Of a stretch of 64,000 nucleotides of DNA, positions 1 through 64,000 are shown one piece after another (within the stretch, counting starts at the first letter, position 1; every line of letters starts with the position of its first letter). The DNA is taken from contig NADL03000006.1 of assembly GCA_002205965.3 (NCBI GenBank), positions 1,054,001 through 1,118,000 of the forward strand, given 5' to 3'. This DNA comes from Kappaphycus alvarezii (lineage: Eukaryota; Rhodophyta; Florideophyceae; Gigartinales; Solieriaceae). A program made the translations under genes and the position numbers. The notes under the pieces were generated by a model, which saw only the letters and a program-made list of their open reading frames with translations, ran no database searches and was not told the DNA's origin.

Positions 1-65
1 AGCGAATGCAGCGACTGAGCCTGTCGCACAGCTATTTTTCGGCGTACAGTCTGGGGCGCTGCAGT

Positions 66-347
66 TCAAAAATCCTTCTCACTGCGGTTTAATATCTGCA
101 TATATCGGCTGGGACGATTTTTGGCCGCATTGGTGACCTCGATGGTTTGCTTGGGGGACTTTTCTGGACTGATGCTTGTAGTGATTAGATTGTCGAAGTT
201 AACGACCACGAGTAGATATGTCTTATTATTTTCTGCAGGGACAGTCAGTCCCGGTAAGTGGTCAGTATTTCGTTCCTGAAATCCAACACCCAGAAGCTCT
301 CGATGGCGACTGTTCTCGGTAAATTCGTGTAGCGTCATAACGAACAT
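66..347 (-). CDS. hypothetical protein, 93 aa
   Basis: This is a complete ATG-to-stop frame on the minus strand that I do not recognise. Its composition is mixed and protein-like, with no signal peptide, membrane segment or obvious repeat. Nothing next to it suggests a function: the first 1.8 kb of the window has no other convincing gene. It could be an exon of a spliced gene continuing beyond the window edge, or a chance frame in degraded DNA. No promoter or polyadenylation signal was identified with confidence. Confidence 0.25.
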   Translation of the reverse strand: MFVMTLHEFTENSRHRELLGVGFQERNTDHLPGLTVPAENNKTYLLVVVNFDNLITTSISPEKSPKQTIEVTNAAKNRPSRYMQILNRSEKDF

Positions 348-1830
348 GTTGTATCAGTAACCTAGCGAGGTACTACTGTGGATCGGGATTCGAGACCAAG
401 ATTGGAACTCAGTTACGGCTTTGTGGAGATAGTAGATCATCAGTGAATCGGTGCGGAAGTCACGAGGGTATTGTGGTACGAGCATCTTAAATGTGCTCGA
501 CCAGCTTTTAAGCCGAAAAGAGACACCAATGTTCTGTTTCATTCGTAGAGCTGCGTAAACGAAGCGTTTCTAGAGTAACCTTGACTCGGAGCCGTCGGCA
601 TCGCTCAAATATTCGTTTAATAGAACACAGACAATTTCCTTGTTCGACATTGAACCTAGGCAATTTTCGAAATAAAAGGTTCGTGCCGCACTATCAAAGC
701 AACAGATGAAGAAATAAATCTTCTGAGTTGCCAGTAGGCCGTTATTATCGGAACCGTTCCGTAAACCTTAAGATTTTTGTGCAAACGTTACGAAATATCA
801 CCCGAAAACTTTCATTTTCTTTAATGTTTGTTTGATAAAGCTAGCCTTTTTTGGCGTTATCTCCTACCTTATGGTCATAAAGCGCGGATACGTTCGTCTT
901 TCCGACGTTTGGTGGCATTGAGAAGGATATGTACCTTCCTTATATGCATTAAAAGGAAGGCAAGGGAGCGGAAACACTGGTGACTGTGGGCGAGGTGTCT
1001 GAATTTTTGTATACATACTCTCGAGAACTATTCGAGTTTGGTCCTGCTAGCTACAGAGGAGTAGAGCTGCTATTAGAGTAGCCAGCGCTAAGCGCAAACG
1101 CAACATGAATAAAATATTTGGAAATAAATACGTCTTTTATGTCCTCTTACTTGCGAAACACAGTAACGGCGGTATTGGTATCACATCGAATCGAAAGAAG
1201 TAGCAGAGCAGAGGTAGCAGCGAAATAAGCTTGTTGCTCTGTTTTGAGTTCGTAAGATGAATCTAGTCCATGAAGTCACAGGGATTTTCTCGATCGAATA
1301 TTTCTGCAACTTGAATAACAACCAGAAATGGAAAGGTTGGTGACTAGAAAAACTATGGGAGATCATGAGATTTGCGGCGGGAGCAATTCTCGAAGGAATT
1401 CGTTGACCTCTTCCTCTTCAGATTTATCACACACAGAAGAGGGGATTTTGATTTCTTCGTCATCTTTTTTGGTCAACACGAAGTACTACAAAGTGGATCC
1501 GGCTTCGAGAAATTTCCTTAAGTAGTCATCCTCGATCATGGAGGTTCTAATAATACGAGTAATTTTCGTATTCTACGACTTGTATTTGGCGAGAAACAAC
1601 GCAGGCATCTTTAAGAGTGAAGCTTAGATGCCAAAGAGGAATCTCGAAGTTTAGCTTTCGATTTAAGGAGGAAAGAAGTGAGCGAAAGCAGAAAAGAGTG
1701 ATGTCACTGGAAGACGAAGAGCCTCCGATTAAAATTGTCGTGAGACCTGTGATTTGGCGACCAGCAATCTGCAAGGCGGCAATGGAATAGATTTATGATA
1801 GATAAGGATAGAGATAAGATAAAGGATATT
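348..1830. other. no supported gene; AT-rich intergenic or decayed DNA
   Basis: Only short frames of 60-75 codons occur here on both strands. None shows a recognisable motif and none is repeated elsewhere in the window. The next element downstream is the 3' end of an old gypsy copy, so part of this stretch may be its unrecognisably decayed internal region. Confidence 0.4.
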
Positions 1831-1889
1831 TATTGAGAAGGCCCTTGGCGTCCTCAATTATTCTTAAAATTACCATTTTTTTTTGTTTC

Positions 1890-2120
1890 CTAGAGCCCAA
1901 GCGCATTTCAGCGAGAGAGCAAGCCTTAAATACAGTGTACCAGCGTACGCACATGTTACTCTCCGCCGTACCAGTGACGCGTACATACTTTTTGGAACAT
2001 CCTATGGGTAGTCATTTACAACCCTATCAGTTTGATAGGGCGTAAATTTTATCAATAAGGCAAAGTTCAATAACGGAAACAGAAAAAGAAAAAGAAGAAA
2101 AGAGAAGTTCTTGAGCTGGA
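1890..2120 (+). pseudogene. remnant of gypsy pol C-terminal tail domain
   Basis: The translated stretch resembles the very end of the pol tail in elements A and B. It keeps a block reading VPVTRTYFLEHPMGSHLQPY where the intact copies read VPVMRTYFLEHHIGNQLHPY, followed by the Tyr-X-Phe-(Glu/Asp)-Arg signature. After the stop comes a purine-rich run at about 2081-2107 in the position of a polypurine tract. The rest of pol upstream is not recognisable. This is the oldest visible copy of the tail domain, so the domain is an ancestral part of this lineage and not a recent acquisition. Confidence 0.6.
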
Positions 2121-3130
2121 GGCATTTCATTACGAAACGTGCCTTTTCAGCAAATTCCTGTTCTTTTTATCCTGAGGTCTATTATTAACATCTCCTTTTT
2201 CGAAGCTATCGTTATACTCTTCTTTCAAACAAAGATATACTACTATCCTTTACTTCATGAGTCCAAATTCCCTGTACGAATCCATTTCATATTCCATGTT
2301 TGAATATTTGGTCCTCCGTTTTCAAAAAGAAAATTTTCGACTCGTGATCCGCTTCGTCCTTCAAACTCAGTTCCGATATCTCACCAAGCAGATTTTCTAT
2401 TATTTTTTTGAATACGTGCAAATGCAAAGCCACGAAATTGACTCATACTTTTAATTCGACTCGGAAGTGAAACGTTTGGATTATATCGTGCTATTTACAT
2501 TTCGATATCAATGTGGTTGAAGCAACACTCCTTTCATCAACCACCCCATCGGCTCACCCCCCTTAGTCCCTCAACATGACCATCATACGCGTGTTACTCA
2601 CCATAGCCGAGGTATCCAGAGCCCGCCGTCTCTCCAATGCCCAGTCCTTAATGGCCATTTTTCCAATCGACTACGAAGACTACCATAGAAGGATGATTAA
2701 TGAATGCGTTCAGTAGTGGGTCCACCGTCACTGCATTGAGGAGGCATTGGAGAAAGTAGAGAAAGGAGGAGGCTGAGGAAGATATGGGAGAGAGATAAGA
2801 AGATTAGGAGGATGGGTGCACCCATGGGAGTCACTGATGTACAACCGTGAGGGAGCTGCTGTGGAGGTCAGAGTGGAGAATGAGGGAGTAATCGTTATTT
2901 AGGACTCCTCTGCTGGGAATGAGGCGTAGGTAGAAGGTATTAAGGAGGGTTTGGAAGAGCTGGATATGTCAAAAGAGGCTTTATATCATTCTAGGTCATT
3001 TGCAGAATTTTCAGGGACTGTTTTGGGTGCATGGATATTTAGAGGATTTTTCTGGTCTGATCCCGAGGGCAAAGATAGAAAAAGTTGCAAAGAAACAGAA
3101 GGGCACTATATTTTCAATTCTGATTAGGAA
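2121..3130 (+). repeat. old gypsy LTR, 5' part (subfamily G), split by a copia element
   Basis: This follows directly on the gypsy tail remnant and its purine run, where a 3' LTR is expected. Nucleotides about 2170-2440 resemble the reverse complement of about 10370-10620 in another LTR, and 2576-3126 holds a diverged copy of the LTR-borne ORF. The LTR is interrupted at about 3130 by a Ty1/copia element and appears to resume at about 6290. The exact 5' edge could not be set because no TG start with a matching terminus survives. Confidence 0.5.
2576..3126 (+). pseudogene. diverged LTR-borne acidic ORF (copy in LTR G)
   Basis: This is a decayed reading frame that aligns with the ORF inside the LTRs of element B. 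The N-terminal block IDYEDYHRRM corresponds to TDADDYIRRQ in the intact copies, followed by an IEEALEKVE segment matching their IEEEAREV segment. The C-terminal block LDMSKEALYHSRSFAEFSG corresponds to LDISQGEIESCEPFADICG and is followed by a Phe-Trp-Ser-Asp-Pro-Glu sequence in the place of Phe-Gly-Ser-Asp-Leu-Glu. Several in-frame stops disrupt it. That both ends of the protein can still be recognised makes chance similarity unlikely. Confidence 0.55.
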
Positions 3131-6010
3131 ATTGTAGCTATGAATTTGTGAGAGCAACTTTACTGCATGTATTTGGCACCAGGGAGTCTAATATCAGCAG
3201 TAAAATATCAAATTGTGAACAGTGCGCACTTGGAAAATCAACTCACTCGCGCAAGAAAATACAGGGGAGCACAATAAAATGGTTTCATGTGCCCCATTGA
3301 GTGCGTTCAAATTGATGTGATAGGTCAAATAAGTACTGTGTCGCCAGGTAAGTCAAAGTAATTTTGTGATTTTATTTGATGAATACATCGGGTATTTTAT
3401 TGGTACGTTTCCTTCAATAAAAGAGTGAGAAAGATAGAAAAGTGACTAGGATGATACAAGAAATGGATAATTTGTTCAATGAAAGAGTTTGTAAATTCTC
3501 ATGTGTAAATCTGAACACAGTCAAATGGATTCAGTCGGATGGTGGCAAGGAGTACATTGGGGATTCATTTTAGAAATGGCTTAAAAAAGGAGATGGTATA
3601 AAAAATGACAACAGATTTTTCGCCAGAGTCAGACGGCCGAGCGGAGGGCTCAAGCATAACTCTTATGGATATGACACGAAAATTTCTGTTAAGCAAAACA
3701 GTATACCGGAGAAATTTGTTGAAAGAAGCAGTGATTACCACTTGTTTTATTCAAATTAGATTGATATAGTGCAGCAGTTGTAAAGTGGCTGCACACCTTT
3801 TGTGGTTATTCACCGACACAAGCCCGATATGAGCCCTACGCGTGAGTTCGGATGCCAGGCGTTTGTTCATAATCCTAAATCTATGCGCAACGGCAAGATA
3901 GACTCTCGCTCGTAGCTAGTGACGCTCATATGATATAGAAAAAGGAACGCATATAGAATACTAATGACAGATAGCCACACAATTTCCGAAAAAAGGATTT
4001 CATATTTAACGAGGCCCTGGTGAGCAAAATCAAGACAAGCAAGAACGTAATCGATTTTGATATACCGCAAGAGCCAGAAGCATTGCTCGAGGAATTTTTA
4101 TTGCATAAAGACGAAAAAATGTAAGCAAAGGTAGGAGATGGTAAAAAGAATATTGATTCAAAAGGACTGATGATGTTGTTGCTGAGGTACGGATGGAAAA
4201 CTAGCATCAACACAACGATACGGCAAACGAGCCAATCCTGGCCAATTCAAATGCGGAACAGATTAACCAAGAAGACGATAGCAGTAGTGAGATCTGCAGG
4301 CCTTGACATTATATCCAGGAGTACGATGTAGCTCACGTACTACAGCTGAAAGACTACCCATCTGGCATTGTATGGGCAAGCGCATTTAATAGTGAAGACT
4401 CCTATTAAAGAGAAAGAAATGCCTATGTTCTATGAAGATGCTCATAAGAAAGACGACGCTGAGGATTGGTAGAAAGCAATGCATTTCCAGTTGAAATATT
4501 TAAAGAAATTGGATGCTTGGGACTCAGTAGAGGTCTGTGCAGATAAGGAGTTCATTCGTACCAGGGGGTATTCTATTTGAAGAAGGATGGAAAGGGTAAC
4601 GTAACTTGGCATAAAGCAAGATTCGTAGGGAAGGTTTTTTCGCAGATACCAGCAGTCGAATTTAAAGAATTCTTCTCTCGCGTTGCTAAGTACACTACAG
4701 CATGCCTCACGCTAGCCATTTTAGTGCACTTTAGTTCGGTGCAGATCAATGATTGACTTAAAAAATGCTTTCGAGAATGCACTGCTCAAAGAAAACTTGT
4801 ACGTAGAACAGCCCGATTGTTTCAAATTCAAAAGGATTTGAGGACTATTCCTACCCATTGAACAGTGCACTGTATGATTTATGTCAAGCACCTAAGGAAT
4901 GGAACTTTCAACTCGATAAAGTTTTACAGGATCAGGTTCCAAAGAGAGCAAAGCTGACCCCACATTGTACGCACTGATTACTGGAAATGATTTTGTATTT
5001 ATAGTAGTGAATTTTGACAATATCGCACTACTTGGGAACGTTTAGTCTGCACTGAGCAGAGTCATCCCATATTTAAAAGATAAATATATATGCAAAAAAT
5101 GACAAATGTTCGGGAATGACTGTCGAAGATAGCAGAAGTGAGGTAAGGCTACAAAATAAAAGAATGATTGAATGCTTGTTGAAGTCATTTGGTATGGCTG
5201 ATTGAAAACCGTTAGCTACACCCTTTTCAGCTAGGTTGAACTTAAACTGTGCTGAAGGAGATGTTTTGTCAAATTTTTCCCTCATTAGAGAGTTAACTGA
5301 GGCTCTAACGCATACGGCGAATACTATAAGCCCAGATGTCACTTATGTTGTGCAATAACTTGCTATATTCAAGCATAATCGGACAGAACTACTTTGGAGG
5401 TCGGGAACACATATTATAAGATATCTAAAGGGCACGAGTATACTCGGCATTAGGTACTGTAAGGGAGAAATTTTTATTATGGTCGCGTTAGTCAATGCTA
5501 TTTGCGGGCAAGACAAGCCTAGTCTAAAATCAATCAGTGGCTACTGTTTTAAGTTAGTAGTTAGATTATTTAATTTGCGCTCGAAGCAACAGATCATTGT
5601 TGCTCAGAGTTCCTCTGAAGCTGAGTTTATCGCCTTGGCATATTGCGTATGTGAAGTTCTTTGGGTGAAGAAATTCAAATGCATTTTGACGTTGGTGTCA
5701 CCTCATGATAAGGTGGATCAGACCTTTAATATGTTTATCGGTGAGGAAAACCTCGCGTGCATCAAGGATGCGTATAACCCAGAAGTTTTGGTGCTGTATA
5801 AACATGTAGATATCGAATAGTAGCTATCTGTGAATCATGTCTGAAATTAGTACTTAGAGCTACATTTCGTACCGAACAATGATATGGTTTCTGCTATACT
5901 AACGAAGAACCTAAAGAATATTATTTTCATCGAGATTATGAAGCTGACAGAGATATACTAGTTGATCCGGTGGTTTAAGATGAATTTAGATCGCATGAGG
6001 GATGTGACAA
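3131..6010 (+). mobile_element. Ty1/copia retrotransposon, decayed
   Basis: This is a degenerate pol region in the copia order, with many stops and frameshifts. From 3214 a frame reads CEQCALGKSTHSRKK, the conserved Cys/Cys-Gly-Lys core of the GAG-pre-integrase domain. At 3480-3560 an integrase-like IQSDGGKEYIGD stretch is seen. From about 4450 an RVT_2-type reverse transcriptase is recognisable by WHKARFVGKVFSQ and LKNAFENALLKENLYVEQP. The RNase H region follows, and after it a PNNDMVSAILTKNL segment, typical of the copia C-terminus. No pair of LTRs was found; the 5' end is missing. It probably inserted into an older gypsy LTR, whose two parts flank it. Confidence 0.8.
5479..5820 (+). pseudogene. 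pol: copia RNase H fragment, 113 codons
   Basis: This is the longest uninterrupted frame of the copia element. It contains the family hallmark SKQQIIVAQSSSEAEFIALA, a copia RNase H signature, followed by a tryptophan-valine-lysine-lysine stretch and a final K-H-V-D-I-E ending, equivalent to the KHIDI motif before the C-terminal LTK block. RNase H degrades the RNA strand of the RNA:DNA hybrid during reverse transcription. As an isolated piece of a broken polyprotein it is not expected to be functional. Confidence 0.75.
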
Positions 6011-6289
6011 GAGACAGGATTTGGCGGCGATTGCGACCGAATGAAATGGGCGCTTGAGAACAGATAACACGAAAATATGGTTATAAATTTGTAAAATATA
6101 CATCCAAACCAGTTTATCTCAACGTGTAGTGCTTGACATTACAAAATACTGCGTTGTATGTTCCAAGTTATTATATCATAATCAAACAATCACTGTATAC
6201 AGCAATGAGCTTCACAGCTAGCTATTCAGAAAGAAAGTACCAACAGTAAAAAAAACCACTTCGCATCAGTCTAAGAAAGGGGCAAGCAG

Positions 6290-6560
6290 GAAAAGAGAAC
6301 ACTTTAAGTGCACAAACAAGTATTATAGAAGTTGAAATTCAAGTTCCTCCCTAAGAAACATTTCGGCAACAATAATTCCTGAGCAATAGAAGTTGAAAGT
6401 AGAATTTGCCCCATTTATACTACATTGTAGCACCTTAGCTTCCCGTTCTTATTAATTTCATCTGAGTCCCACAAACATACTTTGGTAGCACTATTTCCAC
6501 TTACAACGCCTCCGCGTTCGTATTATTGGCTCTGAGGACATCTTTCTCAAAGATTTATCA
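6290..6560 (+). repeat. old gypsy LTR, 3' part (subfamily G)
   Basis: The stretch resembles the R-U5 part of the gypsy LTRs in forward orientation. It has paired gaagttga-type sequences, a 'tttatac' stretch, a 'ggtagcac' block, 'acaacgcctccg' in the place of 'gcaacacctcct', and the terminal 'gatttatca' corresponding to the canonical end gatttacccctatca. It lies just beyond the copia element, consistent with being the second half of the LTR that starts near 2121. Confidence 0.5.
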
Positions 6561-6574
6561 GTAGCAGTATGTGG

Positions 6575-6644
6575 GTGACGGCAAAATTTTTCTTCCGCGT
6601 TCCTAAGGCGCTGCAGCCATTCGTTTTATCCACCTCTATCGGGT
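6575..6644 (+). pseudogene. non-LTR RT fragment, left of a solo LTR
   Basis: The short stretch includes ggcgctgcagccattcgtt, matching the gccgctgcagccatccattt segment of the RT gene at about 29560. It encodes the Ala-rich helix just after the YADD catalytic box. The same gene appears to resume at 7499 on the other side of solo LTR H, so this is one half of an interrupted non-LTR element. Confidence 0.55.
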
Positions 6645-7498
6645 TGATAGGGATAAATATATAGAGGATGATAATATTAGAGCTATTTTCTCCAAAACGG
6701 AGGAGTTGCAAGCGACAGGAGTGCTACAGAATATGGTTGAGGGGAAGAGAGGAGAAGAGCAAGGAAGGGGAATCGAAAGGCTACAAGTTACTATAAAAGT
6801 GGAAGGGTCTACCGTCTATGCTCAGGGGCTAGCGTTGAAGAAATTTTTCATAAGTTAGAAGTCGAGTTTCCACTTCCAGGCTTTTTTGTTGTGCATTTTA
6901 AGTTGTCTCCCAACTTGCTTGACCTCTCCCGGAGGAAGCAGTTCACTCAGCTTATATAGACTTTTTTTTGTTAATCATGAAGCCTTGAGGACGCATCCAA
7001 AATGCCATAAAATGCACCCTAGCAAATCATGTAGACTATATAGATCAGCGATAGAATAATTCCAAGATAAATATGTACATCTACTCCTCACAACCGTTAT
7101 CCTCAAGATCAGAAACAAAAAATACTTTAAAATCTCCATGATAATGATGCAGTCCACAAATATTCCTTCGAGTGGATCACAGCTTCCCGTTGTCTCCAAT
7201 TACAATATGTGAATATCACTAAAAATTCCCTTATTAAGCTCCATGACCGGTGCCTCTGGGCATCCCCTCATGCCTCCTTATATACAGTTTCAAACTCTCC
7301 AAATTTGTGACACCTTAGTGTTAATTATGCCAGCGCAGCATCGCTACTGTAAAATGCACAGCATCCATCTATAAATAATTGAAATTAATTTGATAATAAA
7401 GTTACAGCGTAGCCAGCGCTGTATGCCAACTCAGCCAGGCAGCATGCCTGCAGCAAGCGTTGTAATATTTTTTTAGTTCACCAATTTGTCTGACATCA
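6645..7498 (-). repeat. solo gypsy LTR H inside a non-LTR element
   Basis: Read on the minus strand it starts TGATGTCAG and ends with a variant of the family terminus (tttatccctatca). It contains the polymerase II-like 'tctatataagctgagt' segment, a recognisable purine/pyrimidine R-U5 core, and a remnant of the LTR-borne ORF. The flanking pentamers are cgggt (6640-6644) and cggtt (7499-7503), a target duplication with one mismatch. At 854 bp it is shorter than the B-type LTRs. The flanking non-LTR RT sequence is continuous across it. Confidence 0.65.
6990..7199 (-). pseudogene. LTR-borne ORF remnant (copy in LTR H)
   Basis: The C-terminal block of the LTR-borne acidic protein is still visible: SCDPLEGIFVDCIIIMEILK corresponds to SCEPFADICGDCLDSMDILE in element B. 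The acidic middle and the N-terminal block are lost or unrecognisable. This is one of the most diverged copies and cannot be functional. Confidence 0.45.
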
Positions 7499-7905
7499 CG
7501 GTTTCAATCGGACTCCAGCCTAACCTTTTCAAGCCCCAAATGTACGATTTCCCCTTCCTTTATCCGCTTGCCACCTTTCTGCCCCTTTTCAACCCCTCGT
7601 TTTTGTTGTGCTAGAATTTCTACAGTAATTTGCTTAGACTTGTTTTTTCCGAGTTCCCTAAAGAACGGCAAACCACCCAAGCCCGTATCTTCCGATTTCT
7701 CCGAGCTCTGGAAGGTGCAAATTTTGCATTCTACTTTCCCTGATTCTGCGCGAACGCCTTTAAGGTCATCCATTTGGTACGAACGCTTCCCCTACTCTAT
7801 CTACGGTACTCGGCGCCAGCTCCGATCAGAAGCAGAGAGAACCGTTCCACCAATCGAAACTGCCATGCTGGGATCAGGCCTGACTTCCGGTTTCCCTTCC
7901 CTTTT
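7499..7905 (+). pseudogene. non-LTR RT fragment (thumb region)
   Basis: A frameshifted frame matches the part of the non-LTR RT that follows the YADD box. It includes a QPNL-F-KPQMYDFP stretch, equivalent to QLNLAKTQVYGFSP in the copy at 29600, and a FCANAFKVIHLVRTLP stretch, equivalent to FCANASKVMHLLRTLS at 36970. Homology to the other copies fades at about 7905. It is the right-hand half of the gene interrupted by solo LTR H. Confidence 0.6.
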
Positions 7906-9288
7906 GAATGCCTTGGAGCTTCCTCCTCGCGTTCCTCCTTCTCATCCTACGAACGAATGCGAACACGCTCAGACGCTGCCAAGGAGCCGTCCTGCCCTCA
8001 TTTCACAGCACTTCTTTCCTCGGAGCCTGATCCAAGGTTTGCCTTCCCCTCTCCACTCTCCTTTCCTGTCTTGCATTTTCTTCCTTCTCAGATTTCCGTT
8101 GATTTGTTTACGTGATCTCGATCAAATTACACGTTTTACCAAATCACGGTCCTCTACTGCCACAAATTCCTTCCTCTCTTACAAGAAAAGTAATTGCTGC
8201 TACTGAACATTCCTCCGTACCGCCGCAACACATCTTCCCTTGACACTTCTCTGGTTGCTCTGACACACACCGCTCTGGATTTCCTAGTCACGCCTTCTTC
8301 CACCCTGGACTCGAATATAGATCTAGGCGACATTGCTTCAACTGTAAGCTTCATCTCCACTCTTTTTGCGACTTCATTTCTGCCAAAGCCTTGCTTCCGT
8401 CCCTACACAATAATCCTCAATTTTGCAAAGTTCTCACGATCCTGAATGCCATCTCAGGTCCATCTCATATGGAATTCACTCCACCCCAAAAAGCCAACTC
8501 CACCCCAGCGGTAGCACTCCAAGAATATCCGCCTCTTCACACCTCACCCAACCCTTCTGCTTCTTCACCTTATCTACTTGACGCCAAGGCGCCGCATGTC
8601 TCACGGACAGTTGCACGCTTACCAATCCTTGACCCCCAAGGGTTGAACGAGCATACTGACCTCTCCGACGTTTGTATATCCGCCAAAATTTGCTAGTTCA
8701 GTAAAAAGAGCGACTCGAGGCTTCTTCCGTGACAACACTAAGAAATTTTTTCGCATCACTTCACCACCAGGCTTCGCGGTTCAAGGTGCATCTCAATTCC
8801 GACGTACATTCTCCAGCGAAGTCTTTCCTGGCTCTTTTTCTGTCTTGAAGTCGACGCATTCCCACACATTTTACGTGTTATCCACGGATCGGGACCCCCG
8901 CTCCATTCAACCCGCCGACTAAGCTTTTCAAACCATCCTCCGACCGTTGGACAACAGACTGGCACCTGCTCTTCATTTCGCCAATATTCTCTCTCATGAT
9001 GCCACTGTCCCAAGTGCCGACCTCCGAGCAGTACTTCAAGGCCTTCGCACTGTGCGCTGAAATATCCTGCCTCCAGTCAGACACATGTCGATGTATTCCC
9101 GTTTCTTCGTTTTCAAATATCTTGAGGTCCACCAAAGCGATCGTCTACGAAGCCCTTTCTACCTCTGGTAAATCGTTCAAACCGATCTCCTTTCTCCCCG
9201 CCTTACTAAACCCCAAATTACCAAGCGAAAACGACCCGTGGCCCCGACGGGTGGGTCACCGTCGTCATTCCACATTTCCCATGCACTC
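7906..9288. other. C/T-rich stretch with unassigned short frames
   Basis: Several forward frames of 80-210 codons overlap here, but they are Pro/Ser/Leu-rich as expected from C/T-rich DNA and contain no motif I can name. The position right after a non-LTR RT fragment and some Pro-rich segments would fit the N-terminal region of another non-LTR element, but I cannot show this. The stretch is ended by LTR E, which starts at 9289. Confidence 0.3.
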
Positions 9289-10620
9289 TGATAGGGGTAA
9301 ATCGTCGGGAAGAGAGATTTTCAGAACCTACTACTCCAAGAAGGAGGTGTTGCAAGCTACAAAAGTGCTACCGTGGTATTGTTGAATAGAACAAAATGGG
9401 TTGAGTAAGGATGAAAGTTGAGAGGCCTACAAGCACGTATGGAAGGGGCAGGATCAACCACTGATGCTCTGTGACCAGCGTAGGAAAAGTTTTTCTTGGT
9501 TCTGAAGTTGACTCTCAATTTCCTACTAGTCGGGACTTGGCTTGAAGTTGTCTGCCAACTTGCTTTTCCTCCACAAGGGGAAGCAGTATACTCAGCTTAT
9601 ATAACTTTATGTCTACCCCTAAAGTCTCAAACAAACATACTAAGAGCCATAAAATGCATCAAATGGAATCGTGTGAACGAGAAAGACTAACAGCAGATAC
9701 TATCAGGATAAATATCTAGATTCTTTCCTTAATATCTTAGTTCTCTATATCAGAGCCAAACAGTTCCCCCAGAATATCCTTTCCACCCAGGCAGTCGACA
9801 GAAATATCCGCAAACGGCTCAGAATTATCCATTGCCTCCTGCGAAATATCTAGATCACTGAGGACGCCCCCATCCGGTTCCAGAGTCGGGACCACCTGGT
9901 CCATACTTTTCGGCCCCCTCCCCACTATTCCATCGTTTTCCATGTCTCTTTCTCCCTCCCCATCCTCACCCTCCTCTTCTTCCTCTCTACCTTCTCTTCC
10001 TCTACCTCCTCTTCTTCCTCCTCCTCCCCTGCCCCTTCTGCCTGCTCGAAACAGTTACGGAGGACCCACTCCAGAACTCGTTCCCGGTCTAATCTTTTAC
10101 AATATTCACCGTAGTCAGTTGTATAATCTGCTACCGGGCTCAGAGCGTTGAAGGAATGGCGATATCGGGATGACTTGGCGATGGTGAGGGAAGGGCGGGA
10201 ATTGGTCATGTTGAGGGCAAAAAAAGTGGTGAGCTGATGGAGTAGTTGGTAGCGGGGGGGTAGCCTCGAAGACGTCGACTTCGAACTAAAAGTAGGTCAA
10301 CGTATTCAAACATTTTCACGGCCTTGGACGAAATAAAAATTTGAGGCAATGCCCCAGTTTTCAGTTTGTATGCAACTAGTCCAATAACTAGAAATCTACT
10401 TGATACAATATCGGAACTGAATTTGGAGGACGAATCGGATCACCGGTATAAGGATTCATTTTTTGAAAAAGGATGACCAAAATGCTCAAAGACGGAATGG
10501 AAATGGAGTTGTACAGTGAATTTGGATTTGGGAAAATCTGTTTCATGATTTCGGTCGTAAAGAGAATTGGTGGGAAGAGTTGTTTTTGAAAAATCATGGG
10601 GAGGGAGAAGACAAAAGCTT
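9289..10620 (-). repeat. gypsy LTR E (solo), with acidic ORF
   Basis: On the minus strand this ends with the canonical gatttacccctatca. It contains the R-U5 block, a 'ttatataagctgagt' TATA region, paired inverted gaagttg motifs, and the LTR-borne ORF at 9737-10209. The U3 part just upstream of the TATA box resembles the U3 of element A (shared cataaaatgcat and gtgtgaacgaga segments), while the ORF resembles that of element B, so this LTR links the two types. The outer edge is uncertain. Similarity to old LTR G reaches at least 10620. Confidence 0.65.
9737..10209 (-). CDS. LTR-borne acidic protein (copy in LTR E), frameshifted
   Basis: Two overlapping minus-strand frames make up the protein. 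9925-10209 (94 codons) carries the N-terminal block with a TDYGEYCKRLDRERVLEWVL segment, equivalent to the DDYIRRQTKK-IIEFVRRL block of element B, followed by a Glu/Lys-rich stretch. 9737-9943 (68 codons) carries the C-terminal block with SMDQVVPTLEPDGG and DILGELFGSD. They are in different frames, joined by a short overlap, as expected from one indel in the low-complexity middle. Function is unknown; the acidic hydrophobic C-terminus resembles a transcription activation domain by composition only. Confidence 0.6.
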
Positions 10621-10912
10621 GTGGAGAGGACCACTATCCTACAGAAAGGGCCGTTTTTGTACCAACAAGCATCAAGAACTTCATCTTTAGTGATAGGTTG
10701 GCAACTATACTTTTCTAATCGGTGATGCACCCAAAATCCCTGCCCCTGTCTACTGATCCATGCACGTAGTATTGCATAGACCTTCTCAATCACCCCCAAA
10801 TCCTCCCCCATTGGATACGGCACTGTGCATAAAACACAGTATGAACGGTAACGCGAATCAAACCTGATTTCAGTAGTTCAAACATGAAATAATTGTCCAG
10901 TCCCTCATGTGA
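10621..10912. other. unassigned spacer between LTR E and repeat F
   Basis: A 127-codon minus-strand frame (10440-10823) spans the outer part of LTR E and this spacer. Its lower half lies in U3 sequence shared with LTR G, so it is probably not an independent gene. Nothing else is recognisable. Confidence 0.3.
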
Positions 10913-12160
10913 TGACAGCTGACATGAATTAGTGTATATCGCCGGGAGTTGCATCTCGATGTTTCCTAAAAAATTTAGGTATAATTTAATTATATTCTGC
11001 ACATATTTACAAATTGTACAAGGTCTCTCTCCTCTCTGTATATAGGTCACATTGGTGCACAACCACCATCTTCGTCTATTCGTTGCACTTTGTAAGCAGA
11101 TATACAGTACAGTACCAACAAATACAGGCGTGAATTATTTTTTAGATACTTTAACGAAATAAACTTTTGCAGTCCTTAACTCGCGGACAGCTGACATGTA
11201 TTTCACATGTCCAACGGATATACAGCGACTCGAAAGGTGCAACAAGTACTCAAACCGACCACATCTTCCATGCATTAAAATAACCCAAAAATTCCCCCCT
11301 CTTTTACGTTGCATTCTGAAGCGGCGAGATTTCCTAAATTGCTCGTGTTTCACGGCATGCTTTCACGGGCCCAACTCGACCTCTGTCAATCGACAACTTT
11401 GCAATACTTTGAACTACGTACGCGCATCACTCGAACATCCAAAAACACCTCATCCTGGCATCCTGCATCACACTGCAACCCCAGAAATCGTCCTCCCAAC
11501 TCCCTGCATTCCGCTCCGTCCAAAGCCGACACTCACTGTAAACCGGCGCCCTCGCCCATAACATTTCCTGGGCAGAAATGCAACAGTTGGTGTCGGCCGG
11601 ACCTCACACACCCAACCAACCCCTATTTAAACCTCGGCACCCGTTCCCAAAGCCTGACTCCTCCTCACAACACCTTCACTTCTTCATCCCCCCCGATTCC
11701 TCTCCCCAAAATAACTCCTTCCTTCCTTAATACAAAACCGCAAAAGACACTAACCATGACGACCAGATCTCGAGATTCAGACACTGATCCGAGAGCACGA
11801 GGATACCTTGCGACATATGGTTGCCTCGCACAACAGTCCAGCAGCATGGGGCCTGTTGCGAGATCTGGAAGCGGCAAAGAAGGAATAGAAGGCCATCCTC
11901 AAAGAGGAGAAGAGGGAAGCCAGGCGCGGTATCAAGAAAGAGCGCAGGCGGCGAATGAAGAAAAGCCTCCAACCACGCATCGCCGGGGGTAAACGAGACG
12001 AGCTGTCACAGAAATATCGGCCTTGTTTCAAAATTTGCGTATCTAAGTTAGAAATTTAGGCCTCTAGCAAATGTAAATATTTACAAATCGTGAAATCGTC
12101 TATCTTGCTCTACATACGGCACCAGGTGATTATTCGCAGGTGTCAGTTTGCACTCAATTC
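10913..12160 (+). repeat. repeat F, copy 1, with promoter and broken ORF
   Basis: From tgacagctgacatgaatta the sequence matches 38272 onward almost base for base, except for an extra ~200-bp segment at about 11217-11412 that is missing in copy 2. It contains a TATATAGG box at about 11040, a second TATTTAAA box at 11624-11631 and an ORF start at 11756. The similarity between the two copies continues without a break into the convergent non-LTR fragment at 12224 onward, so the two parts form one ~2.3-kb duplicated unit. Confidence 0.7.
11756..12059 (+). pseudogene. basic coiled-coil ORF, frameshifted copy
   Basis: This is the same gene as the intact 101-codon frame at 38996. Two bases are missing just after the start (acgaccagatct in place of acgaccacagatct), so the ATG frame leaves the correct one after three codons and reads an unrelated Arg/Ser/Gly-rich sequence. 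The correct frame can be followed downstream to the stop near 12059. Its TATTTAAA box lies about 125 bp upstream of the ATG. Confidence 0.6.
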
Positions 12161-12223
12161 GGAACGGAACGGAAAATCGTTACTAGTTCTAAGTCACGAA
12201 AATGTGCAGAGAGTATTCAAAGA

Positions 12224-13510
12224 TCAACTACGCAGGCAGGCGGCGGTGGCAACCTGTTGCACGTGCATCACTTGGAGGCTAAACGCTAAGCGAGTAACGA
12301 AGTCGCGAAAGCCCTGCTGAGAGAGGAACCACGATGGAAGCAGGGAAGGAAGCGAGGGTCGGAAAAATCTCTGGTTTTCGTCACCCAAGGCGTCATAGAT
12401 ATCAACCCCGACGGGGAAAAGGAAGATATCGTGTTCGTGGCAGTAATCGCCGTAATAACAATGTTTCTCGCGCCCTACGAGTGTCGTGACAGCGCCTGTG
12501 GTACTTGCACTTGGCGAGATGCGGCAGCGAGCAGAAGGATGGGCAATAGTAGCGTCGACGGCATCCAAGACGGGCGCGACGTCGACATAGCGCTGGGAGC
12601 AGACCATACGACGAGTAGATCTGGGAGTAGCGCGATACCGAGACTGATAGCCAGGGCGACCTTCCACACAGGGGAGGCCATGTACGTACCACAGTGGGGG
12701 TGAGGAAGCGAAGAGAAAACGGAATAGGAGAACCATATGCGGACGGAGAGGACCCGTGCTCGGTCGGGTGTTGCTGCAAACAAGAACTACCTGTTACACT
12801 TAAGAAAGCATGAGGTTAGTTGTGATCGCAGATTGGAGCATTTCACCGGGGGCGGGCGAAGAACAACGCTCGAAAGGGCAGTAGCCGTTGGCGACGAAGA
12901 CAGTTGCAGATGGCGGGAAGATAGAAGCGAGATTGCAGACCGGGGGACCTCTTCGAAATGGCGGTCATGGGAAAGGATCAGTAGGTCGGAGATAAGATGG
13001 ATACAATCGATTACAGATGATGCGTACCCTGCCTCGGTAATGTTTGCCGTCTGCAGGAGACCGAGATCGCCCATTGAAAAGGGAAGAGAGGCCGGGAGCC
13101 AGGTCTGATCCGAGCAGGGCAATTGCAATTGGTGGAACGGTTCCCTCTGCTTCTGATCGAAGCTGGCGGCGAGTACCGCCGATTGAGTGGAGGGAAGCGT
13201 ACGTATCAAATGGATGACCTTAAGGCATTCGCAGGGAATCGGTGAAGGTGGAAACCCAATTTTGCATCGTTCAGAGCTCGGAGAGAGTGGAAGCTACGGC
13301 CCATGGTGGTTCGACGTTCTGTGAAGAACTCGGAAACAGACTTGTCCGAACCAATTAGAGATCCCAGTACAGAAAAAGCGGGGGATAGAAAAGGGGCAGT
13401 AGAGTGGAAAAGGGATACGGGAAGGGGAGAAACCGCACACTTCGGTTTTGGAAAGGTTCGGCTGGAATCCAAATGGAACCATTTCGAGGTAGATAAACGG
13501 ATGTAGTCAC
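12224..13510 (-). pseudogene. non-LTR retrotransposon, C-terminal half (copy F1)
   Basis: Minus-strand frames shifted by indels together give the RT thumb, the GDLGLLQTANITEAGYASSV segment, and a C-terminal region that matches the zinc-finger/endonuclease part of the related copy at 37340-38160. It starts at about 13510 with a stretch matching the sequence just after the YADD box, so the copy is 5'-truncated as is usual for target-primed insertion. The stop at 12224 follows a conserved LAFSLQVMHVQQ ending. It is near-identical to 39470-40497. Confidence 0.7.
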
Positions 13511-13589
13511 AGGGTCACGGAGGCGCAGACACGTTACTGTTTTCTCCTTTCCTTCTTTCTGAACTTCGTTTAGATTCCCCATTTAGAAG

Positions 13590-14110
13590 TGTCAGACGGC
13601 GAAGTAAACTACCCCATCATCCCCCCGATGGCGGCAGCGGCTTTGGAACGAGGGGGAGGAAATCTTTGCGGTAGTGGCAACAAGCAAGTGAGAGGCCCCG
13701 AGGAGTAGAATAGAAACTAATCACAAAGACGGCGGGAAAGAACCTGACGGGGTTACATGCCGTGCCGGGAAAAGGTGCAGTGGGTAACGAAATCGTGAAG
13801 GGGTATAACGGCGGCTAGCGTTGTGGGCGGGAAGGAGGCGAAAGAACTAAAAGCCTCCGGGCCCGAGGGCACCGTCGCTGTCGATGCATATTGGAAAAAG
13901 CAGGGTATCGTAGGAACATAAAACTTCCCTGTCGTGAGAGTGTTTGGAACGTTCGAGGGCTGCTGCTGCGGCTCCGGACAAAACGCCCTGGTGGACACGG
14001 GACTGGACGAGGGATATGCGACGGTAAAAATCAAAGACTAGATCGCGGTGATCGAGACCGTAAGCCTCTGGAATATAAATATCAGCACGAAGCGCCGAAC
14101 GCAAAGAAGC
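13590..14110 (-). pseudogene. non-LTR retrotransposon, C-terminal end (copy E)
   Basis: The minus-strand frame contains an IYIPEAYGLDHRDLVFD segment, equivalent to IYIPAAYGLHSTDIAVYV in the copy at 37820. This is the PD-(D/E)XK-like core of the C-terminal endonuclease. It also contains GALGPEAFSSFASFPPTTL, equivalent to GALGDENQRFFRPSLPSLL in copy F1, and ends with a DFVTHCTFS stretch like the DFVTRLAFS ending of the other copies. Only the last ~170 codons remain. It is more diverged from copy F1 than F1 is from F2, so it is an independent insertion. Confidence 0.65.
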
Positions 14111-14250
14111 GGGGGTTTAACTAGGTGGGAGGGGGTGTTCTAGTACAGCGGTAAAGGCAATTCCCTTGCATAAGCAGTGTAAAGCATTGCAAAGGACATT
14201 GGGATGGCGGGTTTGACCGTTTTCGTACATGCAGGTAAGAGCATCCTTAC

Positions 14251-14283
14251 TGTTAGGCGGGTGCTGATAGGAACGGATGTTTT
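14251..14283 (+). repeat. solo LTR C2, 5' end, cut by element A
   Basis: The stretch tgttaggcgggtgctgatag matches the 5' end of the LTR of element C (36815 read on the minus strand), and continues as gaacggat into a T run. Element A lies within the T run, and the same LTR resumes at 21789 with ttttgtcgccgtc. It is therefore the first 33 bp of an older solo LTR. Confidence 0.6.
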
Positions 14284-14690
14284 TGATCTGCGCAAATTCG
14301 CACACGAAAAAAATCTAGATGAGGACCATGATTGTATACAGTATCGGAATTGGGAAGATATTTTTACAGTTTTTGAATTTGCAAGATATTTTTAATTTTG
14401 GGTGAGTGTGGCAAATTCATCGGTTGATTTTTTCATTTTAGGACACGCTGTCATAGTAGATGTCAGTACAGTTCCAGGTTGTGGGTGATACTACAAGTAG
14501 CTCTGAAAGGTCTATATAATGGCCACATCAATTCCCACCCCTGGCCGATGGGTGGCTGGCATGGGTATGGCACCTAGATATTTACCTTGAGGAAATATCT
14601 CTAATAGTCTCTCTGGTTCACACGATTACCGTGAATGCATTTTATGGTTATTAGTATGTTTGTTTGAGACTTTTGGGGTAGCCAAAAGTC

Positions 14691-14697
14691 TATATAA
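14691..14697 (+). promoter_or_regulatory. LTR TATA box
   Basis: TATATAA in the context aagtctatataagc, conserved in every LTR copy of the family (43965-43971 in element B; reverse-strand equivalents near 6950, 9600 and 35680). It lies just upstream of the strongly conserved R-U5 block and is the likely core promoter for the genomic gag-pol RNA. Confidence 0.7.
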
Positions 14698-14732
14698 GCC
14701 GAGTAAACTGCTTCCTTTAGTGGAGGTGAAGC

Positions 14733-14790
14733 AAGTTGGCAGACAACTTCAAGCCAAGTCCCGAGTAGTAGGAAGTTGAGAGTCAACTTC
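14733..14790 (+). promoter_or_regulatory. tandem hairpins downstream of the LTR TATA box
   Basis: The first inverted repeat is AAGTTG/CAACTT with a 5-nt loop at 14733-14749. The second is GAAGTTGA/TCAACTTC, an 8-bp perfect stem with a GAG loop at 14772-14790. Both would be in the RNA leader if transcription starts after the TATA box, and both recur in the other LTRs with some compensating variation. The role is unknown. Confidence 0.5.
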
Positions 14791-15005
14791 AGACCCAAGA
14801 AAACTTTTTCTTACGCTAGTCGCAGAGCGTCGGTGGTAGACCCTGCCCCTTTTATACTTGCTTGTAGCTTCTCAACTCTCTTCTATATACACTCCCTTTT
14901 GTTCGTTCAACAATACCACGGTAGCACTTTTGTCGCTCGCAACACCTCCTTCTCAGGGTAATTGGTTCTGAGGATCTCTTCCCCCGCCGATTTACCCCTA
15001 TCATT

Positions 15006-15023
15006 TGGTACTCTTGTGGAGGG
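15006..15023 (+). promoter_or_regulatory. primer binding site candidate, element A
   Basis: TGGTACTCTTGTGGAGGG begins two bases after the LTR end and starts with TGG, as needed to pair with a tRNA CCA end. The same sequence follows the 5' LTR of element B (44281) and, on the minus strand, that of element C. I could not assign the tRNA. Confidence 0.55.
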
Positions 15024-15091
15024 GGTTGCACCCGAGGTATTCGAGTTGAGCAGTAGTAAGGAACACTTCGGGGGATTTCTTTTCTGTAATC

Positions 15092-16051
15092 ATGGATCTC
15101 AATGCTGCTCGTATAACGTTCACAGGGGGCAAGACTGAAGACGTTGAGGAGTTTCTTTACACATATGTCAACGTTGTGATGCGAGAGAAGGGCGATGAAG
15201 AGAAGGCCGCAAGTATCTTCGCCTATCTTCATGGTGACGCAAAGCACAAATATAAGTCCAAGTTTATCGACGGGTGGTCTCTTAACGGGAATGGGCGTAA
15301 CTTCGGTGAGGTATGTGAGTGGCTTGTGAAAGAGTATGCTAAGGAGGTAGAACCAGATGAGATGATTCGTACCGCCATAGAGGCCCGGCTCAACTTCGAC
15401 GATTTGTTAAGCTCATTGGTGTACTTGTGTGATCTTTATGAAAAGGCTGGGTTCAACGCCCAAGCCAAGTACGGAATGCTGCGTAAGGCGGCTATGGGGG
15501 ATAAGCGGCTCTCCGATTTCCTCCTCATCAAGGGCCCTCACACTTTTGATGAACTGAAGGGTACCATAGTAGAATTTGTCAAAAATTCGGAGACGTTTCA
15601 GTCACTGAGTGAGGTACCGAGGGAAACCCGCACATCGATGTCTATCGTACATCCTGAAAAGAATTATCAAAGGCCGGCTACTAGTGCAGCGGCATTAGAA
15701 TCTGTCAGGAGCGATGTCAAAAACTTGGAAGAAAGGTTGGAAACCCGATTCGATAATCGACTTGACATGATAACCTCGCAGTTGGAAAGCCTTACTCTTA
15801 CCATTAAGAAGAACCAGTCTGGGGCCCCTAAGGCCGCAGAAGTCTGTTCTTACTGTCACAAGCCTGGACACTTTGCAAACAGGTGTCCTGATAATCCACA
15901 TAGAAACACTCGTTGTGCAAAGTGCGGTCGATATGGGCATCATGAAAGTAACTGCTGGTCTAAAGACAACAGAAGAGCAAATTTATCGGAAGCGAGGAGT
16001 GAGTCAGGGACCAGAGATGAAAATCTACAAAACAGAAGGATCAAAGGTTGA
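15092..16051 (+). CDS. gag: Gag, element A
   Basis: 319 codons from the first ATG after the primer binding site. Gag forms the virus-like particle and packages the element RNA. Residues about 1-190 form the capsid-like region, mostly helical by composition. Residues 200-240 form a heptad-like coiled coil. Two CCHC zinc knuckles follow: Cys252-Cys255-His260-Cys265 and Cys275-Cys278-His283-Cys288, the nucleic-acid-binding part. A Lys/Arg-rich tail ends at a TGA. The pol frame lies in the -1 frame and overlaps the last part of gag, so pol is probably made by frameshifting. Apart from the extreme C-terminus it is identical to Gag of element B. The full length is preserved, so this gene may still be functional. 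Confidence 0.9.
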   Translation: MDLNAARITFTGGKTEDVEEFLYTYVNVVMREKGDEEKAASIFAYLHGDAKHKYKSKFIDGWSLNGNGRNFGEVCEWLVKEYAKEVEPDEMIRTAIEARLNFDDLLSSLVYLCDLYEKAGFNAQAKYGMLRKAAMGDKRLSDFLLIKGPHTFDELKGTIVEFVKNSETFQSLSEVPRETRTSMSIVHPEKNYQRPATSAAALESVRSDVKNLEERLETRFDNRLDMITSQLESLTLTIKKNQSGAPKAAEVCSYCHKPGHFANRCPDNPHRNTRCAKCGRYGHHESNCWSKDNRRANLSEARSESGTRDENLQNRRIKG

Positions 16052-17804
16052 CGGATGCCGGTAACGTATCCATCGCTGAAGAAATCAGTCAAGTCAATGT
16101 GACAAAAAGGGATGGGGAAGGGAACATTTTATCGAAGAAAACCTAGGCTAGATATGGAATGCTGGAGCATATCCCAGCACCTGTACCTCCTCGAACCAAG
16201 AGGTCTGATCAAGTTGTTCCAGGAGTGGGAGTCACTCCGGCCAAGAAGACGAAAAAGAGTAAGAAAGTTAAGAGTATCTCTAAGGACGTACTAGAGTATG
16301 TGAAGAGGTACAATTTGGTGGCTGAGCTTGCATCGGCCCCAACTGGGATAACGTTTGGTCAACTTTTGAGGGGCGACGCAGAGGATGCGAGAAAAGAACT
16401 CAAAAAAATTATCAGGTCTAATAAGTCCGCTAAGGGTAAGAAACTGTTTCTTCAATCGGCCTCGACAGCACCAAGACGTCTTAAGCTGGTACCAGTCAAA
16501 GTATTGGGTAATGAAAACCCAAGCTCTTTCGATTCGGGCTGTTCCAAACCTCATTTCAGAAACTTTGGTGACAGATCTAGGTCTCGAATTATTCCAACTA
16601 CTCGAAAATAACTGTAGCGGATGGAACCGTCTCAAAATGCATGGGCACTGTTGACAAGGTTTCCGTGTTCTTTGGGGACTCTAAAGTTGATGTAGACTTT
16701 CTTGTCATGCCGATCTCCCTTTCGATGCAATCATTGGCTGCCCTACCATGGAAAGACTAGGGACATGCATTGACTTGGGCAACCAAATGGTTTCAGTTAA
16801 TATTGACGGCAGAACCGTGAAGATGCCCCTGGATTTCGACAAAAGCACGCATATCCGAAATTAGAGAAACGGACAGTGAAGATTTCACTTCTAGCTATGA
16901 CAGCGAAGATTCGGAACCAACTAACACTTTCGGAAGTGGAAAAGGGTACCCTCGGGGGTAATGAACATGGCATGGGACGATTATGATTCTGGGTTTGAAA
17001 CAGATGACGACTGGAATTCTAGGATAAGTTTGAAACCCGAATGTGTTTCTTTTTGCGATGATATCGAATCAAAGGACAGAATTCGGAGCATGAAAGAAGA
17101 TTACCTTTGCAAAGAAAATAAGAATACGTCGAATTCCATATATGAAGATGTGAGCACGACGGAAGAGGTCCTTCAAAATATTGAGGTTGAGGATCAAGAA
17201 GAAAAAGGGCGCCAAATGGCAGAAATCCAAGGAAAAGTGCAGCACCTTATAGCCCCCTCAATGAAATACCGACATGTTAACATCTTCCGAAGTAATTGCA
17301 TGGAGCGTTTCAGATCTCAGACATGCAAGTGTACCGGTCACTCACTCATTTGAACTTACCGATACTAAATCAATTTACCACAAGCCTAGACGTCAACCGC
17401 CAAAATATGACCAATTTATCTCAGAAAATGTTACAAGTATGCTGAAAATGATATTATTCGACCAGTTTCATCCCCATGGTCGTTTCCAGTTGTGGTCGCA
17501 CCAAAGAAGGATGGAAAGCTGCGTTTTTGCGTCGATTACCGACAACTGAACCAGAGAATGATACCCGATCGATTTCCGATTCCGAACATAGGAGGAGATC
17601 CTCGAGGACTGAAGGACGGGAGATATTCACCTCAATTGACCTTTACACTGGTATTGGCAGATTCCATTGGATGAAAAATGTAAGGAAAAAACAACTTTAC
17701 CAGCAAAGCCGGTACGTTCAGGTTCGAAGTGATGCCTTTTGGATCTCATGAATGCCCAGCTACATTCCAAAGAATGATGAACGAGGTTTTGAAAAGACTT
17801 TCAT
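16052..17804 (+). pseudogene. pol: Pol protease and reverse transcriptase of element A, broken
   Basis: The same sequence as 45321-47100 of element B but interrupted by many one- or two-base indels. Recognisable pieces are a 150-codon segment at 16159-16611, an acidic spacer at 16961-17353, and the RT stretch [20 protein letters not shown] within 17492-17674. The protease aspartate motif (Asp-Ser-Gly) survives only in a shifted frame at about 16530, and the YIDD catalytic box region at about 17820 has an extra base. Substitutions are few compared with indels, which is more typical of uncorrected sequencing or very recent decay than of ancient loss. Confidence 0.8.
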
Positions 17805-18851
17805 TTGCAAGAGTTTATTATCGATGATGTCGTCATATTCTCAGAAACATTGGATCAGCACATCTCGCACGTCAAGACAGTTGTGGAGAGGATATCGGAG
17901 TATAGCTTGAAAATTAAGTTGAGCAAATGCTTCTTTGCGAAAACTTCTATCCAATTACTCGGTCATATCGTCGACCAAGAGGGAATTAGAGTGGATCCAG
18001 AGAAAACGAAAAAAATAAAGTTGGCACCAAGGCCCGCTTCAAAGACGGAGGTCCGAAGCTTCTTAGGACTGGCCTCATATTACAGAAGATTTATCAAAGA
18101 TTTCGCCAAGACTGCAGCACCGTTACATGCCAGCACTACGAAGAACGGAAAATTTTACTGGAACAAGGAAATGGAAACTGCATTTCAGGAGCTTAAAGAT
18201 AAGCTATGTGTCCCCCCAGTTCTCATGTACCCAGATTTCAAGAGACCATTCGTTGTGGAGACAGATGCCTCAGAACGGTCTTTGGGTGCCGTTTTGTCCC
18301 AAAAAGATGAAAACGGAAGACTACACCCTGTTCAATTCGCAAGCCGAACTCTGAATGATGCGGAAAAGAGATACTCAGTCTGCGAGAAAGAAGCGCTAGC
18401 TGTCGTCTTCGCGCTGAAAAAGTTTCGCGTATACCTTTTATCACTCGAGAAATTTGTCTTGATAACTGATCACCAGGCACTTAAAACAGCATTCCAAAAG
18501 AAGGATGTACATCACCGCTTGGCCCGATGGCTCGACATTTTCGCAGAATATCGGTTTGAAATTGTGTATAGACCCGGACGCAATAATCAGCCTGCCGATT
18601 ACCTATCCCGCTTGAGGGACGCACTGATTCCAAATGAAAAAGCTTCGGAGGACATCGTCGGAGTCGCCGAGTTGCAGTTGCCGAACGATAACGAGTACGA
18701 AGCTAATATTCACGGACTGATCAAATTCCTCGATGGACTAGAAATGAGAAAGGTTGATCTTGAACACCGAAATTGGGTACGCAGGAATCAAAAGGCTTTT
18801 ACATTGTGGAATGGGAAACTTTCCGGCACACTAAAGCCGGTCCCCGACTAG
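17805..18851 (+). CDS. pol: Pol segment of element A: RT C-terminus and RNase H
   Basis: A 348-codon frame. It begins at the aspartate pair of the RT active site (IDDVVIFSETLDQHISHVK), continues through the RT thumb (LGHIVDQEGIRVDPEKTKKI and RSFLGLASYYRRFIKDFAK), and then the Ty3-type RNase H with [36 protein letters not shown] and ITDHQALKTAF. It ends in the linker before integrase; a missing T at about 18830 shifts the frame. RNase H degrades the RNA template. The domain residues look intact in this copy. Confidence 0.85.
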   Translation: MQEFIIDDVVIFSETLDQHISHVKTVVERISEYSLKIKLSKCFFAKTSIQLLGHIVDQEGIRVDPEKTKKIKLAPRPASKTEVRSFLGLASYYRRFIKDFAKTAAPLHASTTKNGKFYWNKEMETAFQELKDKLCVPPVLMYPDFKRPFVVETDASERSLGAVLSQKDENGRLHPVQFASRTLNDAEKRYSVCEKEALAVVFALKKFRVYLLSLEKFVLITDHQALKTAFQKKDVHHRLARWLDIFAEYRFEIVYRPGRNNQPADYLSRLRDALIPNEKASEDIVGVAELQLPNDNEYEANIHGLIKFLDGLEMRKVDLEHRNWVRRNQKAFTLWNGKLSGTLKPVPD

Positions 18852-20920
18852 TGGCCCCTTTGAAAGAAAGAATGAAGATCTTGAGGACTTTCCATGATGA
18901 GCTAGGGCATTGGGATCTCGAAACAACCAAAAAATTCGTAACTGAGAGATTCTGGTGGCCCGGTATCCATAAGGACGTCTATAATTTCGTGAAAAGCTGC
19001 GACAACTGCCAAAAATTCACTCCAATACGGAAGTATAAGACAACTCTAAGTTTTCCAGTTTCCGGTCTCTTTGAAACCTTCTCAATTGACTTCGCGGGCC
19101 CGTTCAAGGAAACTTCTTCCGGAAACAAATATCTCCTTATAGGGGTGGAACATCTTACTGGATGGCCAATAGCAGTTGCAGTCGAGGAGGCAAATGCTGA
19201 GGTGGTACTGAGATTCATCGAAAAAGAAATAATTGAACCGTTTGGTCTTCCAAAAAGGATCATCTCGGATAACGCCCTTTGTTTTACTGCAACTTCACTG
19301 CTTCGTTTTTTGGAAGAGAAAGGGATTCAGCTGAAGACCGTTCTCGCATACGCTCCTATGTCCAACGGGAAAGCGGAGAGGATGGTTGGAACCATCAAAC
19401 GAGCAATATCGAAAACTATGTTGGAGAATGAAATCCAGTGGGAAGATGCCTTACCAAAAGTGTTATACGGCTACCGTCGAAGAAGAGGAAGAAATGGACG
19501 CTCACCATTCGAGCTAATGTACGGAAGGGCTCCTAGAATGTTACAGAGAGACATGGAAACAAATATTATCGATGAAGAGAGTAGGGAAGTTGAACTACTG
19601 GCCACCGAAGGCTGGAGATCACACCGCGCGCTAACACAGACAAGAAATAAGGATGCAGAACCTGCAGTCAGAACCTTTTCAGTTGGCTCTAAAGTACTTG
19701 TAGTACATGGAAAAGCAATGCAGCAGGCTGTGAAGTGGCCGGCCTTCCAAACCAAGTACTCGAACCCTTGCATCGTCACGGAGGAAAGACACCCGCACTA
19801 TCAGCTCTGTTCAAGCTCAGGGAAGAGATCAAGGAGGGCCATCCATGCACGTCGTCTGGTCCCTTACCATCAGAGGCCTGAAGAATTCCTTCTCACACAG
19901 GACTATGCGCAACCACGGGGCATACTCATCTTTAACTATAGAATGATTCCTATGGGAGGAAAAAGGGCCTGGGAATGGATCATCTCGGTTACGCGGGACT
20001 ACTACGAACTCCACGTAATCATCCATTTCTACATTAATATATGCCTATGTTTTCGTACGTTGAACGGACCATTGCTACCTGAAGAAGATTTCCGACTATT
20101 AATAAGAGTTCTATTTTCATTCCAAAACGGAAGGTTCACGGAAGCAGGTCCAGAGTTTGTGGAGGTAATATATCATTACTCTATAGGAAGATATGGAATG
20201 GTAGCTGCTGGAGACTTGTCGCAAACGTATCTGAATATTATCCGTCCAATTTACGTATTTCTCAAGAACAACCAAGACGTGCGACTGAGAGGTTACGCCT
20301 TACCCCCGGATATGGAATACAGGCTGGTCCCGTATCCTCTATGGGAACCTTACGTTTCTCCGCCACAAATTGGGAACGTTGGAGGCGGCGAGGATCCTCC
20401 TGAAGCAGTGATGATGACCAGAGGAGGACCTTCAGGAGACAACAACCCGCCCAGAAGAGGTTCCGGTCGTCCCCCGAGAGGACCTCGTGCAGGTCCCAGT
20501 ACGTCAGGAGCTGGTCGCGGCCATTCATCGGGACCGTCCACCACAACTTCATCTCTAGCTCTCCTTCACAACCATGCACAGCATACAGTCGGAAGAAGAA
20601 GATTATCTTTTTGGCTGCGCAATATCTCCGAGGATGCGAACGATGCGCAGGTCATTTCTTATTTCATGATAAGCATCTGTTTATGTTTTAGGGCGCTACA
20701 TGGACCGCACTTATCTTACGAAGATTCGTTCTTGATGATGCGCGTCTTCTTTTCTTATCGACATCCATTCCTCCGGCATCTTCCAGAAGAGTTTGCATAT
20801 CACATATATTTTTTCACTCTTGGAAGATTCGGAAGAGTCACGGAAGAAGAATGTATTCAACCCCACCTCGATGTATCAAACCAATATATGAGGCTATGCT
20901 ACAAAGTGAGGTACCAGTAA
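18773..20920 (+). CDS. pol: Pol segment of element A: integrase and duplicated tail
   Basis: A 715-codon frame. The integrase zinc domain (HDELGH and CDNCQ, an HHCC pattern) is followed by the catalytic core with the Asp of IDFAGPF, the Asp of IISDNA and the Glu of NGKAERM; the last two are separated by 35 residues, the D,D(35)E spacing. A GPY/F-like region follows (to HARRLVPYHQ). The remaining ~300 residues have no known domain: two copies of a ~115-aa unit (about 19995-20340 and 20630-20995) separated by an Arg/Gly/Pro/Ser-rich linker (20420-20560). There is no chromodomain. One lost base at about 20875 shifts the last ~55 codons into 20851-21039. Confidence 0.9.
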   Translation: MGTQESKGFYIVEWETFRHTKAGPRLVAPLKERMKILRTFHDELGHWDLETTKKFVTERFWWPGIHKDVYNFVKSCDNCQKFTPIRKYKTTLSFPVSGLFETFSIDFAGPFKETSSGNKYLLIGVEHLTGWPIAVAVEEANAEVVLRFIEKEIIEPFGLPKRIISDNALCFTATSLLRFLEEKGIQLKTVLAYAPMSNGKAERMVGTIKRAISKTMLENEIQWEDALPKVLYGYRRRRGRNGRSPFELMYGRAPRMLQRDMETNIIDEESREVELLATEGWRSHRALTQTRNKDAEPAVRTFSVGSKVLVVHGKAMQQAVKWPAFQTKYSNPCIVTEERHPHYQLCSSSGKRSRRAIHARRLVPYHQRPEEFLLTQDYAQPRGILIFNYRMIPMGGKRAWEWIISVTRDYYELHVIIHFYINICLCFRTLNGPLLPEEDFRLLIRVLFSFQNGRFTEAGPEFVEVIYHYSIGRYGMVAAGDLSQTYLNIIRPIYVFLKNNQDVRLRGYALPPDMEYRLVPYPLWEPYVSPPQIGNVGGGEDPPEAVMMTRGGPSGDNNPPRRGSGRPPRGPRAGPSTSGAGRGHSSGPSTTTSSLALLHNHAQHTVGRRRLSFWLRNISEDANDAQVISYFMISICLCFRALHGPHLSYEDSFLMMRVFFSYRHPFLRHLPEEFAYHIYFFTLGRFGRVTEEECIQPHLDVSNQYMRLCYKVRYQ

Positions 20921-21039
20921 TGCGAACCTACTTTTTAGAGCATCATATTGGTAATCAGTTGCATCCGTACCCGTTTGAGAGACCATACATTTTATCAATA
21001 AGACAGCGAACACTAACGGAAGCAGAAGAAGAGCAGTGA
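20851..21039 (+). CDS. pol: end of the element A tail domain, after a frameshift
   Basis: This frame carries the last part of the second tail unit and ends at the TGA (21037-21039). In element B the matching sequence has one extra base (gatgtgatcaaacc versus gatgtatcaaacc), and there the frame is continuous with the preceding unit. The final residues are Glu-rich. The stop lies about 20 bp before the polypurine tract. Confidence 0.8.
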   Translation: MYSTPPRCIKPIYEAMLQSEVPVMRTYFLEHHIGNQLHPYPFERPYILSIRQRTLTEAEEEQ

Positions 21040-21059
21040 CGAGTCGGGACGTTCGTCTT

Positions 21060-21072
21060 GAGCGAGAGGGCG
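21060..21072 (+). promoter_or_regulatory. polypurine tract, element A
   Basis: GAGCGAGAGGGCG lies immediately before the TG of the 3' LTR, in the same place as GAGAAAGGGGGCG in element B (50345-50357). It primes plus-strand DNA synthesis in this class of elements. Confidence 0.65.
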
Positions 21073-21788
21073 TGATGTGCGCAAATTCGCACGAAAAAAT
21101 CTAGATGAGGACCATGATTGTATACAGTATCGGAATTGGGAAGATATTTTTACAGTTTTTGAATTTGCAAGATATTTTTAATTTGGGTGAGTGTGGCAAA
21201 TTCGTCGGTTGATTTTTTTCATTTTAGGACACGCTGTCATAGTAGATGTCAGTACAGTTCCAGGTTGTGGGTGATACTACAAGTAGCTCTGAAAGGTCTA
21301 TATAATGGCCACATCAATTCCCACCCCTGGCCGATGGGTGGCTGGCATGGGTATGGCACCTAGATATTTACCTTGAGGAAATATCTTCTAATAGTCTCTC
21401 TGGTTCACACGATTACCGTGAATACATTTTATGGTTATTAGTATGTTTGTTGAGACTTTTGGGGTAGCCAAAAGTCTATATAAGCCGAGTAAACTGCTTC
21501 CTTTAGTGGAGGTGAAGCAAGTTGGCAGACAACTTCAAGCCAAGTCCCGAGTAGTAGGAAGTTGAGAGTCAACTTCAGACCCAAGAAAACTTTTTCTTAC
21601 GCTAGTCGCAGAGCGTCGGTGGTAGACCCTGCCCCTTTTATACTTGCTTGTAGCTTCTCAACTCTCTTCTATATACACTCCCTTTTGTTCGTTCAACAAT
21701 ACCACGGCAGCACTTTTGTCGCTCGCAACACCTCCTTCTCAGGGTAATTGGTTCTGAGGATCTCTTCCCCCGCCGATTTACCCTATCA
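21073..21788 (+). repeat. element A 3' LTR, 716 bp
   Basis: From TGATGTGCGC to ACCCTATCA. Nearly identical to the 5' LTR at 14284-15003; the differences are mainly run-length changes (for example ttttgtttgag versus tttgttgag) plus a few substitutions. Confidence 0.9.
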
Positions 21789-22219
21789 TTTTGTCGCCGT
21801 CATCTACAGGCTTTAGTTTACTTACTACCTCTTCTTGGATTGCTTATAGTTCCGGTCCGTCCTCGTCTCCTCACCCTCGCTTATCATTACCGCGTTCTCT
21901 CCAAATTTACTCCCATTTTATCTAGATATTTTTATGCTGTATGTACCCCTCTGAATCGATCCCGAATCAAGTTCTTTTTCCCTTTTTGCTTACCTCCTCC
22001 TCCAAATTCGCTTTTTTGAGAGAAAGGGCGCAAATGCGCTACTACACAATCCCTTGCAGATTTATTTACCTATTCCTTATCTGTAGAACCTGCCCCGGGA
22101 GCCTATTTAAACCCTTTATTCCAAGTTTTAAACGTCCAAGATCATTTTACTCATCACCTCTCTGCCCCGACACACCAAAACACCCTCTATTGCCTCCCAT
22201 TCCCCAAAGTCTACCAAAA

Positions 22220-23430
22220 TGAACGATCCATGCCCTCGAAAGTCATTTCCAAAATAGCCATCCCCCCCTAAACTCTATTCCCCTACTCCCTTTCGGATCT
22301 ACTGACCGCGAGGACTACCTGCGCCGGCAAACGAAGGAAAAGGTGATCGAACTCGTGCGTCGCCTTTTTATTGAGGATGAGGCGGAGGAGGTAGGTAAGG
22401 GGCGGATTGGGACATCCAGAAGGGAGCTGGGGAAACCTTCGAGAGTGGGTAGCCCCTGAATTGGTCTACGAGGTTAATAAAGAGGAAGACGGGGAGGATG
22501 AGGAGGATGAAAGGAGGAAGAGGAAAAAAGGGGAAGAGGAGGATGATGAAGACGAGTACGAGTTGGATGAGGGAACAGGGGGCATGGAAAGTGTTGGAAT
22601 GGTGGAGCCTGGACTAGAGAGTATGGAACAAGTGGTGCCGACGCTGGAACCGGATGGAGATTGATAGAGGTTGGAGAAGGAAGGTGGGGGGAATGAAAGG
22701 AAGTTCGCCAGCTTTGGCCAGATTTTACTTGGAGGTGCTCAAGTCGCAACTTAATAGAACTATTTCGCCACACTTGCACTCACTCTTACTCTAACTAAAC
22801 CCTAGCCATCTGAGCGGGACACTCAATACTACCAATCATCACAAGACATGACATAGTAACACAACTGCACGTAACCACACAATCACTACATGTACCCAAA
22901 TTCACAACACAACTCTTACATGCAACGACATGTATACACGCAACTACTGTAACCGACAACACTGTACTTGACTCATCACCATAGTGCATCAACACCATCA
23001 AAATGTACTGTATGTCCACATACATACCTGTCCACTCTGTACTGCACAGCCGTACTGTACAGCATTGCCATATGTACTAGCTACACGTGTACGCCAGAAC
23101 AACCCACTAGAGCCACAACACTTGTACGCACCACGTTGCATATGAGCATTTGCAGTAGCCAATCAGAAGCCTATTTCACGTTGAGTTTGAGATGAGGCGC
23201 ATATGCGCTTTCCAACGGAGCCCTCCAAAACAGCCCATGCTCCTCTGCACTTTTGGTTTTCAGAGACAGCACAGGGTCCACAGCCAATAGAGATATCTTT
23301 AGTTGTTTAGATATCTCCTAGTAGGGAATAGAGAGCTATGAGCCGTTCGCAGATATTTACGGGGACTGCTTGGACAGCATGGATATTTTAGAGGAGTTGT
23401 TTGGATCTGACTTAGAGAATGGGAACTAAG
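22220..23430 (+). pseudogene. LTR-borne acidic ORF (copy in LTR C2), interrupted
   Basis: The start ATG lies about 109 bp after the TATTTAAA box. Frameshifts break the N-terminal block, which still reads DREDYLRRQTKEKVIELVRR. In the frame 22407-22664 the middle is one long Glu/Asp/Lys stretch that runs in frame into GGMESVGMVEPGLESMEQVV, showing that N-terminal, acidic and C-terminal parts belong to a single protein. The 628-bp insertion then separates it from the C-terminal block (23295-23430) with SMDILEELFGSDLENGN. It is not functional as it stands. Confidence 0.65.
22662..23289. mobile_element. unclassified 628-bp insertion in an LTR ORF
   Basis: The sequence is flanked by GAGAT on both sides (22657-22661 and 23290-23294), and the LTR is continuous if it is removed. 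It starts tgatagagg and ends gccaata, has no terminal inverted repeat, and lacks the TG...CA ends of an LTR. Its middle is rich in CA and AC steps. No coding frame is convincing. It could be a solo LTR of an unrelated family or a non-autonomous element. Confidence 0.55.
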
Positions 23431-23868
23431 AGGACCTCTTTGATTGTTAGTTTCTTAAGTATCTTTTGTTTAGAGTATATCATCCACACAAATTGTTTCT
23501 ATGCATTTACTGGTACCTTCTGTTGTTCTGTTCGGACTTTAGGGGTAGCCAAAAGTCTATATAGGCTGAGTAAACTGCTTCCTTATGGAGAGGTCAAGCA
23601 AGTTGGCGGAAACTTCAAGTCAAGCCCCAAATAGTTAGGAGTTGATAGTCAACTTCAGACCCAAGAAGCATTTATTTTACGCTAGTCACTAAGCATAAGT
23701 GGTAGACCCTGCCCCTTCCATACTTTCTTGTAGACCTTTCAACTTTCTTCCTTATTCACTCCTTTTTTTCGTCTTACTATACCACGGTAGCACTTTTGTC
23801 GCTTGCACACCTCCTTCTTGGGGTAGTTCGTTCTGAGTACCTCTTCTCCAGACGATTTACCCCTGTCA

Positions 23869-24699
23869 CTACCCATTGCAGAAAGATGGACGACAGAATT
23901 CGTGCAGAAAACAATCGCAGCACAGATTGATTAATTTGGTGAGGATTTATAAGCCCTTTTGTTGTGTATGGACACCTTCAGCCGGCCGTAGTAAAGATCG
24001 AAATAGAACTGGGGGCAGACCATGGGCTCGGCGGGTCGTTGTGTACTCAAGGGTAAGGATAGCCGGCGGACTCAGCGACAGAGAAATTAAAGGGGAAAGT
24101 GGGCGGCAGCTATGTTCAGGAACAACAGAAGAGAGGGCCGAAGGGTGTAAGGAATTCAGAATACGTAGATTCGCGGCAGTGGCGAGAACTGGTGTCGAAA
24201 CCTGAAGCAACGCGACTGTGGCACGGAAAGGACTTCTTTGATAAGAAATATTCTGCAGTGTCGATTAGAAGAGGGGATGGAGATGCAATAGAAAATGGTA
24301 CAGAATTGCAGAAAATAGACAGCATTTAACGGAAGAGATTATTGAAAATTCTGCCGTTGGCCATAAGAATACGTTTCGCCGGAGCAAGTTTTAAGACGGT
24401 AGAAATGTCGAGATAGGACCATTTTGAAAGAAAACAGTTTTGAAAAGGAATTTGGCTCCAGAATATCGCGTTCTCGGAGCAAAAGGAGGGCGTGGAAATG
24501 ATGGGCTTTAAATGACCGTAATACGTATCATATGCAGCGGCCTGCACCGGTCGCAGAATGTAAGGGAATACTTTAATACGGAAAGAGAAGAGGGCGAAGA
24601 AGGAGAGGTAGGGTGCTTCACAGGGAAAAGCACAGGATCCATGCTATTGATCTGAATCAGTATACCTTGTGGAGTTGTTTTGAGGGTCAGGTATTATCG
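23869..24699. other. no supported gene
   Basis: Frames up to about 110 codons occur on both strands (for example 23876-24205 plus), but they overlap one another, are Arg-rich or Ser-rich, and contain nothing I recognise. The stretch lies between solo LTR C2 and a non-LTR RT fragment and may be decayed transposon. Confidence 0.35.
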
Positions 24700-25263
24700 A
24701 TATTGGCACGAGAAGCTGGCGCACAGTCCTCGGGTAATGTAATATTTTCAATCAGAGAGTAGTTGCTAGGCTCATCAGCATTTCAGGATGAAGGAGAATG
24801 ATTTGGAACGGTTACCATGTGCTGACGGGGTGAGGAGTCGGTGGAGCTCTGGATCCCACAAGAGTCCAGCCACTTTCGTCAAATAAGTTTTTTGGGTGGT
24901 CTGTAAAGGCAGTGGCGTTTTACATGGTCTTAAGGCGGCGGCAGCGAGTAAAGCGTTTCTATCGACCAGTAGAGGAATAGTCTTGAGTTTTCCTAGATAC
25001 TAGGCGTCGGAAGAGAAGCTAGCTAGACAAAGATAGGAAGGATTCCCTTTGGTTTCACCAGCACAGTGAGACGGCCTCCGCAGAGGTACGAGCGGCATGC
25101 GGTCGGCAGTTCGCCATACAAGCAGAGGTTGAAGAACTTTTTCAGAGCTCGAAGGCAATCTCGGCCTGGCTTTATCCCCTTTGACGGGCTTTATATCATT
25201 CGCAGGAACACTGGGGATAGAACATCGACCCAAGAGCGTCTGCAGGTTCCAAGCTATTACTAG
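24700..25263 (-). pseudogene. non-LTR RT, N-terminal fragment
   Basis: On the minus strand one frame reads FFNLCLYGELPTACRSYLCG followed by GGRL-type residues and LVKPKG. This is the block before the RT palm in this non-LTR family, where Gly-Gly-Arg-Leu followed by a Lys-Pro pair is typical. Before it a degenerate SPSKGIKPGRDCLRALKK can be read, in the place of the usual Gly-rich segment. No other RT motif could be followed, so the fragment is short and old. Confidence 0.5.
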
Positions 25264-26760
25264 CACGGCGAAAATCGAGTATGAGTGTGCACGGGAGTGA
25301 TAGTACCACGCTGCATTAGATATAGAGAAGCCAAAACTGAAATAATCGCTGTGGTAGAGGGAGCGATCAACTAGAAAGGGCTACGGTGGCCCAGAAGGCT
25401 ACCACGGGAGAGGAAACGGAAACATCTGCGAAGGGCAGTGTCAGCAGGGGAGGGTAGAGGTAATAAAGGAGGTATTTCTATGAGTTATGTTGTGAACTGA
25501 TACTTATATAGCTTTATTCATATCCCTTTGTGTGGACTATTACGAACATGAACATTTCAGATAATTTAATTCTACGTCAAATCGACCATCAGCATCGCGT
25601 GGCTTCATGGTATCTGCAGTACTTCTAAATGCGGTGGAACATTGGCCCACAGTACATAAAGCCTTCAAATTTTCGTTGCCACTAGAAACATTACAAGGCT
25701 TATAAGAAATAATGAGTTTAGAGCATAATCCTGGTGGCAGCATGAAAAACTTGGTGCCCACGTCTGATCTTGTATATTTATTCCGTCTTTTTAGTACTTC
25801 TTTTCTGAATATCACTTGCTACAAGCTTCCAGAATACAATTCTGAAGAAATTTAGTTGAAGATTTATGAAGACACACTACAAAAATGTAGTAGTCCACCT
25901 AATATGGGCTCCAAATTACATCTTTGAGACTCGTGATTGCTATTCAAACTGCATACTTTAAGCGTTTTTAATCAGCTGTCTACTGTAATGTCACCAATAT
26001 CTTACAGTGAAATTAAAAAGCTTTACAATTTTCTACAATATACTTTTGTGCATTTGAACGTTACTGGTGTCTTCATTTATCATTTCAGGCTTCGTGGGCC
26101 TCCAAGCTCTAATGAAAAGATTTTTTCCCACTATAATTTTGGATTGGTACATCCCAACGAGTAATATGTGTCTTACATATCTCTGTGCACTGCCTCTAAA
26201 GAAGCTATTAGGTTGTCAAACCTTCTCTGAAGTTTGATGAATAAGAAATGCCCTACTCGTATTAGGATATCAGTTGAAAACTCAGGCGCAATTAGATCGT
26301 CCCGAAACGAATCAATCAATGAACGAACAAGCACATTGATATTTGGTATCATTTCGTTAGTGAATCTGTGTCGTCCAAACAGATCTCTGTTACTCACTGT
26401 CGAGCCGAAGACCAAGTCTGTGACCTTTAATGAAGCCTTTGCTGCGAGTGAAGTTTGTGAAGTTTCGAAGTAAGTTGGGCATTTTTCTTCCTGGCATTTT
26501 AAGTTAGTATTTTATTGTTTTTCAGATCGAGGGGGTGCTGCTGAGGTCAGTTCTAGTTTGAAGGTACGTGTAGTGTAATTTCACTTCTTTGCCTTTTTCT
26601 GACAGCTGACAACTCGCAAAGAGGCTTACTGTTATTACTGTACTTTACCGTTCAACCTAGAACTTGACCGTTATGTTTATGCACTGTACAGTGCTGTAAT
26701 GATGAGCTGATTTACTTTAGATCAGCTCAAGAAAGTTTTGGTGCTAGACATTCATCGTCG
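25264..26760. other. possible remnant of a spliced host gene
   Basis: No repeat matches. On the plus strand a 78-codon frame (26234-26473) runs directly into a consensus intron, GTAAGT...TTTTTCAG, at 26470-26525 (56 bp). A second candidate, GTACGT...TTTTTCTGACAG, follows at about 26562-26608. On the opposite strand an 80-codon frame (26173-26415) also has a protein-like composition. I cannot assemble a convincing multi-exon protein on either strand, so this is only a candidate gene region. Confidence 0.3.
26470..26525 (+). other. candidate spliceosomal intron, 56 bp
   Basis: It begins GTAAGT and ends TTGTTTTTCAG with a pyrimidine-rich end. After removal the reading frame continues for only a few codons to a stop, so the last exon would be short. 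The length fits small fungal-type introns. Confidence 0.35.
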
Positions 26761-26822
26761 TCTACATGTCGTCTGAAACTTCCTTCGATCAACAGAAAGC
26801 ATCAGTCGACTCTCCTTGTAGT

Positions 26823-27043
26823 ATATATAAGCCCCGGTCTCTCTCCATCTTCTACCTGAGTAAAGATCCTCACTACCTTCTCTGTCATCTATCCTTCTCG
26901 TCCCTCATTCTTTATACCCCCTCTCTCTCTCTCTTGCTCTCCCGCTTCTCTTCCTCACTCCTGCCTGGCTCCCTCGCTCCCTCTTTCTCATTCTGTTCAT
27001 CACAATATGGCCCAAGATCCTTTCCAGAGTATTAAACCCACTT
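26823..27043 (+). promoter_or_regulatory. TATA box with C/T-rich leader and short ORF
   Basis: TATATAA at 26823-26829 is followed by a ~170-bp strongly C/T-biased leader (ctctctctc runs) and then an ATG in the context cacaatATGG at 27007, opening a frame of only 12 codons. The TATA plus C/T-rich leader plus ATG layout resembles the promoters in the LTR ORFs and repeat F, but the sequence differs. The gene behind it appears truncated. Confidence 0.35.
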
Positions 27044-27169
27044 GAGAACACTTTTTATACCTTAAATATTCTTCGAAAGGATTTTTGCGTTCGATTCTTC
27101 TCTGAAGTTACAAAAAATCTTCTGTTTGAGTTAACAACTGAAAAGTTGTTTTAGTTCTTTATAATCAAT
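27044..27169. other. no supported feature
   Basis: AT-rich spacer before LTR D'. No match to the missing U5 end of that LTR was seen. Confidence 0.3.
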
Positions 27170-28490
27170 TAGATGTTAAGGGGGTGGAGAGTAGTGGGCG
27201 TGAAAGGTAGGTGACTGCTCTAGTTGTCATCTCTAAAATGGCACAATCTAGCACTTATGCTCTGCGACTGGCGTAAAAACAAGTTATTGGGTCTGAAGCT
27301 GACTATCAACTTCCTGCCTACTTGAAACTGGATATGAAGTTGTCTGCCAGCTCATGTAGGAAGCAATTTACATATGTTTTGTAGACTTTTTTCCAACCTA
27401 AATCTCGATAAAACTACTAGGAGTATAAGTAAAATAGGAAAAGACATTACGTTAACGCAAAGCGTTTGGAAAAATATACTAGAAAGAAACTAAATCAAGC
27501 TACTTCTCAAAATATTCATCGTCTATCATCGTCTAGATCAGACCTTAGTACATCCCTTAAGATATCAGAAGTATACATGTAATCCTCACATATACCTGTG
27601 GATCGGCTGCATTTTCTACCCCTTCCTACAAGGAATAAAGCCCACTTGAATCCTATCCAACCAGCTCATATCTGGGACCATTTCTTCCAATCAGTTCACT
27701 CTTTTTTCTCCCATATGACCCGGTCGAGACCATATTTTTCATCTGCGGACTTCCCATCTTCCTTTCCTTCCTCAGTTTCCAATTCTCCTTCTTCCTTTTC
27801 TCCAGTTCGTCCTCAGACTCCTCTCTTCCTTCCAGTAGACCAGCTCAGGGGCCCTGCATTACTCGAAGCACTCCTCTACTTCACCATCCTCCTCGCCCGA
27901 GTCCCCATACTGATTCCTATGCTTCAAAATCTACCAGGTGACGACCAACGAACTCCGTCAAACGTTTCCTGGTTTGGCGACGGAGGCAGTCTTCGTCGTC
28001 TTTTGGGCCAGAAGGGACTAAAGTAGATACGGTGATGGAGCGAGGGTGACGGGTTTTGCAATGGGTCGACAAGGAGCGAATCGATGCATGGTGGCTGCCT
28101 AAAGGGTGGGAGTGAATTGACGATTTTTTGTTGTTGTAGGACGTTGAGAAATTTTAGGTGGCACCCGACGTGTTTACATAGAACCAAACGGTTCAAATTA
28201 AAAGGCTAGCTGAATCAAAGAAGTAGGCGAGAACTGATCTTGTAGTGGGATCTAGTGAGAACCGCCTCGAAAGGGTGATTTATGGCGAAATCATGTCTTC
28301 AAATATTGTTTATGGAAAAGAACATTTAGGGGTGAAGAAGATCAAATAAACGGAGAGTAGTAAACGAATTATCATCAAAGGAGAAGGCAGTCGCTCGTAA
28401 AAAGAGAACGGGAAAATGAACGGTATAAAGAAAAATGTGAATTTCATGGCGCAACAGAAAAAGAAAGTGGAGTAGGGAAAAAGGAAACGG
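27170..28490 (-). repeat. gypsy LTR D' (solo, U5 end missing)
   Basis: On the minus strand it matches the split LTR at 42080-42743 plus 51897-52632. Shared features are a pyrimidine-rich U3, tttatttgatc(t/c)tcttc, a gtc(a/g)ggtgcc(a/g)cc segment, the acidic ORF, and the R block with its paired gaagttg motifs (27290-27345). The last ~130 bp (U5) are not present, so the LTR is truncated at about 27170. It is much diverged from the element B LTR. Confidence 0.6.
27840..28090 (-). pseudogene. LTR-borne acidic ORF remnant (copy in LTR D')
   Basis: On the minus strand a degenerate frame reads DYEDCLRRQTRKRLTEFVGR, clearly the DDYIRRQTKKQIIEFVRR block of element B. It is followed by VEECFE, a stop, and CRAPELVYW, matching ESFEEWLAPELVYE. 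The C-terminal block is not recognisable. Stops make it a pseudogene. Confidence 0.55.
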
Positions 28491-28566
28491 ATGGAGGAGA
28501 GAAAACGCAAAGGGAGGAAATTTCCGCGCGTAAAAATAATACCTCCAGATTTTCGTTTAACAACTT

Positions 28567-28770
28567 GTCTAGGATTTCCTCCTGCGCATCGCGGAAAAAG
28601 TTGCATACATCTGTTGGAGTTATTCGAACTAAATATATACACTCATTACAGTAGTTACACGATCTGGTCGTCTCTGGCTAACGTTATCGTGTCCCGCACA
28701 CCTGTGCACATGGCCAACATGGACCACCCCATTAGCACTTAGCTAAGAACGTAGTCGGTTCCTGCACTGG
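28567..28770 (+). repeat. dispersed repeat of ~200 bp, copy 1
   Basis: From cctgcgcatcgcggaaaa to ttcctgcactgg it matches 41488-41700 in the same orientation, with scattered substitutions (shared segment acacgatctggtcgtctctgg). In both places it sits next to non-LTR RT sequence and next to a D-type LTR that lies on opposite strands. I cannot classify it. Confidence 0.5.
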
Positions 28771-28805
28771 ACCTCGATATTAATGTTGCATAGTTTCTCG
28801 CGTCC

Positions 28806-29669
28806 CTAACGTGATGACTCTTCTGCCCCATCAGGTCGGGGTAGGCGGTCAAGAACGGCACCGATGCAATAGTTTATTCTGTGCGTCGTCTTTCCCAGAG
28901 ATCCGAGTTCCAAGATCTCTTCTTGGTCCAGATCGATGCTCGCAACGCTTTCAATTGCATCTCCCGCCAGCGCATTCTGGAAGGGGGGGGACGTTTGGGT
29001 GTTTCTCTCGGAAGAGATATCCGATCTGTCCCATGGTTTTCCAGACAACCACAATCGACTCAAAAAGGGAATACCGACACAGTAATGGGGAAGGAACTAC
29101 GCTTTTTAAAATGCTACCTTCAGGTAAGCCATCAAGCAGGCCGCAGTGGACAAAACGGCTGCTGCAGCGTGCCTTTGCATCAAAACTCCTCGAACCTTTC
29201 CGTACGTCTCCGGTGCTCTCACAGACACGTTCCTTGCCACGTCATTTAGCATTGCACATGCATCCAGGTGCCAACCTCCAAGAGTGGAGATTGGCAAAGG
29301 CGCGGGAAGCCGTACAGAAACATGCCCCAGGCCTCGCATGGTGGGTACACTCTTGTTACGATGCTCCTACAGAGCTTGCTTTCGGACCCTACTACGTCCG
29401 TAGTTCAGAGGGCACTCAGCAAGGTGATCCCTCGGTCCCTTGCTCTTTGCTCTAGCTCTCCATCCCCTCTTGCTTTCGTTACAGGGAATTTCCCACCTGC
29501 CCTAAACGCTTGGTACGCAGATGACGGTGACCTTGTTCTTCCTCGGTCCCAAGCCGCTGCAGCCATCCATTTCATCCAGCTTGAAGGAGGTCCACTAGGG
29601 TTCCAGCTCAACCTTGCCAAGACCCAAGTTTACGGCTTCTCCCCTTCCCACTCCCCTTCGGCACTTCCT
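28806..29669 (+). pseudogene. non-LTR retrotransposon RT, 5' part (copy D)
   Basis: RT domain of a non-LTR retrotransposon. Motifs in order: HQVGVGGQ at 28830; DARNAFNCISRQRILE at 28935, with the first catalytic aspartate; then, after a ~300-bp foreign insertion (28985-29285), HAPGLAWWVHSCYD and EGTQQGDP; and the YADD catalytic box (AWYADDGDLVLPRS) at about 29515. The N-terminal region is missing. The gene is cut at about 29669 by element C and continues at 36816. Indels split it into several frames. Confidence 0.75.
28985..29285 (+). mobile_element. insertion in the RT palm, shared with 40499-40800
   Basis: The NAFNCISRQ...HAPGLAWWVH palm sequence is interrupted by ~300 bp that matches 40499-40800: first ~115 bp including cccatggttttccagacaac, then a segment matching the region before the zinc-finger-like motif of the same non-LTR family (gccatcaagcaggccgca). 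It is thus a piece of one non-LTR derivative inside another. Confidence 0.5.
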
Positions 29670-29694
29670 TGATAAGAAAAGAAGACACGCATCA

Positions 29695-30435
29695 TCAAGA
29701 ATGAATCTTCGTAAGATAAGTGCGGTCCATTAGCGCCCGAAAACATAAACAGTGCTTATCATGAAATAATAAATGACCTGCGCATCGTTCGCGTCCTCGG
29801 AGATATTGCGCAACCAAAAATAATCTTCTTCGACCGACTGTATGCTGCGCATGGTTGTGAAGGAGGGCTAAGACGAAGTTGTGGCGGCTGTCGCGATGAA
29901 TGGCCCCAACCGTTCCTGACGTACTGGGACCTGCACGAGGTCCTCTTGGGGGACGACCAGAACCTCTTCTGGGCGGGTTGTTGTCTCCTGAAGGTCCTCC
30001 TCTGGTCATCATCACTGCTTCAGGAGGATCTCGCCACCCTCAATGTTCCCAATTTGTGGCGGGAAAATAAGGTTCCCAAGATATGGACCAGTCGATATTC
30101 CATATCAGGGGGTAAGGCGTAACCTCTCAGTCGCACATCTTGGTTGTTCTTGAGAAATACGTAAATCGGACGGACAATGTTCAGATACGTTTGCGACAAG
30201 TCTCCGATAGCTACCATTCCATACCTTCCTATAGAGTAATGATATATTACTCCACAAACTCTGGACCTGCTTCCGTGAACCTTCCGTTTTGGAATGAAAT
30301 AGAACTCTTTAATAGTCGGAAATCTTCTTCAGGTAGCAATGGTCCGTTCAACGTACGAAAACATAGGCATATATTAATGTAGAAATGATGATTACGTGGA
30401 GTTCGTAGTAGTCCCGCGTAATCGAGATGATCCAT
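29695..30435 (-). pseudogene. pol: duplicated tail domain remnant, element C
   Basis: Three minus-strand frames carry the tail of pol. 30247-30435 contains INICLCFRTLNGPLLPEEDF (unit 1), 30020-30217 contains the end of unit 1, and 29695-30015 carries the RGGPSGDNNPPRRGSGRPPR linker and the start of unit 2. Both units and the linker are therefore present in this older copy. Frameshifts separate them. Confidence 0.75.
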
Positions 30436-30693
30436 TCCCAGGCCCTTTTTCCTCCCATAGGAATCATTCTATAGTTAAAGATGAGTATGCCCCGTGGTTG
30501 CGCATAGCCTGTGTGAGAAGGAATTCTTCAGGCCTCAGGGACCAGACGACGTGCATGGATGGCCCTCCTTGATCTCTTCCTGAGCTTGAACAGAGCTATA
30601 ATGCGGGTGTCTTTCCTCCGTGACGATGCAAGGTTCGAGTACTTGTTTGGAAGGCCGGCCACTTCACAGCCTGCTGCATTGCTTTTCCATGTA

Positions 30694-31714
30694 CTACAAG
30701 TACTTTAGAGCCGACTGAAAAGGTTTGACTGGAGGTTCTGCATCCTTATTTCTTGTCTGTGTTAGCGCGTGGTGTGATCTCCAGCCTTCGGTGGCCAGTA
30801 GTTCAACTTCCCTACTCTCTTCATCGATAATATTTGTTTCCATGTCTCTCTGTAACATTCTAGGAGCCCTTCCGTACATTAGCTCGAATGGTGAGCGTCC
30901 ATTTCTTCCTCTTCTTCGACGATAGCCGTATAACACTTTTGGTAAGGCATCTTCCCACTGGATTTCATTCTCCGACATAGTTTTCGATATTGCTCGTTTG
31001 ATGGTTCCAACCATCCTCTCCGCTTTCCCGTTGGACATAGGAGCGTATGCGAGAACGGTCTTCAGCTGAATCCCCTTTCTCTTCCAAAAACGAAGCAGTG
31101 AAGTTGCAGTAAAACAAAGGGCGTTATCCGAGATGATCCTTTTTGGAAGACCAAACGGTTCAATTATTTCTTTTTCGATGAATCTCAGTACCACCTCAGC
31201 ATTTGCCTCCTCAACTGCAACTGCTATTGGCCATCCAGTAAGATGTTCCACCCTATAAGGAGATATTTGTTTCCGGAAGGTTTCCTTGAACGGGCCGCAA
31301 AGTCAATTGAGAAGGTTTCAAAGAGACCGGAAACTGGAAAACTTAGAGTTGTCTTATACTTCGTATTGGAGTGAATTTTTGGCAGTTGTCGCAGCTTTTC
31401 ACGAAATTATAGACGTCCTTATGGATACCGGGCCACCAGAATCTCTCAGTTACGAATTTTTTGGTTGTTTCGAGATCCCAATGCCCTAGCTCATCATGGA
31501 AAGTCCTCAAGATCTTCATTCTTTCTTTCAAAGGGGCCACTAGTCGGGGACCGGCTTTAGTGTGCCGGAAGAGTTTCCCATTCCACAATGTAAAAGCCTT
31601 TTGATTCCTGCGTACCCAATTTCTGTGTTCAAGATCAACCTTTCTCATTTCTAGTCCATCAAGGAATTTGATCAGTCCGTGAATATTAGCTTCGTACTCG
31701 TTATCGTTCGGCAC
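30694..31714 (-). pseudogene. pol: integrase remnant, element C
   Basis: The frame 30694-31251 contains the catalytic core from EHLTGWPIAVAVEEAN to past the D,D(35)E glutamate (NGKAERMVGTIKRAI), and 31343-31714 contains the zinc domain (HDELGH...CDNCQ). A missing base near 31285 separates them and removes the first catalytic aspartate from the frame. It is very similar to elements A and B. Confidence 0.8.
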
Positions 31715-31771
31715 TGCAACTCGGACTCCGACGATGTCCTCGAAGCTTTTTCATTTGGAATCAGTGGTCCC

Positions 31772-33750
31772 TCAAGCGGGATAGGTAATCGGCAGGCTGA
31801 TTATTGCGTCCGGGTCTATACACAATTTCAAACCGATATTCTGCGAAAATGTCGAGCCATCGGGCCAAGGTGATGTACATCCTTTCTTTTGGAATGCTGT
31901 CTTAAGTGCCTGGTGATCAGTTATCAAGACAAATTTCTCGAGTGATAAAAGGTACACGCGAAACTTTTTCAGGCGAAGACGACAGCTAGCGCTTCTTTTC
32001 GCAGACTGAGTATCTCTTTTCCGCATCATTCAGAGTGCGACTTGCGAATTGAACGGGTGTAGTCTTCCGTTTTCATCTTTTTGGGACAAAACGGCACCCA
32101 AAGACCGTTCTGAGGCATCTGTCTCCACAACAAATGGTCTCTTGAAATCTGGATACATGAGCACTGGGGGACACGTAGCTTATCTTTAAGCTCCTCAAAT
32201 GCAGTTGCATTTCCTTGTTCCAGTAAAATTTTCCGTTCTTCGTAGTGCTGGCATGTAACGGTGCTGCAGTCTTGGCGAAATCTTTGATAAATCTTCTGTA
32301 ATATGAGGCCAGTCCTAAGAAGCTTCGAACCTCCGTCTTTGAAGCGGGCCTTGGTGCCAACTTGATTTTTTTCGTTTTCTCTGGATCCACTTTAATTCCC
32401 TCTTGATCGACGATATGACCGAGTAATTGGATAGAAGTTTTCGCAAAGAAGCATTTGCTCAACTTAATTTTCAGGCTGTATGCCGATATCCTCTCCAAAC
32501 TGTCTTGACATGCGATATGTGCTGATCCAAGTTTTTGAGAATATATACCACATCATCGATATAAACTCTTGCAAATGAAGTCCTTTCAAAACCTCGTTCA
32601 TCATTCTTTGGAATGTAGCTGGGGCATTCATGAGACCAAAAGGCATCACTTCGAACCTGAATGTACCGGCTTGCTGGTAAAAGTTGATTTTTCCTTACAT
32701 TTTTCATCCATGTAATCTGCCAATAACCAGTGTAAAGATCAATTGAGGTGAGGTATCTCCCGTCCTTCAAGTCCTCGAGTATTTCCTCTATATTTGGAAT
32801 CGGAAATCGATCGGGTATCATTCTCTGGTTCAGCTGTCGGTAATCGACGCAAAAGCGAGGGTTTTCATCCTTCTTTGGTGGCTACCACAACTGTAAATGA
32901 CCACGGGGATGAAACTGCCGAATAATATCATTTTCCAGCATACTTATAACATAATCTGAGATGAATTAGTCATATTTCGGCGGTTGACGTCTAGCCTGTC
33001 GTAAATTGATTTAGTATCGGTAAGTTCAAATGAGTGACCGGTACACTTGCATGTCTGAGATCTGAAACGCTCCATGCAACTACTTCGGAAGATGTTAACA
33101 TATCGGGTATTTCATTGAGTGGGGGCTATAAGGTGCTGCACTTTTCCTTGATTTCTTGTTATTTGGCGCCCTTTTTCTTTTGATCCTCAATCTCAAATTT
33201 TGAAGGACCTCTTCCGTCGTGCTCATATCTTCATATATGGAATTCGACGTATTCTTATTTTTCTTTGCAAAAGATAATCTTCTTTCATGCTCCGAATTCT
33301 GTCCTTTGATTCGATATCATCGCAAAAGAAACATATTCAGGTGTCAAATCTACCTAGAATTCCAGTCGTCATCTGTTTCAAACCCAGAATCAAAATCGTC
33401 CCATGCATGTTCATTACCCCCGAGGGTACCCTTTTCCACTTCCGAAAGTGTAGTTAGTTCCAAATCTTCGCTGTCATAGCTAGAAGTGAAATCACTGTTC
33501 GTTTCTCTTAATATTCGGATGTGTGCTTTTGTCGAAATACAGGGGCATCTTCACGTTCTGCCGTCAACATTAACTGAAACGATTTGGTTGCGCAAGTCAA
33601 TGCAGTCCGTAGTCTTTCCATGGTAGGGCAGCCAATGATTGCATCGAAAGGGAGATCAGGCATGACAAGAAAGTCTACATCAACTTGAGAGTCCCCAAAG
33701 AACACGGAAACCTTGTCAACAGTGCCCATGCATTTTCGAGACGGTTCCAT
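31772..33750 (-). pseudogene. pol: protease, RT and RNase H remnants, element C
   Basis: Broken frames on the minus strand carry RNase H (31772-32029, ITDHQALKTAFQKK), the RT thumb (32073-32498), the RT palm including YIDDVV (32471-32821) and the region after the protease (33508-33750, VDFLVMPDLPFDAIIGCPTM). The order and content match element B. Many indels and several substitutions. Confidence 0.75.
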
Positions 33751-34315
33751 CCGCCACAGTTATTCTTCGATTAGTTGGAATGATTTCAGACTAGATCTGT
33801 CACCAACGTTTCTGAAATAAGGTTTGGAACAGCGCCCGAATCGAAAAGAGCTTGGGTTTCATTCCCAATACTTTGACTGGTACCAGCTTAAGACGCCTTG
33901 GTGCTGTCGAGGCCGATTGAAGAAACATTTCTTACCCTTAGCGGACTTATTAGACCTGATAATTTTTTTTTCTCTTTCTCGCATCCTCTGCGTCGCCCCT
34001 CAAAAGTTGACCAAACGTTATCCCAGTTGGGGCCGATGCAAGCTCAGCCACCAAATTGTACCTCTTCACATACTCTAGTACGTCCTTAGAGATACTTCAA
34101 CTTTCTTACTCTTTTTCGTCTTCTTGGCCGGAGTGACTCCCACTCCTGGAACAACTTGATCAGACCTCTTGGTTCGATGAGGTACAGGTGCTGGGATATG
34201 CTCCAGCATTCCATAATCTAGCCTAGGTTTTTTCGATAAAATGTTCCCTATCCCATCCCTTTTGTCACATTGACTTGACTGATTTCTTCGGCGATGGATA
34301 CATTACCGGCATCCG

Positions 34316-35274
34316 TCAACCTTTGATCCTTCCTGTTTTGTAGGTTTTCATCTCTGGCCCTGACTCACTCCTCGCATCCGATAAATTTGCTCTTCTGTTG
34401 TCTTTAGACCAGCAGTTACTTTCATGATGCCCGTAACGTCCGCACTTTCCACAACGAGTGTTTCTATGTGATTATCAGGAACCCATTTGCAAAGTGTCCA
34501 GGCTTGTGACAGTAAGAACAGACTTCTGCGGCCTTAGGGACCCCAGACTGGTTCTTCTTAATGGTAAGAGTAAGGCTTTCCAACTGCGAGGTTATCATGT
34601 CAAGTCGATTATCGAATCGGGTTTCCAACCTTTTTTCCAATTTTTTGATATCGCTCCTGACAGATTCCAATGCTGCTGCACTAGTAGCCGGCCTTTATAA
34701 TTCTTTTCAGTATGTACGATGGAGAATTGATGTACGGTTTTCTCCCTCGGTGCCTCACTCAGTGATTGAAATGTCTCCGAATTTTGACAAATTCTACCAT
34801 GGTATCCTTCAGTTCATTAAAAGTGTGAGGCCCTTGATGAGGAGGAAAATCGGAGAGCCGCTTATCTCCCATCCCGCCTTACGCAGCATTCCGTACTTGG
34901 CTTGGGCGTTGAACCCGGCCTTTTCATAGGGATCGCACAAGTATACCAATGAGCCTAATAAATCGTCGAAGTTGAGCCTGGCCTCTATGGCGGTGCGAAT
35001 CATCTCATCTGGTTCCACCTCCTTAGCTTATTCTTCACAAGCCACTCACGTACCTCACTGAAGTTGCGCCCACTCCCATTAAGGGGACCACCCGTCAATA
35101 ATAAGCTTAGCTTTTGTATTTGCCTTTTGCATCACCAGAAAGATAGACGAAGATACTTGCGGCCTTCTCCTCATCGCTCTTTTCTCGCATTAAAAATTAA
35201 CATATGTGTAAAGAAACTCTTCAACGTCTTCATTCTTGCTCCCTGTGAACGATATACGAGCAGAATTGATCCAT
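34316..35274 (-). pseudogene. gag: Gag remnant, element C
   Basis: The start codon is at 35274 on the minus strand, but the frame is lost after a few codons by a small deletion. Pieces at 34809-35018 (capsid region, PDEMIRTAIEARLNFDDLL) and 34464-34670 (coiled coil and first zinc knuckle, CSYCHKPGHFAN) are recognisable. The second knuckle is damaged. The gag stop and pol overlap are conserved. Confidence 0.75.
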
Positions 35275-35371
35275 TGCTGCAAAAAAAATTAAAAAAATAT
35301 CAACTGCAAGCGGACCTAATACTTCACAACTCTATTACCTCGGGTGCAACCCACTCCACAAGAGTACCAAA

Positions 35372-36815
35372 TGATAGGGATAAATCGGCAGGAAAAGAGA
35401 TCCTCAGAACCAATTACCCCAAGAAGGAGGTGTTGCAAGCGACAAAAGTGCTACCGTGGTATAGTTGAACGAACAAAAAGGAGTGGATAGGGAAGACAGT
35501 TGAATGGGCTACAAGTAAGTATGGAAGGTGCAGGGTCTAACACTTATGCTCAGTGACCAGCGTAAAATAAATGCTTCATGGGTCTGAAGTTGACTCTAGC
35601 TATTTGGGACTGGGCTTGAAGTTGTCTGCCAACTTTCTTGATCTTTCCATGAGGAAGCAGTTTACTCAGCTTATATAGACTTTTGGCTACCCCTAAAGTC
35701 CGAACAAAACTACAGAAGGAACCAGGAAACGTACAGAAACAATTTGTGTGGATGATATACTCTAAACAAAAGATACTTAAGAAACTAATAATCAATGAGG
35801 TCCTCTTATTTCCCATTCTCTAACTCAGATCCAAAAAACTCCTCTAAAATATCCATGCTGTCCAAGCAGTCCCCACAAATTCCGCGAGCGGCCTATAGCT
35901 CTCTATTCTTTCCTGGAAGATATCTAAAGTACTAAAGATATCTCCATCCGGTTCCAGCGTCGGCACAACTTGTTCCATACTCTCAATTCCATGCCCCAAC
36001 AGTCCAGCACTTTCTATGCCCCCTGTTCCGTCACCTCCTCCTCCTCCTCTTCCTCCTCTTCCTCCTCTCCATCCTCCTCTTCCTCCCCATCCTTCTCCTG
36101 AGTCTCGTACACTAGCTCAGGGGCTAACCATTCCTTGAAGGACTCCCCGCTCTCCTCCTCGACTATCTCAGTCTCATCCTAACTTAGCTCCTTTGCCTCT
36201 CCTTCTCTGAATAGGTGGCGAACGAACTCGATGATTTTCTTCTTAGTTTGCCGCCGGATGTAGTCGGCGGCATCGGTTGGCCCGTAGGCGGCGAGACGGA
36301 GGCCAGTGATGGGGCGGGAACGGCGGTTTTTGGAGATAGGGACAGAAGGGCGATTTGACGTCATATTTCTGGAAAAAGGTTGAGCGGGGTGTGTGGGGGA
36401 AGAGCATTGATGAGAAAAATGATCGGGACGTTTAAAACTTGTAATAATGGGGTTTAAATAGGCTCCCAGGACAGGTTCTATGGATTAGGAATAGGTGAAA
36501 TAAATCTGTAAGGGATTTTGTAGTAGCGTATTTGCGCCCTTTTTCTCAAAAAAGCGATTTTGGAGGAGGACGTAAGCAAAAAGGGAAAAAACTTGATTCT
36601 GGATCGATTCAGAGGGGTAGATACAGAATAAAAATATCTACATAAAATGGAAGTAAATTTGGAGAGGACCGCGGTAATGATAAGCGAGGTTCAGGGAGGA
36701 CGAGGAAGGACCGGAACTATAAGCAAATTTGGACAAGGAGAGGTAGTACAGTAAACTAAAGGCCTGTAGATGACGGCGACAAAAAAAATCCGTTCTTATC
36801 AGCACGCGCGTAACA
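35372..36815 (-). repeat. element C 5' LTR, 1,444 bp, with acidic ORF
   Basis: On the minus strand it starts TGTTACGCGCGTGCTG and ends gatttatccctatca. It has a TTTAAATAGG box (reverse of 36463-36472), the acidic ORF (36364 to about 35820), TATATAAGCTGAG (about 35680), the tandem inverted repeats and R-U5. Its outermost U3 matches solo LTR C2 and differs from element B. Confidence 0.8.
35820..36364 (-). pseudogene. LTR-borne acidic ORF (copy in element C)
   Basis: The first 61 codons from 36364 are intact and very like element B: PTDAADYIRRQTKKKIIEFV. A substitution then gives TAG where B has a sense codon (agttag versus agtccg). Beyond the stop the acidic stretch and the C-terminal block can be followed to about 35820, where the final Glu-Leu-Phe-Gly motif region has been altered. 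Confidence 0.65.
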
Positions 36816-38204
36816 CTTGTCCCTTTTCAACCCTCCCTAGTTTCATCGTGCTGGGGTCCCCGATTGGCTCGGACGCTTTTGTTTCCCAATTTTTCGCAGG
36901 CCACCAAAACGCAGTTGACCGCATCTTCCAATCCCTCGAGACTTGGATGATGCTCAATTGGCTTTCCACTTACACCGCTTCTGCGCGAACGCCTCCAAGG
37001 TCATGCACTTGCTACGTACGCTTTCCTCCACTCAATCTGCGGTTCTCGCCGCTAGCTTCGATCAGAAGCAGATGGAAGCGTTCCACCAATTGCAGCTGCC
37101 CTGTCCAGAGCAAGCCTGGCTCCAAGCCTCTCTCCTCTTCTCCATGGGCGGTCTAGGTCTCCTGAAAACTTCAGATATTACCGAAGCTGCATACGCAGCA
37201 TCTGTAATTGATTCTTTTGGACTTATCTCCGACCTGCTTACTCTTTCCCAGGACCGCCACTTGGAAGAGATCCCTCTCGCTCTTATCCTCCCACCCGCAG
37301 CTGTCTTCGTCGCTTACAGCCACGGCTCTTTTCGAGCGTTGTGTGGTCCCCGGTGAAAAGCTCCAGTCTGCGATCACAACTGAACTCATGCTATCGAAGT
37401 CCGATAGGTTGCTCTCGTCTGCGGCAGCCCACCGACCGAGCACGGCTCCTCTCCGTGCGCACATCATCCGCATCGTCCGTTTTCTCTTCGCTTCCTCACC
37501 CCGACCGCGGTACGTACATGTCCTCTTCTGTGTGGAAAGTCGCTCTGGCGCTACGTCTTGGCATCGCGCTTTTCCCGGGATCTACTCGCTGTCTGGTCTG
37601 CGCCCGCCGCTCGGCCGACATCGCACCCGCCTTAGATCCAAGTGGTCAACACGCATTGACCGCAAATACGAAGACGGAATGACTCGTCGTCATCACATCC
37701 TCCGCAATGTTCTTGCCCGCTACTGCAAGGAAGTTGGGATTGTCGCCCTCGTCGAGCATCCGCTCCTCTACCAGGTTCCCAACTCATCTGGGTATTCGGA
37801 GTCCCCCGCGCTACGAATGGACATTTACATACCTGCTGCATACGGGCTTCACAGTACAGATATCGCCGTCTACGTTACTGCTGCCCACCCCTCCGCACGC
37901 CGCCACATTTCGCCAAGTACGGTTACAGCAGGCGCTGTCGCAACACTCGCAGAGCGCGACAAACATCGTCATTACGGCCTTACTGTAACCAAAACGATAT
38001 CCTCCTCTCCCCCGTCGGGATTGATATCTATGGCGCCTTGGGCGACGACGGCAATGGTTTTTTCCGCCGCCTTACTTCCTTCGCTGCTTCCCGTCGCGGT
38101 TCCTCCCCGCAACAGGAGCTCCGCGACTTCGTTACCCGTTTTGCTTTTAGTCTCCAAATAATGCAGGCGCGACAAGTTTCTACCCGCCGCCCGCATCCGT
38201 AGTT
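36816..38204 (+). pseudogene. non-LTR retrotransposon, C-terminal half (copy D)
   Basis: It continues the gene cut at 29669. Frames in order: IVLGSPIGSDAFVSQFF at about 36840; the thumb (36943-37356) with ANASKVMHLLRTLSSTQSAV and FSMGGLGLLKTSDITEAAY; a degenerate Cys-X2-Cys...His motif (CLVCARRSADIA...GQHALT) at about 37590; then RRHHILRNVLARYCKEVG, and the endonuclease-like core LRMDIYIPAAYGLHSTDIAV (about 37812). The Zn-like motif plus Pro/Asp...Asp core resembles the restriction-like endonuclease of R2/CRE-type elements, by inference. Stops near 38161 and 38204 depending on frame. Only a short 3' end separates it from repeat F. Confidence 0.75.
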
Positions 38205-38844
38205 AATTTATGAATTCCCTCCGCACGCCTCTGTGCGACGTTGTACAACCCATAAAGATTTACCACCACCATGACAGTTGACATGAATTACTGCATATCG
38301 TCGGGAGTTGCATCTCGATGTTTCCTAAAATTTTAGATATGATTTAATTATATTCCGCACATACTTAAAAAAAAGAAGTTTAATGCAAGTAAATAGTCCA
38401 AGGTCTCTCTCCTCCCTCTCCTCTGTATATAGGTCACATGGTGCACAACGACCATCTTGGTTTATTCGTTGCACTTTGTAAGCAGATATGCAGGACAGTA
38501 CCAACAATACAGGCGTGAATTATTTTTTAGATTTTTAAACAAAACACACTGCTGCAGTCCTTGACTCGCTGACTGCAGTCCTTGACTCGCTGACAGCTGA
38601 CATGTATTTCACATGTCCAACGTTGAACTACGTACGCGCATCCTTTGTTGCCTCGAACATCCAAAAACACCTCATCCTGGCATCCTGCATCACACTGCAA
38701 CCCAGAAATCGTTCTCCCAGCTCCCTGCATTCCGCTCCGTCCAAAGCCGACACTCACGGTAAACCGGCGCCCTCGCCCATCAGATTTCCTGGGCAGAAAT
38801 GCAACAGTTGGTGTCGGCCGGACCTCGCACACCCAACCAACCCC

Positions 38845-38852
38845 TATTTAAA
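38845..38852 (+). promoter_or_regulatory. TATA-like box of the repeat F gene
   Basis: TATTTAAA in the context cccctatttaaaccc, 144 bp before the ATG at 38996, followed by a C/T- and CA-rich leader. The same box with the same flanking bases (gcctatttaaaccc) precedes the LTR-borne ORFs. Confidence 0.5.
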
Positions 38853-38995
38853 CCCTCGGCACTCGTTCCAAAGCCTGACTCCCCCTCACAACACCTCCTC
38901 ACAACATCTTCCTCACTTCTTCATCCCTCTCGATTCCTCTTCCCGCAAAAGTAACTCCTTCCCTCATTAATACAAAACCGCAAAAGACACTAACC

Positions 38996-39301
38996 ATGAC
39001 GACCACAGATCTCGAGATTCAGACACTGATCCGAGAGCACGAGGATACCTTGCGACATATGGTTGCCTCGCACAACAGTCCAGCAGCATGGGGCCTGTTG
39101 CGAGATCTGGAAGCGGCAAAGAAGGAGTACAAGGCCATCCTCAAAGAGGAGAAGAGGGAAGCCAGGCGCGGTATCAAGAAAGAGCGCAGGCGGCGAATGA
39201 AGAAAAGCCTCCAACCACGCATCGCCGGGGTAAACGGGACGAGGCTGTCACAGAAATATCGGCCTTGTTTCAAAATTTGCGTATCTAAGTTAGAAATTTA
39301 G
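38996..39301 (+). CDS. basic coiled-coil protein of repeat F, 101 aa
   Basis: An intact frame from ATG (context accATGac) to TAG. I do not recognise a family. Residues about 5-55 have heptad-like Leu/Ile spacing (LEIQTLIREHEDTLRHM, LLRDLEAAKKEYKAIL), and residues about 50-72 are highly basic (KEEKREARRGIKKERRRRM), so it could be a nucleic-acid-binding coiled coil. No signal peptide or membrane segment. A promoter-like TATTTAAA box lies upstream. The gene is convergent with the non-LTR fragment at 39470. The second copy at 11756 is frameshifted. Confidence 0.55.
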   Translation: MTTTDLEIQTLIREHEDTLRHMVASHNSPAAWGLLRDLEAAKKEYKAILKEEKREARRGIKKERRRRMKKSLQPRIAGVNGTRLSQKYRPCFKICVSKLEI

Positions 39302-39469
39302 GCCTCTAGCAAATGTAAATATTTACAAATCGTGAAATCGTCATCTTGCTCTACAATACGGCACCAGGTGATTATTCGCAGGTGTCAGTTTGCACTCAAT
39401 TCGGAACGGGACGGAAAATCGTTACTAGTTCTAAGTCACGAAAGTGTGCAGAGAGTATTCAAAGATCAA

Positions 39470-40497
39470 CTACGCAGGCAGGCGGCGGGTGGCAGCCTGT
39501 TGCACGTGCATCACTTGGAGGCTAAACGCTAAGCGAGTAACGAAGTCGCGAAAGCCCTGCTGAAGAGAGGAACCACGATGGGAAGCAGGGAAGGAAGCGA
39601 GGGGTCGGAAAAATCTCTGGTTTTTGTCACCCAAGGCGTCATAGATATCAACCCCGACGGGGGAAAAGGAAGATATCGTGTTCGTGGCGGTAATCACCGT
39701 AATAACAATGTTTCTCGCGCCCTACGAGTGTCGTGACAGCGCCTGTGGTACTTGCACTTGGCGAGATGCGGCAGCGAGCAGAAGGATGGGCAATAGTAGC
39801 GTCGACGGCATCCAAGACGGGCGCGACGTCGACATAGCGCTGGGAGCAGATCATACAACGAGTAGATCCTGGGAGTAGCGCGATACCGAGACTGATAGCC
39901 AGGGCGACCTTCCACACAGGGGAGGCCATGTACGTACCACAGTGGGGGTGAGGAAGCGAAGAGAAAACGGAATAGGAGAACCATATGCGGACGGAGAGGA
40001 CCCGTGCTCGGTCGGGTGTTGCTGCAAGCAAGAACTACCTGTTACACTTAAGAAAGCATGAGGTTAGTTGTGATCGCAGATTGGCGCATTTCACCGGGGG
40101 CGGGCGAAGAGCAACGCTCGAAAAGGGCAGTAGCCGTTGGCGACGAAGACAGTTGCAGATGGCAGGAAGATAGAAGCGAGATTGCAGACCGGGGGACCTC
40201 TTCGAAATGGCGGTCATGGGAAAGGATCAGTAGGTCGGAGATAAGATGGATACAATCGATTACAGATGATGCGTACCCTGCCTCGGTAATGTTTGCCGTC
40301 TGCAGGAGACCGAGATCGCCCATTGAAAAGGGAAGAGAGGCTGGGAGCCAGGTCTGATCCGAGCAGGGCAATTGCAATTGGTGGAACGGTTCCCTCTGCT
40401 TCTGATCGAAGCTGGCGGCGAGTACCGCCGATTGAGTGGAGGGAAGCGTACGTATCAAATGGATGACCTTAAAATCGTTCGCGCAGAATCGGTGAAT
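39470..40497 (-). pseudogene. non-LTR retrotransposon, C-terminal half (copy F2)
   Basis: Near-identical to copy F1 (12224-13240) including repeat F next to it. The frame 40048-40566 contains IRTLPSTQSAVLAASFDQKQ and FSMGDLGLLQTANITEAGYA. 39648-40031 contains the middle, and 39470-39697 the C-terminus with RDFVTRLAFSLQVMHVQQ. Homology to F1 ends at about 40497, where an inverted-repeat-bounded unit begins. Confidence 0.7.
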
Positions 40498-40498
40498 G

Positions 40499-41462
40499 GG
40501 GAAAAGGTTTGAGTGGTTTACTCTTGTAAGATTACTCGATCTATCCCATGGTTTTCCAGACAACAACTATCGACTCAAAAAGGTATGCCGACACAGTAGT
40601 AGGGTAGGAACTACGCTCCCTAAGAGGCTACGTTCAGGGCAGCCATCAAGCAGGCCGCATTGGACATGACGGCTGCTGCAGCGTGCCTTTGCATCAAACC
40701 CCCCAACCTTTCCGTGCGTCTCTATTGCCCTCACGGCCACGTTCCTTGCCACGATATGCAGCACTCAGCATTGCCCAAGCATTCGGGTGCCAACACTGGA
40801 AGACCATGGTACGTTGCTACCTTGGACTGTCTGTCTACGATGACCCGCTCCTTCCGAACTGTGAGCATTGCAAACGACCCATGGACAGGCTAGGAGACCA
40901 CGCCGTGGACCTGGGTCCATCGGGTTTCGGTCGCAAACACCCGGCATGAGTCGCTACGCAACGTCATTGCCGGGCGTATCGCACGTGGAACATGTCTGGA
41001 CTGCCAATTTGAGGTCCCACTCCTGGTTCCAGGCACCGAGCTAAGACCCGCTGACATCCTCGTCCAGCCACCGCCAGCTCCCAATGGCACTGCGAAGCGC
41101 CCCATCGCCTGCGACGTCAACGTCGTCTCACCGTTCAAGGCCGACGCACTATCAAGGGCTACCGTGAAGTGGGAAGTGCTACGTTAATTGCGCGCCGCAA
41201 CAAGGTCACTAACTTGGAATCCAAACTGTCTCGTCGACTCCCCCCGACCTCCGATAACCTCACACAAGCCCCAAATTTCGATTTCCAACCGCTGGCTTCG
41301 ATTCCCTAGGTTCGCCTTCCCCCGCTCCTATCCGCTGCATAGATGATCTTTCCTTCCCCATTACTGCGACGGTATACACTTTTTGAGTCGATTGTGATTG
41401 TCTGGAAAACCATGGGATAGATCGGATATATCTTCCAAGAGTAAAACACCCAAAGCTTTTCC
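40499..41462. mobile_element. unit bounded by ~115-bp inverted repeats
   Basis: 40499-40615 and the reverse complement of 41346-41462 match each other, with the shared core atcccatggttttccagacaa and flanking cgactcaaaaag. Between them lies a non-LTR-derived coding fragment. The first ~300 bp also occur at 28985-29285. This could be a non-autonomous element that captured non-LTR sequence, or a fold-back product of rearrangement. Confidence 0.5.
40600..41330 (+). pseudogene. non-LTR zinc-finger and endonuclease-like module
   Basis: The frame 40683-40949 reads WKTMVRCYLGLSVYDDPLLP and then CEHCKRPMDRLGDHAV, a Cys-X2-Cys...His pattern typical of the region behind the RT in this family (the fourth ligand Cys is replaced by Asp-Leu). 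After a frameshift, RPADILV and, further on, RPIACDVNVVSP can be read in the other frame, the Pro-Ala-Asp...Asp core of a restriction-like endonuclease. The RT is absent, so only the DNA-cleavage/binding part is present. Confidence 0.6.
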
Positions 41463-41487
41463 CCCTTCATGGATTACCTCCGCAATT

Positions 41488-41700
41488 ATTCCGCGCATCG
41501 CGGAAAAATTGCGTACATCTGTTGGATTCATTGGAACGAGAAATCACAGACGCATTGGTTACACGATCTGGTCGTCTCTGGCGAACGCTATCGTGTCCCG
41601 TACACCTGTTTACGTGGCCGACGTGGACCACCCGTTTTGCACTTAGCTAGCAACATAGTTTGTTCCTGCAATGGACCCCCGATACAAATGCAGCAAAGCA
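41488..41700 (+). repeat. dispersed repeat of ~200 bp, copy 2
   Basis: Matches 28567-28770. A frame across it is open for about 80 codons (41398-41646), but the equivalent frame in copy 1 is interrupted, so coding is not supported. Confidence 0.5.
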
Positions 41701-41741
41701 TTATTATTAACGTCCACGAGTGAATTGGCAAAGGTATGAGT

Positions 41742-42074
41742 CTAACTTTGGTGGGGGTCGCGATAAAAGATTGACGCCTTCTCTGCTTTCCATTTCGCGC
41801 TAAATTCAGAGACGGACATCGAGTTGAAGGCCCTCACTCTCGTGTTGGAGGGAGCGAGGGGATTCACGAAGGTAACATGGAAAAAGTCGGTCCATTCGCT
41901 GCTTCCCGTTGCTTGGATGTCCGGACTTGTGCGGTAGAGACCATGGCGTGGCTCTACGACAGAATGACGAGCATCTCTTGCGAGGCCTTTTGCAAGAAGG
42001 GTGAACTGGAGATCATTTCTGTTGATCCTGTGGGCTCTGTCAAGCGAGGAACTGAAGATATTCTCTTTACCCAC
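41742..42074 (-). pseudogene. C-terminal tail of a second non-LTR type
   Basis: The 110-codon minus-strand frame contains TSPDIQATGSSEWTDFFHVT, followed by FVNPLAPS and an Ala/Lys-rich segment (FSAKWKAEKAS). The Pro-Asp...hydrophobic-Val-Thr-Val-Asn-Pro-Leu arrangement is the endonuclease-like core seen at the end of this class of elements. The sequence differs from copies D, E and F, so it comes from another lineage. Everything upstream is missing. Confidence 0.45.
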
Positions 42075-42079
42075 AGATG

Positions 42080-42743
42080 TTCCCTCCCATTACTTTTTCT
42101 TCTTCACTTCATTTTCCTTTGTTTCTCCCTCCACTTTCTTTTTGTTGTTATTGTCTTTCTTTTTATTTACGGGACGAAATTTACATTTCATTCCGTTCCT
42201 TTTATGTGCGATTGCCTTCTCCAGTCGCAGAAATTCTTCGTCTTCTCCATTTATTTGATCCTCTTCGACTCCAAATATCTTTCTTCATAATCAATATTTC
42301 TTCACGTAATTTTCGCCATAAACCATCCTTTTGAAGGCGTTCCCACTAATTTCCACAACAAGACCAATTTTTGCCCACATTTTGATTCAAGGGGTCTGCA
42401 GATTTGAATCATTTGATGCTACTTAAACCCGTCAGGTGCCGCCAAAATTTTATCCACGTCCTTACAACACCAAAAACATGACAATCCACACCCTTCTTGG
42501 CAGCCGTCATGCAGAGAATATCCCATTCTCGCCCGAATTCCAAATCCGGTCATCCTCGTCCCATCATTGTCTCCCCTTTATTCCCCTATGTCCCCACCGA
42601 CGTAGAGGACTACCTCCTTCGCCAAGCCAGGTAGTGCCGGACGGAACTCGTTGCTCTTCACATGGTGTATATCGAATCATGGAACGAGGTTCGGGGGACT
42701 CGGAAGATTTGGATGGTGATGCGGGGAAGTGCTTCAAGGAGTG
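42080..42743 (+). repeat. gypsy LTR D, 5' part, cut by element B
   Basis: Matches LTR D' on the opposite strand at 28490-27870: a pyrimidine-rich U3, then the start of the acidic ORF from about 42479. It is cut at gcttcaaggagtg by element B, and resumes after GAGTG at 51897. The two parts together give an old, diverged LTR. Confidence 0.65.
42479..42743 (+). pseudogene. LTR-borne acidic ORF (copy in LTR D), first half
   Basis: Starts at an ATG (42478-42480) in the usual position. A frame reads VPTDVEDYLLRQAR, the equivalent of GPTDADDYIRRQTK, followed by a stop. The last codons before element B, GKCFKE, match GESFEE of the intact ORF. The second half continues beyond element B with IPKLVHGIEEEEA at 51903, matching APELVYEAQEDEE. 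Confidence 0.6.
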
Positions 42744-42857
42744 TGTAATACAAAAATGGTCCTCCCCCTCATTTAATACAGGAAATGGTCCTCCCTTCAC
42801 GTAATACAGGAAATGGTCCTCCCTTCACGTAATACAGGAAATGGTCCTCCCTCGTGT
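42744..42857 (+). repeat. 28-bp tandem repeat in U3
   Basis: Units start at 42775, 42803 and 42831 with the core aatacaggaaatggtcctcc, preceded by a divergent first unit at the LTR start. The same array is at 50358 and, shorter, at 53752. Such arrays in U3 often act as enhancers, but that is an inference. Confidence 0.7.
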
Positions 42858-43111
42858 AATCCAGCAACCTACAACGATCCCGCCCTAACTTCTCCAACCG
42901 TCATTTCCAAATTTACTTCCATTTTATCTAGATATTTTTATACTGTATTTAACCCTCTGAATCGACCCCGAATCAAGTCCCTTTTCCCTTTTAGCTTACC
43001 TCCTCCTCCAAATTCGCCTTTTTTGAGAAGAAGGGCGCAAATGCACTATTGCAAAATCCCTTGCAGATTTATTTTACCTATTCCTAATCTATAGAACCTG
43101 CCCCGGGAGCC

Positions 43112-43119
43112 TATTTAAA
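43112..43119 (+). promoter_or_regulatory. TATA-like box of the LTR-borne ORF
   Basis: TATTTAAA, 107 bp before the ATG at 43226, conserved at 50729-50736, 54090-54097, 22104-22111 and (reversed) in the element C LTR. It is separate from the TATATAA that drives the genomic RNA, 853 bp further downstream. Confidence 0.6.
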
Positions 43120-43225
43120 CCCCTTTATTCTAAGTTCCAAATGCCCCGATCATTTTACTCATCACCCCTCCCCCCACACACCCAAAACACCCTACATTGC
43201 CTCCTGTTCCCCAACGTCTATCACA

Positions 43226-43837
43226 ATGAGCAACCTTCGCCCCTCTGTCCCTATTTCCAAAAACCGCCCTTCCCGTTCCATCAATGGCCTTCGTCTCGCC
43301 GCCTACGGGCCAACCGATGCCGACGACTACATCCGGCGGCAAACAAAGAAGCAAATCATCGAGTTCGTGCGCCGCCTCTTCATAGAAGAAGAAGCGAGGG
43401 AGGTAAGTCCGGGAGAGGCTGAGAAGGTCGAGGAGGAGAGCGGGGAGTCCTTCGAGGAATGGTTAGCCCCTGAGCTAGTGTACGAGGCTCAGGAAGATGA
43501 GGAGAGGAGGATGAGAGGATGAGGAGGAGGAGAGAGATGAGGAGATGAGGATGAGGAGGAAGGAGGAGGAAGGAGGAGGAGAGAGAGGAGAGAGGAGGAG
43601 GAGGAGGATGAGGGAACAGGGGGCATGGAAAGTGTTGGACTGGTGGGGCCTGGAATAGAGAGTATGGATCAAGTTGTGCCCACGATGGAACCGGATGGAG
43701 ATATCTTTAGTAGTCTAGATATCTCCCAGGGGGAAATAGAGAGTTGTGAGCCATTCGCAGATATTTGTGGGGACTGCTTGGACAGCATGGATATTTTAGA
43801 GGAGTTGTTTGGATCTGATTTAGAGAATGGGAAATAA
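43226..43837 (+). CDS. LTR-borne acidic protein, element B 5' LTR (one frame break)
   Basis: Two frames. 43226-43522 holds the N-terminal ~85 residues, with PTDADDYIRRQTKKQIIEFV, an IEEEAREVSPGEAEKVEEES segment and APELVYE, then runs into a GAGGA-repeat. 43625-43837 holds the C-terminal block: MESVGLVGPGIESMDQVVPT, LDISQGEIESCEPFADICGD, and SMDILEELFGSDLENGK at the end. Copy C2 shows that the parts belong to one frame; here indels in the repeat separate them. Total about 190-200 residues, highly acidic, no signal peptide. Alternating acidic and bulky hydrophobic residues at the end look like an activation domain. Function unknown. Confidence 0.65.
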
Positions 43838-43964
43838 GAGGACCAAATTAATTGTTAGTTTCTTAAGTATCTTTTGCTTAGAGTATATTGTCCACACAAA
43901 GTATTTTTATGCATTTCTTGGTATCTTCTGTAGTTTTGTTCGGACTTTAGGGTAGCCAAAAGTC

Positions 43965-43971
43965 TATATAA
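43965..43971 (+). promoter_or_regulatory. LTR TATA box, element B
   Basis: TATATAA in agtctatataagctgagt, same position relative to the R-U5 block as in element A. Confidence 0.65.
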
Positions 43972-44280
43972 GCTGAGTAAACTGCTTCCTCATGGAGAGG
44001 TCAAGCAAGTTGGCAGACAACTTCAAGCCAAGTCCCGAGTAGTAGGAAGTTGAGAGTCAACTTCAGACCCAAGAAAACTTTTTCTTACGCTAGTCGCAGA
44101 GCGTCGGTGGTAGACCCTGCCCCTTTTATACTTGCTTGTAGCTTCCTCAACTCTCTTCTATATACACTCCCTTTTGTTCGTTCAACAATACCACGGCAGC
44201 ACTTTTGTCGCTCGCAACACCTCCTTCTCAGGGTAATTGGTTCTGAGGATCTCTTCCCCCGCCGATTTACCCCTATCATT

Positions 44281-44298
44281 TGGTACTCTTGTGGAGGG
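44281..44298 (+). promoter_or_regulatory. primer binding site candidate, element B
   Basis: TGGTACTCTTGTGGAGGG, two bases after the LTR end, identical to that of element A. Confidence 0.55.
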
Positions 44299-44367
44299 GG
44301 TTGCACCCGAGGTATTCGAGTTGAGCAGTAGTAAGGAACACTTCGGGGGGATTTCTTTTCGGTAATC

Positions 44368-45324
44368 ATGGATCTCAACGCTGCTCGTATAACGTTCACA
44401 GGGGGCAAGACTGAAGACGTTGAGGAGTTTCTTTACACATATGTCAACGTTGTGATGCGAGAGAAGGGCGATGAAGAGAAGGCCGCAAGTATCTTCGCCT
44501 ATCTTCATGGTGACGCAAAGCACAAATATAAGTCCAAGTTTATCGACGGGTGGTCTCTTAACGGGAATGGGCGTAACTTCGGTGAGGTATGTGAGTGGCT
44601 TGTGAAAGAGTATGCTAAGGAGGTAGAACCAGATGAGATGATTCGTACCGCCATAGAGGCCCGGCTCAACTTCGACGATTTGTTAAGCTCATTGGTGTAC
44701 TTGTGTGATCTTTATGAAAAGGCTGGGTTCAACGCCCAAGCCAAGTACGGAATGCTGCGTAAGGCGGCTATGGGGGATAAGCGGCTCTCCGATTTCCTCC
44801 TCATCAAGGGCCCTCACACTTTTGATGAACTGAAGGGTACCATAGTAGAATTTGTCAAAAATTCGGAGACGTTTCAGTCACTGAGTGAGGTACCGAGGGA
44901 AACCCGCACATCGATGTCTATCGTACATCCTGAAAAGAATTATCAAAGGCCGGCTACTAGTGCAGCGGCATTAGAATCTGTCAGGAGCGATGTCAAAAAC
45001 TTGGAAGAAAGGTTGGAAACCCGATTCGATAATCGACTTGACATGATAACCTCGCAGTTGGAAAGCCTTACTCTTACCATTAAGAAGAACCAGTCTGGGG
45101 CCCCTAAGGCCGCAGAAGTCTGTTCTTACTGTCACAAGCCTGGACACTTTGCAAACAGGTGTCCTGATAATCCACATAGAAACACTCGTTGTGCAAAGTG
45201 CGGTCGATATGGGCATCATGAAAGTAACTGCTGGTCTAAAGACAACAGAAGAGCAAATTTATCGGAAGCAAGGAGTGAGTCAGGACCAGAGGTGAAAATC
45301 TTACAAGAAGGGATCAAAGGTTGA
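44368..45324 (+). CDS. gag: Gag, element B
   Basis: 318 codons, the same protein as Gag of element A up to about residue 305: capsid-like helical region, coiled coil (200-240), CCHC knuckles at Cys252-Cys255-His260-Cys265 and Cys275-Cys278-His283-Cys288. The last residues differ because of small indels. The stop TGA (45322-45324) overlaps the pol frame, which is open in the -1 frame from 45279. No standard X-XXY-YYZ slippery heptamer is obvious in the overlap. Confidence 0.9.
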   Translation: MDLNAARITFTGGKTEDVEEFLYTYVNVVMREKGDEEKAASIFAYLHGDAKHKYKSKFIDGWSLNGNGRNFGEVCEWLVKEYAKEVEPDEMIRTAIEARLNFDDLLSSLVYLCDLYEKAGFNAQAKYGMLRKAAMGDKRLSDFLLIKGPHTFDELKGTIVEFVKNSETFQSLSEVPRETRTSMSIVHPEKNYQRPATSAAALESVRSDVKNLEERLETRFDNRLDMITSQLESLTLTIKKNQSGAPKAAEVCSYCHKPGHFANRCPDNPHRNTRCAKCGRYGHHESNCWSKDNRRANLSEARSESGPEVKILQEGIKG

Positions 45325-45785
45325 CGGATGCCGGTAACGTATCCATCGCTGAAGAGATTAGTCAAGTCAATGTGACAAAAAGGGATGGGGAAGGGAACAT
45401 TTTATCGAAGAAACCTAGGCTAGAGTATGGAATGCTGGAGCATATCCCAGCACCTGTACCTCCTCGAACCAAGAGGTCTGATCAAGTTGTTCCAGGAGTG
45501 GGAGTCACTCCGGCCAAGAAGACGAAAAAGAGTAAGAAAGTTAAGAGTATCTCTAAGGACGTACTAGAGTATGTGAAGAGGTACAATTTGGTGGCTGAGC
45601 TTGCATCGGCCCCAACTGGGATAACGTTTGGTCAACTTTTGAGGGGCGACGCAGAGGATGCGAGAAAAGAACTCAAAAAATTATCAGGTCTAATAAGTCC
45701 GCTAAGGGTAAGAAACTGTTTCTTCAATCGGCCTCGACAGCACCAAGACGTCTTAAGCTGGTACCAGTCAAAGTATTGGGTATGA
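45279..45785 (+). CDS. pol: Pol N-terminal segment, element B
   Basis: Open in the -1 frame relative to gag, with no ATG at the junction, so it is expected to be made by frameshift from gag. It contains a basic stretch (PAKKTKKSKKVKSI) and a VLEYVKRYNLVAELAS segment. One A is missing from an A run at about 45680 compared with element A, which shifts the last 35 codons out of frame. No catalytic motif here. In the parent form it would lead directly into the protease. Confidence 0.7.
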   Translation, partial: VRTRGENLTRRDQRLTDAGNVSIAEEISQVNVTKRDGEGNILSKKPRLEYGMLEHIPAPVPPRTKRSDQVVPGVGVTPAKKTKKSKKVKSISKDVLEYVKRYNLVAELASAPTGITFGQLLRGDAEDARKELKKLSGLISPLRVRNCFFNRPRQHQDVLSWYQSKYWV

Positions 45786-47353
45786 AAACCCAAGCTCTCT
45801 TCGATTCGGGTGCTGTTCCAAACCTCATTTCAGAAACTTTGGTGACAGATCTAGGTCTCGAAATTACTCCAACGACTCGAAAAATAACTGTAGCGGATGG
45901 AACCGTCTCAAAATGCATGGGCACTGTTGACAAGGTTTCCGTGTTCTTTGGGGACTCTAAAGTTGATGTAGACTTTCTTGTCATGCCGGATCTCCCTTTC
46001 GATGCAATCATTGGCTGCCCTACCATGGAAAGACTAGGGACATGCATTGACTTGGGCAACCAAATGGTTTCAGTTAATATTGACGGCAGAACCGTGAAGA
46101 TGCCCCTGGATTTCGACAAAAGCACGCATCCTGAAGATTTAAAAGAAACGGACAGTGAAGATTTCACTTCTAGCTATGACAGCGAAGATTCGGAACCAAC
46201 TAACACTTTCGGAAGTGGAAAAGGGTACCCTCGGGGGTTAATGAACATGGCATGGGACGATTATGATTCCGGGTTTGAAACAGATGACGACTGGGATTCT
46301 AGGATAAGTTTGAAACCCGAATGTGTTTCTTTTTGCGATGATATCGAATCAAAGGACAGAATTCGGAGCATGAAAGAAGATTACCTTTGCAAAGAAAATA
46401 AGAATACGTCGAATTCCATATATGAAGATGTGAGCACGACGGAAGAGGTCCTTCAAAATATTGAGGTTGAGGATCAAGAAGAAAAAGGGCGCCAAATGGC
46501 AGAAATCCAAGGAAAAGTGCAGCACCTTCCCGCCCCCGCCTCACTGAAAATATCCGACATGTTAACATCTTCCGAAGTAATTGCATGGAGCGTTTCAGAT
46601 TTAAGACAAGCAAGTGTACCGGTTACTCACTCGTTCGAACTTACCGACACTCAACCGATTTACCACAAGCCTAGACGTCAACCGCCAAAATATGACCAAT
46701 TTATCTCAGAAAATGTTACAAGTATGCTGAAAAATGATATTATTCGACCAGTTTCATCCCCATGGTCGTTTCCAGTTGTGGTCGCACCAAAGAAGGATGG
46801 AAAGCTGCGTTTTTGCGTCGATTACCGACAACTGAACCAGAGAATGATACCCGATCGATTTCCGATTCCGAACATGGAGGAGATCCTCGAGGACCTGAAG
46901 GACGGGAGATATTTCACCTCAATTGACCTTTACACTGGCTATTGGCAGATTCCATTGGATGAAAAATGTAAGGAAAAAACAACCTTTACCAGCAAAGCCG
47001 GTACGTTCAGGTTCGAAGTGATGCCTTTTGGTCTCATGAATGCACCAGCTACATTCCAAAGAATGATGAACGAGGTTTTGAAAGGACTTCCATTCGCAAG
47101 AGTCTATATCGATGATGTCGTCATATTCTCAGAAACATTGGATCAGCACATCTCGCACGTCAAGACAGTTGTGGAGAGGATATCGGAGTATAGCTTGAAA
47201 ATTAAGTTGAGCAAATGCTTCTTTGCGAAAACTTCTATCCAATTACTCGGTCATATCGTCGACCAAGAGGGAATTAGAGTGGATCCAGAGAAAACGAAAA
47301 AAATAAGTTGGCACCAAGGCCCGCTTCAAAGACGGAGGTCCGAAGCTTCTTAG
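45776..47353 (+). CDS. pol: Protease and reverse transcriptase, element B
   Basis: 525 codons in one frame. A retropepsin-type protease begins at once with ALFDSGAVPNLIS (active-site Asp10-Ser11-Gly12) and ends around DAIIGCPTM. An acidic spacer of about 150 residues follows (many Glu/Asp/Ser). The RT starts near residue 300: FCVDYRQLN at 346, MPFGLMNAPATFQRMM at 416 and the catalytic YIDD at 444-447, then LLGHIVDQEGI. A missing A at about 47305 ends the frame in the thumb. All expected catalytic residues of the palm are present. It copies the RNA genome into DNA inside the particle. Confidence 0.9.
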   Translation: MGMKTQALFDSGAVPNLISETLVTDLGLEITPTTRKITVADGTVSKCMGTVDKVSVFFGDSKVDVDFLVMPDLPFDAIIGCPTMERLGTCIDLGNQMVSVNIDGRTVKMPLDFDKSTHPEDLKETDSEDFTSSYDSEDSEPTNTFGSGKGYPRGLMNMAWDDYDSGFETDDDWDSRISLKPECVSFCDDIESKDRIRSMKEDYLCKENKNTSNSIYEDVSTTEEVLQNIEVEDQEEKGRQMAEIQGKVQHLPAPASLKISDMLTSSEVIAWSVSDLRQASVPVTHSFELTDTQPIYHKPRRQPPKYDQFISENVTSMLKNDIIRPVSSPWSFPVVVAPKKDGKLRFCVDYRQLNQRMIPDRFPIPNMEEILEDLKDGRYFTSIDLYTGYWQIPLDEKCKEKTTFTSKAGTFRFEVMPFGLMNAPATFQRMMNEVLKGLPFARVYIDDVVIFSETLDQHISHVKTVVERISEYSLKIKLSKCFFAKTSIQLLGHIVDQEGIRVDPEKTKKISWHQGPLQRRRSEAS

Positions 47354-48226
47354 GACTGGCCTCATATTACAGAAGATTTATCAAAGATTTCGCCAAGACT
47401 GCAGCACCGTTACATGCCAGCACTACGAAGAACGGAAAATTTTACTGGAACAAGGAAATGGAAACTGCATTTCAGGAGCTTAAAGATAAGCTATGTGTCC
47501 CCCCAGTTCTCATGTACCCAGATTTCAAGAGACCATTCGTTGTGGAGACAGATGCCTCAGAACGGTCTTTGGGTGCCGTTTTGTCCCAAAAAGATGAAAA
47601 CGGAAGACTACACCCTGTTCAATTCGCAAGCCGAACTCTGAATGACGCGGAAAAGAGATACTCAGTCTGCGAGAAAGAAGCGCTAGCTGTCGTCTTCGCG
47701 CTGAAAAAGTTTCGTATACCTTTTATCACTCGAGAAATTTGTCTTGATAACTGATCACCAGGCACTTAAAACAGCATTCCAAAAGAAGGATGTACATCAC
47801 CGCTTGGCCCGATGGCTCGACATTTTCGCAGAATATCGGTTTGAAATTGTGTATAGACCCGGACGCAATAATCAGCCTGCCGATTACCTATCCCGCTTGA
47901 GGGACGCACTGATTCCAAATGAAAAAGCTTCGGAGGACATCGTCGGAGTCGCCGAGTTGCAGTTGCCGAACGATAACGAGTACGAAGCTAATATTCACGG
48001 ACTGATCAAATTCCTCGATGGACTAGAAATGAGAAAGGTTGATCTTGAACACCGAAATTGGGTACGCAGGAATCAAAAGGCTTTTACATTGTGGAATGGG
48101 AAACTTTTCCGGCACACTAAAGCCGGTCCCCGACTAGTGGCCCCTTTGAAAGAAAGAATGAAGATCTTGAGGACTTTCCATGATGAGCTAGGGCATTGGG
48201 ATCTCGAAACAACCAAAAATTCGTAA
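47308..48226 (+). CDS. pol: RT thumb, RNase H and linker, element B (two frames)
   Basis: 47308-47754 carries RSFLGLASYYRRFIKDFAK, the RNase H start [14 protein letters not shown] and EKEALAVVFALKKF. Two bases are missing at about 47714. The frame 47744-48226 continues with ITDHQALKTAFQKKDVHHRL, GRNNQPADYLSRL and the linker to the integrase zinc domain (FHDELGHWDLETTK). One A is missing at about 48220. Compared with element A the amino acids are the same; only the frame breaks differ. Confidence 0.85.
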
Positions 48227-49240
48227 CTGAGAGATTCTGGTGGCCCGGTATCCATAAGGACGTCTATAACTTCGTGAAAAGCTGCGACAACTGCCAAAAA
48301 TTCACTCCAATACGGAAGTATAAGACAACTCTAAGTTTTCCAGTTTCCGGTCTCTTTGAAACCTTCTCAATTGACTTCGCGGCCCGTTCAAGGAAACTTC
48401 TTCCGGAAACAAATATCTCCTTATAGGGGTGGAACATCTTACTGGATGGCCAATAGCAGTTGCAGTCGAGGAGGCAAATGCTGAGGTGGTACTGAGATTC
48501 ATCGAAAAAGAAATAATTGAACCGTTTGGTCTTCCAAAAAGGATCATCTCGGATAACGCCCTTTGTTTTACTGCAACTTCACTGCTTCGTTTTTTGGAAG
48601 AGAAAGGGATTCAGCTGAAGACCGTTCTCGCATACGCTCCTATGTCCAACGGGAAAGCGGAGAGGATGGTTGGAACCATCAAACGAGCAATATCGAAAAC
48701 TATGTTGGAGAATGAAATCCAGTGGGAAGATGCCTTACCAAAAGTGTTATACGGCTACCGTCGAAGAAGAGGAAGAAATGGACGCTCACCATTCGAGCTA
48801 ATGTACGGAAGGGCTCCTAGAATGTTACAGAGAGACATGGAAACAAATATTATCGATGAAGAGAGTAGGGAAGTTGAACTACTGGCCACCGAAGGCTGGA
48901 GATCACACCGCGCGCTAACACAGACAAGAAATAAGGATGCAGAACCTGCAGTCAGAACCTTTTCAGTTGGCTCTAAAGTACTTGTAGTACATGGAAAAGC
49001 AATGCAGCAGGCTGTGAAGTGGCCGGCCTTCCAAACCAAGTACTCGAACCCTTGCATCGTCACGGAGGAAAGACACCCGCACTATCAGCTCTGTTCAAGC
49101 TCAGGGAAGAGATCAAGGAGGGCCATCCATGCACGTCGTCTGGTCCCTTACCATCAGAGGCCTGAAGAATTCCTTCTCACACAGGACTATGCGCAACCAC
49201 GGGGCATACTCATCTTTAACTATAGAATGATTCCTATGGG
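48196..49240 (+). CDS. pol: Integrase, element B (two frames)
   Basis: 48196-48426 has the second half of the zinc domain (CDNCQKF) and the first catalytic Asp (SIDFA). A missing G at about 48384 shifts the frame. 48429 onward holds the rest: Asp of IISDNA, the Glu 36 positions later in NGKAERM, and the GPY/F-like C-terminal region. Integrase inserts the DNA copy; the 5-bp target duplication fits this enzyme class. Confidence 0.85.
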
Positions 49241-49278
49241 AGGAAAAAGGGCCTGGGAATGGATCATCTCGGTTACGC

Positions 49279-50324
49279 GGGACTACTACGAACTCCACGT
49301 AATCATCCATTTCTACATTAATATATGCCTATGTTTTCGTACGTTGAACGGACCATTGCTACCTGAAGAAGATTTCCGACTATTAATAAGAGTTCTATTT
49401 TCATTCCAAAACGGAAGGTTCACGGAAGCAGGTCCAGAGTTTGTGGAGGTAATATATCATTACTCTATAGGAAGATATGGAATGGTAGCTGCTGGAGACT
49501 TGTCGCAAACGTATCTGAATATTATCCGTCCAATTTACGTATTTCTCAAGAAAACAACCAGGACGTGCGACTGAGAGGTTACGCCTTACCCCCGGATATG
49601 GAATACAGGCTGGTCCCGTATCCTCTATGGGAACCTTACGTTTCTCCGCCACAAATTGGGAACGTTGGAGGCGGCGAGGATCCTCCTGAAGCAGTGATGA
49701 TGACCAGAGGAGGACCTTCAGGAGACAACAACCCGCCCAGAAGAGGTTCCGGTCGTCCCCCGAGGACCTCGTGCAGGTCCCAGTACGTCAGGAGCTGGTC
49801 GCGGCCATTCATCGGGACCGTCCACCACAACTTCATCTCTAGCTCTGCTTCACAACCATGCACAGCATACAGTCGGAAGAAGAAGATTATCTTTTTGGCT
49901 GCGCAATATCTCCGAGGATGCGAACGATGCGCAGGTCATTTCTTATTTCATGATAAGCATCTGTTTATGTTTTAGGGCGCTACATGGACCGCACTTATCT
50001 TACGAAGATTCGTTCTTGATGATGCGCGTCTTCTTTTCTTATCGACATCCATTCCTCCGGCATCTTCCAGAAGAGTTTGCATATCACATATATTTTTTCA
50101 CTCTTGGAAGATTCGGAAGAGTCACGGAAGAAGAATGTATTCAACCCCACCTCGATGTGATCAAACCAATATATGAGGCTATGCTACAAAGTGAGGTACC
50201 AGTAATGCGAACCTACTTTTTAGAGCATCATATTGGTAATCAGTTGCATCCGTACCCGTTTGAGAGACCATACATCTTATCAATAAGACAGCGAACACTA
50301 ACGGAAGCAGAAGAAGAGCAGTGA
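49279..50324 (+). CDS. duplicated tail domain of Pol, element B
   Basis: Unit 1 (about 49279-49625) and unit 2 (about 49915-50280) flank an Arg/Gly/Pro/Ser-rich linker. A 72-residue core aligns without gaps and 31 positions are identical by my count. Shared landmarks are ICLCFR, Gly-Pro, Glu-Asp, Arg-Val-X-Phe-Ser, Ile-Tyr, Gly-Arg-X-Gly, and Pro-Ile-Tyr. The frame is broken at about 49555 (two extra A) and 49762 (two bases missing), but each unit is open. 49950-50324 ends at TGA near the polypurine tract. No match to chromodomain or envelope motifs. Each unit begins with a hydrophobic stretch of about 14 residues that is probably a buried helix. Confidence 0.75.
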
Positions 50325-50344
50325 CGACCCGGGACGTTCGCCTT

Positions 50345-50357
50345 GAGAAAGGGGGCG
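50345..50357 (+). promoter_or_regulatory. polypurine tract, element B
   Basis: GAGAAAGGGGGCG immediately before the TG of the 3' LTR. Confidence 0.7.
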
Positions 50358-51896
50358 TGTAATACAAAAAATGGTCCTCCCCTCATTTAATACAGGAAAT
50401 GGTCCTCCCTTCACGTAATACAGGAAATGGTCCTCCCTTCACGTAAGACAGGAAATGGTCCTCCCCTCGTGTAATCCAGCAACCTACAACGATCCCGCCC
50501 CTAACTTCTCCAACCGTCATTTCCAAATTTACTTCCATTTTATCTAGATATTTTTATACTGTATTTAACCCTCTGAATCGACCCCGAATCAAGTCCCTTT
50601 TCCCTTTTAGCTTACCTCCTCCTCCAAATTCGCCTTTTTTTGAGAAGAAGGGCGCAAATGCACTATTGCAAAATCCCTTGCAGATTTATTTTACCTATTC
50701 CTAATCTATAGAACCTGCCCCGGGAGCCTATTTAAACCCCTTTATTCTAAGTTCCAAATGCCCCCGATCATTTTACTCATCACCCCTCCCCCCCACACAC
50801 CCAAAGCACCCACATTGCCTCCTGTTCCCCAACTTCTATCACAATGAGCAACCTTCGCCCCTCTGTCCCTATTTCCAAAAACCGCCCTTCCCGTTCCATC
50901 AATGGCCTTCGTCTCGCCGCCTACGGGCCAACCGATGCCGACGACTACATCCGGCGGCAAACAAAGAAGCAAATCATCGAGTTCGTGCGCCGCCTCTTCA
51001 TAGAAGAAGAAGCGAGGGAGGTAAGTCCGGGAGAGGCTGAGAAGGTCGAGGAGGAGAGCGGGGAGTCCTTCGAGGAATGGTTAGCCCCTGAGCTAGTGTA
51101 CGAGGATCAGGAAGATGAGGAGGAGGAGGATGAGAGATGAGGAGGAGAGAGGATGAGGAGGATGAGGATGAGGAGGATGAGGAGGAGGAAGAAGAGGAGG
51201 AGGAGAGGAGGAGGAGGAGGAGGAGGAGGAGAGGCAACAGGGGGCATGGAAAGTGTTGGACTGGTGGGCTGGAAAGAGAGTATGGATCAAGTTGTGCCCA
51301 CGATGGAACCGGATGGAGATATCTTTAGTAGTCTAGATATCTCCCAGGGGGAAATAGAGAGTTGTGAGCCATTCGCAGATATTTGTGGGGACTGCTTGGA
51401 CAGCATGGATATTTTAGAGGAGTTGTTTGGATCTGATTTAGAGAATGGGAAATAAGAGGACCAAATTAATTGTTAGTTTCTTAAGTATCTTTTGCTTAGA
51501 GTATATTGTCCACACAAAGTATTTTTATGCATTTCTTAGTATCTTCTGTAGTTTTGTTCGGACTTTAGGGGTAGCCAAAAGTCTATATAAGCTGAGTAAA
51601 CTGCTTCCTCATGGAGAGGTCAAGCAAGTTGGCAGACAACTTCAAGCCAAGTCCCGAGTAGTAGGAAGTTGAGAGTCAACTTCAGACCCAAGAAAACTTT
51701 TTCTTACGCTAGTCGCAGAGCGTCGTGGTAGACCCTGCCCCTTTTATACTTGCTTGTAGCTTCCTCAACTCTCTTCTATATACACTCCCTTTTGTTCGTT
51801 CAACAATACCACGGCAGCACTTTTGTCGCTCGCAACACCTCCTTCTCAGGGTAATTGGTTCTGAGGATCTCCTCCCCCGCCGATTTACCCCTATCA
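50358..51896 (+). repeat. element B 3' LTR, 1,539 bp
   Basis: Same organisation as the 5' LTR, with tandem repeat, TATTTAAA (50729-50736), ORF, TATATAA and R-U5. The main differences from the 5' LTR are in the GAGGA-type repeat (51110-51235) and single-base run lengths. Confidence 0.9.
50844..51455 (+). CDS. LTR-borne acidic protein, element B 3' LTR (one frame break)
   Basis: Second copy, with the N-terminal block in 50844-51140 and the C-terminal block in 51153-51455. The latter frame enters through the Gly/Arg reading of the GAGGA repeat, then reads MESVGLVGWKESMDQVVPT (a few residues are lost versus the 5' copy), and ends SMDILEELFGSDLENGK. Because the 3' LTR has the same TATTTAAA promoter and no gag downstream, it could be expressed independently of the genomic RNA. 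Confidence 0.65.
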
Positions 51897-52632
51897 GAGT
51901 GATCCCAAAGCTTGTGCACGGGATAGAAGAAGAGGAAGCATAGGGTGAGTCGTCAAAGAAGGGGAACAGGCAAAAAATGAGTCCGGGAAAGGAGAGGAAG
52001 CTGAGGAGTCCGCGAATGAAGACGAAGATTTCGAGCCGGTCATATGAGTGGAAGGAACGAATTGCTTGGAGCAGGTGGTCCCTGCATTGAACAAATTAAA
52101 GGGTGTCGTTTAAACTGTATTCTTTGCAGGAAAGGGTAGGTAGTCGTGGGAAGTCCACAGATGTATGTGGGGAGTATATGGTTGTTTATGATATCTTGAG
52201 GAATTGGAGGTTCTGATGTATAGGATGAAAATTTTGAGGAAACGATTTATTCATTTTCTTTCAGGTATCTTTTGTCAAACTCTCTGCATCCATATGAAGT
52301 CTTTTCCAATTTTTCTGGTGCTTCTAGTAGGTTTGTCTGAATTTCAGTTTGGAAAAAAAATCTACACAATCTGAGTGAATTGCTTCTTCCATGATATGGA
52401 AGCCAACTTTGGAGTCGACTTCAAACAAAAATATTCAAACAAGCTCCTAGCCCGAAACGAAGCGATAGAGCCTACCCCTTTGCAGTTGGTTAATGAACAA
52501 ATCACTCATCTTTCACATTGACTCCTCTCCATCGTCCACTAACGTCTACTTTAGCAATTTAGTTGCCCGCAACGAATCATACCTCGGGTATTTAGTGGTT
52601 CTCTTTTCCTTTGACGCCATTCTTACCCTTTT
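51897..52632 (+). repeat. gypsy LTR D, 3' part
   Basis: Continues LTR D after element B. It has the rest of the acidic ORF (IPKLVHGIEEEEA, then CLEQVVPALNKLKG for SMDQVVPTMEPDGD), tttcaggtatcttttgtc, a diverged TATA region, and R-U5 ending about 52632 with cttaccctttta. No gag is seen downstream, so it is a solo LTR. Confidence 0.6.
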
Positions 52633-53751
52633 AGGCTCCATGCAAGCAAAGTATCAGATGATTTTCGTGTATACCGATTGTTGTCGGGTAATTTTTTCTC
52701 GGACATGGCGTGTCAGGGTGAAAAAGTGGGACTTGGAAGTGGTATTGAAGCTACACAAAGAATTCTTCGAGGCTCAATGCTTGTCTGGAGTCCGGAAAAT
52801 GGAGGACAGTACAATCACTCTTTAGAACTTGGAACGGCTTTAGATGCACGAAAAGCCTGCCTCGTGGAAATTCCCAGCAGTGATTCCGTTCTTATACTGT
52901 CTCATGGATTGCGTCCGTCAACATCTTTCGCGATGGTATTTTTTATGAGTGAATTACACTCAACGGGATATTCCTAGACGGCAGCCAGAGGTCGACCACC
53001 TCCCATGAGTGTCTTCCACTGCTACGTATGTTCCCAGCTCCTTAATTGAGTGAGTGCAAGGTCTTACAAGATTTCTTAAAGGATGAGCTAGAAGCCAAGA
53101 ATATCGCGGCCCCGATGTTTGTTCGCGGAGATGAGCCTGGTCCAAAGGGATGGGGTTTCGCGTCCTGTGGTTTGACTGTTAGCTGTAGTTTTCGTACTTC
53201 CGGGTGTAGTATTCCCCTGTCGATGTCGAAACATAGTCCCTCCATCATTCAGACGAGCTCTTCGGCGCCTTCTCCGGTACAAGGCAGGGGCACTGCGCAT
53301 AAGAAATAGCCTATTGTTAATATTCCGAAACAGTTACACGGTATATGGAACGCCACTTGCCTATTCTCAAGGTCAGCAATGGTTTCAAGTAACTGTCTCA
53401 AAGATAAGGCATGGTTTGCAAAGGGCCGTGTGGTGTAATTCCTCAGAACCGACGGGAGCGTTCAGGACAGAAGTACCCTCGCTGTACTCTTGCTTGATCC
53501 TGTCTGGGTAGAGGCTCTGTACTGATCCAAAAACTTTAGGCCACAATAAAGTGCACATAGGCAGCGAAAAGCGCAGTCCTCGGCTCTCGGCATCTACAGA
53601 GCAAAATATTTGCTCGTGATGCCCGTTACTTGGTGTGATGTACTATCATCAGAGAGCTCATATGCCCCCACAGAAGTGCAGCATGGTTGCTTGATCTTTC
53701 CAGTCTCACGTATCTTTTCAGGTTGGATTTACACACTGTACGCGAACATTG
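52633..53751. other. no supported gene
   Basis: Plus-strand frames of 110 (52493-52825) and 99 codons (52678-52977) overlap in different frames with no recognisable motif; the first starts inside LTR D. No repeat matches elsewhere. It may be the flank of the original LTR D insertion site. Confidence 0.35.
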
Positions 53752-55201
53752 TGTAATACAAAAAGTGGTCTCCCCTCATGTAATACAGGAAATGGTCCTC
53801 CCCTCATGAATACAGGAAATGGTCCTCCCTTCGTGTAATCCAGCAACCTACAACGATCCCGCCCCTAACTTCTCCCACCGTCCTTTCCAAATTTACTTCC
53901 ATTTTATCTAGATATTTTTATACTGTATTTAGCCCTCTGAATCGACCCCGAATCAAGTTCCTTTTCCCTTTTAGCTTACCTCCTTTCCAAATTCGCCTTT
54001 TTGAGGAAAAGGGCGCAAATGCACTACTGCAAAATACCTTGCAGATTTACTTTACCTATTCCTAATCTATAGAACCTGCCCCGGGAGCCTATTTAAACCC
54101 CTTTATTCAAGTTCCAAATGTCCCTGATCATTTTAACCATCACCCCTCTTCCCCCACACACCCAAAACACTCTACATTGCCTATCATTCCCCAACCTCTG
54201 TCAAAATGAACAACCTTCGCCCTCGCCCCCATCACCAAAACCGCCCCTCTCGCCCCATCAACGGCCTCCGTCTCGCGCCTGCGACCAACCGATGCCGACG
54301 ACTACATCCGGCGACAAACAAAGAAGCAAATCATCGAGTTCGTTCACCGCCTCTTCATAGAAGAAGAGGCGAGGGAGGTAAGTGAGGATGAGACTGAGAA
54401 AGTCGAAGAGGAGAGCGGGGAGTCTTTCGAGGAATGGGCAGCCCCGGAGTTGGTCTACGAGGTTAAGGACGAAGAGGAGGAAGAGGAGGATCAGGATGGG
54501 GATGATGGGGGGTCGATGAGGAAGACGATAGGGACGACGATGAAGACGACGATGATGAGTCACAGGAAGGTAGGGAAGGGTTGGAATGGGGGAATGTATG
54601 CATCAAGTTGTGCCGACGATGGAACCGGATGGAGATATTTTTAGTAGTCTAGATATCTCCAGGAGGGAATAGAGAGCTGTGAGCCATACGCGATATTTGT
54701 GGGACTGCTTGGACAGCATGGATATTTTAGAGGAGTTTTTGGATCTGATTTAGAGAATGGGAAATAAGAGACCAAATTGATTGTTAGTTTCTTAAGTATC
54801 TTTTGCTTAGAGTATATTGTCCACGCAAAGCATTTTTATGCATTTCCTGGTATCTTCTGTAGTTTTGTTTGGACTTAAGGGGTAGCCGAAAGTCTATATA
54901 AGCTGAGTAAACTGCTTCCTCCTTGAGAGGTCAAGCAAGTTGGCAGACAACTTCAAGCCCAGTCCCAAATAGTTAGGAAGTTAGTAGTCAACTTCAAACC
55001 AAGAAGCATTTATTTTATGCTAGTCAATAAGCATAAGTGGTAGACCCTGCCCTTTCATACTTGCTGGTAGCCCACTCAACTGTATTCCCTATCCACCCCT
55101 TCCTGCTCGTTCAACTATACCACGGGAGCACTTTTGTCGCTCGCAACACCTCCTTCTTGGGGTAATTGGTTCTGAGAATCTCCCCCGCCATTACCCTATC
55201 A
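53752..55201 (+). repeat. solo LTR, B type (B3)
   Basis: TGTAATAC...CCCTATCA, 1,450 bp, with the tandem repeat at the start, TATTTAAA (54090-54097), a broken acidic ORF, TATATAAGCTGAG (about 54895) and R-U5. Flanks are cattg (53747-53751) and catta (55202-55206), a target duplication with one mismatch, so it is a solo LTR left after recombination. More diverged from the element B LTRs than those are from each other. Confidence 0.85.
54205..54766 (+). pseudogene. LTR-borne acidic ORF (copy in solo LTR B3)
   Basis: The ATG is at 54205 and the N-terminal residues MNNLRP resemble MSNLRP of element B, but deletions shift the frame early. In other frames the DDYIRRQTKKQIIEFVHR block and the acidic stretch (VYEVKDEEEEEEDQDGDD) can be followed, as can the end with DILEEFLDLI in the place of DILEELFGSD. 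Not functional. Confidence 0.6.
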
Positions 55202-55249
55202 CATTACTCTCAAAATAATCTGTTTACTTCTGTTTCGTGTTTGATGAAT

Positions 55250-55770
55250 GACTTTATTTCTCGTAGTATTGCAAAGCAGCACTACTATTGACATATTATC
55301 AGTAGAGTCCGTTTCTGCCCGTGGACATTTGCCCGTGATGGCGCCAACTCACATCATCAATGAATACTACGGTTGACCTTCAAGTAACGTCCCTCATGTA
55401 TGATAATTCGCTTGTAATGCACTAACTCATACTGATGTTCGACATCTCGCATGAAACGACCCGAATACCGTACTACGTGGTGATCTCAAGATATTTATGA
55501 TAATCGGACTCACCTGCATAACCATTGTAATTCCAGCCAGCAACAGTTCTTTCTAGAATAGCAGATCCCTTCCAGTCTGTAATTACTAATTCATGCGCAC
55601 AGATAAAAAACTCGTTGGGAATATTGGCACGTGCGTAATATAGGAGTGCTCTGAGGAATCTACGAGCTGTATGAGGACGATGACTTTCTCTAGAATAAAA
55701 AAAGGAATAGGTGCAAGCAGACAACACCCCAAAAACCTAGTGGGCCCAGACCGACGCTCATCAGCTCAAC
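55250..55770 (-). CDS. candidate small spliced gene
   Basis: On the minus strand an internal exon at 55689-55514 is bounded by an acceptor with a pyrimidine run (tttttttattctag) and a consensus donor (CAG/GTGAGT at 55513). It encodes a well-mixed segment including RRFLRALLYYARANIPNEFF. A short first exon may start at the ATG at 55765, giving MSVGLGPL. A third exon of about 30 codons can follow an acceptor near 55446 to a stop near 55360. An AATAAA lies at about 55249-55254. I do not recognise the protein of about 95 residues. Without splicing, an 84-codon frame (55473-55727) also exists. Confidence 0.4.
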
Positions 55771-58700
55771 CTCCGAAATAATAGTAATCTTCTTTCTATC
55801 TTCAACTGCTTCCGTTCTAGTTTTCATTCACTTGTTCTTTCCACCTTCAACTGCTTCCGTTCTATCTTTCATTCAAATTCTTAAGCCTATTGCGAGACTG
55901 CTATTCATCACTTAACTCTTAGTGATGACTCCAAAGGTATATAAGTTTCTCAAAAGTCAATTGAGGACTTTCATCTGAATACCTATAACATATGCTGCTC
56001 TTAAGCGAAGGTGTTCTGTCAGCGGTGGAAAACGACTCTGAGCAGCATTAGCCCTTCCCTTACATAATTGCAAATAAAAACGTCGCTATTGCCAGGGACC
56101 TGATCATTCCGGACTTGGTGGTGGTTTACTGCGAATTTGTGCACCTGTTAAAATGAAAGATAAGTAGAGGGGTACGTTGTCAAAATTTTCGCTCAATTCG
56201 ATCCTTCGGCAATAACGGATTTTTCTATGTTAAAAGCCCGATAAGAATTGAGGGATATCTGATAAGCTTTTCTATTTTCATCTCAAATGAATTAGAGTTG
56301 ACCTAGCTGTGAAGAGAGTTCTGTACTGTTTTCGAATGAGCAGACGAAACCCTAAAATGGAAAGAGAACTTAACTCCATTATGTAGGTCCTGAGGCACAG
56401 AATTGTCGATAGTATATTTCGTGGACTTGTTCAAACGACAAGTAAATGATACCTGGTTTCCGAAAAAAATAGATTACATCTGGAGGAGACTGCAAAATAC
56501 AGACAAAACTCATGCACTTCGTTTTAAAATCGAAGAAACTAGCGTCTTTCGAAGTTCAATTTTAGAAGAATGCAAACTAGTAGATGGGAATATTTCTTTC
56601 TTTGCCTTGACAAATATGATATCCGGTGAAATCAAATAGCATAAAGGACTCTTACTTCATTGATAACTTCAGTTGAGTCTTCTTTAAAGCCTTCAATTTC
56701 AATAAGTTTGAGTCCCCGCTCCAGATGAATTTATTAACACATCCGCCACCTGTAAGATTAATTAATCTTCAGAAAGGAAAAAAAATGGGGGATACAAAGA
56801 GTTTCCATGCCAAATTATGCAAAACATTCTGGTCTATTATGATGTTCCATAAGTATTTTGTGTCGCCTAGTCTTATAAAGAGCGAAGTGTTGAAAAGCAT
56901 TTACTAGGATTCAATTCAAACTCTTGGGCCTTTTCTTTGATGTAAAAATCCCTTGAGAGAGGTTTAGCAGAGTAAAGATGCGTTTGATTAATTTCCGCAG
57001 TCTATAAACTGAAGCCGAAGATTGTACCAAGAGATAGTGAGGTCTGATTGAAGGTGTTTTATTTGTTGCGAACACGTGAAAATTCTTCACTTGAGTTTTT
57101 CTCTGCGTTCGCTGATAACAAATCGAGGCTCTTTTTGGTCTTTACGTCTGTAATGGACTTGGTGCCGAGGGCGAAGCGGCCAGCGAGTGCGTTGGCGTCC
57201 TTATGTATTTCCTTATGATTAATACCGCGACTGTGCCTAGTTTCAGTAGTCCTCTTATTTCGTAGCGGATAGTATAAGTTATTACTGTACCCTTTGTGAG
57301 GGTTCGTATGTTTTTATTAACTTATCTAGATCAATTAATTATTCTTCTGGATAGTCTCAGCTGTAAGGTCTCTTTCGAGCCGCAGGGGAAGATATGGGAG
57401 AATTCCATCTGTGAGAGGTACGTTTTGACATGGCCTAAGTCTGATGGTTTGAGGTCATCGTTTTCGGTCTTCTTCACTATTACAAGCTTCCTTTCCTATT
57501 CAACCGATAAGAAAATATACAGTCCTAGTCATTCTTCCAGAATATTTTCGTAAACTCTCTGGCAATAGACCAGGACTTTTTTCCCTGTATGATATGAGGC
57601 ATGGGAATCCGAAGATTGTCATGATGAAGGCGCGATTCGGATCCAAGCCCGAAAGTTTATTATCAACTTCCTTTTCAAGCGATTGGTCCCAGATCAGTGC
57701 ACTATTCTATCTTGGCTATGGACATTCGTGATTCGGATATTTTCAAGAACTGCGTATATTCTTCGATGACAAGAGCGGAGGTAACAAGACCTTTTAGACC
57801 GAGTTGTTGTTCATCTCTTTCACGGCCAGAGCCAAATCATGGCTTTTGTCGGTTTCTAATTGGGAGTTTTATCTTTCGTAACTTTTTTTGGCCAGGCTCG
57901 TGGTAGGGCTCGAGAATTATGAGGCTTCAGTTTTATTGGATTACACATCTACGATACGGTGGAGGTGGATTAACCTGTAAGTAGAGCACATTAGAGATCC
58001 TTAGTCAACAAGTATGCGAAGCGACAGACCGGTGTACACAGGTCATAAATATTCCAGATAGACGATCCATAGGCCTTCAGTGGAAAATATTTTGAGAAAA
58101 TATGCTGTCTATAACTGCGTGGAGTAGTCAAAAATTTGCAGTACATGGTAATCGTTGGAAAAAATTATATCAAGAAATATGCTTTCATTATAGCCCATTA
58201 ATTCTTACAGTAAAGCGTACATTCCCTGCATGTACAGTGACAATGGACCTATTCGGAGCATAATGGATACGCTGGGATAGAATGCAACATTTGAAAATAT
58301 CTAGCAGTGTTTTAGCTTCTCTAGAGTCGGTTCTTCTGGCGCGAGCACTTCTGATAAAGTTGAAAGTTTCGAAGCAATCTTATGTAATAATTGACAATAT
58401 AGTCGGTTTTTTGAGCTCTTGAAGTGCATGCTACTTGGAACGTTTATTGGTGCTAAGAAATCACGGCTGAATGTGCTATTGATTGATATGAACCAATTTT
58501 CGACGAAGTATTTACGATCGTCGAGCAATGCGTCTTGAACTCGCTTTAAGAGTCAGTTTGATACAATTAACTTCGTCAAAGAACCACGAAAAATTATTTC
58601 TAATCCAAATTGAGCTGTTATATCAGCGTTAGAGATGTCCATTTCGACTAAAGTGGCAGAACTCCGAAAAATTTAACATTGGAATGTACAAATATTGTAA

Positions 58701-61700
58701 GGAATCGATGAATGCGACGGCAAAAACCGAACCGATGCTTTGAGATACTTTGCGGGAGTAGATTACTAACGGGCTGAGGATGCAGCTCAGTTTCTCGCGA
58801 CCTGCAGTAGTTCTTAGTAAATCTATTTTAGTAGATCGATGTCGCACAGGGAGCCCAAACGTCTTTCATTTGTCGCGTGCCTGCTACATCAGTTACGCAC
58901 ACATCCTTCATACTTATACCAGTGTTATCCTCGCGTGAGTAAGTACTTTCCTGAAGACATAAGCATAGATTCACCGCGTTTCGTCGCCAATCCGAAAATC
59001 CTTGCTTTCGCCTTGAATAAGATCTGCAACTCGCTCATCGTGCCACTCATTTGTATCAGTAATCTGTCCTGATCGATGTGATCGACCTTCTTACCTTTCA
59101 ATTGAAGTATTTTATGAGCTTAAATTATCAAGGAGAATATTATTTGTTGGTATCCTCGATTTTGGAACCCATGATGCAATTAAACTCGATAATTATTTTG
59201 CATTCAGCGTCATAAATTTCCTTTTTCCTTCTTTTGAGTTCTCATATTATCCGCAATATTCGAAAAATTTCTACTCTACTTTTTCGAAATTACCTCTTAG
59301 CATCGTCTCGGAATGCGCGGAGAGAGTTCAATTACCTTTTCAACCATCTTGTTGACTCTAACAGAAACATCAATCGTACAGATAAATTACATCAATGAAA
59401 ATGGATGAAGTGCTTCCAGGTTCAATTTTACGCGCAGTTTTCTCGCATCGTTTCTGCACATTTTGAGCATTATATAGGCCTTATTCTCTCAGTTCATGTC
59501 GGAGGAGCAAATATTAAAAAAAAAACGACGAATAGGGCCACAAGAGAAAAGGAAGATATCACTTCCGTCCTCAGTAGCCTAAATTTTGATTTATTATGCA
59601 TATTTCTGGTAAAATTTCAAAGTTTCGGCGATGCCATGTGATATTTCTCCTGTAATATTTTTTCTTTGAAGAGATTCGAAATTAACGTTGCCTTTCAAGA
59701 ATCATTTTCGAAGACTCCGTATTATAGATCGGAAGGAGAGGATCAAATGCGAATTTGGCAGCTGGGTGACTCGCATTTGGAGCACTCGACGAGGCCGAAT
59801 GGACTGCGGACGTGGTCAGTACCGGGGAAAACCTGAGATGAGAGTTCATTCGTGCCATGGACTTGGGTTCCGACCAAAGGGTACATACCGTATGGAATAG
59901 GGATCTTTGAATCGAACGGCAGACTGAATGAAGAAAAATAGATCGCATTTCAGGATGTGGACAAACCAGATATGCTTTAATATGCGCTTATCATTCATGA
60001 CAACAGGGATATTATACTTCTTGCCTCGCAATATTCACGAATTCTATCGAACGGAAAGCATTTTGATACTTCAAATATGGTTTTAGCGCGTAAAAGGACA
60101 GATAAAGGTCTCCAATAAAAGGACAGATTATGTGATAATCAGCAGTAATTCCAAATACTGACGAAAGTCTTGCGAGCCTTGTATTTCGTTCATAGATGCC
60201 GAGAAGCTCGATGAGTCTTCAGTGGGTCCAAAGCATTCCAGGGTAGAGTTTGACGCGTCAAGCATATGTTGAAAATACGTACTAAGAGAGAAAAATTACT
60301 ACTGAAAAAAGTAAGGGTAGTTCGATTGATTTTTTGAAGGCATGATCGTACCTGGGATTACTTTTATGACTTACGAATTGGCTACTACGTACTCTTAGGA
60401 TTCGAGAATCCAATTCACACGACCAATGTCTAAATATATTCTAAAAGTAAAAGTTTCTCCATACTCCTGGCGCCCCCTTCGCTGTATACAGCAGAAAATA
60501 CCAACTTTCTCATGCGTGGGTGTGTCAAATTAACACAACTTAAAAGGTTTTGTTCGGTCTCTCGCGAACGCGTGGTTACGGAAATGTGCAGTATTCTTCT
60601 AACCGTGAGCTGCGCTTTACGTATGAAAATATCGTAGTTGTAATCCAACGAACTGGCCCGTTGTGGACCACATCATTTCTTTGCAACAAAAATGTTAAGC
60701 TAAGAATATATAAAATAGACTTTGACGGTGACCTATAAGCTACGTTTTGGAATAGGGAGACCGCAATCCAGAGAACTGCTTTTAGTGTAAAGCTCGAAAT
60801 TATTTGAACAAAAATGTTAAGTTCCGAACACGTACTGGATCCTTCCAGTACCGGTTACCGTTGGATAAGTACTCAACCAATAAATCTGTAATGCGGTACA
60901 CGTTAGAAAGTTATTTATGTGCAGAGACTTACTTTGCATTAATATTACCATATGGTAAAATGATTACTGCATTAATCAATTACTATACAACAACAAATTA
61001 AAGTACTTTTTTCGTACAATATTTTGTTAATAGACCCGTCTACCAATGAGAATATCCCAAATGTAAACATCAGCAATTTCATTACCCTCAAATAAAGACA
61101 CTTGGGAGTACAGAAGCGGCATAGCGACAGATTCAACAGCCAATCATAGACCAGCTTGTTATTTAATTTTGAAACCCTCGAAACGCGCCGTGATTTTATA
61201 TTTTCTCAAAATTATCTTTCATCCCAGTCAACTTCATCACCCGCATATTACACGTTGAACTCTTAAAGAACACATCTCTGACACATGTCCTACTCCCTCT
61301 TCAACAGCATCATCTTGGAGGGAAAATATTGAACTGTAGATGTGTTGATCTTCTTTAATATCTTTTCGCTCATGTTTATTGAAGATACTCAAAAAGTTCG
61401 TAATCGTGACCTTGCTATTTTGTTATGTCGCACGTTCTATGCACAATGCGAAAATTTCCGCTGTCCTTCGGTCAAGTAATCTTCACCCTTCGAACTTACT
61501 ACCCCGCGCCCTCCACTGCGAAGTACATGAGGTGCCCACCAAAACTTCCCTTCAACACTCTGAAATCTCTCTCCCTCAAATTCCCATCTCACTTCAAGAC
61601 CGTTAATTCTTCATATCATCCATCAACGGGTCACTGCGTCGGAGAACTTGTAACAACATTTTCGCCGACACCGCATGCCAGCTACAAAGCGAAGGCTACC

Positions 61701-64000
61701 CAATTTCGAATACGCTCATAGCGGCCTCTAGAGAAAACCACCGACTGCCTGTCAATCTGTCCCTTCAATCAAGGGATCTCCGAGAAATCCCGCTTAATAT
61801 GGCGAAAATGGAGTTTTTGATCTGAAATTCAGTAAAACAAATCTCTTGTTCTCTCTCGATACCTCCAGAGGATAAAATCACTTTTATTGACATCCTAAGA
61901 TATAGAATTGATTTTTTACTCAAGTTCTACAGTCAATACTTCCGGAATATCGCCTTCATTTTCGGTAAGAAGCTCTTTTCCGAGTACTTCATCAATTTCA
62001 TGCGCTCGATAATTCATTGCATCCGAAAAAATCTTCGCGTACGGACCACCTCTTGAATATACGACTTTTCCATCACTTTATGAAGCTTCTATCGACTAAC
62101 AGAAGGCCAGAAAACAAACAATCAGTCGCTGCACGCCTAGGGATTTTTTGTGCAAAGAAGACAAGGGAAATTGGGCCGAAAAACGCAGTATAGAGCATCT
62201 GGGGTCCGTGATCGACACCTCTGTAAATTTCTTTGTATTTACGGCTCGATATATAGTCGAAACACGAGGTATTTCACATGACATTATTGCACCGAAGGCG
62301 TTAAAACAATCTTCTTGTGGACTTCCTGCTGTTAGATTACTTCGCAGGGTAGCGATTTTGTGGACCCTCCCTATACCGATCATACGATAACAATCCGTAA
62401 AGTATCGAGCAAAAAGAAGTCAGGAAAATGGTTCCAACTGGATGGAATGAGGTATCTCAGGTTTTGGGTGGATCTCGTTGAACTTCTACCCGAACGAGAA
62501 ATGTCAACTCCATTCCTTACCATGGCTCTCCGCTCCAAATCGTACACATCTATCTTCGAGCAGGGGCTCAGGGTACTTGGGAAACTATGTAACTGTGGTA
62601 TCCGCACTACGGTTGAAGCTGATAACATTTTGGAATTGCGCGCGGTTACGGATAACATTCAGTCCTTCGCAACGATGCTGCGCTCTGAATCACATCTCAA
62701 GGTTTGAAAGGACAACAAAGCGGTCGTGTAAATCCTAAACGCCGTGAAAACCACGTTAAGAACGCTTATACAAGAACTAAGAATGCTGCACCTCTTGCTC
62801 AATTGAGTTTCAATTCCTCTAATTAGCTGCAAATAAGTTCGCAAAAGGATCTATCGGCCCCATACTAGACGATTAGAGAATCAACAGGATGGAAATAAAT
62901 TTCCTTCTCGATTCACCCCCCCTGCGTTTATCGGCTGATTCACGAACATTTCCACCAAACTCTGCAGCCGGTCCAAAAGCAAATTTACACTACCTGACTC
63001 CCTCAGGATCAACAAACGCAGTTAGGATTAGAGTACGAACATTAAATTCTGGGATACATCTCCAATTTTGCTGCCACTATTCATCAAGAAAATTTGTCAC
63101 AAACGCGCCAGATATATTATTTTACGCAAATTTTTCCCCTCACCAATAGTCTAATCGCTTGCTCCATATGGCACAAACGAAGGCTTTCGACATATAAAAA
63201 TCTCTGCCTACCACTTATTTGGGCTCAGCCAAAAATGCAGTTTCCAACGTGGAAACCCGCCGTCTGAAAAATCTGGCAGAGGAAACATCCTCTTTAGTAC
63301 TGGCTGCCACCTTACAGCAGTCATTTTTGGCTGCAGTGGTCATGGTTCATGTCTCAAGTGGAGCCAAAATCGAACAATTGACGCACAAGGCTCCGTAACT
63401 AGACACCTGGTTTTCTAACCAAATCTGGCTGAAAACTAGCTCCAATTCTGTTCATAGGAGAAATTTAACCCCTTTTCGGGATCCGAAAGTTCTTTACTTT
63501 GACTTCTTGCCTGTTATTCAATTAAAACAAGGTCAATACTTAGTCAGTTCGCGGCTATCTCCTCGACGTCATTACTGCCACAAATGGATGGCATGAACAC
63601 TTCCATCTACCTATTTACTCCAGCTTGCTATCTCTGCCTACCAAAAAGCCAATCGGTAAAGGAAAATAATTAGTGATCCAATTTTTGCTTCAAAACGTCG
63701 TCGCGCTCTACCTATATCATTGGTCCGCCAGATTTTTACAGCTGCCCTGGATAAATCAACACTTCTTTTCTACAGAATGAAAACTGCGGTATTATTTATC
63801 TACATACTCTACGAACAAAGTGAAGCTGGTGTGTCGTTACCCCTCAGCAACATTTCTTTGTCGCATTATTAGGTCAATATCCCTATCAAGCTTTCCAAGA
63901 ATTAATAAAGAGTAAACTTACACTCCCTCCTGTCGCCGAAATGCAAATTTCGAGAAAATTTTTTATTGGCCTCAAAGCACGCTTTAAAGCTTGTTGTAGA
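55771..64000. other. AT-rich region with no supported gene
   Basis: Only short frames of 60-115 codons on both strands. The longest are 62360-62707 (plus, 115 codons) and an overlapping 92-codon minus frame; both are unrecognised. 57296-57553 and 61379-61721 are similarly anonymous. No match to the retrotransposons of the window, no CRISPR-like arrays, no clear tRNA and no long tandem repeat. It may be ordinary intergenic DNA, or hold multi-exon genes with exons too short to see by eye. Confidence 0.4.

Follow-up and report, generated by a model that had tools for sequence, protein, structure and literature searches.

An accessory ORF lying wholly within U3 was found in the LTRs of at least three families in the genome analysed here (336.0 Mb, 884 contigs), and it almost certainly codes for a protein kept by purifying selection. 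The reading we prefer, with a probability of roughly 60%, is that the product would be an LTR-encoded nuclear regulator acting in trans, an accessory gene of one Ty3/gypsy superfamily in this genome. The starting point was a window, i.e. the whole stretch of 64,000 nucleotides that was analysed, in which the ORF occurs in both LTRs of a young Ty3/gypsy element (element A, 42744–51896, TG...CA ends, TSD GAGTG). Its features in window coordinates are:

42744..44278, plus strand: 5′ LTR of element A, 1535 bp, TG...CA; TSD GAGTG at 42739–42743
43112..43119, plus strand: TATTTAAA box upstream of the LTR ORF, in the 5′ LTR of element A
43226..43480, plus strand: open N block of the LTR ORF, starting with the ATG at 43226; basic, with a single predicted helix
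43481..43624, plus strand: acidic GAR/GAT microsatellite tract (Glu/Asp codons); stops in this copy, first TGA at 43520–43522
43625..43837, plus strand: C block of the LTR ORF, acidic/hydrophobic; TAA at the end
43964..43971, plus strand: TATATAAG box, presumed promoter of the genomic RNA; R would start shortly after it
44368..45324, plus strand: gag-like ORF of element A with weak zinc-knuckle matches
45599..47353, plus strand: protease and reverse transcriptase frame of element A
48375..49574, plus strand: integrase of element A with an unannotated C-terminal extension
50358..51896, plus strand: 3′ LTR of element A, 1539 bp; N block 50844–51122, C block 51246–51452; TSD GAGTG at 51897–51901

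Element A is assigned to Ty3/gypsy by its paired LTRs with a TSD and by the order gag, protease, reverse transcriptase, integrase. Pfam matches were obtained for RVT_1 (2.4e-35), Asp_protease_2 (4e-11) and, 3′ of the reverse transcriptase, rve (7e-9), while the zinc knuckle of the gag-like protein stayed below the cut-off (0.001–0.019). The host is probably a red alga of the florideophytes, judging by the integrase: of its 37 matches a single one carries a name, Chondrus crispus (47% identity, 58% of the query covered). A fungal host, considered at first, was dropped on this result. The two LTRs of element A differ by 8 mismatches and 26 gap positions, and an older related LTR (42479+51903) was split by the insertion. 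Two further details of element A were noted. In the region 48375–50324 the integrase is followed by a pair of related segments without annotation, each about 100 aa long, with a motif of the ICLCF... type and no Pfam match; protein P0002 (593 aa) has the same pair. The beginning of the A-type U3 carries direct repeats with 28-bp spacing (42710–42879 and 50324–50493), possibly factor-binding sites.

Three parts make up the ORF: the N block is basic, the microsatellite tract in the middle acidic, and the C block acidic and hydrophobic. The two blocks keep their order and strand in the LTRs at 42744–44278 and 50358–51896 and in the solo LTR at 53752–55201. At 43226–43837 it is contained entirely in U3, between the LTR start at 42744 and the TATATAAG box at 43964, with R predicted to start downstream. 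In each LTR of element A the N and C blocks are in matching frame, and an ATG opens the N block (43226 and 50844). The preliminary description had taken 43226–43837 as one intact gene; this is ruled out by the stop at 43520–43522 and by further stops in the acidic tract.

Further copies in the window were located by tblastn, using two pieces of the 43226 copy as queries:

53752..55201, plus strand: solo LTR; N block 54206–54479 frameshifted, C block remnants
35366..36784 (ends approximate), minus strand: LTR of element C; N block 36089–36364, C block 35809–36017
22268..23423, plus strand: E-type LTR ORF; N 22268–22435, C 22584–22661 and 23292–23423; an insertion splits the ORF
9740..10209, minus strand: F-type LTR ORF; N 9985–10209, C 9740–9943; blocks in different frames
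27522..28057, minus strand: G-type LTR ORF; N 27914–28057, weak C 27522–27626 (E 0.009)
2615..3061, plus strand: decayed H-type copy; N 2615–2767 with a stop, C remnant 2997–3061
7125..7250, minus strand: C-block remnant alone
42509..42631, plus strand: N-block remnant in the LTR that hosts the insertion of element A

The N block matched at 50844 (E 5e-58), 36364 on the minus strand (5e-42), 54228 (5e-35), 22268 (4e-16), 9985–10209 on the minus strand (2e-8) and 27914–28057 on the minus strand (3e-8). The C block matched at 9740–9943 on the minus strand (5e-26) and also at 22584, 23292, 36017 (minus), 51246 and 54574. Ten LTR copies with the ORF had been described in the window. Seven of these are clear and three have to be reduced to decayed remnants, namely 2576 (N piece with a stop, E 0.001), 6990 (C piece only, E 0.001) and 42479+51903 (N piece, E 0.001, and a faint C remnant). 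Every window copy that was translated is interrupted by stops or frameshifts, and none is open throughout.

Genome-wide the element is very abundant, with at least 150 places obtained for each of three queries; the lists may overlap, and the candidate numbers come from a loose first screen. The C block of the 9740–9943 copy (F-type) gave 6047 candidates, of which 150 were scored, all with E <3e-25; the N block of A gave 6546 candidates and the E-type N block 4609, with 150 scored in each case. Our F sample comprises 80 of the 150 scored places, the first 40 leaning to long frames and the next 40 taken from the remaining top rows. The A sample was taken from among the best N-block matches (47 rows, 45 distinct places), and 8 of the 10 E loci were picked for long frames. 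Open N-to-C frames of full length occur in all three families, and most full-length products, if counted from the first conserved ATG, measure about 190–225 aa. In the F sample, which leaned long, an ATG frame runs through both blocks in 23/80 copies (162–226 aa, the shorter ones mostly with inner-Met starts), and 25 of the 150 scored F candidates have an open frame of at least 180 aa. Among A-type places 12/45 are open from N to C (182–212 aa); stops fall before codon 90 in 3/47 rows and in or after the acidic tract in 32/47. By reading, the open frame continues from N into C in six of the ten E loci, a set mostly chosen for its long frames.

The preliminary description had claimed a conserved protein-coding gene, against which a dN/dS near 1 in both blocks would speak. 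Codon models for three families bear the claim out, with omega at 0.25–0.29 in the N block and 0.35–0.49 in the C block. Thirteen open copies were entered and 11 passed the filter, with a slight bias because open copies exclude stops; omega was 0.252 for N (0.287 with kappa) and 0.352 for C (0.494 with kappa). An omega of 1 was rejected with kappa fixed at 1 (2dlnL 52.0 for N, 21.7 for C) and also with kappa scanned over a grid for the null (N 44.0, p 3e-11; C 10.1, p 0.0015). In pairwise comparisons of the N block, families A and E gave dS 2.2, dN 0.30 and omega 0.14, and between A and F the synonymous sites are saturated (pS 0.80–1.01, pN 0.41–0.46). Omega of the N block was 0.56 for A–C, 0.40 for A–D and 0.38–0.97 for single F-group pairs; the high values in some F pairs are expected, as copies decay after insertion. 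The C block gave 0.12–0.19 for A–F and 0.30–0.61 within F.

The same constraint is visible among the 80 F copies. Variants common to at least four copies are biased towards third codon positions (positions 1/2/3: N 5/13/17, middle 4/10/18, C 12/17/23), and singletons are nearly flat (N 40/44/43, middle 37/23/28, C 53/46/54). Shared variants in pseudo-codons of the flanks are nearly flat as well (16/21/23 and 40/34/37). For N plus middle, shared variants (9/23/35) differ from singletons (77/67/71) with p 0.0011, and the nonsynonymous to synonymous ratio is 38:29 for shared versus 168:47 for single variants (p 0.0009); both p values are optimistic, as related copies are not independent, and it is the C block of F, not N plus middle, that served as search query. 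Pairwise pN/pS between F copies was 0.44–0.78 in the ORF frame, depending on block and distance, compared with 0.58–1.12 in the flanks and 0.62–2.13 in the other two frames, most values off frame and in the flanks being 0.75–1.4. Inherited differences are thus constrained and private ones are not, as would be expected of a gene that works while the elements are active and evolves neutrally after insertion. Both omega and the codon positions of the shared variants rule out an ORF arisen by chance or from a microsatellite.

The preliminary description had further proposed that the coding sequence outlasted the surrounding U3. This holds on the upstream side: between the window A copy and a single F copy, the 200 nt preceding the ATG aligned no better than shuffles (z 0.9), as against z 5.5 for the N block and 23.8 for the C block. 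Downstream, the stretch from the C block to TATATAA reached z 7.7 and that from TATATAA to the LTR end z 46, so that R-U5 is kept better still. Despite the loss of upstream alignment a box recurs in front of the ORF in the A, E and F families, in agreement with the earlier statement that the ORF has its own TATTTAAA box. In ORF-bearing LTRs of the window TATTTAAA is located at 43112, 50729, 54090, 22104 and 36453 (minus strand), and it precedes the ATG by 100–125 nt in 45/45 A places. TATTTAA was found 55–110 nt before the ATG in 46 of the 57 F copies with a recognisable start (23/80 omitted), compared with 0.6% in shuffles, and upstream of the ORF in 10/10 E loci. A TATA-like motif is present in the stretch matching TATATAAG in 67/80 F copies. 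Judged by these positions, the ORF is quite probably driven by a promoter of its own, most simply the TATTTAAA box. Outside those LTRs TATTTAAA occurs in the window at 4497, 5070, 11624 and 38845. The last two of these sites lie in two copies (11406–13254, 38620–40504) of a dispersed repeat family with several orientations and up to 95.6% identity, which also includes 36963–38226.

The predicted protein was characterised from six open copies (198–214 aa). The net charge of the N block is +2 to +4, that of the middle part −25 to −50 over 43–84 residues, and that of the C block −14 to −17, except for one 101-aa piece with −28. Hydrophobic residues are interspersed in the acidic region: in four A and E copies, 39-aa windows of the C block have a net charge of −11 to −12 with 7–8 W/F/Y/L, and in two F copies −8 with 6 and −6 with 9, so that the activation-type composition is weaker there than in A and E. 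AlphaFold2 predicted one confident helix in the N piece of the window copy (residues 31–53, pLDDT about 87; elsewhere low, mean 63) and a mostly extended C piece with a short helix at 55–66 (low confidence, mean 62). No DNA-binding domain was recognisable in Pfam, PHROG and PDB sequence searches or in the low-confidence single-helix model. Searches of Pfam, PHROGs, PDB sequences and 5.8 billion proteins gave no match of known function, and a full-length profile found nothing at E ≤ 0.01 among the 8000 best candidates scored. A single protein matched the LTR ORF, P0001, with 60 aa on a 941-base contig (68% identical over 42% of the query); judging from this match the gene may exist outside this genome.

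From these properties a mechanism can be proposed. The accessory gene lies wholly in the U3 of the LTRs, with its ATG, its stop and the TATTTAAA box upstream. As U3 is absent from the 5′ end of the genomic RNA, the gene would have to be expressed on its own. The genomic RNA contains the ORF only at its far 3′ end, and a separate transcription start would thus be needed, for which TATTTAAA is the obvious candidate; transcription of the ORF would start most simply at this box. The encoded protein would be small, for the most part disordered and presumably nuclear. Its basic N-terminal helix may serve for docking or DNA contact, an acidic linker follows, and the C-terminus, both acidic and hydrophobic, is of activation-domain type. 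Acting in trans, it might raise transcription from LTRs of the family or relieve their silencing. For a function as regulator of transcription or silencing, suggested by composition, we see about even odds.

More tentatively, an entire superfamily of gypsy elements in a red alga may have acquired a retrovirus-like regulatory circuit, in which U3 contains a self-promoted gene for a transactivator or anti-silencer. Every LTR, including solo LTRs, might then be a mobile promoter with its regulator, and ORF-less relatives might live off it in trans. Solo LTRs are usually thought to be inert. If the protein is a transactivator, they would amount to regulator genes scattered over the genome, with ORF-deleted elements as natural cheaters, and trans-regulation as well as parasitism between elements would be directly testable.

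A rather doubtful alternative, though the most probable of the rivals, is a counter-defence factor: an acidic protein that binds SUMO or chromatin and blocks silencing by the host, or one that mimics histones or DNA. It would fit the strongly acidic middle part of the six open copies, and the middle part in the F family contains VIVISDSSDEDEE, which to our mind resembles a SUMO-interacting motif and of which a remnant is seen in the H copy. Against it, VIVISDSSDEDEE is absent from the A and E copies read, and a pure acid mimic would not need conservation of a hydrophobic C block.

A natural ORF-minus relative of element A is present in the window, inserted into an older E-type LTR (element B, 14284–21788):

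14284..15003, plus strand: 5′ LTR of element B, 720 bp; ends F-type-like, ORF segment missing
21073..21788, plus strand: 3′ LTR of element B, 716 bp; also without the ORF

The internal region of element B is 98% identical to that of A, and its own LTRs are 98% identical to each other. To the ends of F-type LTRs they show 90% and 82% identity, and their R-U5 is closer to A (95%). The A-type N and C pieces gave no match by tblastn in the LTR of element B. Element B spread without the ORF, so the ORF is dispensable in cis. The spread of element B and the broken tracts in many young copies would be natural if the protein acts in trans, as in our preferred reading. These data also bear on a structural or replication accessory, such as a chaperone on the Gag side or an integration-site tether in the particle, which we consider unlikely. 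Like many retroelement accessory proteins, one with a basic N helix and an acidic tail could attach to nucleic acid and chromatin. Yet an accessory of this kind is hard to reconcile with the spread of an ORF-less element with nearly identical gag-pol, and the ORF, placed in U3 behind a TATA box of its own, is separated from gag-pol expression. A further ORF deletion was observed elsewhere in the genome at locus L129 (G000:C520:57402-67401), a head-to-tail array of 4.4-kb units that are 99.96% identical, possibly a real tandem or an assembly artefact. Its units combine an F-type LTR with an A-like LTR stretch that has lost the ORF, the deletion running from within the N block as far as R.

The frame across the acidic tract differs between families. 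In A-type copies the C frame relative to N shows no preference (17/17/13 of 47 rows, p 0.39). The F sample, which leaned long, is biased to in-frame copies, with 46/80 in frame and 24 and 10 in the other frames; anchors were gapped in 6 A and 8 F copies, so a few frames are possibly miscounted. The full product is therefore out of reach for most A copies as assembled. Slippage of the tract may outpace transposition of the elements, or errors of the long-read assembly may concentrate there; the excess of gap positions over substitutions in the LTR pair of element A fits both alike. A random A-type frame would also be expected if the N and C blocks were two small proteins, each with an ATG, or two exons joined by splicing across the tract, which we regard as distinctly unlikely. 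A near-conserved Met (MES/MEN) starts the C block, and GTAAGT (43403) is kept in 42/45 A places, though these are young copies. Residues before this Met (DEG.G) are, however, also conserved in frame, and both the F-type frame retention and the full-length open frames of three families count against two proteins. As a splice donor GTAAGT at 43403 was rejected, by reading, because it is absent from copy C and conserved coding sequence continues beyond it. That the blocks are a conserved DNA regulatory sequence such as an enhancer, open by chance and with no protein selected, would suit their U3 location, the microsatellite nature of the tract with its random A-type frame and the DNA alignment of A and F from the C block to TATATAA, but is very improbable, because amino acids are kept between A and F while synonymous sites saturate, and a conserved non-coding enhancer is ruled out by an omega well below 1 and the third-position bias of shared variants.

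To our knowledge, genes wholly inside LTRs are almost confined to mouse mammary tumour virus (MMTV) and very unusual outside a few animal retroviruses. The Sag gene of MMTV is a protein gene in U3 of the LTR, outside gag-pol-env, and is expressed separately. The ORF described here resembles it in layout, being placed inside U3 apart from gag-pol-env and presumably expressed separately; it differs in host kingdom and element type, and Sag is a membrane superantigen whereas the present product is an acidic/basic, probably disordered protein. Tas/Bet of foamy viruses and Nef of lentiviruses are encoded by ORFs that overlap the 3′ LTR; Tas has an internal promoter and transactivates the LTR. These are likewise accessory or regulatory genes reaching into U3, but they overlap U3 only from outside, whereas here the whole gene is in U3 and thus in both LTRs and in solo LTRs. 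LTR-contained genes as such are already known from MMTV Sag; what seems new is one in a Ty3/gypsy retrotransposon, belonging to no named protein family. A literature search for ORFs in LTRs, in which subscription papers were thinly covered, retrieved none in Ty3/gypsy LTRs. In the plant elements Retrosat2, RIRE3 and RIRE8 an ORF0 is located upstream of the gag-pol ORF1; in the parts of that report available to us it is likewise an additional ORF, of unknown function, carried by elements with long LTRs, and evolves faster than gag-pol, but is not placed in the LTR (PMC3485330). The LTR subfamilies of the Podospora element crapaud resemble the present ones in differing mainly in U3 and in recombination among LTR variants, and differ in that, as far as the accessible portion of the report goes, U3 is short and divergent (< 200 bp) and no ORF is described in it (PMC10787394). 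The LTRs analysed here belong to an element other than a retrovirus, and they contain a gene that selection has maintained while synonymous sites became saturated between families.
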